Origin: Bolinopsis microptera
Taxonomy: Eukaryota; Ctenophora; Tentaculata; Lobata; Bolinopsidae
Direction: 5' to 3'
Assembly (NCBI RefSeq): GCF_026151205.1
Contig: NC_087083.1
Location: 4,132,460 to 4,196,459 of the forward strand
Length of the DNA stretch: 64,000 bases
The notes under the pieces are model-generated. The model worked only from the letters and a program-made list of their open reading frames with translations. It was not told the DNA's origin and did not search any database. Both the position numbers and the translations under genes were made by a program. Positions 1-64,000 of the stretch are shown here, one piece after another. The stretch's first letter is position 1; each line of letters begins with the position of its first letter.

Positions 1-3000
1 TCATCCCAATTACGGAGACAGTGAATATTACAACTCCCAATATTATGGATAAATACATTAAACCTGATATTGACTCAGCTATGATGTCGATCAGCGCCTT
101 CATAGTATTCCACGACTTTGCTAGTCGAAATACCCGCAGCTGAAAGAGAGTTTGAGCTTGTTAATATGTATTGCGCTGATACATAAAGTTGAGTAAATAT
201 ATTAGTAAATAAATGTGGAAACGTTACCCATATTTACCCCACCAGTATCCGTAATTCATATTTATAAGTTATCACGTGAAAGTCTTTTGTTTTAGTTGTT
301 ATTAATCAAATATTTACGAAAAATTGAACAGCACGATTAAGCAACAATTAGGTCGTTAAAATTAACTTAATTTACAACTTATCTTAATCTATAAATTATC
401 TTCATTTTAAACAATACTCCATTTAATCTACAAATTAACTCAATTTAAAACAAAACTTAACTTCATTTACAAATTAACTTAATTAATGATAATTGATTTT
501 ACTTACAAATTAACTTAATTAATGATAATTAGTTTTACTTACAAATTAATTCAATTAACAACATACCACTCTGAGAGACCGCAAGCCGGAAACATTGAAA
601 GAAGCATTTTCAAGATTTAATTCAACTAGTGACACAATCACGATTATCGCATCGAAAATGTTCCATTTCGTTTTCCAAAACTCTGTTGGAAGTAAACCAA
701 CTAGTTTTATAACCAATTCTGTTGTAAAGATCCATGTTAGACACTGAAAATAGATCCTAATTATTTGATACTAAAAACCCAAGTAGAAATACATGCCTAA
801 AATAATATATCAAATAAAATTCTTGATTGAAAAATATTGAATCCCTGATTTGTATTTTATAAATCAGATGGTAACAATATCAATGATTATATGTAATACA
901 TATAACAAAATAAAATTTATTTAATTTACATCGTTAACTTTAGAGAGGACCTCTCCCATCTCCTCACTGATACCATGGGAGTCCAGGGCTAGACAAAGTG
1001 TATTCAGAACAATACAGCCCATCACTCCGTTCTCAAACCAGAAACTATAAATAAAACTCCTTATCTGACTGCGGAACCAGGTCCACACGTCACACAATAT
1101 TTCGTAGTATGTTTCTTTTGTTGGGTCCTTTACCTTGAAGAGAGCAGTACATGAGGGGGGGGGGGGGGGGCATAAAATAGGGGGGGGGGGGGGGGGGCAT
1201 AAAATATCACGTCACCCAATATCTCGTAGTATGTTTCTTTTGTTGGGTCCTTTATCTTGGGACCCCAGGCTATTATATTTATGTTCATAATCATATAGAT
1301 AATAATAATCATATAATAAAATAATTCATAATCATATATATAGCCGAATAGAGATTCGGCGGAATGACAGCGCCAGTAAATAGGTCCTATACCTTGACCT
1401 CCGGGTACACTCCAAACATCTTGTACCACAGGAACTGTTTAGAGCAGCAGATCTTGAGAGCAGCCAGGAAGCCCCGTTTGGGGGGTCTCCGTGTGTCACG
1501 TGGTGTAAATACTGTGTTCTGATTGGTTGTGTGGGGTCTCTTGGGCAACCCGTAAGTGTAGTCTAGGTAATAGGCAGAGTGACTCAGGTGGGGGGAGTCG
1601 TTGTTGAACGATTGTGTAACGGTGTAACTTTCGCGGGGAGTGAGGGGAGTGAGGGGCCATGACGGGTGGTTTTCGTCTTCTTTGTTGGAATCAACGTCCG
1701 ACTTAGTTGAACATGCCTGCGGTAATAATTTATTGATTTGAGATCACCAATATAGGACCAGTTTACCATTATGTAAACAATGATGTTATCAAAATTAACT
1801 GAAGGACTATCATGGTCCACGTGTAAATCATTACCTTTTCTTTTTGTGGAGCCAAGACTTCCTGCTCATAAGAAATAAAAACAACCGCCAGGACCAGGTT
1901 AAGGAGGTAGAAGGACCCGAAGAAGACAACAATTAGAAAGTAGAAGATGTAGATCTCCCCACTAGCCCCTAACACCTGGAGAAAATATTATATTTTTAAA
2001 AACATTATATTTCACCAAATGAATAATTTCAAAGACTATATAAAATGTTGATCCGCCTAAAATCTGTGATACAAACCTTGCCGTAAACATACCTGGAAGA
2101 AACAGTAAAGTGGGTATAATAGTATAGGGGACAGGGGTGAATAGTATATACTAATAGTAAGTATTATAATGTAGGGTTGGGACCTACAATCCGTGATACA
2201 AACCTTGCCGTAAATATCCTCCCAGAAGTCGAGAGTGATCAGTTGAGCACAGGTCAACATAGCCGAGCCGAAGTTATCGAAACTAGTGTAACCGTCGTTA
2301 GGGTTGATATCTGTTTGTAAACATACACTAGCGTCCGGACACTGCCGTGTTCCCCTGAAATTAATTTGAGAATGTGAGTGATACCTAGCAACCAGGTAGT
2401 GTTACCTAGCAACCAGGTAGTGTTACCTAGTTACCTAGTAGTGTTACCTAGCAACCAGATAGTGTTACCTAGTTACCAGGTAGTGTTACCTAGCAACCAG
2501 GTAGTGTTACCTAGCAACCAGGTAGTGTTACCTAGTGACCAGGTAGTGTTACCTAGTGACCAGGTAGTGTTACCTAGTTACCAGGTAGTGTTACCTAGCA
2601 ACCAGGTAGTGTTACCTAGCAACCAGGTAGTGTTACCTAGTGACCAGGTAGTGTTACCTAGTGACCAGGTAGTGTTACCTAGCAACCAGGTAGTGTTACC
2701 TAGCAACCAGGTAGTGTTACCTAGCAACCAGGTAGTGTTACCTAGTGACCAGGTAGTGTTACCTAGCAACCAGGTAGTGTTACCTAGCAACCAGGTAGTG
2801 TTACCTAGTGACCAGGTTACAGGTAGTGTTACCTAGTGACCAGGTAGTGTAACCTAGTGACCAGGTAGTGTTACCTAGCAACCAGGTAGTGTTACCTAGT
2901 GACCAGGTTACAGGTAGTGTTACCTAGTGACCAGGTAGTGTAACCTAGTGACCAGGTAGTGTTACCTAGTGACCAGGTAGTGTTACCTAGTGACCAGGTA

Positions 3001-5723
3001 GTGTTACCTAGCAACCAGGTAGTGATACCTAGTTACCAGGTAGTGTTACCTAGTGACCAGGTAGTGTTACCTAGTGACCAGGTAGTGTTACCTAGCAACC
3101 AGGTAGTGATACCTAGTTACCAGGCAGTGTTACTTAGTGACCAGGTAGTGTTACCTAGTGACCAGGTAGTGTTACCTAGTTACCAGGTAGTGTTACCTAG
3201 TGACCAGGTAGTGTTACCTAGTGACCAGGTAGTGTTACCTAGTGACCAGGTAGTGTTACCTAGTGACCAGGTAGTGTTACCTAGCAACCAGGTAGAGAGG
3301 TTGTTTCCTCTTTTTTTCTGTAAAAAATATTTGATTTTGCATTGGAAACTTTGATAAATACAAAAAACATCTCCTAATATGGGATACAACGAACCCTGCT
3401 AGTGCTCTTGTAGTTGTGGAGAATCTTAAAACATGAGCAGATCTAAAACCCTAATTGCGGTTATGTAACTTTTAAAATCAGTTAATCTTACGGCGCGTTC
3501 GGAGGACCACAAATAATGGGATCGTCAGCATCAGGTATCCAGTTTCTGGTATCGTTTATAAAAGCCATCCTCATTTCCTGCACCTGGGGTTATAAATATC
3601 ATGCAATAATATCACGTGTTTTGTGCTACATTTTTTAAACATCAATTTTGTATCTATAATAACATTACATATATTTGAAGTAAACATTGGCCAGTAAGTA
3701 AAGGTGATCCCCAAACAAACCTCCTCAGATAGAAACCCAACATCGTCCGGTTTAACGCCCCACCACTCCTCGTGACGTGAGGTCGTGTTCACTAGATCTG
3801 GTGCTGTGATGCAACGGTTCCTGAGCTGCCCCATGAAGACCTGCAGGCCGATAATAGCCAGGACAGCTAAGAAGAAGAGGGTCAGTAGCATTATGTCTGA
3901 GAGACTCTGCAAGGACTTTAGCAGCGAGTTTACTATTACACGCAAACCTGGAAAAAACGTGTTATGAACTAATTTAATTCGAATTAATAAAATAATTAGG
4001 AAGTAATTAAGTAATTAAGTAATTAAGTAATTAAGTAATTAAGTAATTAAGTAATTAAGTAATTAAGTAATTAAGTAATTAAGTAATTAAGTAATTAAGT
4101 AATTAAGTAATTAAGTAATTAAGTAATTAAGTAATTAAGTAATTAAGTAATTAAGTAATTAAGTAATTAAGTAATTAAGTAATTAAGTAATTAAGTAATT
4201 AAGTAATTAAGTAATTAAGTAATTAAGTAATAATTACATTATCACTAACCTGGAACTACAGCAATAGTTCGCAGTGCTCTTAGAACTTTCAAAGCTTTTA
4301 TAAACGAGAATTCGTTGAGTTGTTCCACCAAAGTGAGATATCTAAAACAATGAAGTATATATATATATATATAAGTAGTGGTGTTGATTCATAACGAGTT
4401 TTGGTAAGCTTGAAAATAAACAGGATACATCGACTATAGTAGCAGGGGCGTATTAATATTTTATTTTCAAGATATAATTGCATTTAATGTTAATGTTAAG
4501 AAGTTAAAAGATAAGCATGTTTGTGGTCACTAGATAACACAACCTGGTAAGTGGTACCACTAGGTAACACTAACAGTCACCGCTAATGTTAAAAGCAACT
4601 TACCCGAAGAATACAACAACAAAGTCTAATATATTCCAAGGGTCCCTCAGATAGGCGTGTTTGTGGAACGCGAACCCTCTAGCCAGAACTTTTACAATAA
4701 CTTCCAATGTGTAAATCACTGCAAAGGCGTACCTGGAGTGCCCTTGTTATTGTTAATTTAGTTAATATTAATCAATTATTAAAGTTGTAATACTTTCAAC
4801 ACTATAGTAAATAATTTGAGATCATGAATACGATGTTGTCACAATGTCACATTGAAACGCCTTTTCCTTGTCGCATCAAACGGGATCAATAGAAATTTAC
4901 CCAAGAAAACATAAATTATTAAACATACTTAATCAAACCATCAAACAGTCGAACAAAGATATTGTCCTGAAGCCATTATTATACAATTTCATCTCTTGTT
5001 GCTGGTTTCAGTTTAACAACGTTTAAAAGGGCCTAAAGTAACTGGGGACCTTAAAATAACTTTACTTGGGGTTCACTTACTCTATGTAAGGTGCCTCCGT
5101 GTCGGCAGCAAGAAGAACACAGTTGATAAGGATAAGAGAAATGATGAAGTGATCGAACCACTGAGTACATATAATTCGTATACAGAATCTCCTTACGAGA
5201 CTCCTGGAAGAAAGAAGGAATAGAGACTTTTCTTTGCTGAAGCGGAAGGATTCCTTCTTTCCCATGCGCTTGTTGACTAGGCTGAACGTCTGGACATATT
5301 TTTAGTTTTAGTTGAATTGCTCTTGGTTGGTAGGTAACACTACCTGGTCACTAGGTAACACTACCTGGTTGCTAGGTAACATTACCTGGTCACTAGGTAA
5401 CACTACCTGGTCACTAGGTAACACTACCTGGTCACTAGGTAATACTACCTGGTCACTAGGTAACACTATCTGGTCACTAGGTAAAACTACCTGGTCACAA
5501 TCTGTGAAAATGAAGGCTAAAAGGTTTAGAAATGTTTACACAAACATTGATTTTCTTATTTTGAGATTTTGCGCTTGAAAACAAAAGTTATTTTAATTAC
5601 CCCTGAACAGTCTGAGTAATGATTGCAGAACCCAACATCGTCTACAATCTTCTTTTTTCTCGACTGGTTAAGTAACTTGCCAGCATTGGCTCTATTAGCG
5701 GAGGGAGTAAAATGTACTGACAT
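1..5723 (-). CDS. Voltage-gated sodium channel alpha subunit (Nav-type), 5' part
   Basis: Pore-forming channel of the plasma membrane. Coding exons in transcript order, all with GT-AG boundaries and matching phases: 5723-5601, 5289-5081, 4732-4604, 4341-4250, 3947-3721, 3583-3492, 2354-2204, 1975-1835, 1716-1393, 1133-930, 743-567, 139-<1. The start is a methionine beginning [15 protein letters not shown]. Domain I S1 lies in exon 2, S2-S3 in exon 3, the voltage sensor S4 in exons 4-5 ([16 protein letters not shown]), S5 in exon 5, the pore in exon 7 ([13 protein letters not shown]) and S6 in exon 8 ([18 protein letters not shown]). The I-II linker is in exon 9; domain II S1 to S5 follow ([27 protein letters not shown]). 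The domain I filter residue is Asp, as in Nav channels, whereas Cav channels have Glu. The gene continues past base 1, so domains III-IV and the inactivation motif are not visible. Several introns carry minisatellites or partial exon duplicates. Confidence 0.9.
1140..1197. repeat. Two poly-G runs in a Nav intron
   Basis: Two uninterrupted G runs of roughly 16-18 bases (about 1155-1170 and 1181-1197) are separated by cataaaata. They lie in the intron just upstream (in transcript sense) of the Nav exon 1133-930. On the transcript strand these are poly-C; the plus strand could form G-quadruplex or triplex structures. They sit between a real exon start and a duplicated copy of that exon start (1209-1259). 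Confidence 0.85.
1209..1259 (-). repeat. Partial duplicate of Nav exon 10 5' end
   Basis: This stretch repeats about 45 bp of the neighbouring exon start (about 1090-1139), including the codons for [11 protein letters not shown]. It is placed upstream of the true exon in the transcript. A few substitutions separate the copies, and the duplicate runs into poly-C rather than continuing as exon. Confidence 0.8.
2057..2096 (-). repeat. Partial duplicate of Nav domain I pore exon 3' end with its donor site
   Basis: About 30 bp matching the last bases of exon 2354-2204 plus its splice donor (TTTACGGCAAG followed by GTTTGTATCAC on the transcript strand) recurs about 127 bp into the following intron. 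It would act as a decoy donor. It is too short to be an exon by itself. Confidence 0.75.
2383..3294. repeat. 21-bp minisatellite in Nav intron, about 43 copies
   Basis: Tandem 21-bp units with core ACCAGGTAGTGTTACCTAG and a variable YRA block (CAA, TGA or TTA). Most units are near identical. The array is open in several frames on both strands, but those reading frames are repeat artefacts. It occupies the intron between Nav exons 3583-3492 and 2354-2204. The same unit in opposite orientation occurs at 5327-5495. Confidence 0.95.
4004..4230. repeat. 8-bp tandem repeat (AATTAAGT)n
   Basis: About 28 almost perfect copies of an 8-bp AT-rich unit (taattaag). They lie in the Nav intron between exons 4341-4250 and 3947-3721, about 20 bases from the 4250 donor. 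Confidence 0.95.
5327..5495. repeat. 21-bp minisatellite, inverted relative to the 2383-3294 array
   Basis: About eight copies of the 21-bp unit, read here as GGTAACACTACCTGGTCACTA. Apart from the orientation this is the same unit as the large array in a later Nav intron. It lies in Nav intron 1, between coding exons 5723-5601 and 5289-5081. Confidence 0.93.
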
Positions 5724-6855
5724 GAAATCAGCTCTATCTTCTTACTCCTGCATCACTGTAAGGGCAATACCTCGTGATAAGGTGTGAATAAGCACAATTG
5801 CACATTTTAACAGGGCCATTTAATAAAGTATTTTCACAATACAAATTAGAAATTAGTAAAATTTACGAAGCAAAAATAATGGCTCGGAATCAAGTACCAG
5901 CAGAAATAATTTCTACTTTGAAAATCTGCATATTTATTATTTATCAAGTGAAATGTATGTGCACAAATTTTCTAGGATTAATCTCATATTGAATATGGGT
6001 CATTATATATACAAGGGAAAATGGGGGACAAATACTATGACTTAGTCAAATCTCGAAGACACAATCAAAATAATACTGATGAGATTAATTTACATTCGCA
6101 GTAACTATCTAGTGTAACCTGAACCTTGTCTTTTTATATTAAAATATTAACATTTTAATTGTGTATTTCGTTAAGATAAAGTGGAGGGGCTCTGTGGTGT
6201 AGTTTCTTAAAGTTAATTTACTTAAATAGTTCTATATAAGTTGAGTTATTTAAACCTAAAGATTAGTGTATATGAGCTACTTTACTTAAAACTAAAGTAT
6301 GGTTTATAAAATTATTTCGTTGCTGCATTCTATATTATATTATTATAGAATGTTTAATTGAGGAAAGTTTGAAACAGACTGTTTAGCCAGAAATATGCCA
6401 TTTAATACACAATGTAGCATACCAGCATGACATAGTAGTATTAATGGACTGGAATTGCCCGCTTTAAGAACTTCCATCGCGTTACATTACATAATTTTCT
6501 CAATAAATGTATTTAATTATAAATAGTTTAAAACCCGCCAAAACAAAAGGAACCTCCACACAAACTCTCGCTCTTTTCAAATATCTAAATAGTTTGGGTA
6601 TTAATAATGTCACGTGCTTTATGGTGGAGTACACTATATTTCTGGGATATCTAGACAATTATTATAACCATTAAAATATGTATCGATGATTATCATGGTC
6701 TGGTCGTCTGGTAATATTTCAGGTCAATGTTAAAAGTTAATTTCTGAACATCAGATTATCAGAAAGTATTGCAACATAGGTCACACTCACATATGGTAAC
6801 TTGTCTTTAGCAGAGCTCTTTAAGAACTTTTGTAAATCCGAGCAATGATCACCAA

Positions 6856-6955
6856 CATGTCACGTGTCTGGCATGTGACATGAGCGAACATGTTATGTGA
6901 CCAACATGTCACGTGTGTGTCGCGTGTGTGTCACGTGTGTCACGTGTGTCACGTG
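6856..6955. promoter_or_regulatory. Cluster of CACGTG E-boxes
   Basis: Five CACGTG palindromes, most in the context GTCACGTGTGT, occur within about 100 bp together with CATGTGAC and CATGTCAC variants. CACGTG is the core site for bHLH-Zip factors (MYC/MAX, USF, MITF/TFE). The cluster lies between two divergent genes. Function is inferred only from density; the segment is also a simple tandem repeat. Confidence 0.45.
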
Positions 6956-7674
6956 TGTGCTCCAAGGACTCAGGAGTCGCGACTGAAGCTCGATTAAAGG
7001 AATTCCTGAATTAGTGTAAAATCTGAAAACAAATAACAGTTTAAGTGACAAACAATAAACAGGTGGCTCGTTAATTATCAAATTAACGAATGTTAAAATG
7101 AAACGCTTAGTTATGTATTTAAAAATTAGTTGTGCTAATAATAGTATAAATTATTCTACGTTTTATGCGAAGGTTACGTGTCATCATAAACAGTAGAAAT
7201 TGTTGGAGGGGCTGCTGCCCGAAACTCCTGCCGTAGCTGGCTCAGTTGCGCAACTTCACTCGCAAAACAAACAGCCCCCCTCCCAATAAAATGTACAGCC
7301 CAGATTTTGAATGCAATTTTGTATGCCATGCACTAGACTGCAGGTTTGCAAAATATACTCAATAATACTCTCAGTCTGACTCCCCCTTTCGGTTGCACAA
7401 AAGTACCTACGGTAAGCATGAGACTATGTTTAAATTTATATGCAGATATTTTTACAAGTTCAACTTTTGGGGATTTGATGAAATCTGATAAGCCATAGAA
7501 CATTTATTTATGCTATTTTTCAGGGACATATAAAGAATTTAAGGCATTCTATCACAGTTCCACCCTAGTTCAACACGTACGGAAATTAAGATGGCTGTAA
7601 AAACCCCGCCTCGTGGTTAATTGTGAAACATAACCCAGCACCCAATCAAGTAATCCCAACTTATCAAAACATGC

Positions 7675-7682
7675 TATATAAA
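7675..7682 (+). promoter_or_regulatory. TATA box of the TSP1-domain gene
   Basis: TATATAAA lies about 290 bp upstream of the ATG at 7972, with CCAAT at about 7651 just upstream. A pyrimidine-rich CT repeat (7738-7761) follows in the presumed 5' UTR. No transcription start is visible directly. Confidence 0.5.
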
Positions 7683-7971
7683 CACGTGACCTCAGTATTC
7701 CAGCTCACCAGACACACTATTCCAGCTCCTACTGAACGCTCTCTCTCTCTCTCTGGAACCCGACACAGCACTCAAGAACCTTCTGGGCAAGTAATGAGTT
7801 GCATTCTTTGCGAACTTTGCAGCAGCAACTAGGTTTGAATAATTAGATACCCCCTTCTCTGAATGATAATCTGATTTTGGGGAGGATTGCCGGCTATTAT
7901 AGGAACAAGTTTGAGCGTTCCGAGAGTCACGTATATTAGTCTAGTTGTGGTATTTGTTTGATTTGTTGAAG

Positions 7972-8392
7972 ATGAGCACCGGTTTTCTATCTGCCCTTTT
8001 TGCAGTTCTGCTGATCTCAGTTGAGGCACAGCGATGTCGCTATTCCGCTGATAAACTGCCCAGTAAAATAGTGAAGTACAACAAGTGCCTCTCTATTGGG
8101 TACGAGCCGTCAATCGAGGGATGCGTGAAGCAAGAAACGGACAAGAAACTGAGGAGGAATGACAAAAAGAAGTGTGCAGAGATGGAGAAGTATCTGATGA
8201 AGTGTGGGCACACCTGCGATACTGATGGAGGGTACAGCGACTTTGGGGAGTGGTCGGAGTGTGATGCTGAGTGTGACGGAGGTACTCAAGCCAGGACCAG
8301 ACAATGTGATAATCCTGCACCTGTTGGGAATGGTGCTGAGTGTCAGGGAGATAGTTCGGAGAGTCGCGAATGCAACTTAAACCCTTGTCCAG
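7972..8392 (+). CDS. Secreted modular protein, exon 1: signal peptide, Cys-rich region, first TSP1 domain
   Basis: First coding exon of the modular locus ending near 26779. I chose ATG 7972 because it starts a clean signal peptide (MSTGFLSALFAVLLISVEAQ); an in-frame ATG at 7945 would precede it with extra polar and aromatic residues. A charged Cys-rich region of about 65 residues follows, then a thrombospondin type-1 repeat (GGYSDFGEWSECDAECDGG, then the CxxxR core and CNLNPCPG). The exon ends in phase 1 (CCAG then gttatt), matching all the following modules. It can therefore splice to the Ly6-like exon at 10696 or to any later module. The product is extracellular by inference. Confidence 0.85.
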
Positions 8393-10695
8393 GTTATTCT
8401 GAATTAACATTTTCACCACCATTCACTCCATATTGATATGCAGAGTGTACCGCATAAAGTGTGACTTTTTCCATTTTAATAATTTTTGACAAAATCAAAC
8501 TTCACGGTTATGTTTAACTAACTTTTGTCAGAAACAAAGTCTCAATTTTTGTTGTACACCCTGTATAACATTATACTGTACGTGCGCCATTTTAACAACA
8601 GCAAGCGTAAATTGTTCGTCGCGAGTTTTAAAAGTCTGCATTCATTTGTGTTAACTGATCTCAGCCAAAACTTAGCAAAGAAATGTTTTATAACACCATT
8701 GTAGTTACTTCATAGTTACTTCATCTCTAACAATTACCAGCTCCATCCTGACACGTAAAAATTCATGATCGCTTGGCTTAAATATTATTTAAAGTGGATT
8801 TGTAAAAATAACCCTTTTGCGAACAGCGCATTGTGCAGAATTCCGCTCGAGTTATGGAAATATTCGTGCAGGACAAATCTCATTATCATGATTATCTAAG
8901 GGACTAACTTGCGCTGCATTTTATTAATTCCTGAGGTCTGGTAGAGCGTACGTGTTTTCACTCGACTGTAATGGATCTGATCCCTTTGATTCTGGGGAGC
9001 TGTAGGAATAGGATCACCGGGGCAGCTGAAAAACCACGTACCGCGACGTATAGCTGCATACCTCAGAAATTTATACCTTTCGCGTTAGTCTGCATTTACG
9101 CGCAACTCTAATTTTATTCATCTTGCACAAAATATAATGACTTTTGTATTATTTTGTGTTGAATTTCAAAACGTTCGGATAATAATGGTTATCAAAAATC
9201 CTTAATACTGAAAATTGATCTCAAAATTATCTTTTAACAAATTAGAATCTTTAAAAACAGTGTTTTCTTTAATCGCTTTATTTTTATGAAACCAGCTCCA
9301 GTATGATGTCATGAAATTCCTTTCTGAGTTCTGAGAGTCCTCAAGTTGTCCTCAGTGCTAAACATGCGGGGAACACTAAAAATTCTATAATAAGATGCCA
9401 CATACTCATAGCTCCATAGAGTTGTTTCGAATGTATTACACTCAAAATTCTATAATTATATTATTATAATTTAATATATTATAATTTTGTGAATTATATT
9501 TTAATATAATATTACTGGAAACTCCTTCATACTTCGAGAGGATTCCAGACAAGCCCTGTACCATAAATCTCTGGTTTGAGGAGGACCTCGAAGTGAAATT
9601 AAATATTAAATTTACATCCCGCTTATATCAACTTCGAATACTCAAACAAATAAATTTGAAATGATTAAAATTAGCAACCGCTCGTGGTTAGTTTAAGTGT
9701 GATCAGCGAGTCGTAATAATTCAATAATTGTGTTAAGAATACAGACTCTCGTATTATGTCATAGTTCAAAGTACCCTTTATAAGGTTAACAAGACGCCAC
9801 TAATTCGAATAATAATTGTTGCACGTAATTTGATATCAGGAGGATCCTCTTAATTTCAAATTTCACAAATATATAAGCGGACTTGGGTGACTGTTGAACA
9901 ACACGTTATTTGTACTAATTATTAAATTAGGACCGTGTAAATTAATCAGTTATTTCCTCATTTTTATTTTATTTTATTAATAGGCATCCCTTATCGTCCC
10001 TTATTGTCCCTTATCTTCTCTTATCGTCCCTTATCGTCCCACATCGTCCCTTATCAGGAGAAGTTTTATTATAAGGATTGGGGTAGATCGGCTGAGAACT
10101 CGTTGTCTTGAAGTGGAAATATAATATCACTGTTATAATCTAATATAATATCACTGTTATAAAAATAATCACATGGTGATTGGTGACATGTGAAAGAAAT
10201 GGTTCTGAAGTACTTACAGCACTTTTCTCGACGTCTTTCGTTTAGGACGACTCATGCAAATTGGGAACTCTAAAATTTGTACAATCCAAGCGAGTTACTA
10301 ATTTAATATGAAATTCCTGCGAACTTTTTTTATAAAATTACCAAATCTCCCCACAAACACTGACCAGTATTTGCAGCAATTTCACTCAGACGACGCCCCG
10401 AGACGAATTTCACTGAAAGAGGAGAGAAGAGATAGAGCCGGGCCGGGCATGACGGGAAATAAACTCAAGGATTTTTGTAGGTTTGAAGTTACTTCAGAGT
10501 TCAGTTTCGAAAAAAGAGTTTTCTTTTTACCTTTGCCTGGATCCTTTAAGTAATTATTATCCTTAAAGTAGCATTATCATTTACCATTTGGCTGCCATTA
10601 ACCTATAGCTTTGGGCACAAGTTGGAAACATTATATGTACATGTTGAACACGTCATTGGTCGTTAAACTGTAAAAATAAACAATAACCCCACCAG
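8393..10695. other. Intron 1 of the modular locus, no recognised content
   Basis: About 2.3 kb without a supported exon. It has AT-rich stretches, short repeats of cccttatcgt near 9985-10058 and a duplicated aatataatatcactgttat motif near 10120-10160. The only longer open frame (10308-10553) has no splice-compatible boundaries or recognisable domain. Confidence 0.5.
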
Positions 10696-11213
10696 ATCGG
10701 GGAGGGAGGTTATACTGCTACAAATGCGTCAAAACAAACACTAAAACAGAGCACTGTTACACTAACATGTGCCACGGGGACTGTGCTACAATATTCTACA
10801 CTAATGGCTCTGCAGACGACCTCTCCGCTAAATCTCCACCTCAGATTCGTCTCTGTGCTCCTAGGATGTTCTCTGATGGTATGTGACATTTCGTTACACT
10901 TTTATTTGTGTGACATTTCGTTACACTTTTATTTGTGTAACATTTTGTAACACTAGGATATTCGTGTAAAATTTATTTAGTTTTACCAGTAGTTGGTTAT
11001 TTGAGCTTAATTTCACGTTTTTTCAGTTCTTTAGGAGCGTTGATCGTTTAATTTGACTTCAATTCTTATCCCTATCTGTTATAGTAGTTCAGATTTGTTT
11101 GATTTCACCTTATTTTCCAGACGAACTCTGCAAAATCTACAACTACTACAGTTCAAATGAAGCACATGCCACCTGCTCCGTCAGACGCTGTTCAACTTAT
11201 CTCTGCAATAATG
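10696..11213 (+). CDS. Ly6/uPAR-like module, two exons (10696-10878, 11121-11213)
   Basis: Two phase 1-1 exons together encode a Cys-rich module. It begins LYCYKCVKTNTKTEHCY and ends CSVRRCSTYLCNN. An L-x-C-Y-x-C start and a C-terminal C...CNN are hallmarks of the Ly6/uPAR three-finger fold, which is usually extracellular. Acceptors (ccaccag, tattttccag) and donors (gtatgt, gttagt) are good. Joining to exon 1 gives a continuous frame (PCP-D-RGG). The fold assignment rests on cysteine spacing only. Confidence 0.65.
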
Positions 11214-11264
11214 GTTAGTTACTCTCGACTAGTTATAGTTACATAGTTACAAAATAGTAACCAG

Positions 11265-11352
11265 AGCTAGTAACCAGCTAGTAACCAGCTAGTAACCAGC
11301 TAGTAACCAGCTAGTAACCAGCTAGTAACCAGCTAGTTACCAGCTAGTAACC
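11265..11352. repeat. Short minisatellite (CTAGTAACCAG)n
   Basis: About eight copies of an 11-bp unit, ctagtaaccag, in the intron after the Ly6-like module. The core resembles the other GTAACCAG-type arrays in this window. Confidence 0.9.
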
Positions 11353-11808
11353 AAATATTTACCAACTAACAAGCATACAGGGGAAACGTGTTACTCAGTT
11401 GCATCTTATTTTTTCAATTCAGGGGAGACTCATTCATCTTCATTATGAAATAACTCGAAAAGATTGGAAATTCTGTAATTGTTTAACAGCATATTATACA
11501 ATATGTCATCACAGCTAAATGCATATGTCATGTCCATAACTCCATAACAATCCATTGCAAGATTGTGCAAAAAAATGCTGTAAATCGGAATTTGGATACG
11601 ATGATTTGATTTCAATGGCCTCCTAATTTAAAAAACGAATGTTCGTGACGGTCTAGGAACAGAAATGTAAAGTAAAGTTCCCTATTTAGTGACAAAGGGT
11701 TTGACCGTTGGGAGCGGTATGAAAAAATTTAGTGACATATCAATGAATTGCCATTGAAAAACTAAAGCCGAACTCAATGATCATGGCCTAATTATAATCT
11801 GCGTACAG

Positions 11809-12012
11809 GAGAGCCCACAATAAAGTGGAGGCTAGACAAGAAATGTGGCTCCGGATACCCGCTCCCGAACTCGACAGGCTCCGAGTGTGACCCAGATGGA
11901 GGATACCCCTGTTGTAGTCGGGCCAGTTATGGGGTTTGTGGGAACTCCTCTTACCATTGTACTGGTACCGGCAGCACTGACTACAGGGTTGTTAAACACT
12001 GGAGGGAAGCAG
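11809..12012 (+). CDS. WR-repeat module 1 (Cys-rich, chitin-binding-like)
   Basis: Phase 1-1 exon between gcgtacag and gtagtt. It encodes a module of about 68 residues with the signature KWRLDKKCG, then PLPNSTGSECDPDGGYPCCS, a VCGNSSYHC segment and DYRVVKHWREAG. Similar W-R...C-G...P-C-C-S...W/V-C-G...H-C...D-Y-R repeats occur in cnidarian and other invertebrate extracellular proteins. Their spacing recalls hevein/chitin-binding folds, but the ligand is unknown. A second copy is encoded at 15984-16200. Confidence 0.7.
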
Positions 12013-12807
12013 GTAGTTTAGTATTATTATTAGTTACTATATTATATTAGTTACCTTATCGGACCTTATTTGGACGGACATTACATGAACGGACATAATT
12101 GTGAACGGACATTAATATGAACGCTCGAAGGCATTCAAAACCATAAAAAATCCGAATTTTTTTCAATTTTTTGACTTTTTTTAAATTTCAGCAAATGATT
12201 TTTTAATCCATTTTTCATACAGTAAGCAAGAAAAGCAGTCATTAAGCAGTAAAAATGTTAAAATATGTGTACATGATCAGTGTCTAATATCACATATCAT
12301 CTTCATTAAATGGGTTTTCGTGCATGAAATAGTCCATGCTTAAACAAGCATCAGTGATTTCTAGCTTAATTGTGGAAACCTTTTTTATCAAACTACCCCT
12401 ACCCGGTCCTGCATTTCATTGTTAACTTTTACAAGCCATTCGGCGTGAAGTGGTTTTATCTTAGACAACTTTAGGTTAACCTTAACATCACGTAGAGCTT
12501 TCCTAGCACTGTTTCATTACCTCCCCTCAGTAATATGAACTATAACAACGTCGGACAATGTCCTTGGCAACACGATTTACCGTAATATCTAGAGGCTGGA
12601 ACAAGTTTATCATGTTGGTGGGGACTAGCTCATGAACTATGTTGTTGAGTGCCATAATTTTGTTGACTTTTTTCCGCCAAGTGACCCTTGAAAACATCAT
12701 ATACTAGTAGTTTTCTGTGCCTCCGGCAGACCAAGGAGAACCTTTCCGTCGTTAACTTACGGCACAATAAAGTTCTCAAAGTTGTCATATTCTGGACAAA
12801 AAGTTCG

Positions 12808-15538
12808 AAATACTTACTTTAGGTTACTTTAGGTAGGTTCGGCAGGGATCGCTTCTGGACAACAGTATCAAGTACGTCCTCCAATCACTCCTGGCTTAGA
12901 TCTTTTTGTAGAGTCCATTCCAGAAGAGAATTATTTGTGATGGCGGTATACCCTTTTGTGGGCGGGGTGTCCGGGAAGCCTTTCAGGAATTTAGCAAGGG
13001 AGGATTTGAAAGTTTCCAAGACTTGGATTGTGTTAACTTCCTTGGGGAGCAGGTTCCATAGTTTGGCTGCTTTTACTCCAAAAGAGTTCTCATAATGGGT
13101 CGAGATTGAGCATTGTGCCTTTTTGTTAAATGCAGGCACAGTGGCCTTTACACCGTGTCGGGAGCTTTCCTTGAACTGCATGTTGATGTCGTTTGGAGCT
13201 AATCCATTCATCATCTTCCATGTATGGATTATGATGTATCGTTCTCTGCGTCTCTGTAATGAGAGAAGATTCAGGTTCTGCAGGCGTTCCCAGTAATCAA
13301 GGTTCTGGCAGCCACTGATTCGACGAGTGTAGTGTCGTTGGATGCTTTCAATAGCTTCTATATCGCTGATCTTGTCAGGGTTCCACACCGGGCAGCAGTA
13401 TTCGAGTTTGCTTCTCACCATGGTTTTGTAGAGTGTGAGCATGAGGAAGCGTGACCTATCTCTGAATACGCTAAGGACCCATGACGTCATCGTCCTTGCT
13501 GTTTTTGCCATCTGCTGTATGTGAGAAGACCAGGAGCAGTCATTTGACAGGAGAACCCCTAGGTCCCTCACAGTTTTGGCTGGGTCAATAGTTCTTCCAT
13601 TTGTTAAATTGTAACAGGAATATTGACTGGTGAAGGGCAATTCTCTTAACAGTAATGAATTGTTCAAGCTGTAATTCAATATTTCGAATTTGGCCTCATT
13701 TAGTTGCATGTTGTTCTTCAGGGCCCAAGCGATTACATTGAGGAGGTCGTCTTGAAGTAGGCTTTTGGTAGCTAAGTCCATGATTTTTCCAATGAGCTTG
13801 GTGTCGTCAGCAAACACCTTTCCCAGAGCGGTAACCAATGTATCAAGTTGGTCGTCAATGTATAGAATGAAAAGAATGGGTCCCAATACTGTTCCTTGGG
13901 GTACCCCACTGATTACTAGCTGAAAGGATGATTTTGTTCCTTCCACGACCACAGTTTGCAGGCGATCCTTCAGGAATTCAGTCAGCCATTGCAGAGTCTT
14001 TCCTTTTATTCCATAGCGTTTTGCCTTTGCAAGTAGTATTTGATGATCTACCTTATCGAACGCTTTGGCATAATCAAGGTATATAACATCAACCTCGTTG
14101 CCGTCGTTGAGAGTTTTCAGGATGTTATCTAAGTGGTCTATTAGTTGAGTTAAGCAGCTTCTTTTCTTGCGGAATCCATGCTGATGGGGGGAGAGAAAGC
14201 TGTTTGACTCCATATGTTCCACAAGATGATTTCTGACCACTCTCTCAAATATCTTAATAATGTGAGAGGTTATCGAGACAGGGCGATAGTTAGCGGCAGA
14301 TGTTCGGTCTCCTTTCTTGAACACAGGTGTGATGTACTGTGTCTTCATGCCAGATGGTATGACTCCGTTATCAAATGAGCGTTTCCAGAGTAGATAAATT
14401 GGTTCAGCGATTGTCCTTCGACATTTAGTTAGGATCTTGGCCGGGATGTCACCATCAGGGGTGGATGCATACGGGTCCAGTTCCTTTATGGCATCTGATA
14501 TGTCGTCTGCTGTGAAGGTGAATGTGTTGAGATCTTCTTTTGGATGAGGATCTAATCCGGCGAGGCATTCTTCAACATTTGCAGAATTTGGGTTGCTGAA
14601 GACTGTGACATATTGAGTCTGGAGAATTTCTGCTTTTTCCGCTGGGTCCATTTTCAGAGTTCCGTTTTTATCTCTAATTGGGGCGACGGATGATTTTACC
14701 TTTGCAAATCGTTTAGCGTAAGAATAAAAGAATCTTGGGTTCGTCTTTATTGTACTTACAGCTTTAACTTCTTTTTCGTTAAGTTGCTTGATCACAAGTT
14801 CACTTATTTCGAAGGTCAGAAGATTCACTTCGGTTTTCAGCTTTTCGATTTTTCTCGAAGTTGGGTTGTTTTGAGTAAGTGCACTTATTTGGGCATTGAG
14901 TTTTCTTCTTTTCCTTCTCATTGTGTATTTTTCACGGACTTGGCGACTTCTACGGGGGCGGGAAGGGCCAGATCCAGTAGGGTCTTTAGAAGGCGAGTTT
15001 AGGAGGGTTATCTGGAGGACAGTTAGGCGTATCAGCTCCAGAAAGGCACTTCCATCTTCATCTTCATAACAGAGTTCTCTCAAAGAGATCCAGTTAACAG
15101 CTTCTAAACGATCGTTCATTGCTTCAAAATCTGCTCTAAGAAAATCAGTCGCCCGAAAAGAGTTTCTGTCGAAAGATATAGGAGTATGTTCTTTTGGGCA
15201 GAGCGGGTTATGTCCGAGAACGAGCTCGACTAGCCTGTGGTCAGATAGTTGGCATTCGGAGATATTTGTCTCAACTGTGTCCTGTGGTTTATTTGTAAGG
15301 ACGAGATCGATGGTGTTGTTATTTCTCGTGGGCTTACAGATCATTTGTGTCAAGAAATTTCTCTCCATGAAATCAATTAGTTCGGAACAAGCTTGCTGGT
15401 CACAAAGCGGTTGACCAGGTAAAGCTTGGCAAGAGTCCCAATCTATATTTGGGAGGTTGAAATCCCCCATAATGTAGATGTCAGGTGATCTATCGTTCGA
15501 TGTCAAGTTATTTAGTTTCTCCTGCACCTTCCAAATGG
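12808..15538 (-). mobile_element. 5'-truncated CR1/Jockey-like LINE inserted in the DNA transposon
   Basis: Non-LTR retrotransposon on the minus strand. Its 5' end (15538) falls inside the endonuclease domain and its 3' end (about 12808) carries short CTAAAGTAAC-type tail repeats, as in CR1-like elements. The exact borders come from comparing the host transposon with its empty copy at 19905-20710. Confidence 0.8.
12885..15527 (-). CDS. LINE ORF2: endonuclease remnant plus reverse transcriptase, 880 aa
   Basis: Uninterrupted frame. Residues 1-100 are the C-terminal part of an APE-type endonuclease (PDIYIMGDFNLPNIDWDS; the SDHRLVELVLG segment has the family's SDH motif). The reverse transcriptase follows at about residues 350-640: the region beginning PVFKKGDRTSAANYRPVSIT, a VIYLDYAKAFDKVDH block, GVPQGTVLGPILF and the catalytic FADDTKLIG. 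A C-terminal region of about 200 residues completes the protein. Most of the endonuclease is missing through 5' truncation, so the copy cannot transpose by itself. The intact frame implies recent insertion. It lies antisense to the host gene. Confidence 0.9.
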   Translation of the reverse strand: MQEKLNNLTSNDRSPDIYIMGDFNLPNIDWDSCQALPGQPLCDQQACSELIDFMERNFLTQMICKPTRNNNTIDLVLTNKPQDTVETNISECQLSDHRLVELVLGHNPLCPKEHTPISFDRNSFRATDFLRADFEAMNDRLEAVNWISLRELCYEDEDGSAFLELIRLTVLQITLLNSPSKDPTGSGPSRPRRSRQVREKYTMRRKRRKLNAQISALTQNNPTSRKIEKLKTEVNLLTFEISELVIKQLNEKEVKAVSTIKTNPRFFYSYAKRFAKVKSSVAPIRDKNGTLKMDPAEKAEILQTQYVTVFSNPNSANVEECLAGLDPHPKEDLNTFTFTADDISDAIKELDPYASTPDGDIPAKILTKCRRTIAEPIYLLWKRSFDNGVIPSGMKTQYITPVFKKGDRTSAANYRPVSITSHIIKIFERVVRNHLVEHMESNSFLSPHQHGFRKKRSCLTQLIDHLDNILKTLNDGNEVDVIYLDYAKAFDKVDHQILLAKAKRYGIKGKTLQWLTEFLKDRLQTVVVEGTKSSFQLVISGVPQGTVLGPILFILYIDDQLDTLVTALGKVFADDTKLIGKIMDLATKSLLQDDLLNVIAWALKNNMQLNEAKFEILNYSLNNSLLLRELPFTSQYSCYNLTNGRTIDPAKTVRDLGVLLSNDCSWSSHIQQMAKTARTMTSWVLSVFRDRSRFLMLTLYKTMVRSKLEYCCPVWNPDKISDIEAIESIQRHYTRRISGCQNLDYWERLQNLNLLSLQRRRERYIIIHTWKMMNGLAPNDINMQFKESSRHGVKATVPAFNKKAQCSISTHYENSFGVKAAKLWNLLPKEVNTIQVLETFKSSLAKFLKGFPDTPPTKGYTAITNNSLLEWTLQKDLSQE

Positions 15539-15834
15539 AAAAATTTTTGAAAAAATTTCAACGGACTTTAACTTGGACGGACATTAATTGAACGGACTTT
15601 ATTTGAACGGACATTAAGATGAACGCTAGGGCCTCCAGCGTTCAAGTAATGTCCGTCCAAATAAGGTCCGATAAGGTATATATTATTAGTTACTACTGTA
15701 TATCGGTTATATATATTATTGGTTACTACTGCATTATTTGTAGTTTACTTAATCTTTAGTTTTACTAGCACGCTCATTGTGTTATTAGCTCAGTGTTTTA
15801 GGAAGAAAATTGTTTTCCTACCTACAGATTACTA

Positions 15835-15955
15835 CTAGTTACCAACTAGTTACCAACTAGTTACCACTTACCGACTAGTTACCAACTAGTTACCAACTAG
15901 TTACCACTTACCGACTAGTTACCAACTAGTTACCAACTAGTTACCAACTAGTAAC
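15835..15955. repeat. Minisatellite (CTAGTTACCAA)n upstream of WR exon 2
   Basis: About ten 11-bp units, ctagttaccaa, with occasional cttaccga variants, end 30 bases before the acceptor of the WR module 2 exon. Confidence 0.9.
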
Positions 15956-15983
15956 CAGTTCATATAGTATCCCTCTCCGTCAG

Positions 15984-16200
15984 GTTCCCCGCCGATGAAG
16001 TGGAGGTTTGACCGTCTGTGTGGGAGTGAGAATCCCTTACCAGACGGAACTCCTGCCGAGTGTAACCCTGAGGGGACATACCCTTGCTGCAGTCACTCCA
16101 CCAACGGCAAATGTGGTGGTAAAAAACAGCACTGCTTGGGTTTGGAGGCTGTTGATTACAGATTGATGAAGCACTGGAGGGAGGAAGTTGGTAAGGTACA
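15984..16200 (+). CDS. WR-repeat module 2
   Basis: Phase 1-1 exon (acceptor ctccgtcag, donor gtaagg). It encodes MKWRFDRLCGSENPLPDG, an AECNPEGTYPCCS block, a GKCGGKKQHC block and DYRLMKHWREEVG. It is clearly paralogous to the exon at 11809-12012. It can splice in frame either to the terminal exon at 17278 or to the TSP1 exon at 17508. Confidence 0.75.
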
Positions 16201-16237
16201 TTCTCTGGGGACCTTCCTATAAGACTTGTTAAGTATT

Positions 16238-16259
16238 CTGGAGGGAGGAAGTTGGTAAG
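16238..16259 (+). repeat. Partial duplicate of WR exon 2 3' end with donor
   Basis: The last 17 exon bases plus donor (ctggagggaggaagttg then gtaag) recur 54 bp downstream of the true exon end. The following bases (gtctggggac, cttgttaag) also echo the first copy, so the duplicated unit spans the exon-intron junction. Confidence 0.8.
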
Positions 16260-16349
16260 TCTGGGGACTTGTTAAGTTTATATTATTCATTATTGTAATA
16301 TCCACTCATGGATCATGTACTGGGCAGTATCCAGGAAGCCCGACACAGT

Positions 16350-16591
16350 CCGTGTATCAGTCCGTGCATCAGTCCGTGCATCAGTCCGTGCATCAGTCCG
16401 TGCATCAGTCCGTGCATCAGTCCGTGCATCAGTCCGTGCATCAGTCCGTGCATCAGTCCGTGCATCAGTCCGTGCATCAGTCCGTGCATCAGTCCGTGCA
16501 TCAGTCCGTGCATCAGTCCGTGCATCAGTCCGTGCATCAGTCCGTGCATCAGTCCGTGCATCAGTCCGTGCATCAGTCCGTGCATCAGTCA
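16350..16591. repeat. 12-bp minisatellite (TCAGTCCGTGCA)n, about 20 copies
   Basis: Near-perfect 12-bp units. Because 12 is divisible by three and no unit frame has a stop, long frames appear on both strands (for example runs of CISP or ASVR); these are not genes. The array is intronic, between WR module 2 and the alternative terminal exon. Confidence 0.95.
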
Positions 16592-16799
16592 TGTACTGTT
16601 CCTCCATTTCTCCTCTTCAGAGCGTATGGAACTGGTTATTTTCTTGGACCCCCCCTGCAATATCTTAATAACCATAAATTTAAAATTCAGATTTTATAGT
16701 AACATGTTTAATGATAAACTCCACATGCAGCATTGTCACACATTTAAGTCTTGTGCTTTTCAGGAAGGAATTAAAAGCGAAATGGGAGGAAAATAGCTC

Positions 16800-17277
16800 A
16801 AATTAGAGTAGTATAATTCTGTGAATTGTAGGACTCTTCAATCTCTAGCACAGTCCGTTTTTTCGGGTGTCATTTTTATTTGCATTTATCGACAAGTTTT
16901 GGAATTTTGATCTTTATTTAGGATGGAATATTGAATCTCAAATTGTAATTTTATCCTAGTCAGGTTGTCTACCGGTTTTTAGACATTAATTGAATTTCAG
17001 ATGATTTTAAATTTATTTTTAGATATCGAGAATGGGGATCTGTTCTGTTAGTTTTGTAATAACAAATCGTTTTAATAATTGTTCATTCATTAAACTCTGT
17101 AATCAATCAGGTAAGGACTAAGGAGCACTGTGTGTAGTAATTAGTGTAATTATTAATTAGTGTAATTAGTGTAATTATTAATTATTGTAATTATTGTAAT
17201 TACTAATATTTGTAATTACTAATAAGTGTAATTAGTAATCAGTGTATCACTCGTGAAGTTATGTGTTCCCTTCACAG
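16800..17277. other. AT-rich intron segment, no feature
   Basis: Only AT-rich sequence and irregular taattagtgtaattatt repeats near 17140-17240 are visible before the terminal exon acceptor. Confidence 0.6.
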
Positions 17278-17333
17278 GTGCTTTCGGTGGAAACCGCTAC
17301 AAGATTTTTTACGGTCTATGTACAGAATATTAA
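17278..17333 (+). CDS. Alternative terminal exon of the modular gene (short isoform)
   Basis: After a good acceptor (ttcccttcacag), the frame from WR module 2 continues as GAFGGNRYKIFYGLCTEY and stops at TAA 17331-17333. AATAAA starts inside the stop context (TAATAAA), so a polyadenylation signal is immediately available. Skipping this exon lets WR module 2 splice in frame to the TSP1 exon at 17508. I infer two products: a short Ly6-WR-WR protein and a long TSP1/TIL/lectin protein. Two overlapping genes is the alternative. Confidence 0.6.
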
Positions 17334-17507
17334 TAAAATAAAAAAACTTAAAAACTTAAATCACAGCACTAAATAAACACCACTCAAAATTTAACGATAA
17401 CCATTATTTTCCGAACGAATAAATTACTATCATTTACGAATTTTGCAATCAAGCGCGCAAATTTCTAACACAGCCCACTGTCATTCGCTGATTCTTTTTT
17501 ATTCCAG

Positions 17508-20500
17508 TGGATGGAGGGTACAGTGATTTCGGAGACTGGTCTGAATGCTCTGCTGAATGTGATGGAGGAATGCAATCCAGAACTAGGGAATGTAATAACC
17601 CTGCTCCTCAGCATGGTGGTGAAGACTGTGAAGGAGAGGAATCTGAAAGTCAAGAGTGCAACGAACACGACTGTTTAGGTTCGTAATAATCTACAACATA
17701 TTTAGGCACAGCTTTGTTCTATAAATAGAGTATTTACTAACTTAGATGCTTATCAAATCCAAACGTACCACGATTTTCAGAGTGCGAAGATCCCAATTCC
17801 TTCTACAACCAATGTGGCTCAAGTTGTAATCAGACTTGTGACGAATCCTGCGAGGAACCAATAGTTGTTCACGACAGTCAATTCGTATCCGTTAACTTCG
17901 AGGGTGAAGAAGAAGAATGTGTTAAACGGTGTGAATGTGATGATGGATACGTTCTCCACGAAGGAGAATGTATTGAAGAAGCCGTCTGTCCAGGTAAAAT
18001 CTATTTTCTCGAATGTCTCAACATAACGAAGATGCCACCACATCCGATTACAAAACCATTGAGAAGGAACAATTTACCAGAAAATGTAAATTTGTTCTCA
18101 TTCCAGTGGATGGAGGATACAGTGACTTTGGAGATTGGTCGGAGTGCTCTGCTGAATGTGATGGAGGAAATCGAACAAGGACCAGACAGTGCAACAACCC
18201 TGCTCCCGCTCATGGTGGTGCAGAGTGTGAAGGAGAGGAATCTGAAATAGAAATTTGCAACGCCCACAACTGTTTAGGTTCGTAATTATCTACAAAATAT
18301 TTACAGCTTTAATATTTCAAAAAGTGTTCTCGATGAAATCTACTTTGTAACTAAGAAATTTGATATTTGAGCTCCCTCGTTACAAAATCTTGGTATTTTT
18401 TGTTGCTTGCAAATTCAACTAATTGTGCTATCGCAAAAGAATGTTTGATTATTTTAGATCTGCTGTTCTGTTAATCGACCAGTAAATTATTTTTCACAAC
18501 TGTTTACAGAGTGTGAAGATCCAAATTCCTTCTACAACCAATGTGGTTCAAGCTGTAATCAGACCTGTGACGAATCCTGCGAGGAACCAATAGTTGTTCA
18601 CGACAATCAATTCGTATCTTTCAACTTCGGGGGTGAAGAAGAAGAATGTGTTAAACGGTGTGAATGTGATGATGGATACGTTCTCCACGAAGGAGAATGT
18701 ATTGAAGAAGCCGTCTGTCCAGGTAAAATCTATTTTCTCGAATGTCTCAACATAACGAAGATGCCACCACATCCGATTACAAAACCATTGAGAAGGAACA
18801 ATTTACCAGAAAATGTAAATTTGTTCTCATTCCAGTGGATGGAGGATACAGTGACTTTGGAGATTGGTCGGAGTGCTCTGCTGAGTGTGATGGAGGAAAT
18901 AGAACAAGGACCAGACAGTGCAACAACCCTGCTCCCGCTCATGGCGGTGCAGAGTGCGAAGGAGAGGATTCTGAAATAGAAATTTGCAACGCCCAGGACT
19001 GTTTAGGTTCGTAATTATCTTCAGCAATATTTAAAGCTTTGTTATAATGAGCATTTACTAACTTAGATGCTTATCAAATCTAAACAAACTACTGTTTTCA
19101 GAGTGTGAAGATCCAAATTCCTTCTACAACCAATGTGGTTCAAGTTGTAATCAGACTTGTGACAAATCCTGCGAGGAACCAATAGTTGTTCACGACAGTC
19201 AATTCGTATCTTTCAACTTCGGGGGTGAAGAAGAGGAATGTGTTAAACGGTGTGAATGTGATGATGGATACGTTCTCCATGAAGGAGAATGTATTGAAGA
19301 AGCCTTCTGTCCAGGTAACAATTATCAAACTAATTATTTGTTTTTTCCATCAACTTTTCTTTTTTTTTGTAAAAAAGTATAAGATGGTTAGAAGTGGTAT
19401 GAATTGAGGATGGGTATAGTAGGTAGTAGGTTTTTCGTGTCAGGTGAGTGGTGTCACAAAGGAAAACATGCATTACCCTCCGCATACGCCATATTAATGC
19501 ATCTTCTCCGCGCCCAGAGTAGTAATGGTGTCGTCGCCATGGTTACCCTCCGCATACGTTTGCACGATTTGACGATTGATTAAATTACACTTTCAAATGC
19601 GCGGCGCCAAGCATAAAATTTGAATTCTATTGTCTATGGTAATTGATTTGAATAACAAGCGATTTCCCGGATCTTATACATTTGTTAAGTAGTTCAAGCT
19701 TTTCTTTACTTGATCAATGATCATTGATCATGATGCACTACAACATACTAACTTCTCGTTTTGTTGTGAGTGCTTGGTGCAACCACCGACTTGGCTCCCG
19801 ATAATGATATTAGTAATCCGTTATACTGTTGAACAAATTATGATGCTAATATTATGTTGAACATGATTGTCGAGTGACTGATTTGTTATACGAAATGGAC
19901 CATATACCTTATCGGACCTTATTTGGACGGACATTACTTGAGCGCTGGAGGCCCTAGCGTTTTCAAATAAAGTCCGTTCAATTAATATATTAATATATAT
20001 AATGTCCGTCCAAGTTAAAGTCCGTTGAATTTTTTTCAAAAATTTTTTCAATTCGAACTTTTTGTCCAGAATATGACAACTTTTTGATTTCAGTCAATTT
20101 CAATAGCTATCATTAGACTAAACTATATCGTTAAATTAATAAAAACAAGGTATTATAAAATTTTAACAATCAGAATTGTAAATATCACATTATTGCATGA
20201 TCACTATACTATCTTGAAGTTGATCTTCGGCTTTTTCTACCTCCACATTTTCTCTTACAACTGGTTGTCTGTCCAACTCGTAGTCGTACCGGGCAATGAA
20301 CGATCCCAACTGCTCTACTAGAGAGATACTTGAATGCCTAAAATACAGCTTAAGCTTTATCTCTAGCCCCCCACTTGGTATAGGCGACCTTCGGTGGCTT
20401 ATGTCAGCTACGATACCTTCTACCATACCACCCATCTCGATAAAGTAGAAGACAAACCGGGATATCTCCCTAAGTATGTGACCGCCGGCATATAATCTAG

Positions 20501-21944
20501 TCCTGTAGGTACCTTCGTACCTTATCTGCACAGCGCAGATAAGCTTACTGTATGAAAAATGGATTTAAAAATCATTTGCTAAAATTAACAAAACGTCAAA
20601 AAAAGATGAAAAAATTAGGATTTTTGATTGCCTTCTAGCGTTCATATTAATGTCCGTTCATAATTATGTCCGTTCAAGTAATTTCCGTCCAAATAAAGTC
20701 CGATAAGGTAGACCATAATAGATGTTATTATGAGTTACATTACCTACTACGGATTTCACGACGACCATTTAATTTAATTTAACAACTTATGTAAACTGGT
20801 AAATAACCATTCCTTCGCAAGGCTTTTGTTCTTCAAACTCTTAATTGCATATCACCACACAGGCGCAGGCTACGGTGTCCGGTCATTTAACTTTTTAAAT
20901 TTGAATAATTGACAATGGCAACCCCTCTATTTTGTTCTCCGTAGCGCCCCAAGAATGATGAATAAAGAACCATTATTTGATATTTTTACCAACATGAAAC
21001 GATCGTTAATTGTAATTTTAAATTTTAAAAGGCAATGCGTACGGTTGATTGTTGATGGAAATCTAGCGTCCGCTAACCGGCGCAATTCTTGTTATTAAGG
21101 TAATAAACTGATTAGGTCAGTTTCTGGATATCACAAAATAAAACATAACATTCGCAACAATAACAGGATCCGACGTTAAATTTAAAAACTGTTGAGCTAA
21201 ACTAACTGTCATCAATTGTTTACTTCTTATCTAATCAATTCTAATTCCAGTGGATGGAGGATACAGTGACTTTGGAGATTGGTCCGAGTGCTCTGCTGAG
21301 TGTGATGGAGGAAATAGAACAAGGACCAGACAGTGCAACAACCCTGCTCCCGCTCATGGTGGTGCAGAGTGTGAAGGAGAGGAATCTGAAATTGAAATTT
21401 GCAACGCCCACGACTGTTTAGGTTCGTAATAATCTGTAGCAATATTTGCAGCTCTTTCATTTTTCGCAAGGTTTTTTAGAAATGAAAATCTTTTTTATGG
21501 CGCTCAAGAATTGAAAGCGTGATAAAACAATAGGGTCAAAAAGCCAAGGTAAAAATGCTAAGGGCCTTTTAATTGCTAATTGATTTTTTATTTTACACAA
21601 TAAATTAATTTAGTTTTTCAATAACAACATCGCTTTAAAATGAAAATAACTATATATTTCTGTTTTAAGTAACATTTTATAGCAAAAATGCTTTCCTGCT
21701 AGTTATGATAATATCATACAACAATTTTCAGAGTGTGAAGACCCAAATTCCTTCTACAACCAATGTGGTTCAAGCTGTAATCAGACTTGTGACGAATCCT
21801 GCGAGGAACCAATAGTTGTTCACGACAGTCAATTCGTATCTTTCAACTTCGGGGGTGAAGAAGAAGAATGTGTTAAACGATGTGAATGTGATGATGGATA
21901 CGTTCTCCACGAAGGAGAATGTATTGAAGAAGCCTTCTGCCCAG
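17508..21944 (+). CDS. Alternating TSP1 and TIL exons (4 + 4) of the long isoform
   Basis: Eight phase 1-1 exons: TSP1 at 17508-17678, 18107-18277, 18836-19006 and 21251-21421; TIL-like at 17781-17993, 18510-18722, 19102-19314 and 21732-21944. Each TSP1 exon is 171 bp and encodes GGYSDFGDWSECSAECDGG, a conserved TRxCNNPAP stretch and a C-terminal Cys. Each TIL exon is 213 bp with ten cysteines, starting ECEDPNSFYNQCGSSCNQTC and ending CDDGYVLHEGECIEE. TIL is the trypsin-inhibitor-like fold of von Willebrand factor and serpin-unrelated inhibitors. TSP1 repeats bind glycosaminoglycans and matrix proteins. The TSP1-TIL pairs are almost identical, so the array is recently amplified. The second transposon copy lies in the intron between 19314 and 21251. 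Confidence 0.88.
19905..20710. mobile_element. TIR DNA transposon copy 2 (806 bp)
   Basis: Starts TACCTTATCGGACCTTATTT and ends with its inverted near-match (aaagtccgataaggta). A 7-bp direct repeat GACCATA flanks it immediately on both sides (19898-19904 and 20711-20717), a likely target-site duplication. Subterminal GGACGGACATTA/GAACGGACATAA repeats resemble copy 1 at 12052-15678. It contains one open frame on the minus strand (20531-20190, 113 aa) without a recognised domain. Probably non-autonomous. Confidence 0.8.
20190..20531 (-). CDS. Unrecognised 113-aa open frame inside TIR transposon copy 2
   Basis: Begins MQIRYEGTYRTRLYAGGHIL and has mixed hydrophobic and charged character. I recognise no transposase motif. 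It may be a remnant of the parent element's protein or simply chance open sequence. Confidence 0.25.
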   Translation of the reverse strand: MQIRYEGTYRTRLYAGGHILREISRFVFYFIEMGGMVEGIVADISHRRSPIPSGGLEIKLKLYFRHSSISLVEQLGSFIARYDYELDRQPVVRENVEVEKAEDQLQDSIVIMQ

Positions 21945-22096
21945 GTAAAGTATAAATATGTTTGCTTGAATGTATGTTATAACCATGGACAAAGATATTA
22001 CCAATGTGATTCTTATTTTTATTTCATTTTAAATTTTTAAATTTAAAAAATTTTTTAGTTTTTTGCCTAAGCAAACTAATTCTTTTTTCATTCTAG

Positions 22097-24185
22097 TTCA
22101 CGGAGGGTACAGTGATTTCGAAGATTGGTCCGAATGCTCTGCTGAATGTGACGGAGGAATGCAATCCAGAACTAGGGAATGTAATAACCCTGCTCCTCAG
22201 CATGGTGGTGAAGACTGTGAAGGAGAGGAATCTGAATCTAGAGAATGTAACACAGACCCTTGCCCAGGTTTATATTATTATATTCCTCTACATCCTAAAT
22301 GATGTTCTATTCGAAATTTATTTGTATGGAAACAGTTTGTGAAAGTAGTTTCTTGCACAAAATTACCCCTGCAGAGAAAAAGAATTTTTATGCAGTTCAA
22401 AATCGGATTCAATTAATTCCAAAAAAGAATGATTCTTTTAAAGATGAGCTTGCTCAGCTTAAAAAGTTAAAATTTCTTCCCTATAGTTCACGGAGGGTAC
22501 AGTGATTTCGGAGACTGGTCCGAATGCTCTGCTGAATGTGACGGAGGAATGCAATCCAGAACTAGGGAATGTAATAACCCTGCTCCTCAGCATGGTGGTG
22601 AAGACTGTGAAGGAGAGGAATCTGAATCTAGAGAATGTAACACAGACCCTTGCCCAGGTTTATATTGTTATATTCTTCTACATCCTGAATGATGTTTTAT
22701 TTGAAATTTATTTGTATGCATGTGGAAACAGTTTTTGCAAGTAGTTTCTTGTAAAAATGCATCTGCAGAAAAGAAAAATTTGGAGGCAGTTCAAAATCGG
22801 ATTCAATTTATTTTTTAAAATAATGATTTTGAGCTTGCTCCTTGAAAGTTAAAAATGTCTTCCCTATAGTTCACGGAGGGTACAGTGATTTCGGAGATTG
22901 GTCCGAATGCTCTGCTGGATGTGACGGAGGAATGCAATCCAGAACTAGGGAATGTAACAACCCTGCTCCTCAGCATGGTGGTGAAGACTGTGAAGGAGAG
23001 GCTTCTGAATCTAGAGAATGTAACACAGACCCTTGCCCAGGTTAGTGTTATATTCCTCTACATCCTAAATGATGTTCTATTCGAAATTTATTTGTATGGA
23101 AACAGTTTGTGAAAGTAGTTTCTTGCACAAAATTACCCCTGCAGAGAAAAAGAATTTTTATGCAGTACAAGAATGATTCTTTTAAAGATGAGCTTGCTCC
23201 TTAAAAAGTTAAAAATGTCTTCCCTATAGTTCACGGAGGATACAGTGATTTCGGAGACTGGTCTGAATGCTCTGCTAAATGTGATGGAGGAATGGAAACC
23301 AGAACTAGGGAATGTAATAACCCGGCTCCTCAGCATGGTGGTGAAGACTGTGAAGGAGAGGCTTCTGAATCTAGACAGTGTAACACTGACCCTTGCCCAG
23401 GTTAGTGTTATATTCTTCTACATCCTGAATGATGTTCTATTTGAAATTTATTTGTTTGCATGTGGAAACAGTTTTTTTTTGCAAGTAGTTTCTTGTAAAA
23501 ATGCATCTGCAGAAAAGAAAAATTTTTATGCAGTTCAAAATCGGATTCAATTTATTCAAAAAAGAATGATTCTTTTAAAGATGAGCTTACTCCTTAAAAA
23601 GTTAAAATATCTTCCCTATAGTTCACGGAGGGTACAGTGATTTCGGAGACTGGTCTGAATGCTCTGCTGAATGTGATGGAGGAATGGAATCCAGAACTAG
23701 GGAATGTAATAACCCTGCTCCTCAGCATGGTGGTGAAGACTGTGAAGGAGAGGAATCTGAATCTAGAGAGTGTAACACAGACTCTTGCCCAGGTTTATAT
23801 TGTTATATTCTTCTACATCCTGAATGATGTTCTATTTGACATTTATTTGTATGCATGTGGAAACAGTTTTTTCAAGTAGTTTCTTGTAAAAATGCATCTG
23901 CAGAAAAGAAGAATTTTTATGCAGTTCAATATCGGATTCAATTTATTTCAAAAAAGGATGATTCTTTTAAAGATGAGCTTGCTCCTTAAAAAGTTAAAAA
24001 TTTCTTCCCTATAGTTCACGGAGGATACAGTGATTTCGGAGACTGGTCTGAATGCTCTGCTGAATGTGACGGAGGAATGCAATCCAGGAATAGGGAATGT
24101 AATAACCCTGCTCCTCAGCATGGTGGTGAAGACTGTGAAGGAGAGGCTTCTGAAAGTCAAGAGTGCAACACTCAAGCATGTGCAG
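22097..24185 (+). CDS. Six tandem TSP1-only exons of the long isoform
   Basis: Phase 1-1 exons of 171 bp at 22097-22267, 22487-22657, 22870-23040, 23230-23400, 23622-23792 and 24015-24185, spaced 360-393 bp apart. Each encodes HGGYSDFGDWSECSAECDGG with minor changes, then TRECNNPAPQHGGEDCEGE and, in five of the six, a terminal CNTDPCPG-like end. The Trp and Arg residues of the WSxC...R stack are retained. The introns are also similar, so exon plus intron was duplicated. The 23230 copy has Lys for Glu (SAKC) and the 22870 copy Gly for Glu (SAGC). Confidence 0.9.
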
Positions 24186-24657
24186 GTATTAAACATTAAC
24201 TTGTTGTTTTGATTTAAATCATTGCTGTATTCAATTTTATTGTGGCTGGTAAAAGGACCCAGTGGCTGGTAAAAGGACCCAGTTGCCTGTATAGTAAGGG
24301 CTTTACCGAACCCCTGGGGACCACAATGTGATAAGATCAGGCCAGATGTTTCTATGTAGAGCAATTTATTTATTTCGGAGCTATGGTTACATGGTATAGC
24401 TCGTGGTCATGTTTAAAGGTCAGTTTATCCTTGTGTGCTAATTATCCATCCAGATGCTTAGTGATCATGCCCTTCTACGATATATAACGTTTAACCATAA
24501 ATTTGTTTTTACCACAGAAACTGTGGCATTAAGGTCAAGAATTAACTTGACCTTAGTGCCAATTAAATGATTCTTCGCTTAAATAAAATTGCAATCCAAC
24601 GAATCTTCACGATGTTAGAACAGATGTGTCAGGGAATAACTTGCCCCTTAGTTTCAG

Positions 24658-26779
24658 CTGTTGACGGGATGTACGGTGAGTTCGGAGATTGGTCGGAGTG
24701 CGCGGATGAATGCGGAGGAACTCAGTCCAGGACCAGAGAATGTGACAGTCCTGTTCCAGAGAACGGTGGGGCTGAATGTGAGGGAGAGGCTGAGGAGACT
24801 CAAGATTGTCCTGCTTGCAGACAGCTTACCGCTGTAATTATAATCCAATAATATTCCGGAAATAATTATAACATTTAATTATTTAATTACCACTGCAATT
24901 ATAGCAGTTATCTTAGTATTTTTAAATATACCTTTCTGAGATGTGTGGGAACCTAACCCGTTAAATTATAATCATTATTCATTTCTGAGCTGATGCCGTT
25001 GATATTTTTTGTTCCCTGTACAGCTATTTTAAGTAATAAATTAAATAAACAACATTACCAGGTATACGCTGAGTCAACAGATCTCCTTAACATTGCATCC
25101 TCTGGTACTGCTTCACAGTCTAACTCAGCCTACAAAGGAGTTGCTGAGTTGGCTATAGATGGAAACACTAATGGAGATTTCGAACAGTAAGTATTTTATC
25201 GTTATAGTTAGTGTTACAATGGTGAAATAACGATATTATAATAAAACAGTCGTTATTTCCAAAGTTGACTTACTCCATTTCTTAACTTTATTAAATTACT
25301 TACATTAAACGCCGCTCTTTATCCTTGATACGCTGCAAAAAATATATTTAGTTTAAATTCTATATCGATAGAAGGTAGACTAGTGCAGTATGCTGGTTTA
25401 TAAATCGAATTATACTTTAACTAGTACTTTAACTAATTATACTTTAACTAGTACTTTAACTAATTATACTTTAACTAATTATACTTTAACTAATTATACT
25501 TTAACTAATTTTACTAATATTACAGGGGCTCAGTTACTCACACTCGAACACCGGGAGAGGATACGTTCTGGAAACTGGAGTTTGATACTCCTCGTTATAT
25601 TGATAATGTGGTTATTTGGGGTCGATCTGACTGTTGTCAGGTAAACATTGCTCAAAAACATTCTCAATCTATTTCCATCGGAGATATTGAAAAAAAGATC
25701 AAAAACTAAATAGAAATTTTAAGTTGAGTTATAATATTATAATTTACATATATTCATATTTAAAGACCTGTTGCCTATAATGAGGTCTACTTTTCCTTAC
25801 ACAGAAAAGAATAGACGGCGCCAAGTTTAGTATCGATAACGTGGGTATGGGTAAACTCTACGCTTCTAGAATGCCAGAAGATAAAAAAAGTTATGAAGTA
25901 AACAGCTTCGCAAAAGAAATCTTGATCAAGGGGTCCAAGGGCAAACTCTCCTTGGCCGAAGTTCAGGTTTGTAATTAGTTGATTTATATAATAATAGTAA
26001 TAAGTTATATTAATATTTTAGTTATATTAATATTTCATATCATTGTAATATTTCATAACTGCGTTATATAAGTAAATTGTTAAAATAAGTTACTGCTAAC
26101 TCAACAAAATGAGCTGTTATTTTAATGATCACATTGTTGAAGAACATTGTTGTTTTCCATTGAAACACTCAATGCAAAATTTGTATAGGTATTCGGACGA
26201 GAGTTTGAGTTTAATAACATTGCTGAGGAAGCTGAGGTATCTGGATCAGGGTAAGATAACAAACATTTCATTTCGATTATAGTTTTAACTGGAAACTAAC
26301 TGGTTGATATCGTGGTAAATATCGCAAATTAATTTTTATACAAGGCATTGATTCTGGGATTTGATTGTCTGATGTTTGATCCACGTTTTCTGCTAAAACT
26401 AACTAACATTCCGTTTCACGCGATAACCGTTTATTATTTATCACTGATTCAAATAATGACTTGCAAAGGAATTGGTAAAAGTTATGCAGCTCAAAAATCC
26501 AATTTGGTTATAACCGAGAATAATTTCAGAGAATCTCAGCAAGAGTTTACCTGGGACATGCCTCGTCATATTAACTCAATAGTTCTGAACTACAACGAGG
26601 ACGCTAAATTTGATGTTGAAGGAACCAGCGTGTTTGTTGGTGACACCGAGGTCGGACAAGTTGAGGCCGAGGACGAAAAGTTCACTTACATTTTCGGAGG
26701 TATGGAAGGGAAACATTCTTCAGTTCGCATCATTGGAGACTTACTTAGCCTAGATAGCGTGGAGATTTATGGAGAGTAA
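24658..26779 (+). CDS. Last TSP1 domain and C-terminal F-type lectin-like (FTP) region, stop at 26779
   Basis: Exons 24658-24833 (divergent TSP1, GEFGDWSECADECGGTQSRT), 25062-25186, 25526-25640, 25805-25966, 26189-26250 and about 26482-26779. The middle exons form a discoidin-like domain of the fucolectin/tachylectin-4/pentraxin-1 family. It starts NIASSGTASQSNSAYKG with AIDGNTNGDFEQ, continues GSVTHTRTPGEDTFWKLEF and contains VVIWGRSDCCQKRIDGAKF. FTP domains bind fucose through a His and two Arg residues, several of which have counterparts here. The last exon (FRESQQEFTWDMPRHINSIV ... VEIYGE) may be a second, diverged beta-sandwich. Its acceptor is weak, so that start is uncertain. The product looks like a secreted carbohydrate-binding matrix or immune protein. 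Confidence 0.75.
24834..25061. other. Short intron within the FTP region
   Basis: AT-rich intron between the divergent TSP1 exon and the first FTP exon. No other content is seen. Confidence 0.5.
25418..25512. repeat. Short AT-rich repeat (TTTAACTAATTATAC)n
   Basis: About six to seven imperfect units of actttaactaattat or actttaactagt in the intron directly before the FTP exon at 25526. Confidence 0.85.
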
Positions 26780-26875
26780 ATAATCATATCCTGACGAAGA
26801 GGGAGTATTTACTAGAATTAATGGACGGATATTTTGTTTACAACAGAATCGGGTGAATATTAAATACCTGTTAAC

Positions 26876-27005
26876 TCTGGTAACCTGGTAACCTGGTAAC
26901 CTGGTAACCTGGTAACCTGGTAACCTGGTAACCTGGTAACCTGGTAACCTGGTAACCTGGTAACCTGATAACCTGGTAACTCTGGTAATATGGTAACCTA
27001 GTAAC
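26876..27005. repeat. Minisatellite (GGTAACCT)n downstream of the modular gene
   Basis: About 15 near-perfect 8-9 bp units of ggtaacct(g) just after the stop codon, probably in the 3' UTR or 3' flank. Confidence 0.9.
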
Positions 27006-29186
27006 CTGGTAATCTGTTCACTCTGATAATCTGGTGGAAGAGTTAATACACTTAAACTTAAAAGTTAAACACTAGAACTTTAACTTTTAGACACTACTGA
27101 ATTTAAGCTCAGCCCTAATCAATATCAAGGAAGAACTTTAGAATTTATTTGAATCTCTGATAGTGTGTTAGCTGCATTAATTGAATATCTTGACTATCGA
27201 ATATGACGTTAAATACAATTACTTAATTCATTTTTTATGAATCATAGTCATAATTACAAAAAATGTGTTTTAATTTTTCGAGTTTGATTTATCTATTTAC
27301 GCTTAATTAGCGTCTTTTCTGTTCAGAACATACATACACAGGTAATGGACACATTTCTTAACACCGATATAACAAACAGTTCTTCAAAGTACCAATAATA
27401 ACTAAATTCATCGATCAGGATAATACTGGTATAACTGGAATTAAACTGGAATTAAACAGAAACTGGAATTAAACTTGAAATTACTAAGGAGAACACTAAC
27501 GAACTATACACTTGGCTATACATCAATTCATAAATAAGTTCAGATATAAAACAAAAGCCGAATAAAAGTATGAAAATAAAATCTTAAAATTTAACCGCGT
27601 TACAATATCACGAAGTGGAAATAAAATCAAATATAATAATTTAAATGCTAATAAAAATTCTGGATGTGTGCATAAAAGCAAGTTCAAGGAGATAGGTTAG
27701 ACTTAAAGACTACATAAGTTGATGGGACGATGAAGGAGATGAGTAGGGGACGTGAAGCGAAGATTAGGACTTATTCTTAGGATTTCGAAGGTTCTGGTAT
27801 AACTATAAAGCTAAGAATGCAGGATTTTACCAGATTAATATCTGATTTATCTTATTAATTTTAGTCAATCAGTCAAAATGGCCTTGTTATTGTTCAAGTA
27901 AAACAACGAGCTGTTACTGTTAGTTTAGTGATTTTCCTTTTTTAGCGATTTTTTATTTGTGTAGGTTAGGCTTTGTAATTGAGTGCGAGACTGCGAGTAG
28001 TGAAACAATTAAACAAGTAAACATCAGAAACGAAAATGTTGATTGGATATTACAATTTTGTCTTTTTAGTCATGTTTAATCCATTTCAATACATTGTTTT
28101 TGCGAAAAATGTATTTATATTGTATGTATAAATAAAAATGTATATTATAGTCGATAAACTCCATAAGTTCATAGGCAAGGTGAGTATAGTTCAAATACAT
28201 TGTCCCGTCTAAAACTCTGGAAGCAGAGATGGTTGATCGTCTAGGTTTAAGATAGGTTGATTAGGTTCAGACTAACTGTCTGTTCCCACGATGGAAGTTG
28301 CGGTGTGTTTTAGTTAGAGTGAGCTGACCAAATAATACGACTTGAAATTGGGTTGGTTGTAGCTATGTATCAGTGTTTCTTAACGAGGTATTTTCGAGAG
28401 AGTTGCTGGAACAAGTGTGGGTTAGAAAGAAAAGGGGGGTCCCTTCGTGATTGAGTAGAACTAGAAGAGAGAGAGGGGTGGACCGTACTTCACAGAGCAG
28501 ATCTCTGTCTCACGGCGAAGTTTGCGTTGTGTAAGTTAGGCTTTGTACTTGTAGTGTAGACAATAAAATACAATTGGATGTGGGTAATAAACAAATTAAC
28601 AAGCAACCAAGGACGATGGTAGATTACGTTTAAGTCTTTGTTAAAGTTGAGTGGGCGTTCAAGAAGTGGGGAATTATGGGTGTGCCTAGGGTTTTTATAG
28701 GTTGTATCCCATGACAATCATGGGACTAGTACGTGTGACCCATGAGGTGAGTTCCCAGATTCTCATTGGTGAGGATCATTGACGTAGGGTTTACACTCAC
28801 GGAAACGATTATCTTAGTCATCGTTTCCGCTACTCGAAATAGTGACCAATGAGCGTGCGCTGGACAAACGGGCCAGACCAATGAGGTCCCTCGCTTATCC
28901 ATTACTCCATTAATAGCTCTTCCCTATAAATCACCTTAACGTTGTGAAGCCAAAAGTTTTTTACCTGTGGCGTCACATTCACATAACGTCGGTGCAGTTT
29001 GTTAATCACTTAAGCGGGCCACTCCGGTTGGCTGGCATTTTTCCTGACACAGGTGCTGTCTGCGACCTCTTAAGTATGAGTTAACCCATTAAGCTTTGGA
29101 GATGTGCCAAGCACAGGCAGACAGCTGGCAACCTGCCAACAAGGGATAGCAAAGTTATATGGCTTAGAGTGTGCAAAGGGTGATCC
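27006..29186. other. Gene-poor AT-rich region, possibly including an LTR
   Basis: No supported coding exon. A sequence around taggttaggctttgtaattg at about 27962 is nearly repeated at about 28530 (taagttaggctttgtacttg). The part from about 28700 to 29186 is richer in GC, lies just beyond a polypurine-tract-like sequence, and could be the 3' LTR of the envelope-bearing element to its right. No matching 5' LTR was found. Confidence 0.4.
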
Positions 29187-29206
29187 CACAACCTTCCCCC
29201 CTTAAT
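29183..29206 (-). other. Polypurine-tract-like sequence
   Basis: On the minus strand, TTAAGGGGGGAAGGTTGTGG lies downstream of the envelope remnant, where an LTR element primes plus-strand synthesis. A similar GAGGGGGGAAGATTGTGG occurs near 32364-32386. The interpretation is inferred. Confidence 0.4.
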
Positions 29207-30230
29207 AAGAAGAAAAAAATGTTTACAGAAATTTTGTTAGGAACCTACCATCGTTTTTTAAGTAAATATCGTAATAAATCAACTTACCATCTTTAAAAAG
29301 AAATAATTTAATGTAATGAGTAGATATCTTGAATGAAGTCGATTACCCTTTTTATTTGTCCATTAAATAGACGAATAGTTAAATCACACGAAAAATTAAT
29401 TCTGAAAATAATAATTCTTTTTTGGATTTTTATCTTTTCCTCTTAAAACACAAAAATAAATATGAATAGTAACTAGAAACATCGATAATTGAAAATTATT
29501 TGCGCATTGTAATTAATTTTAACAAAATTTGTTTCTCGTTACAATTGTATGTGACCATTTATAAATTCACACATAAATCAATTGAATATATATTTTCCAA
29601 TATTTTACGTATTTGTTTCAATTCTGAACGACACCTTGAAGGTTTAATACAAAGCGTTGGTTGGTGATTCAAATTTGTGGTTAATCTTGGTTAAACCATT
29701 TTAGTGCTTTGTTCCTATTGAAAATAAATTTTTAATCAATGTATGTCATAAGTTCACTGGGCAAATGTTCGTAACTATTAGTATTATATAGGCAAGATAG
29801 TTCAATATAAATTTCCAGGATGATTGTTAGTTCTTTGAGCAAATGAAATTTTTTCCTTTTTGGAGCTTTTTTGCATATTATGCTGTTTTGTAACAGTCTT
29901 TTGAAAAATCTTTTATCATGATGTTCGAGGTAGGCTGATATGACGCACATTAATGGCTTTTTGACAAGGTACTTCTGAGATAATTGCTGGAAAATGAATT
30001 TTGATGTTAGGATTATACTCTGTGGAGTTTTGGCTGCAAGGGTCAGCTCATTTCGGTATCAGGTTTTGAACAGTTAGGTAGATAAGGATTAAACATTTCT
30101 TGTGATTCGATGTCCAATTGAGAAAGGTGTCCATCTTTTGAGTCTCTGGTGGGCATTGTAGCCATTATGGGGACGTTAAAAACGTCGACATTGAAGTCAT
30201 TTGGGGGACGTTGTGAAACGTCGACATTAA
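29207..30230. other. AT-rich segment, probable 3' flank of envelope gene
   Basis: No recognised gene. Near 30165-30240 a block around acgtcgacattgaagtcatt is repeated once (acgtcgacattaaaatcatt), an imperfect short duplication. Confidence 0.4.
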
Positions 30231-30267
30231 AATCATTTTTGCCAGCTGCCAATTTATACTGCCAATA

Positions 30268-31999
30268 TCATATCATGCTCATGTTTTGAAGTGTTTGTGT
30301 GAATGAATTACCCAATATTTGCTTGGGCTTTAACCGATCGTGTTGAACGTTTTGGTGTTGATGAAATGTTTGGTTGGAATGATGTTGATGTTGAATTTGC
30401 GGGGGTGTTTTGATGAATGATGTCTCTTCTGGTTCTTCGTCACTTTTTTCGACTATATCTTGTCGTGGAGGTGGAGCAGGTCGACTTGTTCCTCTGTATC
30501 TTATTCCAGAACCTCTAGTAGTAAAAGGTAATGGTAATTCGTCTTGTTGTTCAAGGTGACGAAATGACATCTCATCTGTGTCTGGTGTAGGTTTGTCAGA
30601 TCGTCTAAGCTTTAGGATTTCCTTTTTTAGTTGCATTAATGTCTTTCCATGTTTGGTATGTCTTTTATTTGAGTTTAACACGCATAAGGCAATTATTGTG
30701 AAACACCACAGTGCAATAGAAAGGAATGCTGCGATCTATATAATGATGCTATAGACAGAATCTGTTAACAGTTTGCTCGGTTTGTACTTCAATAGTTGAA
30801 TTGTTTCGTCCTGTTTTTCGATAAGCTGATGAATCCGTATAAAGTTTGACTTCTGATGTTTTCTTGCACTTGTTGCGAGTTCTTGAACCCATTTGTTAAC
30901 GTCCAGTGAAGGTTTCCAATGAACTGTGTTGGTTATGTCTTCTGGTCGGATAGAGTACAAAACTCTACTCTTTAATTGTACTTGAGAATATTCCTTCCGT
31001 GAGTAAAGTTTTGTTTCGGTTTCGGGAGTGTCTATCCGATTGATCTTTTGGGAGCTTCCTATGTTAATCCCATAAACTGGATTTCCGTCTCGGAAAGTCA
31101 GGGCTCCTGCTGAAACTTGTGCAACATAAGGTTTACAGTGCACTTCTTCCGTATCGCATTGAGAAGCTTTGTTAAGAGTAAGACAAGTAATCTCAGATGC
31201 GTCTTTGTCTTTTTGGAGTTATCGAGACAGACTAGCAGTCCTGATGGTCGAGTTTCACACTCTGACTCAGACTGTTCCGCGGAGTAAAACTGATCAGCTT
31301 TAAGGTAGATCCGTTTAGGAAGTTTAACTCGAAGACAAGTTTCGTTGCTTTTTACAGGAACTATAGCTGGCTCAAAGTGAGGAAACACAGCATTGGGTGT
31401 AATCTTTGATTAAGTAGAGAACATCTTTGTTGAATTGACGTTGTTGTTCGACTTCATCATGAACTTGTTGGGTGAACTCAGAGAATTGATGATCAAGGTG
31501 GGCAATATGAGATTTAAGACGTTTAATCTCATGTCGGTTGAAGAAATTGAAGGCCATGCTCGCGAGCAATCCAGCAACAGGAATAGCAGCAACTGCTACG
31601 GGCACTCCCCGTTTTACCCTTGTAGAAGGGGTGCTGTTAGTGATTGTTATGTCGTTTGCAGATCGTAGGTCTTCAAATCGTCTTATATTGCGTTTCCAAA
31701 TGTGATCAACAGCTTGGTCTCGAGCTTTATTGAGCGTGGTATACAGTGCAGCATCCTTTTGTCCGCAAAACTCGGCTCTAGTTGCAAATCCAGTGGTGAC
31801 CCCGGCAAAGTGCAACGTAACACGCCGTATAATTGCTCCATACAAGCGCTGTGCATGGAACATATGGCCGCTTCCCGATATAGTCGGCCGTAAACATTGT
31901 TGAAACTGAATTCGGCCGACTATGCCGGCCACGGCGTCGTAGCCCGTAGGGCTTGCACAACTTCACCCTAACACCGTCAGGACCACGCTCGAACCCCTA
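30268..31999 (-). pseudogene. Decayed envelope (Env) gene of an LTR retroelement / endogenous retrovirus-like element
   Basis: Four adjoining open frames on the minus strand (about 31932-31372, 31388-31098, 31143-30736 and about 30719-30268) together resemble an envelope fusion glycoprotein broken by frameshifts and stops. The first frame has an RVKR furin-type cleavage site followed at once by a hydrophobic, Ala/Gly-rich segment like a fusion peptide, then a heptad-rich coiled coil. The third frame ends with another helical region; the start of the fourth has a hydrophobic membrane segment followed by a basic, Pro- and Gln/His-rich cytoplasmic tail. This order matches class-I-type Env proteins of insect errantivirus or related metaviral elements. 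No gag or pol partner is visible nearby, so this is an isolated remnant. Not functional as it stands. Confidence 0.6.
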
Positions 32000-32075
32000 A
32001 AAATAAATAAAATTACAAAACTGCCTGAATGTACATGTCATTGACATACTAAATGATCCAAAAATGAAATCAAGA

Positions 32076-32372
32076 CTATAAGAAAAAAGAACGAAACCAA
32101 CATACCATGCTCTCATGTCCCTTGAACCTGCTGTACTGACGTACTGCACTCATATAGTGGTCAATGTAGTACGCCAAGCATCCATCTCTACTCCCATGCA
32201 CCAGCCCCAACGGGATCCACAAGTCCATTGGGGGAAGTTCCTCCACGATCGGGGTGTTGCAGTTGTCGAAGCAGCACGACTTCGACATGCCCATATAAGG
32301 GGGCAAGTCCTCAACAATCAGCTCTCTCATAGTTTTAAGATAATTATAGCAAGCAAGGGTGTGGGGCCACAA
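32076..32372 (-). CDS. Open frame upstream of the Env remnant, possible spliced leader exon
   Basis: A 98-aa frame containing MRELIVEDLPPYMGMSKSCC and further Cys residues. It ends at a donor-like GTATGT (about 32105), and an acceptor-like pyrimidine tract with TTTTTAG stands at 31999, so it might be a 5' exon of the Env transcript. Reading frames across that junction are ambiguous. No family is recognised. Confidence 0.3.
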   Translation of the reverse strand: MWPHTLACYNYLKTMRELIVEDLPPYMGMSKSCCFDNCNTPIVEELPPMDLWIPLGLVHGSRDGCLAYYIDHYMSAVRQYSRFKGHESMVCWFRSFFL

Positions 32373-32399
32373 TCTTCCCCCCTCAAGAATTTAATTCTT

Positions 32400-33190
32400 C
32401 ACGACCAGATAACGAGTTAGTAGAATTAGAATCAGGACTTCTTTCGTCTTCCGATCCCTGAAGATTTACTGCATTTAGGAGACTTGTCACCCTCCGTCTC
32501 GTCTCTACATCTGATACGGGGGAACATTAACTTACGGAGAATATAATCTAAGTCCTTATTTTTGCTGAATTCCTCTAGGTTATTAACAATTGCCAATTAT
32601 ATTTATTTGTGATCAGCTATTATACTTTTTGACTATAAAACAAGGTAGAGTCAGATCAACGAACAAAAACCAATCATATCAATCACACTACAATCACTAC
32701 AATTGAAGATGAGTACTCACCCATCACAGTAGATCTCAAACCAGTAAATAACGCTGAGACTCCTTAACTCGATCCGGAAAAAGCTGTAGGAGGTAGAGGT
32801 GAACTAGATACTTGTGAACAAATATAGTCAAGGTCCGACAAAACTGTAGCATCGAGTATAAAAGAGGAAAAATGAAGTCCTTCGAAAAATTCGAATTTAA
32901 AAGATACGCTGAATATCAGGGCAGCATCAGTAAATCTCACCTCGAGGGTGGTGCGGTGTAATAATATGAATACGGCGACTTGTCACTTTGATCAGGACTA
33001 TAAAGTCCTTGAATCTAGAGGATCCTAATAGTGCTGAGTCTGAGAAGAGGGTGACCAGACCAGGCACTGAACGGCTCCGAGCCACTGTGTCCAACGTAAC
33101 TCGGCGGAAAGCAGTGTAAAACAGCGAGCAGGCAGAATATGCACACTCACAGGAGACCTCGCAGCCGGACATATCTTCCGGTGCATAAGT
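32400..33190. other. Segment without recognised genes
   Basis: No supported exon. A TATA-like gactataaaacaagg occurs near 32629, but no convincing gene follows it. Confidence 0.4.
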
Positions 33191-33196
33191 CACGTG

Positions 33197-33291
33197 CCTT
33201 CGTGAGAGCCAATAGGATTTACCTTGCTTTCTAATGCTAGTATTATACTAGCATTAGAAAGCAAGGTAAATCCTATTGGCTCTCACGAAGG
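33197..33291. repeat. 95-bp perfect palindrome
   Basis: The two 47-bp arms are exact reverse complements around a single central base (33244). The left arm begins CCTTCGTGAGAGCCAATAGG. Such a structure would extrude as a cruciform or hairpin and is normally unstable. Confidence 0.95.
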
Positions 33292-33387
33292 CTCTTCCTG
33301 AACAGAAAGCAATTATACGTGAGAGGAGCGAACAATATAATATTGCTCGCTCCTCTCACGTATAATTGCTTTCTGTTCAGGAAGAGC
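33291..33387. repeat. 97-bp near-perfect palindrome abutting the first
   Basis: Arms of 48 bp around centre 33339 with one visible mismatch (positions 33332 and 33346). The left arm begins GCTCTTCCTGAACAGAAAGC. It starts at the last base of the preceding palindrome. Confidence 0.95.
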
Positions 33388-33737
33388 ATTGTCCCTGGCA
33401 GGTAACAGTAGGATGTAATTAACGGGTAGAACTGAAGATTATCGAGTGCTCAAAGTGTAGCGTTTATCATTAACTGGTCCCCAATTCCCACCAGGAGGAC
33501 CCCAGGAAATGCTAAGATCGGAGCTAATGAAGTACCCCGCTCTCTAAACGGTTCCTAGCCAGAAGCCACGGTAATGATAACGTGAGCGACACGGACACCG
33601 CTTAAACTCTCAACAAGTGCCTCAGACGTAATGTCAAGTTAGCGGGATTATATGGAAATAATGTATATACTTGTAGCCAGATCACCATGAGACCGCGCGG
33701 ACTAAAATAAGTCGAGCATTAGCAAGCAGTGGGCTAT

Positions 33738-34140
33738 ATGGAACAAATATTTTACGAGTATTGCACCCGTTAAGGTCGTTTCACTAAGAGCCGTGCACTC
33801 GTGCGCGGCGAGTCATACAACGTATATGACGTATGACTATGACAAGACTTGTAGCAGTGAAGAAAAGCCGTCAATAGATGGGAAAAGCGAGCGACCGATT
33901 CCATTTTCGCATATCTCGGTGCGGTATCATTTGCGTTTGAGGACGCAGTATTTCCATTCACTATATAATAACTATAACTATAAATATAGGCCCCAATCAG
34001 CTCACTTCATAATAATAATATTGATACACATTGCGGCTTTTACTAATTCGCTCGCCCAAAAATTTCACGTGACTTTGGTTTTTATGTTTTATGGTTTTGC
34101 GGTTAACGGGTGATACTCGTAAAATATTTTTTCCATATAT
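33738..34140. mobile_element. Probable MITE with TIR around TTTTACGAGTAT
   Basis: Left ATGGAACAAATATTTTACGAGTAT...CCCGTTAA is mirrored at 34100-34138 (TTAACGGGTGATACTCGTAAAATATTTTTTCCAT). A third occurrence (tattttacgagtatcacccgttaa) near 35248 indicates a repeat family. No transposase is encoded. Confidence 0.6.
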
Positions 34141-34563
34141 TAACTCGGCGCGCGTCCTGGTAGGTTATAAACCTTCAATTTTGCGGCCGTACAAAACGGT
34201 TTTACATAAATATAATGTTTCTGTGGCAAAATTCGTAGTGATCCCGTATATTAATATATAATATATATAATATATAATATTACGAATTAACAGCGTGCTA
34301 TAAAATCACTAATTACACTCAATATTTTAGTTGTTGTTCCATGTTCTTCTTCAACCCTAAATTAAAGATGTTAATTCATCGCAAATCGGTTGACATACGT
34401 TTCATGCCAACTTTTCGCGTATTTGGGATACGTAACATGTATCAACAAATCGGCGCGGCACAGTAGCGCATCTCGCCGATCTCAGATCTAGCGAGAAGCA
34501 TAATTGAGTGCGCGGCGCGGCACAGTAACGCACCGCGCTACATCAACCCGTTCTCTAGCTGGC

Positions 34564-34848
34564 CCCATGCACAGGAGGGGCTAAATGCAAAGAAACTGCT
34601 GCTCACTGCTGCTGACTGCTGCTGACTGCTGCTGACTGCTGCTGACTGTTGCTGACTGCTGCTGACTGCTGCTGACTGCTGCTCACTGCTGCTCACTGCT
34701 GCTCACTGCTGCTCACTGCTGCTGACTGCTGAGTGCTGCTGACTGCTCACTGCTGCTCACTCAAGTGAGCAGCAGTGAGCAGCAGTTAGTAGCAGTGAGC
34801 AGCAGTTTCTTTGCACTTAGCCCCTCCTAGCTGTGCATGAACGACTTT
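34564..34848. repeat. Foldback element with expanded CTG/CAG core
   Basis: The outer left sequence ATGCACAGGAGGGGCTAAAT followed by gcaaagaaactgctgctcac is mirrored at about 34765-34843 (gtgagcagcagtttctttgc, acttagcccctcct, then tgtgcat). Between them stands an array of ctgctgactg/ctgctcactg units of about 12 bp. The whole region can fold into a long CTG/CAG hairpin. Confidence 0.8.
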
Positions 34849-35397
34849 TCGAAACCGTTATAGCTTACCCTCTTATCTGATCATAACCCCAACCCTATAC
34901 TAGGTATAGTGCACCATCGACAGTGAGCCGCGCGTGTCGACTGTAAGATGCTAAATGGTTTTTTTGCGCTAATTTCGGCCAGCACAAAATTCTTGAAACA
35001 AATACGCATTGAGTAACCTTCCCTTGATCCAATTTTCACAAACGTTTTTCAAGATTATGAATAAATCAAATCAAATTTAATTTCGTCACTGCACACTGTA
35101 AATTAAACTTAATCCATAATCGTTCACTAAACCTAATTTCGACTTCAAGGCTCAAGCTCGGATTTTCTTTATTGCCATTGGGCGGCGCTCAGCCTGTTGT
35201 AGGTTTACAACTTACCAGGACGCGAGCCGAGTTGGACTCGTCGACGGTATTTTACGAGTATCACCCGTTAATCAGCCTGTCATTCCGCCGAATCTTTGTT
35301 ATGTAGCGAAATGCGCTACTGTGCCGCGCCGAGCTGCGATGAATTGACATCGTCAATTAAGCTGAATCTCTATTGTTTATAAACATTATAGGCTTGG

Positions 35398-35988
35398 GTT
35401 TGCTCTATCCATAGCCCTCTCGCTTGCAGTAGCGCGCGACCGCCGAAGGCGGCACAGGATTTCTACTTGTTCTCCTTGTGAAACAAGCGCGCCACGCAGT
35501 ACGCGTAGACTCATGATATGGCTAGGCATGAAGGCTGGACCCCATGGGGTCTACGGTTTTTTAGCGTACCTTAGGGCCAACAAATTTGGGCCACATTAAA
35601 TTTGGTTACTATAATTTTGGTTACCATAATTTTGGGCACAAATTTTGCAAATTTTTACATTTAATTAGTTTACAACAATTTAAGTCGAATTTTTTGACTT
35701 TTTGGGACCATTTTCCATTCAATTTATTTTGATTTTTCCATTGTTAAGATATATATTTTTTTCAATTTCGCATATAAAGTCATACTTCATTGTTAACTAA
35801 GATACAGACAACGGAAAACATGTTTCAGAAATTTCCCAAGGCGCGGCCCACGCCCCACGTGTACACCGCGCGTTCACCTAACCATGTGCTTTCGCGCCAC
35901 TGCGGGCGCGCTTGTTTCACAAGTCACAAGTCACCGCCGTGAGGCGGGCGCGCGCTACTGCAAGCGCAAGGGCTCTGGATAGAGCAAC
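35398..35988. mobile_element. Inverted-repeat element, about 590 bp
   Basis: The left end TGCTCTATCCATAGCCCTCT and the following GC-rich sequence (cgcttgcagtagcgcgcg, then cttgtttcac/aagcgcgcc) are mirrored at about 35895-35986, ending CTGGATAGAGCA. The arms are about 90 bp, imperfect and much richer in GC than the AT-rich middle. Probable MITE or foldback element; no coding capacity. Confidence 0.65.
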
Positions 35989-36780
35989 ACCGCGCGCCAA
36001 GCGGTCACGTGGACAAATTATCAACCTCGTGATTTTGTAACTTACGTACCATAAGCCCGTATTTTGGTAAGGAGGAATATTCTCGATCTCACCCAATATT
36101 ACTACAAGGTCGGGGATAAAAGACCCCGTGCCCCCATTGTACTGCACAAAACCTGACAGTAAAATGTTGGGAACTTACACAATTCACAACAACCGATCAA
36201 GTGGCAATTAAAATCCAACTCAGCTCGACGGAACTCATTCTGGCAGCTTCGTACATGGATATAAATGGACCGGTACCGCCACAATACAAGAGACATCTCT
36301 TCTAGCAAAATATGCATTTGAAGTTTGGTTTTAATGGTACTTGCTGAGGCTGATAAATATGAATTTGACTGAACCTGGGATCAACACCCCATACAATTGT
36401 ACGTCCTCGCCTTCATCGTCAACCCTATTTTCATCATTTACATCGTCAACATCGTTCTGAAATTTGATTGATCGAATTTTGATCCCACAACCCACATGTA
36501 TCAATTTGTGGGATACAAAAAAGCAATGGAAGGATAAATTAATCAAATTTTGTACACATAATTGTCCTGTGAATTATACCGATTTATGACACATAAGCCT
36601 TTTCTTAGGCTGGAGGAAAGGATCCTTTAATGGATCTTTATATGGAAACAGTCACTATTAGTGCAGTCATCATTATAACAGGCTAGTACTGCCTCTTGTA
36701 CCTATCCTTATGTACATGGGGAACATAAAATTCATCTAACATGATATTAACATTTTAGTTCCTCCTAATTTCCTCGCTAT
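35989..36780. other. Segment without recognised genes
   Basis: Short open frames only, with no domain or splice support. Confidence 0.4.
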
Positions 36781-36807
36781 TCAAGCAGGAGCACAGACAC
36801 TAAAGTA

Positions 36808-37080
36808 ATGTCTCTCTTGCATGGCCATGACATCACCTTCACAGCATTCAAGGCAAGGGTTGCCAACAACTGCGACCCTCAGTGTCCGAATTGTCAGATG
36901 TTGGACAACAATTACCATCGAATCTTCTCTTGTCCACTGTACCGCTGTTCCTACAGAGAAACCATTCAAGAGCACTCCACTAATGACCAACCATGCTGGT
37001 CTATCTTAAGAGATGGTAGTGATGGCAGCATCACTGCCTTCCGATCTTTAGCACAGATCGCCATCGGTGAACTATCATAG
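36808..37080 (+). pseudogene. 3' terminal fragment of a non-LTR retrotransposon ORF2
   Basis: A 90-aa frame containing CPNCQMLDNNYHRIFSCPLY, the C-x-x-C...H...C knuckle typical of the C-terminus of LINE ORF2 proteins. It ends in a stop followed by a short, pyrimidine-rich 3' region. No reverse transcriptase precedes it, so it is a heavily 5'-truncated copy. Confidence 0.6.
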
Positions 37081-37488
37081 AATTGATACTTATACTTATA
37101 GTACTCCTTCACCTCCATCCCCCTTCATGTCCTACATCTCCTTATGACATCACTCCCCCTTCAGCCTCTACTACTCCTTTACTACTCCATCTACTGCCTC
37201 ATCTTCTGGACATCAATATCTTCTAGTTTAGTTGAGAATTCTCAACACCCACTTCCAAGTCGAGTACTCTCGACCCACTTAGTCCACATACCTTGCAAAC
37301 TTACAGCAGGGTATTTGTAATGGTCTAAGTCCCTAATACACGCCAAAGATGGTTCCTCTATACTCAACCGTAGGAAAAGAGAATTAGGTGACTGTATTTT
37401 GTTCTAATGTTGATATTAATATAAGTATGTTCTAGTTGTTACTCCTTTTGTTTTAACGATTTTATGGTACTCTCCTTAAATTATTTCA

Positions 37489-39825
37489 ATGCAGTACTGT
37501 AAGTCTAATGTTACCTCTTTTGTAAAGGACTTGGAACATGAATTAGAGAATAAAGTAATTGACAACTTCACGGTATTTCATGATGTTTTCAAAAGTAGTA
37601 TCGATAAAACGTGTAAGTTGGCAACCCCTAAGTCTTCCAAAAGAACTACACAAAATAACCCATGGATCACACCTGGGCTTATAGCCAAAATCAAGCATCA
37701 GCACCAACTCTATGACAATTGGGCTAAAGTTAGAAAGAAAAAATGTAAACTCGGTGAAACTGATTATAAAGGTGGAACATGTCAATGCTTGAAATGTTGT
37801 GAAAAACGTTCTAGATACAAAACTTATAAGGATTATAGAAGGATGGTTAAAAAAGATCGCAAAGATGTTCAAACTAAGTATTTCATGGGAAAATTTGCAG
37901 ACACAAACGGTAATAGTAAGAAGACATGGGAACTGATTAATCAAATACGGGGCAAACAGAAACGGCAAATAAAACCACTGTTTACTATAAACAATGAGAA
38001 GATAACCAATCGTAGAGTAATAGCCAATGAATTTAATAAGTATTTTGTTTCTCTAGCGTCTAATTTAAACGGGGCATATAATGAAATTGGAGAACTAACT
38101 ATTAACAATCTTCCTAGTTTTTATGACTACCTGCCTAGAGCAAACACGTCCAGTATTTTCATTAATGACTGTACAGCTGACGAGGTTAGAATGATTATAT
38201 CTGAACTGAAGAATGGGAAGTCATCCGACATCCCAATACATGTAGTTAAAGAATCGTCTAAAGTGATCTGTCCTATACTATCTTTATTATACAGTGAATG
38301 CATGAGGAATGGAGTATTCCCAGATGATTTAAAGACTGGGAGAATCAGTCCGATCTATAAGAAGGATAATGAGGAATTGCTGGAAAACTATAGGCCAGTA
38401 TCAACTTTAGCTGTTTTTGGTAAGATATTTGAAAAAATTATTTACAACAGACTGTATAGCTTCTTTCAGTCCCAGAAAATGATTTACGAGAACCAGTACG
38501 GATTTAGAAAAAATCACTCCACAAGCCATGCCCTCAACTCCTCAGTGAATTACATAGAATCCTGTCTTAGCAAAAAACTGCATGTACTTGGAATATTTAT
38601 TGATCTATCTAAAGCGTTTGACACGATCTCACATGAAAAACTACTTAATAAACTAGACAACTATGGAATACGTGGAAACGCCAATAGACTCATCGCTAGT
38701 TATCTCTCTAATAGATATCAATATGTCTCTGTACTGGGCGAAGAGTCTGACAAGCTGCCTGTTCTCTTTGGAGTTCCTCAAGGCTCTTGTCTCGGACCCT
38801 TGCTATTTATAATATATGTTAACGACTTATTTAGAACAACTGATCTGGGCAAGTTCATACTATTTGCAGATGACACAAACATATTCGTAGTAGATGAATG
38901 TAGAAAAAAACTGTATGCAAGAGCAAACGAAATTCTCCGTTTGTTACACCAGTACATGAAATGCAACCTATTACATATAAATATAAAGAAATGCTGCTAC
39001 ATTCACTTCAATCCGTCACGTACAGCTACTGATAATGAGGCAGATAACGAATCAGAATATATACTAACTCTAAATAATACGGTAATAAAGCAAGTTAAAG
39101 AGACCAAGTTTTTAGGTGTTATTATTGACGAAAAGCTAAAATGGGATGTTCAAATAAGAGCCCTCAACTCGAAACTTAGGTGTGAGATCGGAAGACTCAG
39201 TAGAATACGACACGTTATCCCGAAAAAACACCATAAAGAATTGTACCACACGTTATTTGAGTCACACCTAAGATTTGGAATATCGGTATGGGGTGGGTCG
39301 AGTAATAATATGCTTCAACCTATCTTCATCACTCAGAAAAAATGTATCAGAATACTATTTGGTGACCTTGAAGCATATCTAGATAAATTTAGAACATGTG
39401 CCAGAACACGTTGTATAGATGAACAAATCCTAGGAAGAGAATTCTTTGAAAAAGAGCATACAAAGCCGTTGTTTAACAAGAACGGCCTTCTTACCGTCCA
39501 CAACCTGTACAAATACACATGTCTATTAGAACTGTTCAAAATTGTCAGATTAGAATCTCCAATCTCACTCCTATCTTTACTCCACAGATCACCATCACAA
39601 AGACGTTCAGACCAGTTCATCACCCCGAACCCATCCTCCTCTTTCATTTATCAATCAACAAAAATGTGGAACGACTGTCGAAAAATTGACAGTATGATAA
39701 GCTTTACTAAGTCAACGAACTTAGTTAAAGTAACACTGAAAAGTGAGCTACTCAAGATACAGTCCAGGTACGAAGATTTAGAATGGACAGAATTAAACTT
39801 CGATAAGAATGAGCTTGTATTTTAA
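37489..39825 (+). CDS. Second LINE reverse transcriptase, 778 aa
   Basis: Open frame with reverse transcriptase blocks in order: the region ISPIYKKDNEELLENYRPVS, FIDLSKAFDTISHEKLL, GVPQGSCLGPLLF and the catalytic FADDTNIFVVDE, then a thumb and C-terminal region ending about residue 778. The N-terminal third is Lys/Cys-rich, with a CQCLKCCEK motif, and no endonuclease domain is present. An in-frame TAA lies 12 bases upstream of the ATG, so the copy is truncated or rearranged at its 5' end. Sequence is distinct from the 12808-15538 LINE, so this is a different CR1/L2/Jockey-type family. The frame is intact. Confidence 0.85.
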   Translation: MQYCKSNVTSFVKDLEHELENKVIDNFTVFHDVFKSSIDKTCKLATPKSSKRTTQNNPWITPGLIAKIKHQHQLYDNWAKVRKKKCKLGETDYKGGTCQCLKCCEKRSRYKTYKDYRRMVKKDRKDVQTKYFMGKFADTNGNSKKTWELINQIRGKQKRQIKPLFTINNEKITNRRVIANEFNKYFVSLASNLNGAYNEIGELTINNLPSFYDYLPRANTSSIFINDCTADEVRMIISELKNGKSSDIPIHVVKESSKVICPILSLLYSECMRNGVFPDDLKTGRISPIYKKDNEELLENYRPVSTLAVFGKIFEKIIYNRLYSFFQSQKMIYENQYGFRKNHSTSHALNSSVNYIESCLSKKLHVLGIFIDLSKAFDTISHEKLLNKLDNYGIRGNANRLIASYLSNRYQYVSVLGEESDKLPVLFGVPQGSCLGPLLFIIYVNDLFRTTDLGKFILFADDTNIFVVDECRKKLYARANEILRLLHQYMKCNLLHINIKKCCYIHFNPSRTATDNEADNESEYILTLNNTVIKQVKETKFLGVIIDEKLKWDVQIRALNSKLRCEIGRLSRIRHVIPKKHHKELYHTLFESHLRFGISVWGGSSNNMLQPIFITQKKCIRILFGDLEAYLDKFRTCARTRCIDEQILGREFFEKEHTKPLFNKNGLLTVHNLYKYTCLLELFKIVRLESPISLLSLLHRSPSQRRSDQFITPNPSSSFIYQSTKMWNDCRKIDSMISFTKSTNLVKVTLKSELLKIQSRYEDLEWTELNFDKNELVF

Positions 39826-41323
39826 AACAGAGTCCTTTGACTTTATTATTTTGAAATTGAAGAATCGTCTGGCCATAACTCATTTCGTTCGCATTACAGA
39901 TTCACATTCACTTTCATTTTCACTATCACGCACAGTACAGGGTCATACCTCAATACCAAATTATTATAGGGCACAAGAACAAATTTGTTTACAATTATCA
40001 AAATTTGTTGAGCCCAGCAGCTTACTTCCTATCCTCTCTTCCCCCGTCGTCTGGAGCGTGTGATTTTTGTTGATATCCGAGCTCTTGTTTTTATCTTTTG
40101 GTTAACTTTCTGTGATTGGACTCGGTATTTTCGTCCCCGCCGAGTGGGACGATGCTTGCTCGCCAGTTAAGCTATACTTTAGATGACACTAATTTCTACA
40201 AACCACCAAATATTAAATATAAAATGTGTCCAGTATGGCGCAAATGCATCATTTGATAATTTCTCGACGCTGTCGTCGGGGTGAGAGTTATCTGAACCAA
40301 CTGCATGCCCCTACGATTGCGTCACCACTGGTGAGCAAGCATTTGTTTGTTGTTTAGTTGTGTTGGAAGGGAACATTACTTGATTAATTCATCCATTAGG
40401 ATTTTAATAACGATGAGCTAAGATATACCGTTCATCTTAGACTATTGGATCAATCTTATTATATGATTAGATTTTATAAACGAACCTGGCATACAAAAGA
40501 TTGTAATGCGGAGGTTGGCTGGCTCTTCTATAATAAATACGACACTCCAACTTACAGAATGCTTGCTAGAGATAAAACAAAATATTATCAGACTATACAT
40601 GCAGCATGAGTAACTGGTGGATAAGCCTTCGGTAAAAACGGATCCGGAAAAGTCAATGCGGCACTCGGGTCCTTGGTATTGTCGTCGGTATATTGTCCAT
40701 TATTTACGTTCTGCTTTCATAGTTCAAACAATAGTGAGCTCTAAATATACAGCTTTAAACCGATTAAGTATGAATGAATGAAATACAATTCAAAAGCATG
40801 AGTAACTCGTAGTGATGTACGATTTCTAGAAAGTTTAAATTAAATTTGGCGCTCACAGGTCCTCGTGATCATGTGATCGCCGCATAATGTTCTGTAAATG
40901 CGCAGGGCACCTTCAAGCTTAAATTTTTCACCATACTGAGGCAGTCAACCAACGCGCGGCTTTATTTTTATGATATGATATGTTTTGATTGTTATTAATA
41001 AATACCAAAATTTAAATTTGTTTTACTAAAAATTTGTTTTACTAGTCACTCAGATGATTTTAAATCAGGACACTTAAATAAAGACACATACTCTGCCCAC
41101 AATAAGGGGCCATAATTCTTAAATTATGTAACAGTATAGAATTATTATTATTATTATTTCCTAATTTAGAGCCACAATGCCAATTGTGATTTTTAAGTGG
41201 TTCAGTCAATATTTTAGAAGGGGAATATGTAGTACATTTTTGACAGTTTCATTTTATATCATTGTGATATTGTGTTTAAATTGTTTGAATACTTTTTACT
41301 TATTCAACTGTAGGTCCTCCTCC
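39826..41323. other. Intergenic region between LINE and arylsulfatase genes
   Basis: LINE 3' tail up to about 40000, then sequence in which I see no gene. The ATG-initiated frame from 41177 upstream of the sulfatase signal peptide is probably 5' UTR or an earlier exon. Confidence 0.5.
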
Positions 41324-44120
41324 ATGAAACTACTACATCGCAGAAATTTCAGGATGTTTGGTCTGTTTCTGGTAACAGTAATGCTACTCTTTCATTCTTC
41401 TTCCTCGACAATCAGTCAGAAAGATTGCACTATTAATCGCAGTAAAACTAATATACTACTAGTAGTAGCTGATGATTTGGGATGGGCTGATATAGGCTTC
41501 AGCCACAAGCCTGATGGGTTTGTGTCTGACAAAGGAATACCCGAAACTCCACACTTGGATAGAACTGCTGAAGAAGGTTTAGTTCTAGACAATCTGTATA
41601 CTCAAGCAGCATGTACTCCAACAAGGGGATCATTAATGACAGGAAAATATGCTTTTAGGCTCGGACAGCTGTTTACTTCTTCCGTTATGACAACAGCGGA
41701 CAAAAAGGGTCCGTCTGACAGGTTCCTTTCAGAGGTGAGTAGGTCCAAGTTTCCTACAACAAGTTTAATTAAAACTCGTTTTTATAGATCTGAATCCCTC
41801 CAATTGTTTAGTCATGAACCATTTCAGTCCAACCTCTTTCAAAAAACAAATTGTGTTTTTTAAAGTGATCGAAATAGTGAAACTAACTTTAGAAATAGTG
41901 CATTCAATTGGGTATCTTGATCCAAAACAATCATATCTATTCATGCTTTCAGGAATTATCAGAAAGTGGCTATAGAGTCCATGGTGTTGGTAAGTGGCAT
42001 CTTGGCCATCAAAAAGGTAACCTACCTACACAAAAAGGCTTTGATTCTTTTTATGGAATTTATTCTGGTATGGGATCATACTACATTCATAAGGGAGTGG
42101 GACACTCTTATAAAAATGGAGTATGGCTTCATAACCAGGAAGATCATGATTTTCATTATGACTACAGGAATGGGTCTGAGTCTGTGTTCACTGAAACTGA
42201 GGATGATAAGGGTGTTCACTCTACTGACTTGTTCACTAAAGCAGCAGTCAGTAGAATAAAGGAGCACAATAAAACATCACCTTTGTTTCTGTATGTTGCA
42301 TACACTGCCCCTCATTCACCTCTAGAACCTGATGAATCTATTGTTGCTAAGAGAAACAACCACATCATTGATGTGGAGAGAAGGCGCTATGCTGCCATGG
42401 TAACACAGATGGATGATGGATTCGGAGAGATCCTTTCTGCACTTGAGGAAAGAAGTATGAAGGAGAACACAGTGATAATATTTGTAAGTGATCACGGTGC
42501 AGCACTAGTTAAATCCTGTTGGGACTATGTTGGTGGGAGTAATAAACCATATCGTGATGGTAAATTTACGTTTTTTGAAGGTGGAATAAAGAGTGCTGCG
42601 TTCATCTGGGCACCGTGGCTTAATGATGGTGTAAAGGGTACTCACAGCAAAGCTCTTGCTCATGTTGTTGATATCCATTTCCTGGTGTTATCCTTGGCAG
42701 GTAATAATTTCATAATAATCATGTACTTAATGCCAGAGGGGGTAGAGGGATCAAAATCATTTTTCTAGTTTTAACATAATATGTGATAGAGCTGCTGGAG
42801 ATGACCGAGAAGGAAAGAACCACATAAAAATCTAACCTTGTGTTGCTGAGATATTGCACGCAAAAGTTGGAGGTTCTGAAAATGACTGGCCACTCCCAGA
42901 AACTGAGACTTGGCACAGGTGTTTCTTGGGCTAAGTTGTGGTTTTCCTTTTTTAAGTTTTATATTTGAGGTATACCGCAAACGTTGGCATGCATTATCTC
43001 AGAAACACACGGTCAGATTTTTGGTTCTTTCCTACTCGTTCATCTCCAGCAGCTCTATCATATTATATTATGTTAAAACTAGAAAAATGATTTTTACCCC
43101 TCCCTCTTTGGCCTTAAACTCAGACTCTGAAGACCTAGATAATCTAATTATGAACATTTAGAATTCCACTTAAATTATAAACATGTTTTGAATACACTTC
43201 ACATAACTTCTTCAATCCTGAGTAAAATGTAATCTTATGACCTGGTTACAAACTAACGTGAACTTAGATTTGTTTTCAGGAATGACAGAAACTATCTCGG
43301 GCATGTTTCAAATTACTGAAGGAGGATTCAAAAAAGATGGTGGAAACTCCTTGCTCAGATCTCTTCATGGTGATCATTCTGGCAGGTTCGAACATAATAT
43401 GATATAATATGATATTCATTTATCTACTTTTTCTATCATGGTGGAAAATTCTTGAGATAATAATGGTGATAATTAAATCTAGAATTGATCTTTAATTTAC
43501 TGTATCATGCTAATATATGACAATTTGAAAATACCCATGGCTTGGTTAGTGGTTACACGCAAATAGATTTAGGCCTTGTGGTTGTTTGTGGTCTGGTTGT
43601 GATCTGAGCAACAAGACCTTTATATTATTAATGTGTGACCTGTAGACATTCAAAAAATCACCTATTGCATTGTGATGCGACCTATAGAGTATAGAGTATA
43701 AATAAATATCATAATGAGTAAGTTCTGCATTTCCTGTTATACATACGCTACCTCACAGCAATAATTAAATTACACAGAGATACAATCCTGCACAATCTGG
43801 TTGTCAACAAACTACCAGAAGATAAGCTTGTAAAGTACTGCAGTCCCACCACCGCACAGCCTGCCCAATATGGTGTTATCAGACACCACCACTACAAACT
43901 GTTTTATGGTGATTTACAAAGTTGGTGTCACTCTCACCTCCTGACAGAACCCTGTCCTGACCTGGTGTTTGTGAGGGGGAGGGCTGCAATGTTGTTTGAC
44001 TTAGAGATAGATCCGTATGAGAGGGTGAATATAGCAGCAAGTAATATTGATGTAGTGGAGAAGTTAGCTGCTATGATATTGAAATATTCTAAAGATGCCC
44101 CCTCTCAGTGGGTCGTATAG
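41324..44120 (+). CDS. Arylsulfatase B-like sulfatase, paralogue 1
   Basis: Lysosomal or secreted type-I sulfatase, family role hydrolysis of sulfate esters such as N-acetylgalactosamine 4-sulfate. Exons 41324-41734, 41953-42700, 43280-43385 and 43778-44120 join in frame to 535 aa, the usual length for this family. The start at 41324 gives a signal peptide (MKLLHRRNFRMFGLFLVTVM); an in-frame ATG lies upstream at 41177. Visible active-site elements: metal-binding ADDLGW, the CTPTRG formylglycine motif, GKWHLG, the HSPLEP histidine region and SDHGA. The C-terminal region in exon 4 ends DAPSQWVV. An alternative ATG (MFGLFL) is possible. Confidence 0.9.
42729..43118. mobile_element. Foldback element in arylsulfatase 1 intron 2
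   Basis: About 130-bp inverted arms (roughly 42739-42868 and 42984-43114), sharing for example TAGAGCTGCTGGAGATGA on the left and its reverse complement on the right, separated by about 115 bp. TTAA stands on both outer sides, which suggests a piggyBac-like TTAA target. The element has no open frame of its own. Confidence 0.65.
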
Positions 44121-44735
44121 GTGAGCTGTTTGTTTTTACTTGAGAGCTATTGTCGTCGAGTTTTCCTTACATGATTTGTATTTAGATATCCCTAATAAAT
44201 GTAGCCCCAAATGGTGACCGAAATGGTAAAAAGTGTATTTTTATTGGTATAATTATTGCTTAATTACATTGTTTGTTTTAATTTGTCTGCACTTGTGTCA
44301 GCTTTATAAACCTACACTATGTATAGGAAATATAATATAGGATATCAGATTAACAGTATGTTTGTTTTACTGTCAATAGATGATAATAATTCGATTCATT
44401 GATGTTAAAATGATATTATAGTGTACAAGAGTCGGGTATGATTGGACATGGATGAATAAGGAGCAAACTCAGTCACAATTAACTTATTTATTTCATCTTT
44501 TACTTTTGGTTCCTATCTTAGTTATAGTAACAGTGTTGTCTTTAACTTTTGATTCCTAACCCACGTTTGCAGTTAACCATTAAAGCTACTCTATATTATT
44601 TTTATTGTCTAAACTTAACCGTTTAAGGTAAGCTATATATAGTTTTATTGTCTATTTGTTTGTATCTTGATCTGAAACTGATTTTGGCCAACATTTTAAA
44701 ATCAGCCAGGTAATATGATAAATATATGTAGTACA
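44121..44735. other. 3' flank of arylsulfatase 1
   Basis: 3' UTR and intergenic sequence. An AATAAA-type signal is present near 44192 (cctaataaatgtag). Confidence 0.5.
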
Positions 44736-45095
44736 TTTTAGTATACATTAAAGTATACATTGTACATTATAGTATACATTATAGTATGTATTAAACATTA
44801 TAGTGTACATTATAGTGTACATTATAGTTTACATTATAGTTTACATTATAGTGTACATTATAGTGTACATTATATTATACATTATAATGTACATTATACT
44901 ATACATTATAGCATACATTATACATTATATTATACATTATAGTATACATTATGGTATACATTATAGTGTATATATTATTATACATTATAGTATACATTAT
45001 AGTATACATTATATTATAAATTATAGTATACATTATAGCATACATTATACATTATAGTATACATTATATTATGCATTATAGTATACATTTTATTA
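44736..45095. repeat. Minisatellite (TACATTATAGTA)n
   Basis: About 30 degenerate units of 9-12 bp around tacattatag between the two sulfatase genes. Multiple open frames result from the repeat only. Confidence 0.9.
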
Positions 45096-45423
45096 GTATA
45101 CCATACTCTCATTCGTGTGTTAATTGTAAATTCTCCCCTGGATGTTGCAGTTTTACAGTTAAACAGTTTTACAGTTAAACAGTTTAATATAGTGAAGTGT
45201 GAAATGAGGCCAACATTTGGCTTCTCTACTGTACTTCACTTTCTCTATACCTTGATACCTCTTGTTGTTATAACTCACAGCTGCTGTTCACATTGCTGTT
45301 AAATGTTAGACTGCACTTCCCTTAATGTCATTAAAGTTTATCTGAAGTTTCCGAGATAACAGGATTATCAGTGCATTTAGTTGATAAAATGTTTTATATT
45401 TTCAATGGAATGTTATGACGATG

Positions 45424-45431
45424 ACGTCACT
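45424..45431. promoter_or_regulatory. CRE-like palindrome upstream of arylsulfatase 2
   Basis: TGACGTCA in the context gatgacgtcacta, 90 bp upstream of the ATG at 45519. It is a consensus CREB/ATF site. Function is inferred from position. Confidence 0.45.
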
Positions 45432-45518
45432 ATACCACCGTTACAGGTGTTCCACTAGATGATATCAGCACACTAAAGCAACAGAGGAGATAACAACCAA
45501 ACAAGAGAGGAGATAAGA

Positions 45519-47568
45519 ATGGTGTGTTGGTTAATATTGCTGGTAATAATGAATGTAGCAGTAATGGAACCACAAGAGGAATACTGTAGGATAACAGCAC
45601 CTAATATACTACTAGTTATAGCTGATGATTTGGGATGGGCTGATATTGGCTTCAGCCACAAGCCTGATGGGTTTGTGTCTGACAAAGGAATACCCGAAAC
45701 TCCACACTTGGATAGAACTGCTGAAGAAGGTTTAGTTCTAGACAATCTGTATACTCAAGCAGCATGTACTCCAACAAGGGGATCATTAATGACAGGAAAA
45801 TATGCTTTTAGGCTCGGACAACTGTTTACTTCTTCTGTCATGGGACCGCAAGAGAAGGAGAGCTCTTCTCACAAGTTTCTATCCAAGGTAAATAACAAAT
45901 TCCTAGCATAATACCTTTTGGGAATAATTGATTATCTCTCGAAGTTGCCAGTACAAAACTGAATGCTTTCAGAATGCCAATAAAATATTTCTAATACAAT
46001 ATATAATATTATATTGTATGTATCTTCAGGAGCTTGCCGAAAGAGGGTACAAAGTACACGGGGTTGGTAAATGGCACCTGGGACACAGGGAAAAGAGATA
46101 TCGTCCCACTGAAAGAGGATTTGATAGTTTCTACGGTCTGTACAAAGGAATGGGGACTCACTACACTCACCACCACGTCTCCCACCCCTGGCTAGGTGAA
46201 ACGTGGGGACGGCACTTTGGAGATCATGATTTTCATTATGACTACAGGAACGGGTCTGAGTCTGTGTTGACTGAGACTGAGGATGATGAGGGAGTTCACT
46301 CTACTGAATTGTTTACTAAAGCAGCAGTCAGTAGAATAAAGGAGCACGATAAAACATCACCTTTGTTTCTGTATGTTGCATACACTGCCCCTCATTCGCC
46401 CCTAGAACCAGATGAATCTATTGTTGCTAAGAGAAACAACCACATCATCGATGTGGAGAGAAGGCGCTATGCTGCCATGGTAACACAGATGGATGATGGA
46501 TTCGGAGAGATCCTTTCTGCACTTGAGGAAAGAAGTATGAAGGAGAACACAGTGATAATATTTGTAAGTGATCACGGTGCAGCACTAGTTAAATCCTGTT
46601 GGGATTATGTTGGTGGGAGTAATAAACCATATCGTGATGGTAAATTTACGTTCTTTGAAGGTGGAATAAAGAGTGCTGCGTTCATCTGGGCCCCGTGGCT
46701 TAATGATGGTGTAAAGGGTACTCACAGCAAAGCTCTTGCTCATGTTGTTGATATCCATTCCCTGGTCTTATCACTGTCAGGTAATAATTTCATAATAATC
46801 ATGATAATCATGTACTTAAGACTTATCAGTTATCACCGTCAACAGCTCATAAAAGTTATTATATTTTTAGTGAAAGTTGAAGAAATTTAAAACTGATACA
46901 TTGGGCCTGCAAACCATTTAAACGATGATTTAGTTTGAATATTAATATTGATTCAATCTATTATGGTCTTAGAACAACTTTATTTTTTGATCAAAATAAC
47001 AAAAACTGAATTTTCAGGTTGCATGACTAACTTAGTTGATAACAAAATAAACAATGAAGATGGAAGCATGTCCCTGATACGTGCTCTTAAAGGAGATCAT
47101 AGTGGCAGGTTTGTTGAATGTATAATATTCTTATGTGACAAACAATATTCCCATATCACTACTTTTACATATTTCACTTTCATTTTCACTTTCACTTTCA
47201 CTAACCCCAATATATAATGTTACAGAGATACGATCCTGCACAACCTTGTCTCCACCCCCCTCCCACTAAACAAGTTAACAAAGTACTGCAGTCCCACTAC
47301 CCCTCAACCCGGTAACTATGGTGTTATCAGATATCACAACTACAAGCTCTTCTACGGAGACCTGGTGATGTGGTGTCACTCTGACCTCCTGACAGAACCC
47401 TGTCCTGACCTGGTGTTTGTGAGTGGGAGGGCTGCAATGTTGTTTGACTTAGAGATAGACCCGTATGAGAGGGTGAATATAGCAGCAAGTAATATTGATG
47501 TAGTGGAGAAGTTAGCTGCTATGATATTGGAATATTCTAAAGATGCCCCCTCTCAGTGGGTTGTGTAA
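45519..47568 (+). CDS. Arylsulfatase B-like sulfatase, paralogue 2
   Basis: Tandem paralogue of the gene at 41324-44120, with the same four-exon structure and intron phases: 45519-45887, 46030-46780, 47018-47108 and 47226-47568, 517 aa. The N-terminus (MVCWLILLVIMNVAVM) is a short signal peptide. ADDLGW, CTPTRG, GKWHLG and SDHGA are all present, so it should be active if CTPTRG is converted to formylglycine. Exon 1, the latter two-thirds of exon 2 and exon 4 are nearly identical to paralogue 1. The 5' part of exon 2 (RYRPTERGFDSFYGLYKGMG onward) and exon 3 differ strongly, and exon 3 is 15 bp shorter. Confidence 0.9.
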
Positions 47569-48332
47569 GGTTTCAAGCTGGTCAGGTTGATTAATAGTTA
47601 GTTTTATTAACACAATTCTTGTTGTTATTATCCAGTGTTAAACTAGTGTGTTGCAGGATGGAACTGCAGGATGAAACTGCAGGATGGCTATGTAGTTCAG
47701 TGCGGCCTCTGCAAATGTTCATGTATATTATTAAAGTGATGACAAACTTTTCATCGCCTTTTATTTTCCTTCAACTCACGTTTACCACTCATAGTAAAAA
47801 TCATTATATTAAGTTTCTGTGTTCTTGTTTGAGATATAATTAAACGCTGTAAATAACTCTTAACTTGCGGACAATGAGAAGGTTTAACAACCTAATTAAC
47901 TTAATTAACCTATTAACAGAGGTGCAATGTACAGGGTGTCAGATTCATACACGGTGTTCTGTGTCAGAACTTCGTCTGCGGTTATTGTAAAGTTTTATAA
48001 TTTATATCTGTATCCAACACTTTTTATATATTATATCAATTTCGTCGTTTCTTATCAGGCTTATCAGTTGTTTTCCTTAGATTCGGGGCTTGATTGGAAA
48101 TTGGTTTTTATCATGTTCTCTGATTTATAGCAACTCATTTGTTGCTGTTTCTGTTTACAAAATCTGTCACAAATGCCTCTTTTCACGGTTTATATACCAG
48201 TTTATATATTATCTTACGCTATCATTCGCTATATATTACATTTTGTAAATAGATTAAATATTTGACCTCGGGAAATTAAGAGTTCCACCCGCCTTACAAC
48301 CCCTCCTAATGTAGGATGACAGGAGGGCTCTG
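47569..48332. other. Intergenic region between arylsulfatase 2 and ADSS
   Basis: Contains three imperfect ggatg(g/a)(a)actgca repeats near 47655-47685 and probably the ADSS promoter. No gene is seen. Confidence 0.5.
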
Positions 48333-48333
48333 A
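48316..48333 (+). promoter_or_regulatory. uORF of five codons overlapping the ADSS start
   Basis: ATGACAGGAGGGCTCTGA encodes MTGGL, and its stop TGA ends at the A of the ADSS ATG (TGATG). If included in the mRNA, it would place termination directly at the main start and could lower or gate translation. The transcription start is unknown. Confidence 0.4.
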
Positions 48334-51300
48334 TGACGTCACCAAGTCACGTGACTATAGTGCTGGGCTCCCAGTGGGGGGATGAGGGAAAGGGTAAAGT
48401 GGTGGATTTGTTGGCTGAGAAGGCAAACATTGTCGCTAGATGCCAGGTTAGTAACTATTTTGTCAGAAAGGGCAGGAACCGAGAGTGCCCAATGTCATGA
48501 CAATTTTACGACAAAATGTGACAATATGAGCAGGGAATGACAGGGAATGACAGGGAATGACAGGGAACGGCAGGAAATGGCAGGGAATGACAGGGAACGA
48601 CAATACCTTACTCTGGAATATTATAGCGGGTTAAATTTATGACTGGGAAAATTAATGACCAGGAAAAATATGGCGGAATTTTCCAAAACCCACCAAGCAT
48701 CAAAATGTATTACTATTAGTTTACATTACTCGGGAACATTATAGCGGGTTAATTTATGACTGGGAAAATTAATGACCGGGAAAAATATGGCGGAATTTTC
48801 CAAAACCCACCAAGCATCAAAATGTATTACTATTAGTTTACATTACTCGGGAACATTATAGCGGGTTAATTTATGACTGGGAAAATTAATGACCGGGAAA
48901 AATATGGCGGAATTTTCCAAAACCCACCACGTTATCCCAGTCATAATATTCCCGAATAATGTATTCGACAAACGGTGGGAAAAATCAAAAAGGGCACTCT
49001 CGGTTCCTGCCCCAGAAAGTTAGATATTGGTCAGTTTTACATTTTAAGAGAAGATATTAATAAGCCGATTAAGAGCCATTGTTAAAAAAGAGAGGCTTGT
49101 TATTGTAGTAGTAGGAGATTATTATTGACACATTACCTTCCCCACAGGGAGGAAACAATGCGGGGCACACAGTAGTAGTAGGAGATTGTTATTGACACAT
49201 TACCTTCCCCACAGGGAGGAAACAATGCGGGGCACACAGTAGTAGTAGGAGATTATTATTGACACATTACCTTCCCCACAGGGAGGAAACAATGCGGGGC
49301 ACACAGTAGTAGTAGGAGATTGTTATTGACACATTACCTTCCCCACAGGGAGGAAACAATGCGGGGCACACAGTAGTAGTAGGAGATTATTATTGACACA
49401 TTACCTTCCCCACAGGGAGGAAACAATGCGGGGCACACAGTAGTAGTAGGAGATTATTATTGACACATTACCTTCCCACAGGGAGGAAACAATGCGGGGC
49501 ACACAGTAGTAGTAGGAGATTATTATTGACACATTACCTTCCCCACAGGGAGGAAACAATGCGGGGCACACAGTAGTAGTAGGAGATTATTATTGACACA
49601 TTACCTTCCCCACAGGGAGGAAACAATGCGGGGCACACAGTAGTAGTAGGAGATTATTATTGACACATTACCTTCCCCACAGGGAGGAAACAATGCGGGG
49701 CACACAGTAGTAGTAGGAGATTATTATTGACACATTACCTTCCCCACAGGGAGGAAACAATGCGGGGCACACAGTAGTAGTAGGAGATTATTATTGACAC
49801 ATTACCTTCCCCACAGGGAGGAAACAATGCGGGGCACACAGTAGTAGTAGGAGATTATTATTGACACATTACCTTCCCCACAGGGAGGAAACAATGCGGG
49901 GCACACAGTAGTAGTAGGAGATTATTATTGACACATTACCTTCCCCACAGGGAGGAAACAATGCGGGGCACACAGTAGTAGTAGGAGATTATTATTGACA
50001 CATTACCTTCCCCACAGGGAGGAAACAATGCGGGGCACACAGTAGTAGTAGGAGATTATTATTGACACATTACCTTCCCCACAGGGAGGAAACAATGCGG
50101 GGCACACAGTAGTAGTAGGAGATTATTATTGACACATTACCTTCCCCACAGGGAGGAAACAATGCGGGGCACACAGTAGTAGTAGGAGATTATTATTGAC
50201 ACATTACCTTCCCCACAGGGAGGAAACAATGCGGGGCACACAGTAGTAGTAGGAGATTATTATTGACACATTACCTTCCCCACAGGGAGGAAACAATGCG
50301 GGGCACACAGTAGTAGTAGGAGATTATTATTGACACATTACCTTCCCCACAGGGAGGAAACAATGCGGGGCACACAGTAGTAGTAGGAGATTATTATTGA
50401 CACATTACCTTCCCCACAGGGAGGAAACAATGCGGGGCACACAGTAGTAGTAGGAGATTATTATTGACACATTACCTTCCCCACAGGGAGGAAACAATGC
50501 GGGGCACACAGTAGTAGTAGGAGATTATTATTGACACATTACCTTCCCCACAGGGAGGAAACAATGCGGGGCACACAGTAGTAGTAGGAGATTATTATTG
50601 ACACATTACCTTCCCCACAGGGAGGAAACAATGCGGGGCACACAGTAGTAGTAGGAGATTGTTATTGACACATTACCTTCCCCACAGGGAGGAAACAATG
50701 CGGGGCACACAGTAGTAGTAGGAGATTGTTATTGACACATTACCTTCCCCACAGGGAGGAAACAATGCGGGGCACACAGTAGTAGTAGGAGATTATTATT
50801 GACACATTACCTTCCCCACAGGGAGGAAACAATGCGGGGCACACAGTAGTAGTAGGAGATTATTATTGACACATTACCTTCCCCACAGGGAGGAAACAAT
50901 GCGGGGCACACAGTAGTAGTAGGAGATTATTATTGACACATTACCTTCCCCACAGGGAGGAAACAATGCGGGGCACACAGTAGTAGTAGGAGATTATTAT
51001 TGACACATTACCTTCCCCACAGGGAGGAAACAATGCGGGGCACACAGTAGTAGTAGGAGATTATTATTGACACATTACCTTCCCCACAGGGAGGAAACAA
51101 TGCGGGGCACACAGTAGTAGTAGGAGATTGTTATTGACACATTACCTTCCCCACAGGGAGGAAACAATGCGGGGCACACAGTAGTAGTAGGAGATTGTTA
51201 TTGACACATTACCTTCCCCACAGGGAGGAAACAATGCGGGGCACACAGTAGTAGTAGGAGATTGTTATTGACACATTACCTTCCCCACAGGGAGGAAACA

Positions 51301-54300
51301 ATGCGGGGCACACAGTAGTAGTAGGAGATTATTATTGACACATTACCTTCCCCACAGGGAGGAAACAATGCGGGGCACACAGTAGTAGTAGGAGATTATT
51401 ATTGACACATTACCTTCCCCACAGGGAGGAAACAATGCGGGGCACACAGTAGTAGTAGGAGATTATTATTGACACATTACCTTCCCCACAGGGAGGAAAC
51501 AATGCGGGGCACACAGTAGTAGTAGGAGATTGTTATTGACACATTACCTTCCCCACAGGGAGGAAACAATGCGGGGCACACAGTAGTAGTAGGAGATTGT
51601 TATTGACACATTACCTTCCCCACAGGGAGGAAACAATGCGGGGCACACAGTAGTAGTAGGAGATTATTATTGACACATTACCTTCCCCACAGGGAGGAAA
51701 CAATGCGGGGCACACAGTAGTAGTAGGAGATTGTTATTTACACATTACCTTCCCCACAGGGAGGAAACAATGCGGGGCACACAGTAGTGGTAGGAGAGAC
51801 ACACTACGACTTCCACCTCCTCCCCTCCGGTGTTGTGTATCAGGACGTGTCCTGTGTTATTGGTAATGGGGTGGTGGTGCACGTACCCTCTCTCTTCGAG
51901 GAGATCGACAAGAACATCGCTAAAGGTAGGGTGTCCAGCATAGTAACCTGGTAACATGTAACCATAGTAACCAGGTAACTTGTAACATGTAACATGTAAC
52001 ATGTAACCAGGTAACATGTAACCACAGTAACCATAGTAACATGTAGCCACAGTAACCAGGTAACATGTAACCAGGTAACATGTAACCAGGTAACATGTAA
52101 CCAGGTAACATGTAACCAGGTAACATGTAACCAGGTAACATGTAACCAGGTAACATGTAACCAGGTAACATGTAACCAGGTAACATGTAACCAGGTAACA
52201 TGTAACATATAACCAGGTAACATGTAACCAGGTAACATGTAACATATAACCAGGTAACATGTAACCAGGTAACATGTAACATATAACCAGGTAACATGTA
52301 ACATGTAACCAAATAACATGTAACCATAGTAACATGTAATTAAGTAACATGTAACCACAGTAACCAAGTAACATGTAACCACAGTAACCAGGTAACCACA
52401 GTAACATGTAACATGTACTGCTCCAGGATGTGAGGGTATAACAGATCGTCTGATAATATCAGACAGAGCCCACGTGGTAGGAGATCTTCACCAGACAGTG
52501 GACGGACTGTACGAGGCTGAGAAACAAGGCAACAGTCTGGGTACTACAAAGAAAGGTAATTGTGTGATTGTGTGAGTGTGTGTGTGTGAGTGTGTGTAAT
52601 TGTGTGATTGTGTAATTGTGTGAGTGTGTGTGATTGTGTGAGTGTGTGATTGTGTGATTGTGTAATTGTGTAATTGTGTGAGTGTGTGATTGTGTGAGTG
52701 TGTGAGTGTGTGTAATTGTGTAATTGTGTAATTGTGTAATTATGTAATTGTGTGAGTGTGTGATTGTGTGTAATTGTGTGATTGTGTAATTGTGTGAGTG
52801 TGTAAATGTGTGAGTGTGTGTTATTGTGTGAGTGTTTGATTGTGTAAATGTGTTAAACATTACACAATATTGTCTCCATACGAAAAGGGTATCCTGAATC
52901 CTGATATTATGAAATAAAACTAGCCTAAATTGTAATAATATGTTAAGTTCTGAAGAAATGTGCCAAACTAGATTGTTCCTGATTGTTCTAATATCTTATC
53001 TAAGATGTATCCCTAGACATTAATTCACTAGGTAGACAGATAAGAGGCAAGTTTGCCCACTCTGACTACAAAATTAGATTATGTTCTTCTTAACAGTATT
53101 ATGACGTCATAAGATCAACTTACATGATACATCACGTACTGTGACGTAAACACTAAAGTAACCTAGTAACTGTAAACTGAGTAACATGTAACCAGGTAAC
53201 ATGTAACCACAGTAACCAGGTAACATGTAACCACAGTAACCAGGTAACATGTAACCACAGTAACCAGGTAACATGTAACCACAGTAACCAGGTAACATGT
53301 AACCAGGTAAGATGTAACCACAGTAACCAGGTAACATGTAACCACAGTAACCAGGTAACATGCAACCAGGTAACATGTAACCACAGTAACCAGGTAACAT
53401 GTAACCACAGTAACCAGGTAACATGTAACCACAGTAACCAGGTAACATGTAACCACAGTAACCAGGTAACATGTGCAGGTATTGGTCCCACATACTCTAC
53501 TAAGATGCAGAGAACAGGTATTCGAATGGCCGACCTGCTAGGGGACCCCGCTCTTCTAAAAGAGAAAGTATGCGGAATAGTGCGAGATTACGCGCTCCGT
53601 TTTCCCGATCATTCATTCGACTCAGAGGAGGAGTACAGAAGACTTGAGCTGTTTATACCTAGGATTACTCCAATGATAAAGGTTCATTTTATTTAAACTA
53701 GAATTGTAAATTGTTTAGTTTTGATATTAATGTCATAAAAGAAAAAGGCTTTTTTTATCTGTTCGAGAATTTTAAATCAGCAGATCTTTTGGCAGGAAAT
53801 TTTGATTTATCACCACCTGGTAATAAAGACGAGTCAGCTGCAGTAGTAAAATGATAATTATGAAGAACTCCTTTAACTTTTGTATTGTAGCCCAGGACTA
53901 GTTGGTGACGTTAGATATTTTGTGCGGTCTGGAATAATAATAATAAAGTTATTAATATTACCTATCTGCACCTGGCTGACTCCTAACTTAAGTTAAATAA
54001 TTTGAATAATTCCCAACGATACTGCCGGAATTCAAGATATTCTCTATGGATATGTGTCTGTTAGACAGGTGTTACCTCAAATAGGCTAGTCAGAAGACAA
54101 CAATAAAAACAGATGTGCAAGTAACGCCCAACCCCTATTGTTAACTGTCTACAAGTGACCACTCTACCTTGACACTGTAATTACCAGCTGACTGGATAAA
54201 GTAGTTTAAATACAAACAACACTGTTCCTCTCATCACTTCTCATCTACATCTCTCAACATGAAGATATTGTGTCTGATCCCCCTCTCCCTCCTCCTCCTC

Positions 54301-57300
54301 CTCCTCCCTCTCTCCCACTCCTGTGGTAGAGAGAGATGGTCTGATAATGCCCTTCAGTACAACGCGTTTAACCGCAGTAAGATCCACCTGAGCCCCATGG
54401 TAACACTAGTTAAGGACCACTTTACCATGTGCTCCTGGGTTAACAAGATGTTACCGGGTAAGGACAACTTCTGGGCGTTTTACGGGACAGAATCCTACCC
54501 TGTGTTTCATATCTCAGATGACCTGAAGAAAGTGGGAGTGTTCAACTCATCAATAGTTCTCAGCAAGACCCCTGACATAACTCTGAACCAGTGGTATCAT
54601 ACCTGTCTCTCCTGGAACGGAGCTAGTGGAGAGTCCAGCCTGTACCTGAACGGAAAACTCATCGGAACAGGCCAGACTTCAGATGGGGTTAAAGTGCCGG
54701 GCGACAGTGAACTGTTCCTAAACTGGTGTCCGTACTCGGACGGAGTGTTCTTTGGAGGCGAGCTGTTTAAACTACAGTTCTACAAAGAAGTCCTGAAAGT
54801 AGAGCAAGTGGAGAGACTGCACCACCAGGGGATATGTTCAGATGTGGATCAGCTGTATACTGATATCATGACGCTGCCCTGGGAGTACTTCATCCTTCAC
54901 GAGAAATACAGGTTTCTTATTCTTCAAAATTCTGCAAAATAAGATGCTTCACCTACCACCAGAATTATAAGCTCCTTTCATAATGCATTTTAAAACCAGT
55001 TCCAGAAGTAATCACGTGACCCCAATATGATAATCACGTGACCCCACTATAACAATCACCTGACCCCACTATAACAATCACGTGACCCCCAGGTTTAACG
55101 TACAGTTAGTGCCAGTAAAGTGCCAGAGTGAACACAGTGCCTGGAACGTGCTGTACAGCGAGAGGTACCTGGGCAACGTTATCTCCATCAAGATGGTGCA
55201 GGATCTCAAGAAGAGATGGGAGTTATTGGAGGAGTTCGCTGGTCATCTCATTGATGAGAGTCTAATTGAACACCTCATCCATCACCACGATATTTAGATG
55301 CCACGACATTTAGATGCCACGATATTTAGATGCCACGACATTTAGATGCCACGATATTTAGATGTACTGGAACGATGATTCGGAAACATTGTTGAACTAA
55401 AGATTTTTTTAAACTTTAAAAGCATAACCTTGTGTTTTATTTTGCTCACGATAGGAAATTTTGAGATCGGAAATTTACGTACTAACACTGTATAGTTCGA
55501 AAAATACCTAAAATTAGGTTTGCACTGACGTCGATATAATTATATTATGATCAAGTGTGGAATATAAGGATGTAAAATATATAAACAGGGAGTTTCAAAG
55601 GTGTGGCGAGGATTACTTTTTAAAACACCCTTACTTGGACTTAACGGGGATTAAGAAACGAAAGCCGCTAATTTTTCTTATTGATAACATGTCTGTTAAT
55701 TAAGATAATCAACAAGTTTGTTGATTAAGACAATTAACAGGTTTTTTAATTAAGACAATTAACGTGTTTTAATTAATTAAGATAATAAACATGCTAATTA
55801 AATAACGACCCCAGGACACAGTACTGTACATGAACGAGGCACTAAATTCTAATAAGAAGATATTAGTTGAGGGAGCCAATGCAGCTATGTTGGATATTGA
55901 CTTTGGTACTTACCCTTACGTTACCAGTAGTAACTGTACGGTTGGAGGCGTGTGTACTGGACTCGGCATTCCTCCTACCAAGGTACTTCACTTTCACTTT
56001 CACTTTCACTTTCATTTTCACTTTCACTTTCATTTTCAATGTGAGGTTTGATTACTGGACTAGGGATTACAGTTTTGTTATAAAGTTGGCTCATGTAGTT
56101 ACTACTGTAGTGTGTCTAATAAAAAGTACTTAAAATGAACAAAAGAGTAAAACTTTGCAACTATGAGTCATCTCAACCGCCATTATTAAATAAATTAAAT
56201 TGTTACTAGTCCTATACTATAATGTTGATAACAGTGTGGGTTGTCTGGTATATTAGCTTTATCAGTGTACTTTAAGGGGGCATACCCCAAAACAGTGGTT
56301 TGTGCCGTCCAGACCAAATGACCTCATAGGCAGTTCAGTGACCTTCTAGCGCACCGTTTCCACACAAAAAAAATTATTTTGAGAATTCCCATTTTTGTAA
56401 TCGAGCATTTCCTGGTTAAGAGTGCAATTTTCGGAAAAAATTATTTTGTGGTTGAGACGCTATAAGTTAATCATTTCTTGCGGTATCGGGTTGAAATTTT
56501 GCTCGCCGTTTATTCACATCTATGTCAAGGTGTGTGTAAAATCTTGATATCGTATCTAAAAAGGCTGGTGTGTTATGAATTTTTAAAGTCAAAAAGCTAA
56601 AATTGTCCTTTTCAGGCTTATTTTAACAAAAAGTCAGTCAGGGAAGATCGGATTATTTGATGCTTGACATCAAATTGTTCTCTGAATTCTGGCGCAGTTT
56701 TTGATGCCCTCAAAAATGTTTTTACTCATTCACCTTCTGATCTATTGGACCTCAAAGCCAAACAACAAATTTAGGCACATTTTTCGTTTTTAATATTTAC
56801 TGATTTTTCTAAAATTTTGATAGGAATGTGCTAGTGACTCTTTGAAGGGTGCAAAATAACCGCAACTAGCACATTTATATATGAGTTATGAACAACAAAA
56901 CATCCTAGAATGCTTCCCTTTGAAGTTATGGGAGAAAATGTGATTTTTTGGCTTTGCAGATAAAAAATCACATTTGCTACTTGAAGGGAACTACATAGGT
57001 TACACATTGAAGTAACAACTGGTGAGTGTAGGTAAGTAGGTGAGTAACAACTGGTGAGTGTAGGTAAGTAGGTGAGTAACAACTGATGAGTGTCGGTAAG
57101 TAGATGAGTAACAACTGGTGAGTGTAGGTAAGTAGGTGAGTAACAACTGGTGAGTGTAGGTAAGTAGGTGAGTAACAACTGATGAGTGTAGGTAAGTAGA
57201 TGAGTAACAACTGGTGAGTGTAGGTAAGTAGGTGAGTAACAACTGGTGAGTGTAGGTAAGTAGGTGAGTAACAACTGGTGAGTGTAGGTAAGTAGGTGAG

Positions 57301-58652
57301 TAACAACTCACACCACCTCTTCAGATATCAGATGTGTTAGGAGTAGTTAAAGCTTACACCACACGAGTTGGAGCGGGAACATTCCCCACCGAACTAACTG
57401 ACGATATAGGTTAACATTCTTTAAATATTTCAAATACCTTAGACTGATAAATTTAATTATTTTATATGTTTTTATCTAATTATTTCTCTTCCCCATTCAT
57501 CTCATCATATCCAAATATCACAATAAAACTTTCACTTTCACTTTCACATACAATTTCACTTTCAAATTTACTAATCTGCTAATTTCAGGTAACGCAATGG
57601 CTGATATTGGACACGAGTACGGAGTAACAACCGGACGTAGACGTAGGTGTGGGTGGCTGGATCTCATGGTGCTCAAATACAGCCACATGGTTAACGGCTT
57701 CACAAGGTACTTGTATAATGTACTATAAAATGTATAATGTATAAAATGTATAATGTATAAAATGTATAACTCATACTGATAGTTGGATAATACAGCCACA
57801 TGGTTATTGGTTAACGGCTTCACTAACTCAGGTACATTATTGTTAAGTTAACAGAAATCACATGATATTAACATAACTCATTACTGTGCCGTTTCTTAAT
57901 GTATAACTAATCTCCCACTCTCCACAGACTAGCAGTTACAAAGCTGGATATTCTTGACACTTTTAAAGAGCTGAAAGTGTGTATAGGATACAAGTTGGAC
58001 GGTAAAGATCTCCTCTCTTTCCCAGCTGATCACGCCTTGTTGGAGAGAATTGAACCTGTTTATACAACTATCAAGGTTACAGATTGCCCTCATTATTACC
58101 GAATGAGAGCAGTAAAATTTCGGGTTTTGTAAATGGGAATGTATAGTATTAATGATAAAATGTTCAGGGTTGGGACTTTCCACCTGTTGACTGCAGAACA
58201 AGTTTATTAACTGAAATAATTAATAATCTAATTAACCAATGTTCAGGGTTGGAACTCCCCGACTGTTGACTGCAGAACATTTGACTCTCTCCCGGATCAA
58301 GCTAAGAAATATCTCTCAACTATCGAGGAGTTTCTAGGTGTCAAAAGTAAGTTTCTAATTATTGTCATAATCTCCGAAACGAACTGTCTGATTATTATTA
58401 TAATACACAGTTCCAATTTTATTATTTAGCATTATATATATATATATATTTCACTGTGATGGAAAGCTGCAAACAGCTGAATAACCGTGAACGATGTTTT
58501 CCATAATATATATATTGTTAATATATGTTAATATATGTTAATATATGTTTTAATATATTGTTAATATATTTTCTAAAATAATTAACATCCGATCTGTTTC
58601 AGTTGGGTGGGTCGGAGTTGGGCAGTCACGTGACTCAATTATTATCATCTGA
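48333..58652 (+). CDS. ADSS: Adenylosuccinate synthetase, 10 exons, 426 aa
   Basis: Cytosolic enzyme joining IMP and aspartate with GTP to make adenylosuccinate, the first step from IMP to AMP. Exons 48333-48446, 51760-51925, 52427-52555, 53479-53681, 55815-55982, 57325-57409, 57589-57706, 57928-58075, 58247-58346 and 58603-58652. Phases match throughout and give 426 residues, close to the usual 430-456. Visible family motifs: the GTP loop [14 protein letters not shown] with catalytic Asp, [12 protein letters not shown] with the catalytic His, GTTKKGIGPTYS, the [17 protein letters not shown] block, [14 protein letters not shown], and the C-terminal [19 protein letters not shown] and GTCACGTGAC lie at the start codon. 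Its introns are unusual: a MITE and a 40-copy acceptor array in intron 1, donor-like minisatellites in introns 2, 3 and 5, a nested gene in intron 4 and partial duplicates of exons 7 and 9. Confidence 0.93.
48470..49012. mobile_element. 543-bp MITE in ADSS intron 1
   Basis: Perfect 21-bp terminal inverted repeats (left GGGCAGGAACCGAGAGTGCC plus C; right its reverse complement), flanked by a 6-bp direct repeat CAGAAA at 48464-48469 and 49013-49018. The interior holds cagggaatga decamer repeats (48532-48600) and three tandem copies of a unit of about 117 bp. It has no coding capacity. Confidence 0.85.
49105..51798 (+). repeat. 67-bp tandem array of ADSS exon 2 splice acceptor and exon start, 40 acceptor copies
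   Basis: Each unit contains acattaccttccccacag (pyrimidine tract plus AG) followed by the first 39 exon bases, encoding [13 protein letters not shown] and then YY or CY and an in-frame TGA. The distance from the first exon start (49148) to the real one (51760) is 2612 bp: 39 steps of 67 bp minus one base for a unit lacking one C (near 49471). There are therefore 40 acceptors. The final unit diverges after GTAGTGGTAGGAGAG and continues as the true exon 2. Units are almost identical; the only common variant is gattattatt versus gattgttatt. The array looks young and may vary in copy number between individuals. Confidence 0.97.
51944..52415. repeat. Minisatellite (GTAACCAGGTAACAT)n in ADSS intron 2
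   Basis: About 30 imperfect units of 10-15 bp built from ccaggtaacatgtaa with added cacagtaacc blocks. Each unit contains CCAG followed by GTAACA, close to a consensus 5' splice site. The array ends 12 bases before the exon 3 acceptor. Confidence 0.93.
52556..52858. repeat. TGTG-rich minisatellite at the start of ADSS intron 3
   Basis: Irregular alternation of tgtgtgattg, tgtgtgagtg and tgtgtaattg units starting directly after the exon 3 donor. Confidence 0.92.
53170..53475. repeat. Minisatellite (GTAACCACAGTAACCAGGTAACAT)n in ADSS intron 3
   Basis: About 13 units of 24 bp (some 14 bp) related to the intron 2 array. It runs to within a few bases of the exon 4 acceptor, and each unit again contains CCAG then GTAACA. 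Confidence 0.93.
53682..54258. other. ADSS intron 4 upstream of the nested gene
   Basis: Probably contains the promoter of the nested gene; gataaagtagtttaaata near 54195 is only weakly TATA-like. No exon is seen. Confidence 0.4.
54259..55297 (+). CDS. Secreted pentraxin/LamG-like protein nested in ADSS intron 4
   Basis: Two exons, 54259-54911 and 55093-55297, join in frame (phase 2) to 285 aa. The product starts with a strong signal peptide ([20 protein letters not shown]). A concanavalin A-like domain follows, with FTMCSWVN, the [20 protein letters not shown] strand (typical W-Y/H-x-C of pentraxins) and [11 protein letters not shown]. The last 67 residues, rich in Leu, Glu and His, match nothing I know. 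The gene lies entirely between ADSS exons 4 and 5 on the same strand. Pentraxins bind ligands through calcium; the calcium site is not evident here. A LamG or other jelly-roll protein is the alternative. Confidence 0.75.
55012..55092. repeat. TCACGTGACCCC repeats in the nested gene's intron
   Basis: Four units of about 24 bp (aatcacgtgaccccaatatga-like) end at the exon 2 acceptor. Three contain CACGTG. The last unit forms the pyrimidine tract gacccccag. Confidence 0.85.
55282..55366 (+). repeat. Tandem copies of the nested gene's stop-codon region
   Basis: About five 17-bp units (acgatatttagatgcc) begin with the last codons and TAG stop of the nested gene. Each later unit repeats the stop followed by ATG (TAGATG), so the coding end itself has been duplicated into the 3' UTR. 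Confidence 0.85.
55298..55814. other. 3' part of ADSS intron 4
   Basis: Besides the stop-codon repeats, only aattaagac/aacatg AT-rich units near 55690-55800 are seen. Confidence 0.5.
55983..57005. other. ADSS intron 5, unique part
   Basis: Starts with a TTTCACTTTCAC pyrimidine repeat (55988-56038) just after the exon 5 donor. The remaining 900 bp has no recognised feature. Confidence 0.5.
57006..57308. repeat. 32-bp minisatellite with consensus 5' splice-site sequences in ADSS intron 5
   Basis: About nine to ten near-identical 32-bp units. Each contains gtgagtgtaggtaagtaggt, that is, both AG-GTAAGT and AG-GTGAGT, which are textbook 5' splice sites. The array ends within about 20 bp of the exon 6 acceptor. 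Confidence 0.93.
57791..57835 (+). repeat. Partial duplicate of ADSS exon 7 3' end
   Basis: tacagccacatggtta, then ttaacggcttcac and aggtac, repeats the end and donor of exon 7 (57678-57710), about 113 bp into intron 7, with small insertions. It is preceded by ataaaatgtataatgt repeats. Confidence 0.8.
58159..58203 (+). repeat. Partial duplicate of ADSS exon 9 5' end with acceptor
   Basis: aatgttcag followed by GGTTGGGACTTTCC and GTTGACTGCAGAACA repeats the exon 9 acceptor and first ten or so codons (58238-58280), 79 bp upstream. The copy encodes [11 protein letters not shown] where the true exon encodes [11 protein letters not shown], then loses similarity. Confidence 0.85.
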
Positions 58653-59398
58653 TGTGTCACGTGATAATACTGATAAGCTCGATAAGGAAGACACTATCCG
58701 TGGGAGGGCGCTGCAATTCGTCCCTGTTCTAACCGACAGAACTAATTTATTAATCACCCATCTAAATATCAAAATTAATATCCTTACTTGATTTGTGCCT
58801 GTATATTATGTTATCAGACTGTTGATTAACTCATTAAATAACTAATTAATTAATTAAAGTACGCTCATTATTTGAGTTTCTATTATTCATAATTAAGTGA
58901 TCTGACAAACCTTTCAGTCCATAAATTAATAATTTTTACAGTTTACAGCATCGCACCAATTTTAAGCTTTAGCGATGGGCTGCCTTCAAATGATGCATAT
59001 TCATAAATTATATTTATTATTATAGTTGTAAGTTCTAGATTTACGTTTGGGTTATTATAACTTGTGTGCATGTTAGGGGATATTAATGTAATTAACCAAT
59101 TAGCTAATTAGGTTCTACTTATATATTTGACGGGGTTCAATTATTGTAGCTAAGGGTTTTTATCTTCATCTTATATTCGAGTATTTGGTTTTTAGGTTGT
59201 AATATATTGTTAAAAGTTCTCATTTCCTTTTTTGTGTGGTTTAATAATAATACGTTTTATGTCGAAGATCGTTTTTACAAAACAAAGTTGTTTCACTTCC
59301 TTTTTGTCAATTATGATAGCCTGAAATACAAAATGCGTATTGTAAATGAAATTACAATTGATGTAACCTGTGACAGTGTGGCAGCACTGTTTGTCACA
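58653..59398. other. 3' flank of ADSS
   Basis: Includes a second GTCACGTGA near 58658. No coding gene is supported; the short open frame at 59207-59434 has no recognisable domain. Confidence 0.5.
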
Positions 59399-59942
59399 CG
59401 ATTAAATATCATCATCAAGTATCACATTTTATAGCTTATATTTTGAATATCTAAACATTTATGTTTACACATTTTGTTTCGAAGGTTATTGTCTCGCGGT
59501 GTAAAAATAAAATGTAAAAGTGAACATACAAATTTCAAATTTATTGAGCTGCACTTGAAGCTGCATTGCAGTAATCTACCTTAGGGACCGTTCACATATT
59601 ATTGCGTAAATCCCTGAGGGGGGAGGGGGGTTTCCAAACGATTATGCTAGTATAATTGAGACACAATAGCTATGTGCAGAACTGATTACGGAGAAGGGAG
59701 GGGGTCACAAATTGTCCAAAAAGTGATTACGTAGTATGTGAACGGTCCCTAAGGTAGATTACTGCAATACAGCTTCAAGCACAGCTCAATAAATTTGAAA
59801 TTTGTATGTTCACTTTTACATTTTATTTTTACACCGCGAGACAATAACCTTCGAAACAAAATGTGTAAGTACATAAAATGTTTAAATATTCAAAATATAA
59901 GCTAGATAAAATGTGATACTTGATGATAATATTTAATCACTG
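59399..59942. mobile_element. Foldback element with 210-bp arms and a nested core
   Basis: The left arm (about 59399-59610) and the right arm (about 59727-59942) are near reverse complements. Both contain, for example, ATCAAGTATCACATTTTAT and cgaaacaaaatgtgt or their complements. The centre is bordered by TTAGGGACCGTTCACATA (59581 onward) and its inverted partner near 59757, resembling a MITE terminal repeat. Confidence 0.8.
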
Positions 59943-60176
59943 AAAGAAAACAGTAATTAGATCTCTGATTTGTCTGGTAAAATACAAATTGAATGAAATC
60001 AGTTTCTGATAGTAACTTTACCAACTGGTATCACAGAAGTAGGAATGAATTGAAGCTACGATCTGAAGTATGTGCCGGAGAGATGACCAATAAAGTAACC
60101 TATAGTGAAAAGCTGCTGTAATTAAACGATTACATCTAATTAGTATAATTGGTTAATTGGTAGATAATTAGTTGAT
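59943..60176. other. 5' flank of the small membrane-protein gene
   Basis: No recognisable promoter element is seen. Confidence 0.4.
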
Positions 60177-61267
60177 ATGGGGAGAGTGAAGGAAGCGATG
60201 GAAGAGGCTGGTATTACTCCTGGTAAAGTGGGAGCTTGTCTTCTTGTCCATGAGATTATTGGTGAGACTTTCTTTCATTTTATTAATGTTTTCGTTACTT
60301 TTGAGTTTTGTTAATGACATGTTTTCGTTACTTCTTTACTTTCGAGTTTGACGTTATAATTTGATATCAATTTCTTACGGATTAAGGTGTAAAGGCTTTT
60401 TAAAATCAATGTATGCAAGGGATATTATGGTTAGTAATATTACCCCCTAAAACTTAATCTACTTCAAGTTGAATAAATGCGATATTGGACACTGTTAATT
60501 CATGAAATATGATAATAAATCGAGACGCTCTGAATATTATAAATGTGACCGATTACAATTCAAATGTTTGGGATATAAGCGTAGTCATGGCATTTAATGT
60601 AGCATGATAACAATGCTAATATTTTGAAATTAAATATCCCTCAGAAGGTAAAAGTATTATAAAATAAATCCATATAATTAAATCACAACTAAGAAACGTT
60701 ATATTCGGCAGGTATTACAGTTATGGTTGGCTCGTGGGCTGTGTGTTACAAACTTTTAAAACATAACAGCGCTAGACGAACTTTGGAGAGATTATCACAA
60801 CATCGCACTTACAGTACCGGCAAACTGTGGGTAACATGTAACTACTTGTTCATTATTTAAATCTTAACAAACGTGTTCATTAATTAAATCTTGATAAAAG
60901 TGTTCATTAATTAAATCTTAATAAACGTGTTTATCAATTAAATCTTAATAAACATGTTTATTAACTGTAAGTTTAATAAACATGTTTATTAATTAAATCT
61001 TGATAAACATGTTTATTAATTGTAAGTTTAATAAACATGTTTATTAATTGTAAGCTTAATAATAATCTAATCAGGTGGGTAGAGAAGAGGTTCAGTGCAA
61101 TTACCAGACATTCCACACAACTAAACACAGAACACTTCATTATAGCAGGCGCTATGTCCACAGTCCTTAGAAAGATTTCTTCTCCGGTTTTAGTTCCCGG
61201 TAAAATACTTCTCTCTGTCTCAGCGGTTAGGTATTTGTATTCTTCAAAAGAGTTGGAGATTAGGTGA
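60177..61267 (+). CDS. Small predicted mitochondrial membrane protein, FAM210/DUF1279-like, 130 aa
   Basis: Exons 60177-60261, 60712-60826 (donor gtgggt, slightly unusual) and 61075-61267 join in frame. The N-terminus reads MGRVKEAMEEAGITPGKVGA, followed by a hydrophobic segment (LLVHEIIGITVMVGSWAVCY). A basic region and a second hydrophobic stretch (AGAMSTVLRKISSPVLVPGK, then ILLSVSAVRYLY) complete it. The order of an amphipathic YG/PGKVG-like start, a V-H-x-x-x-G-I transmembrane helix and a K-x-x-S-P-x-x-x-P second helix resembles DUF1279 (FAM210) proteins of the inner mitochondrial membrane. This is pattern recognition only. A chance set of exons cannot be ruled out. Confidence 0.5.
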
Positions 61268-61689
61268 GATTCAAGAGATAATTTATAGAGAGTAAGTATT
61301 CTTCAGATATAATCTAGATGATTTTGTGCTGACGAGTTAACTAAATAACTGAAACAATGTAAAACGGAGAGTTGGGCTATGAACGATTTTCTGAACACTT
61401 CCTGAATATTAGAGCCTTCATTCCTGAAATCAGCTGATAAATTTATATATTATTAGTATCTATAATTATTTATCTATGATATGAGATAATAATATGATGA
61501 CTTGCTTTGAATATGTTGACTTTTGAGGTAGAGACCCTTTTTATAATTTATTTTATTTGACTTATCAGATAATGATTATCTGAGATAATATTATCTGTTC
61601 GAGATAATTCGAAAGCAGAAACTATTTTAACTGCTCCTGATATGACTTGATAATTTATTTCATAATTTGTGATAATAATGTGATAATAA

Positions 61690-62150
61690 CTCATCGATCA
61701 AGCAACTGGGAATAAACGCCAGAGTAGTGACACAGGCGGGGAAAGCTGTCAGGAGCATCATCAGCACACCATCTAAAGACGAGATATGCGAGTGCGAACT
61801 CTGCAAGGCAGATCTCAACTGTACCACCCGACACTACGTGTACAAAGCAAAATGTAAGAAATGCGGAGATCTGTACATAGGAGCTTCAAGACGACCTATT
61901 AGAGGTCGAATCTACGAACACGAGTCTAGCTTCCGACTCAACAACAGCAGGACCACACTAGGATACCACGCTGCTGAACTACACTCCCATATCGGGAAAA
62001 AGAGACTTAGCAAAATTCTTCGAAAACTACGAATTTAGCATATCAGAACAATGTAAGGATACCTTAGACACCTTTATAAGAGAAGGCTTAGCAATAGAAC
62101 ACACTAAACCGAAAATCAATAACATGTGTGGAAACGGTTTTACAGACTAA
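61690..62150 (+). pseudogene. Penelope-like element GIY-YIG endonuclease remnant with frameshift
   Basis: The first frame (about 61727-62038) has the CECELCKADLNC zinc-knuckle segment, then HYVYKAKCKKCGDLYIGASR, a variant GIY-YIG core, and the RIYEHESS motif. The frame then breaks near 62010-62020, and the missing C-terminus continues in another frame as FSISEQCKDTLDTFIREGLA and KPKINNMCGNG. Penelope-like elements carry this nuclease at the end of their reverse transcriptase; that upstream part is absent. A 5'-truncated dead copy. Confidence 0.8.
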
Positions 62151-62584
62151 TTTCTAGTACACTTTTACTACGCTGATCTGAGGGTTGTAAACTTTCTCTG
62201 TTGTGATTTTTTCTTATTGGTAACCCGATTTTTTCTCGCATGGATGTGTACACCCCTTTTCTATAAATTTTGCTGAAATTTTCTTCCTTATGGTAACCCT
62301 GATCTTTGTCGCATGTATGTTTACTTTCCTAACCCAATTACCACACTCTCTGGTTCAGAGATCAAACCTCCCCCTTTTCAGTGTAACCTTGATAAAGTCC
62401 AATGCGTGACGAAAATTTGGTTTTACAGTTTACTTAGTTCCTTGTTTCACTTTATTCGCAGTTTTATTTCGGGAGACGTGAAGTCTAAAATGAAAGCTAA
62501 ATTCGATAATAATGTGGAATTCTATTTTGATTGAACTAACAACAAGAACAGACACCTAATAGACTACTCGCTAAATGGCCTGTA

Positions 62585-63151
62585 TATATAATTGTAGCTG
62601 CAGTATATATTATTGTAGCTGCAGTATATATTATTGTAGCTGCAGTATATATTATTGTAGCTGCAGTATATATTATTGTAGCTGCAGTATATATTATTGT
62701 AGCTGCAGTATATATTATTGTAGCTGCAGTATATATTATTGTAGCTGCAGTATATATTATTGTAGCTGCAGTATATATTATTGTAGCTGCAGTATATATT
62801 ATTGTAGCTGCAGTATATATTATTGTAGCTGCAGTATATATTATTGTAGCTGCAGTATATATTATTGTAGCTGCAGTATATATTATTGTAGCTGCAGTAT
62901 ATATTATTGTAGCTGCAGTATATATTATTGTAGCTGCAGTATATATTATTGTAGCTGCAGTATATATTATTGTAGCTGCAGTATATATTATTGTAGCTGC
63001 AGTATATATTATTGTAGCTGCAGTATATATTATTGTAGCTGCAGTATATATTATTGTAGCTGCAGTATATAGTATTGTAGCTGCAGTATATATTATTGTA
63101 GCTGCAGTATATATTATTGTAGCTGCAGTATATATTATTGTAGCTGCAGTA
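62585..63151. repeat. 21-bp satellite containing CTGCAG, about 27 copies
   Basis: Near-identical 21-bp units of tattattgtagctgcagta. Each carries the palindrome CTGCAG embedded in a partly self-complementary unit. Long open frames on both strands are artefacts of the 21-bp period. Confidence 0.96.
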
Positions 63152-63295
63152 TGCTGAGTGCTGACAGCCTGTATCCAGCTGTATAACAGCACATTACACA
63201 CCGTACACCTTGTATTTCAAATATATTGCTGTAAATACGGCGTGCTATTGTACATTGCTTGGAGCATTTCGTAGTACTCACTACGCGGTGGTATG

Positions 63296-63386
63296 TATCT
63301 ACCTCCGCAAGCATTCCAAACATATCACACGTACTATAGATTGTATAGTACGTGTGATATGTTGGAATGCTTGCGGAGGTAGATAG
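63296..63386. repeat. Hairpin with 42-bp arms
   Basis: The left arm TATCTACCTCCGCAAGCATT onward pairs with the right arm ending GCGGAGGTAGATA, around a loop of about five bases and with one single-base bulge. This is likely a small foldback element or a cruciform-prone site. Confidence 0.9.
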
Positions 63387-64000
63387 ATAGGAGCGTGTGA
63401 ATAGTGACTTTATCGAAATTCCGATATTTTGTGGCTGTTTACCGTACAATGACAGATATTTGTTACTTCCGCCATTTTCGAATTAACTTAGTGAAAATTG
63501 AGGCAAATACATCCTACACATTAAAGTTTGTACCAGCAGCACGTTATGTGCTATTATCACCACATCAACACCAAACTTATTACATCTCAATTATTTCCTT
63601 GCTTTCTAGATGTTGTCTTCTACTGGAATCCTCTTGGATCAAATTAAGGATTGAGAGATCCTGTCAAAAGTTTTTAGCGGACATAAAGGATGGTCCTAAG
63701 ATTTTGTTTGGGTTACGTTGCGCGCCGTGACAGAAACATGTTCATACATCACTGTTATTAAACTGATCACGCGAGTTTTAATGCGCGCAAGAGTGCAAAT
63801 TGTAGCTCGCTTCCGTTACCATGTGTACACCTCTAATTCTGCGGTATTAATCGCTATTTATATCATTTTGTAAGGCTCATAGCAGCTCAATATAGGTTCA
63901 CAAAATTCACTATTTATTTTCGATATACAATCACATCTGTGTCACATTAAATTAGAATGCTGATCACCATTTCTTACCTATCCTTTCGTATCACTTATAT
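63387..64000. other. Right end of window, no recognised gene
   Basis: A 108-aa open frame (63404-63730) shows no domain, signal or splice pattern and is probably chance. Confidence 0.4.

Follow-up and report, generated by a model that had tools for sequence, protein, structure and literature searches.

How can a gene whose second exon is preceded by forty near-identical splice acceptors still be read into an intact protein, and does such an array regulate the gene or is it tolerated by it? The question is raised by the adenylosuccinate synthetase gene (ADSS) in the window analysed here, a stretch of 64,000 nt from the ctenophore Bolinopsis microptera (contig NC_087083.1). The gene is complete: ten exons encode 426 aa and end in a stop codon, AG acceptors and GT donors are present at all nine introns, the coding span of 10,320 nt holds 1281 coding nt (Table 1), and the introns flanking exon 2 are 3313 and 501 nt long. 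The closest solved relative of its product is the adenylosuccinate synthetase 1iwe_A (E 1.1e-168) and the closest named one comes from Mnemiopsis leidyi (P0003, 85%), so the identity given to the host gene in a sequence-only reading of this locus stands. A search of the 264.65-Mb genome (264,652,675 bases, 232 contigs) with the first 327 residues as the query found no second ADSS copy, all seven matches lying within the locus. Given the complete frame and this result, ADSS is intact and single-copy at the search sensitivity used; the earlier suggestion that another intact copy might be the expressed one is rejected on the same search with 327 residues (7/7 matches at the locus).

Table 1. Features of the ADSS locus, in positions of the window
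Feature	Positions	Strand	Remark
ADSS exon 1	48333..48446	+	start codon to donor CCAG/gttagt; genome search match
ADSS intron 1	48447..51759	+	3313 nt, counted to the last acceptor
Array left flank	49061..49104	+	end resembles, codon by codon, the pre-acceptor sequence of relative P0241 (empty site)
Putative truncated leftmost unit	49105..49126	+	exon tail plus intron lead (22 nt), lacking the acceptor core
67-bp minisatellite, 40 acceptors	49105..51797	+	each unit spans the exon 2 acceptor and exon start
Decoy exon starts, from decoy 1 to decoy 39	49148..51693	+
True ADSS exon 2, 166 nt	51760..51925	+	last acceptor to donor AAAG/gtaggg
ADSS exon 3	52427..52555	+
ADSS exon 4	53479..53681	+
ADSS exon 5	55815..55982	+
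ADSS exon 6	57325..57409	+
ADSS exon 7	57589..57706	+
ADSS exon 8	57928..58075	+
Second decoy (exon 9), more diverged, repeating the acceptor and the start of the exon in part	58150..58200	+	82% identical
ADSS exon 9	58247..58346	+
ADSS exon 10 to stop codon	58603..58652	+

Tandem Repeats Finder (TRF) reports the array as a 67-bp minisatellite at 49105-51797 with 40.2 copies, 99% matches, 0% indels and a score of 5295, and a string count of CACAG/GGAGGAAACAATGCGGGGCACACA gives 40 acceptors, with exon starts from 49148 (first) to 51760 (last). Each unit contains the end of intron 1 with its acceptor, followed by 38 nt from the start of ADSS exon 2; no more of this 166-nt exon is repeated. The units follow one another head to tail with high identity and fall within the 10-100 bp range of minisatellites; as tandem copies of an intron end, an acceptor and an exon start, they also conform to the type of duplication known from human CBS 844ins68. 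Chance is excluded as the source of the array, and its existence as described is confirmed: the 67-bp unit, the forty near-identical acceptors and the presence in each unit of the codons for the GGNNAGHT loop all agree with what the sequence-only reading had reported.

The units differ very little. Twenty-eight are identical, nine carry a single A>G change (units 1, 3, 23, 24, 30-32, 36 and 37), unit 5 is shortened to 66 bp by a one-base deletion (CCCC>CCC), unit 39 departs from the commonest unit by two substitutions, and unit 40 is the true exon. Over the 30 nt upstream of the acceptor, 29 of the 40 sites are identical and nine show a single-base difference; decoy 6 is short of one C, and in acceptor 40 the likely branch region reads TTTAC in place of TTGAC, in addition to the A>G common to the nine. 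Judged by local sequence, then, the 40 acceptors are close to equal, with the true one only slightly different. The clear difference among them is the distance to the exon 2 donor, which is 166 nt for acceptor 40, 233 for acceptor 39, 300 for acceptor 38 and 2778 for acceptor 1.

Translation of each possible join shows that only acceptor 40 gives the full ADSS frame. Decoys 1-38 run into a TGA after 15 exon codons and yield a 53-aa product, and decoy 39, in which this TGA is lost by a G>T change, yields a frameshifted product of 95 aa; the earlier statement that early acceptors lead to premature stops is thus correct for all 39 decoys, while its more specific form, a TGA after about 15 codons in every case, holds for 38 of the 39 and fails for the last decoy. 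In 39/39 decoys the stop precedes the exon 2/exon 3 junction, by 59 to 2730 nt, an arrangement characteristic of poison splicing (alternative products with an early stop upstream of a junction), and by analogy with other animals decay of decoy-spliced RNAs would be expected.

We propose, with a probability of about 0.7, that the array is a young, lineage-specific minisatellite that was seeded by a tandem duplication across the splice junction and has been tolerated, not selected. The duplication would have taken in the end of intron 1 (branch region, pyrimidine tract and AG) together with the first 38 nt of exon 2, and ordinary repeat slippage or unequal exchange could then have expanded it to about 40 units. 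Since the remainder of exon 2, with its donor, follows the last unit alone, pairing across the exon would be expected to favour acceptor 40. Most mRNA would then be normal (a normal join is seen only in a near-identical relative or other allele, below), and leakage would give the 53-aa (38 decoys) or 95-aa (decoy 39) products from RNAs expected to decay; on these two grounds the array is probably tolerated rather than selected. Transcriptome-wide, sites nearest across the exon are reported to be preferred in long-intron contexts (PMC9225289). The same source describes a general preference for 3' sites that lie upstream, lessened but not abolished by exon definition, and this documented preference counts against the choice of acceptor 40.

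The upstream preference would suit a different reading, in which every decoy diverts a little of exon 1 into products that are then degraded, so that the copy number of the array sets or regulates ADSS output. Such a splicing rheostat could draw on 39 decoys with near-identical acceptors and stops that are all at least 59 nt before the next junction, and on the preference reported in PMC9225289. Simple arithmetic speaks against it, since equal competition among the 40 acceptors would leave about 1/40 of the transcripts (2.5%) productive. That is unlikely for the only ADSS copy found, and the decoys are therefore probably used far less than the true site. A decoy-type ending was found in none of 357 homologous proteins (the best-listed 120 of 7992, 120 of 517 and 120 of 987 matches, overlaps included), a weak test because short products of decaying RNA are rarely catalogued. 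The array is also absent from the close relative P0241, and the conservation expected of a regulatory element fails in the small sample of relatives described below; a regulatory role has no support here. We therefore regard a rheostat as unlikely, and its stronger form, a heritable, copy-number-dependent rheostat on the only ADSS found through which enzyme output varies among animals with unit number, as slightly less probable still. Tuning of expression and titration of splicing factors, both offered in the sequence-only reading, gain no support from the absence of the array in P0241 or from the protein set, weak as the latter test is; among the options listed there, the best fit is neutrality, with splicing going to the last acceptor.

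The evidence for a recent origin comes from relatives of the exon 2 region. With the open frame of exon 2 of the window as the query, we found P0241, a protein of 80 aa on a 685-nt contig that is 88% identical across the whole query, the start of intron 2 included (GRVSSLVTW against GRVSSIVTW). As it keeps the exon together with the start of intron 2, P0241 comes from unspliced or genomic sequence. It reads MSKTKRLIIDTVPSEQ before GGNNAGH, and 9/16 of these pre-exon residues agree with a join of the array's left flank to the unit 1 acceptor core, compared with 5/16 for the sequence before acceptor 40 (6/16 with the GAC of the commoner unit). The first nine codons of P0241, beyond the acceptor core, can be derived from the left flank with six base changes and would need 12 if derived from the array, and a fit as good as six changes was reached by 1/5000 shuffles and at 18/127,946 window positions. 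P0241 is known only as a protein and its empty site is read through codons, not bases; read in this way, the left flank appears to be joined directly to the acceptor, without the array, in this close relative.

Two further relatives, P0243 and P0244, extend 51 and 48 nt upstream without unit sequence, and P0242 and P0245 extend only 30 and 21 nt, not far enough beyond the 29-nt intron part of a unit to be informative. The sequence-only reading had proposed looking for the array in related species; in those reaching far enough upstream (P0241, P0243 and P0244) unit sequence occurs in 0/3, so that the evolutionary retention typical of a poison-splicing element was not found in this sample. The similarity of P0241-P0245 to the window suggests that they come from ctenophores, and as far as so small a sample of relatives shows, the array is young and lineage-specific.

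A normal join is seen in P0001, a protein of 434 aa, 99% identical, from one 1965-nt contig with four member sequences, in which exon 1 is joined to the true exon 2. Its contig of 1965 nt, compared with the coding span of 10,320 nt here, indicates that it derives from spliced RNA or a processed copy. P0001 and P0241 both have QDVA where the window has QDVS, so P0001 represents a relative or another allele, and because both differ from the window in residues, neither shows splicing with the array present. In P0126 and P0139, exon 1 runs on into unspliced intron 1.

The copy number of the array may be misassembled, and a related possibility is that the array is real but of a different length from that assembled, or is confined to a single haplotype; neither would change the functional reading. 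At 2.7 kb the array is short relative to long sequencing reads, and the two interspersed unit types and the distinct edge units argue against pure assembly duplication. In favour of a different length or a single haplotype, one unit is short of a base in a C run, and the published Bolinopsis assembly, if it is the one used here, was made with wtdbg, gap closing, haplotig removal and short-read polishing (PMC10232365). The CCCC>CCC deletion in unit 5 would correspond to the type of residual error left by such assembly data. We consider a wrong length or a single haplotype improbable, and it is compatible with the tolerated minisatellite that we prefer.

Several features suggest how the array began and grew. 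Its leftmost edge looks like what is left of a 41st unit after loss of the acceptor core, perhaps in a deletion of 45 bp. The G-type unit may be the older one, because TTGTTATTGACACA is closer to the flank sequence TTGTTATT than the commoner A type is. A 13/14 direct repeat (GTAGT[A/G]GTAGGAGA) at both ends of the array was considered as the seed of the first duplication and rejected, since the corresponding flank of P0241 lacks the repeat and the left copy is better explained as the truncated, exon-derived unit. A chain of in-frame 24-nt microexons (GGNNAGHT) was likewise dropped on account of the weak donor contexts of the GTs that follow the acceptor (the first is ACA/GTAGTA) and the 43-nt introns that would be left. 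Rfam gave no match within the window at gathering thresholds.

The closest precedent is human CBS 844ins68, a 68-bp duplication of an intron/exon junction with a strong preference for the distal site and mRNA that is mostly normal (PMC2630376, PMC1334203). Both are tandem duplications of an intron/exon junction, but the CBS variant is a human polymorphism with one extra copy and a measured splicing outcome, whereas ADSS has 39 extra copies and its array is known here from sequence alone; on our reading, it would work like 844ins68 multiplied to 39 extra copies. The description of the array as unusual therefore holds for its copy number and not for its kind, a junction duplication with the distal site favoured being already known. 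The human CBS gene also has a 31-bp VNTR, c.1444_1467+7, reported with 16-21 repeats (PMC2630376). It resembles the ADSS array in being a minisatellite that covers an exon/intron boundary in a gene for a metabolic enzyme, and differs in spanning, by its coordinates, a donor and not an acceptor and in having fewer and shorter units. Splice sites also recur in tandem in human polyubiquitin UBC, whose in-frame 228-nt units are described as carrying tandem dual-specific sites with AGGT usable as donor or acceptor (PMC10809524). The ADSS units contain no AGGT and, at 67 nt, are not a multiple of three and thus out of frame, which rules out a dual-specific array of the UBC type. No report of an acceptor array of comparable size was found in the literature searched, which is not proof that none is in print.

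The novelty of the locus accordingly lies in its scale (about 40 copies) and in the test of positional splicing that it offers. The choice between the nearest site and the one paired across the exon has been studied in laboratory constructs that carry a few duplicated sites; forty nearly identical acceptors that differ mainly by position, before one donor and with the frame intact, make a natural version of this test. If only the last acceptor is used, exon pairing must be very strong in a ctenophore, and if decoy use is graded, the shape of the gradient would be a direct measure of competition.

A further reading invokes trans-splicing, in which the decoy acceptors attract a spliced leader RNA and give 5'-truncated RNAs without a start codon. 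Trans-splicing is common in ctenophores, the leader being reported on 56% of the Iso-Seq reads of Hormiphora californensis (PMC8527503). Exon 1 with a normal donor lies upstream of the array, however, and a leader joined to a decoy would lack a start codon, so we hold this role to be very improbable. The motif AATTTGAGGT (leader end plus GT) is absent from the window, a result silent on leader genes elsewhere.

The tolerated minisatellite also fits the repeat-rich setting of the gene. Tandem arrays make up 18.4% of the window (TRF) and 4941/10320 nt of the ADSS gene, where they cover 38/1281 coding nt, all in exon 2; in 30 kinase loci they account for 2.9%, a loose comparison in that these loci were chosen as best matches and in most of them a single open frame covers the full profile. 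An array lies no more than 25 nt from 11 of the 18 internal ADSS junctions, and crosses one; as arrays form about 54% of the ADSS intron sequence, this number need not exceed chance. Tandem arrays are similarly common in the Hormiphora genome (13% by TRF, PMC8527503), and the ADSS array differs from these ordinary ctenophore arrays by crossing into coding sequence. Repeat growth can thus pass from intron into exon without destroying the gene.

Acceptor duplications were also sought in about 700 nt upstream of each of 29 loci hand-picked from 136 PF00069 matches, mostly partial-profile, some without an AG near the match and two within long open frames. None was counted at these 29 kinase exon starts; the sole flagged locus (L056) was dropped because its 68% alignment runs across an array mostly upstream of the match. 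Applied to the nine ADSS acceptors, the same rule recovered exons 2 and 9 but gave further hits at exons 3, 4, 7 and 8, whose pairs consist of intron arrays or lie elsewhere; with the true exon start known, it returned exons 2 and 9 plus one false pair at exon 3. The rule over-calls, and 0/29 shows no more than that duplications of this kind are not very frequent. ADSS itself has a second junction duplication, at exon 9, where 51 nt around the acceptor recur 79 bp upstream with 82% identity, and the divergence suggests that this duplication is probably older than the array at exon 2.

Intron 1 of the adenylosuccinate synthetase gene (ADSS) contains a 543-bp element whose terminal inverted repeats are 21 bp long and perfect, with CAGAAA repeats on both flanks and, within it, a 117-bp repeat in 2.8 copies (Tandem Repeats Finder). 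From these sequence features the element resembles a small non-autonomous DNA transposon. In intron 4, a 245-aa open frame includes a signal-peptide-like stretch and is a possible nested gene; for the ctenophore Hormiphora californensis, 2357 nested intronic genes have been reported (PMC8527503).

Features within and around ADSS
Feature	Position	Strand	Location	Character
Reverse transcriptase-like 890-aa long open frame	12885-15557	(-)		putative, by motif
Reverse transcriptase-like 781-aa long open frame	37480-39825	(+)		putative, by motif
Two similar adjacent genes, sulfatase-like	41165-47568		upstream of ADSS	putative, by motif
543-bp element	48470-49012		ADSS intron 1	terminal inverted repeats
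245-aa open frame	54205-54942	same as ADSS	inside ADSS intron 4	candidate nested gene

The predicted ADSS protein begins MTSPSHV (48333), whereas the related proteins P0001 and P0139 begin MTSPSSEVM[T/R]SPSHV, a difference that may stem from duplication of a short local stretch at the start codon. The exon 9 acceptor and exon start are also partly duplicated (58150-58279; copies 79 bp apart, 82% identical), the second such duplication in ADSS, after the exon 2 array.

Tandem Repeats Finder also detected a very homogeneous 21-bp array at 62582-63152 (27.2 copies, 99%); since it equally reaches 99%, high homogeneity is not peculiar to the ADSS array. Apparent exons for small cysteine-rich repeats are copied in tandem at 17501-24243, with periods of ~360-392 and 592. 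Judging by motif, we take the adjacent gene pair to be putative sulfatases and the two long open frames to be putative retroelement reverse transcriptases.
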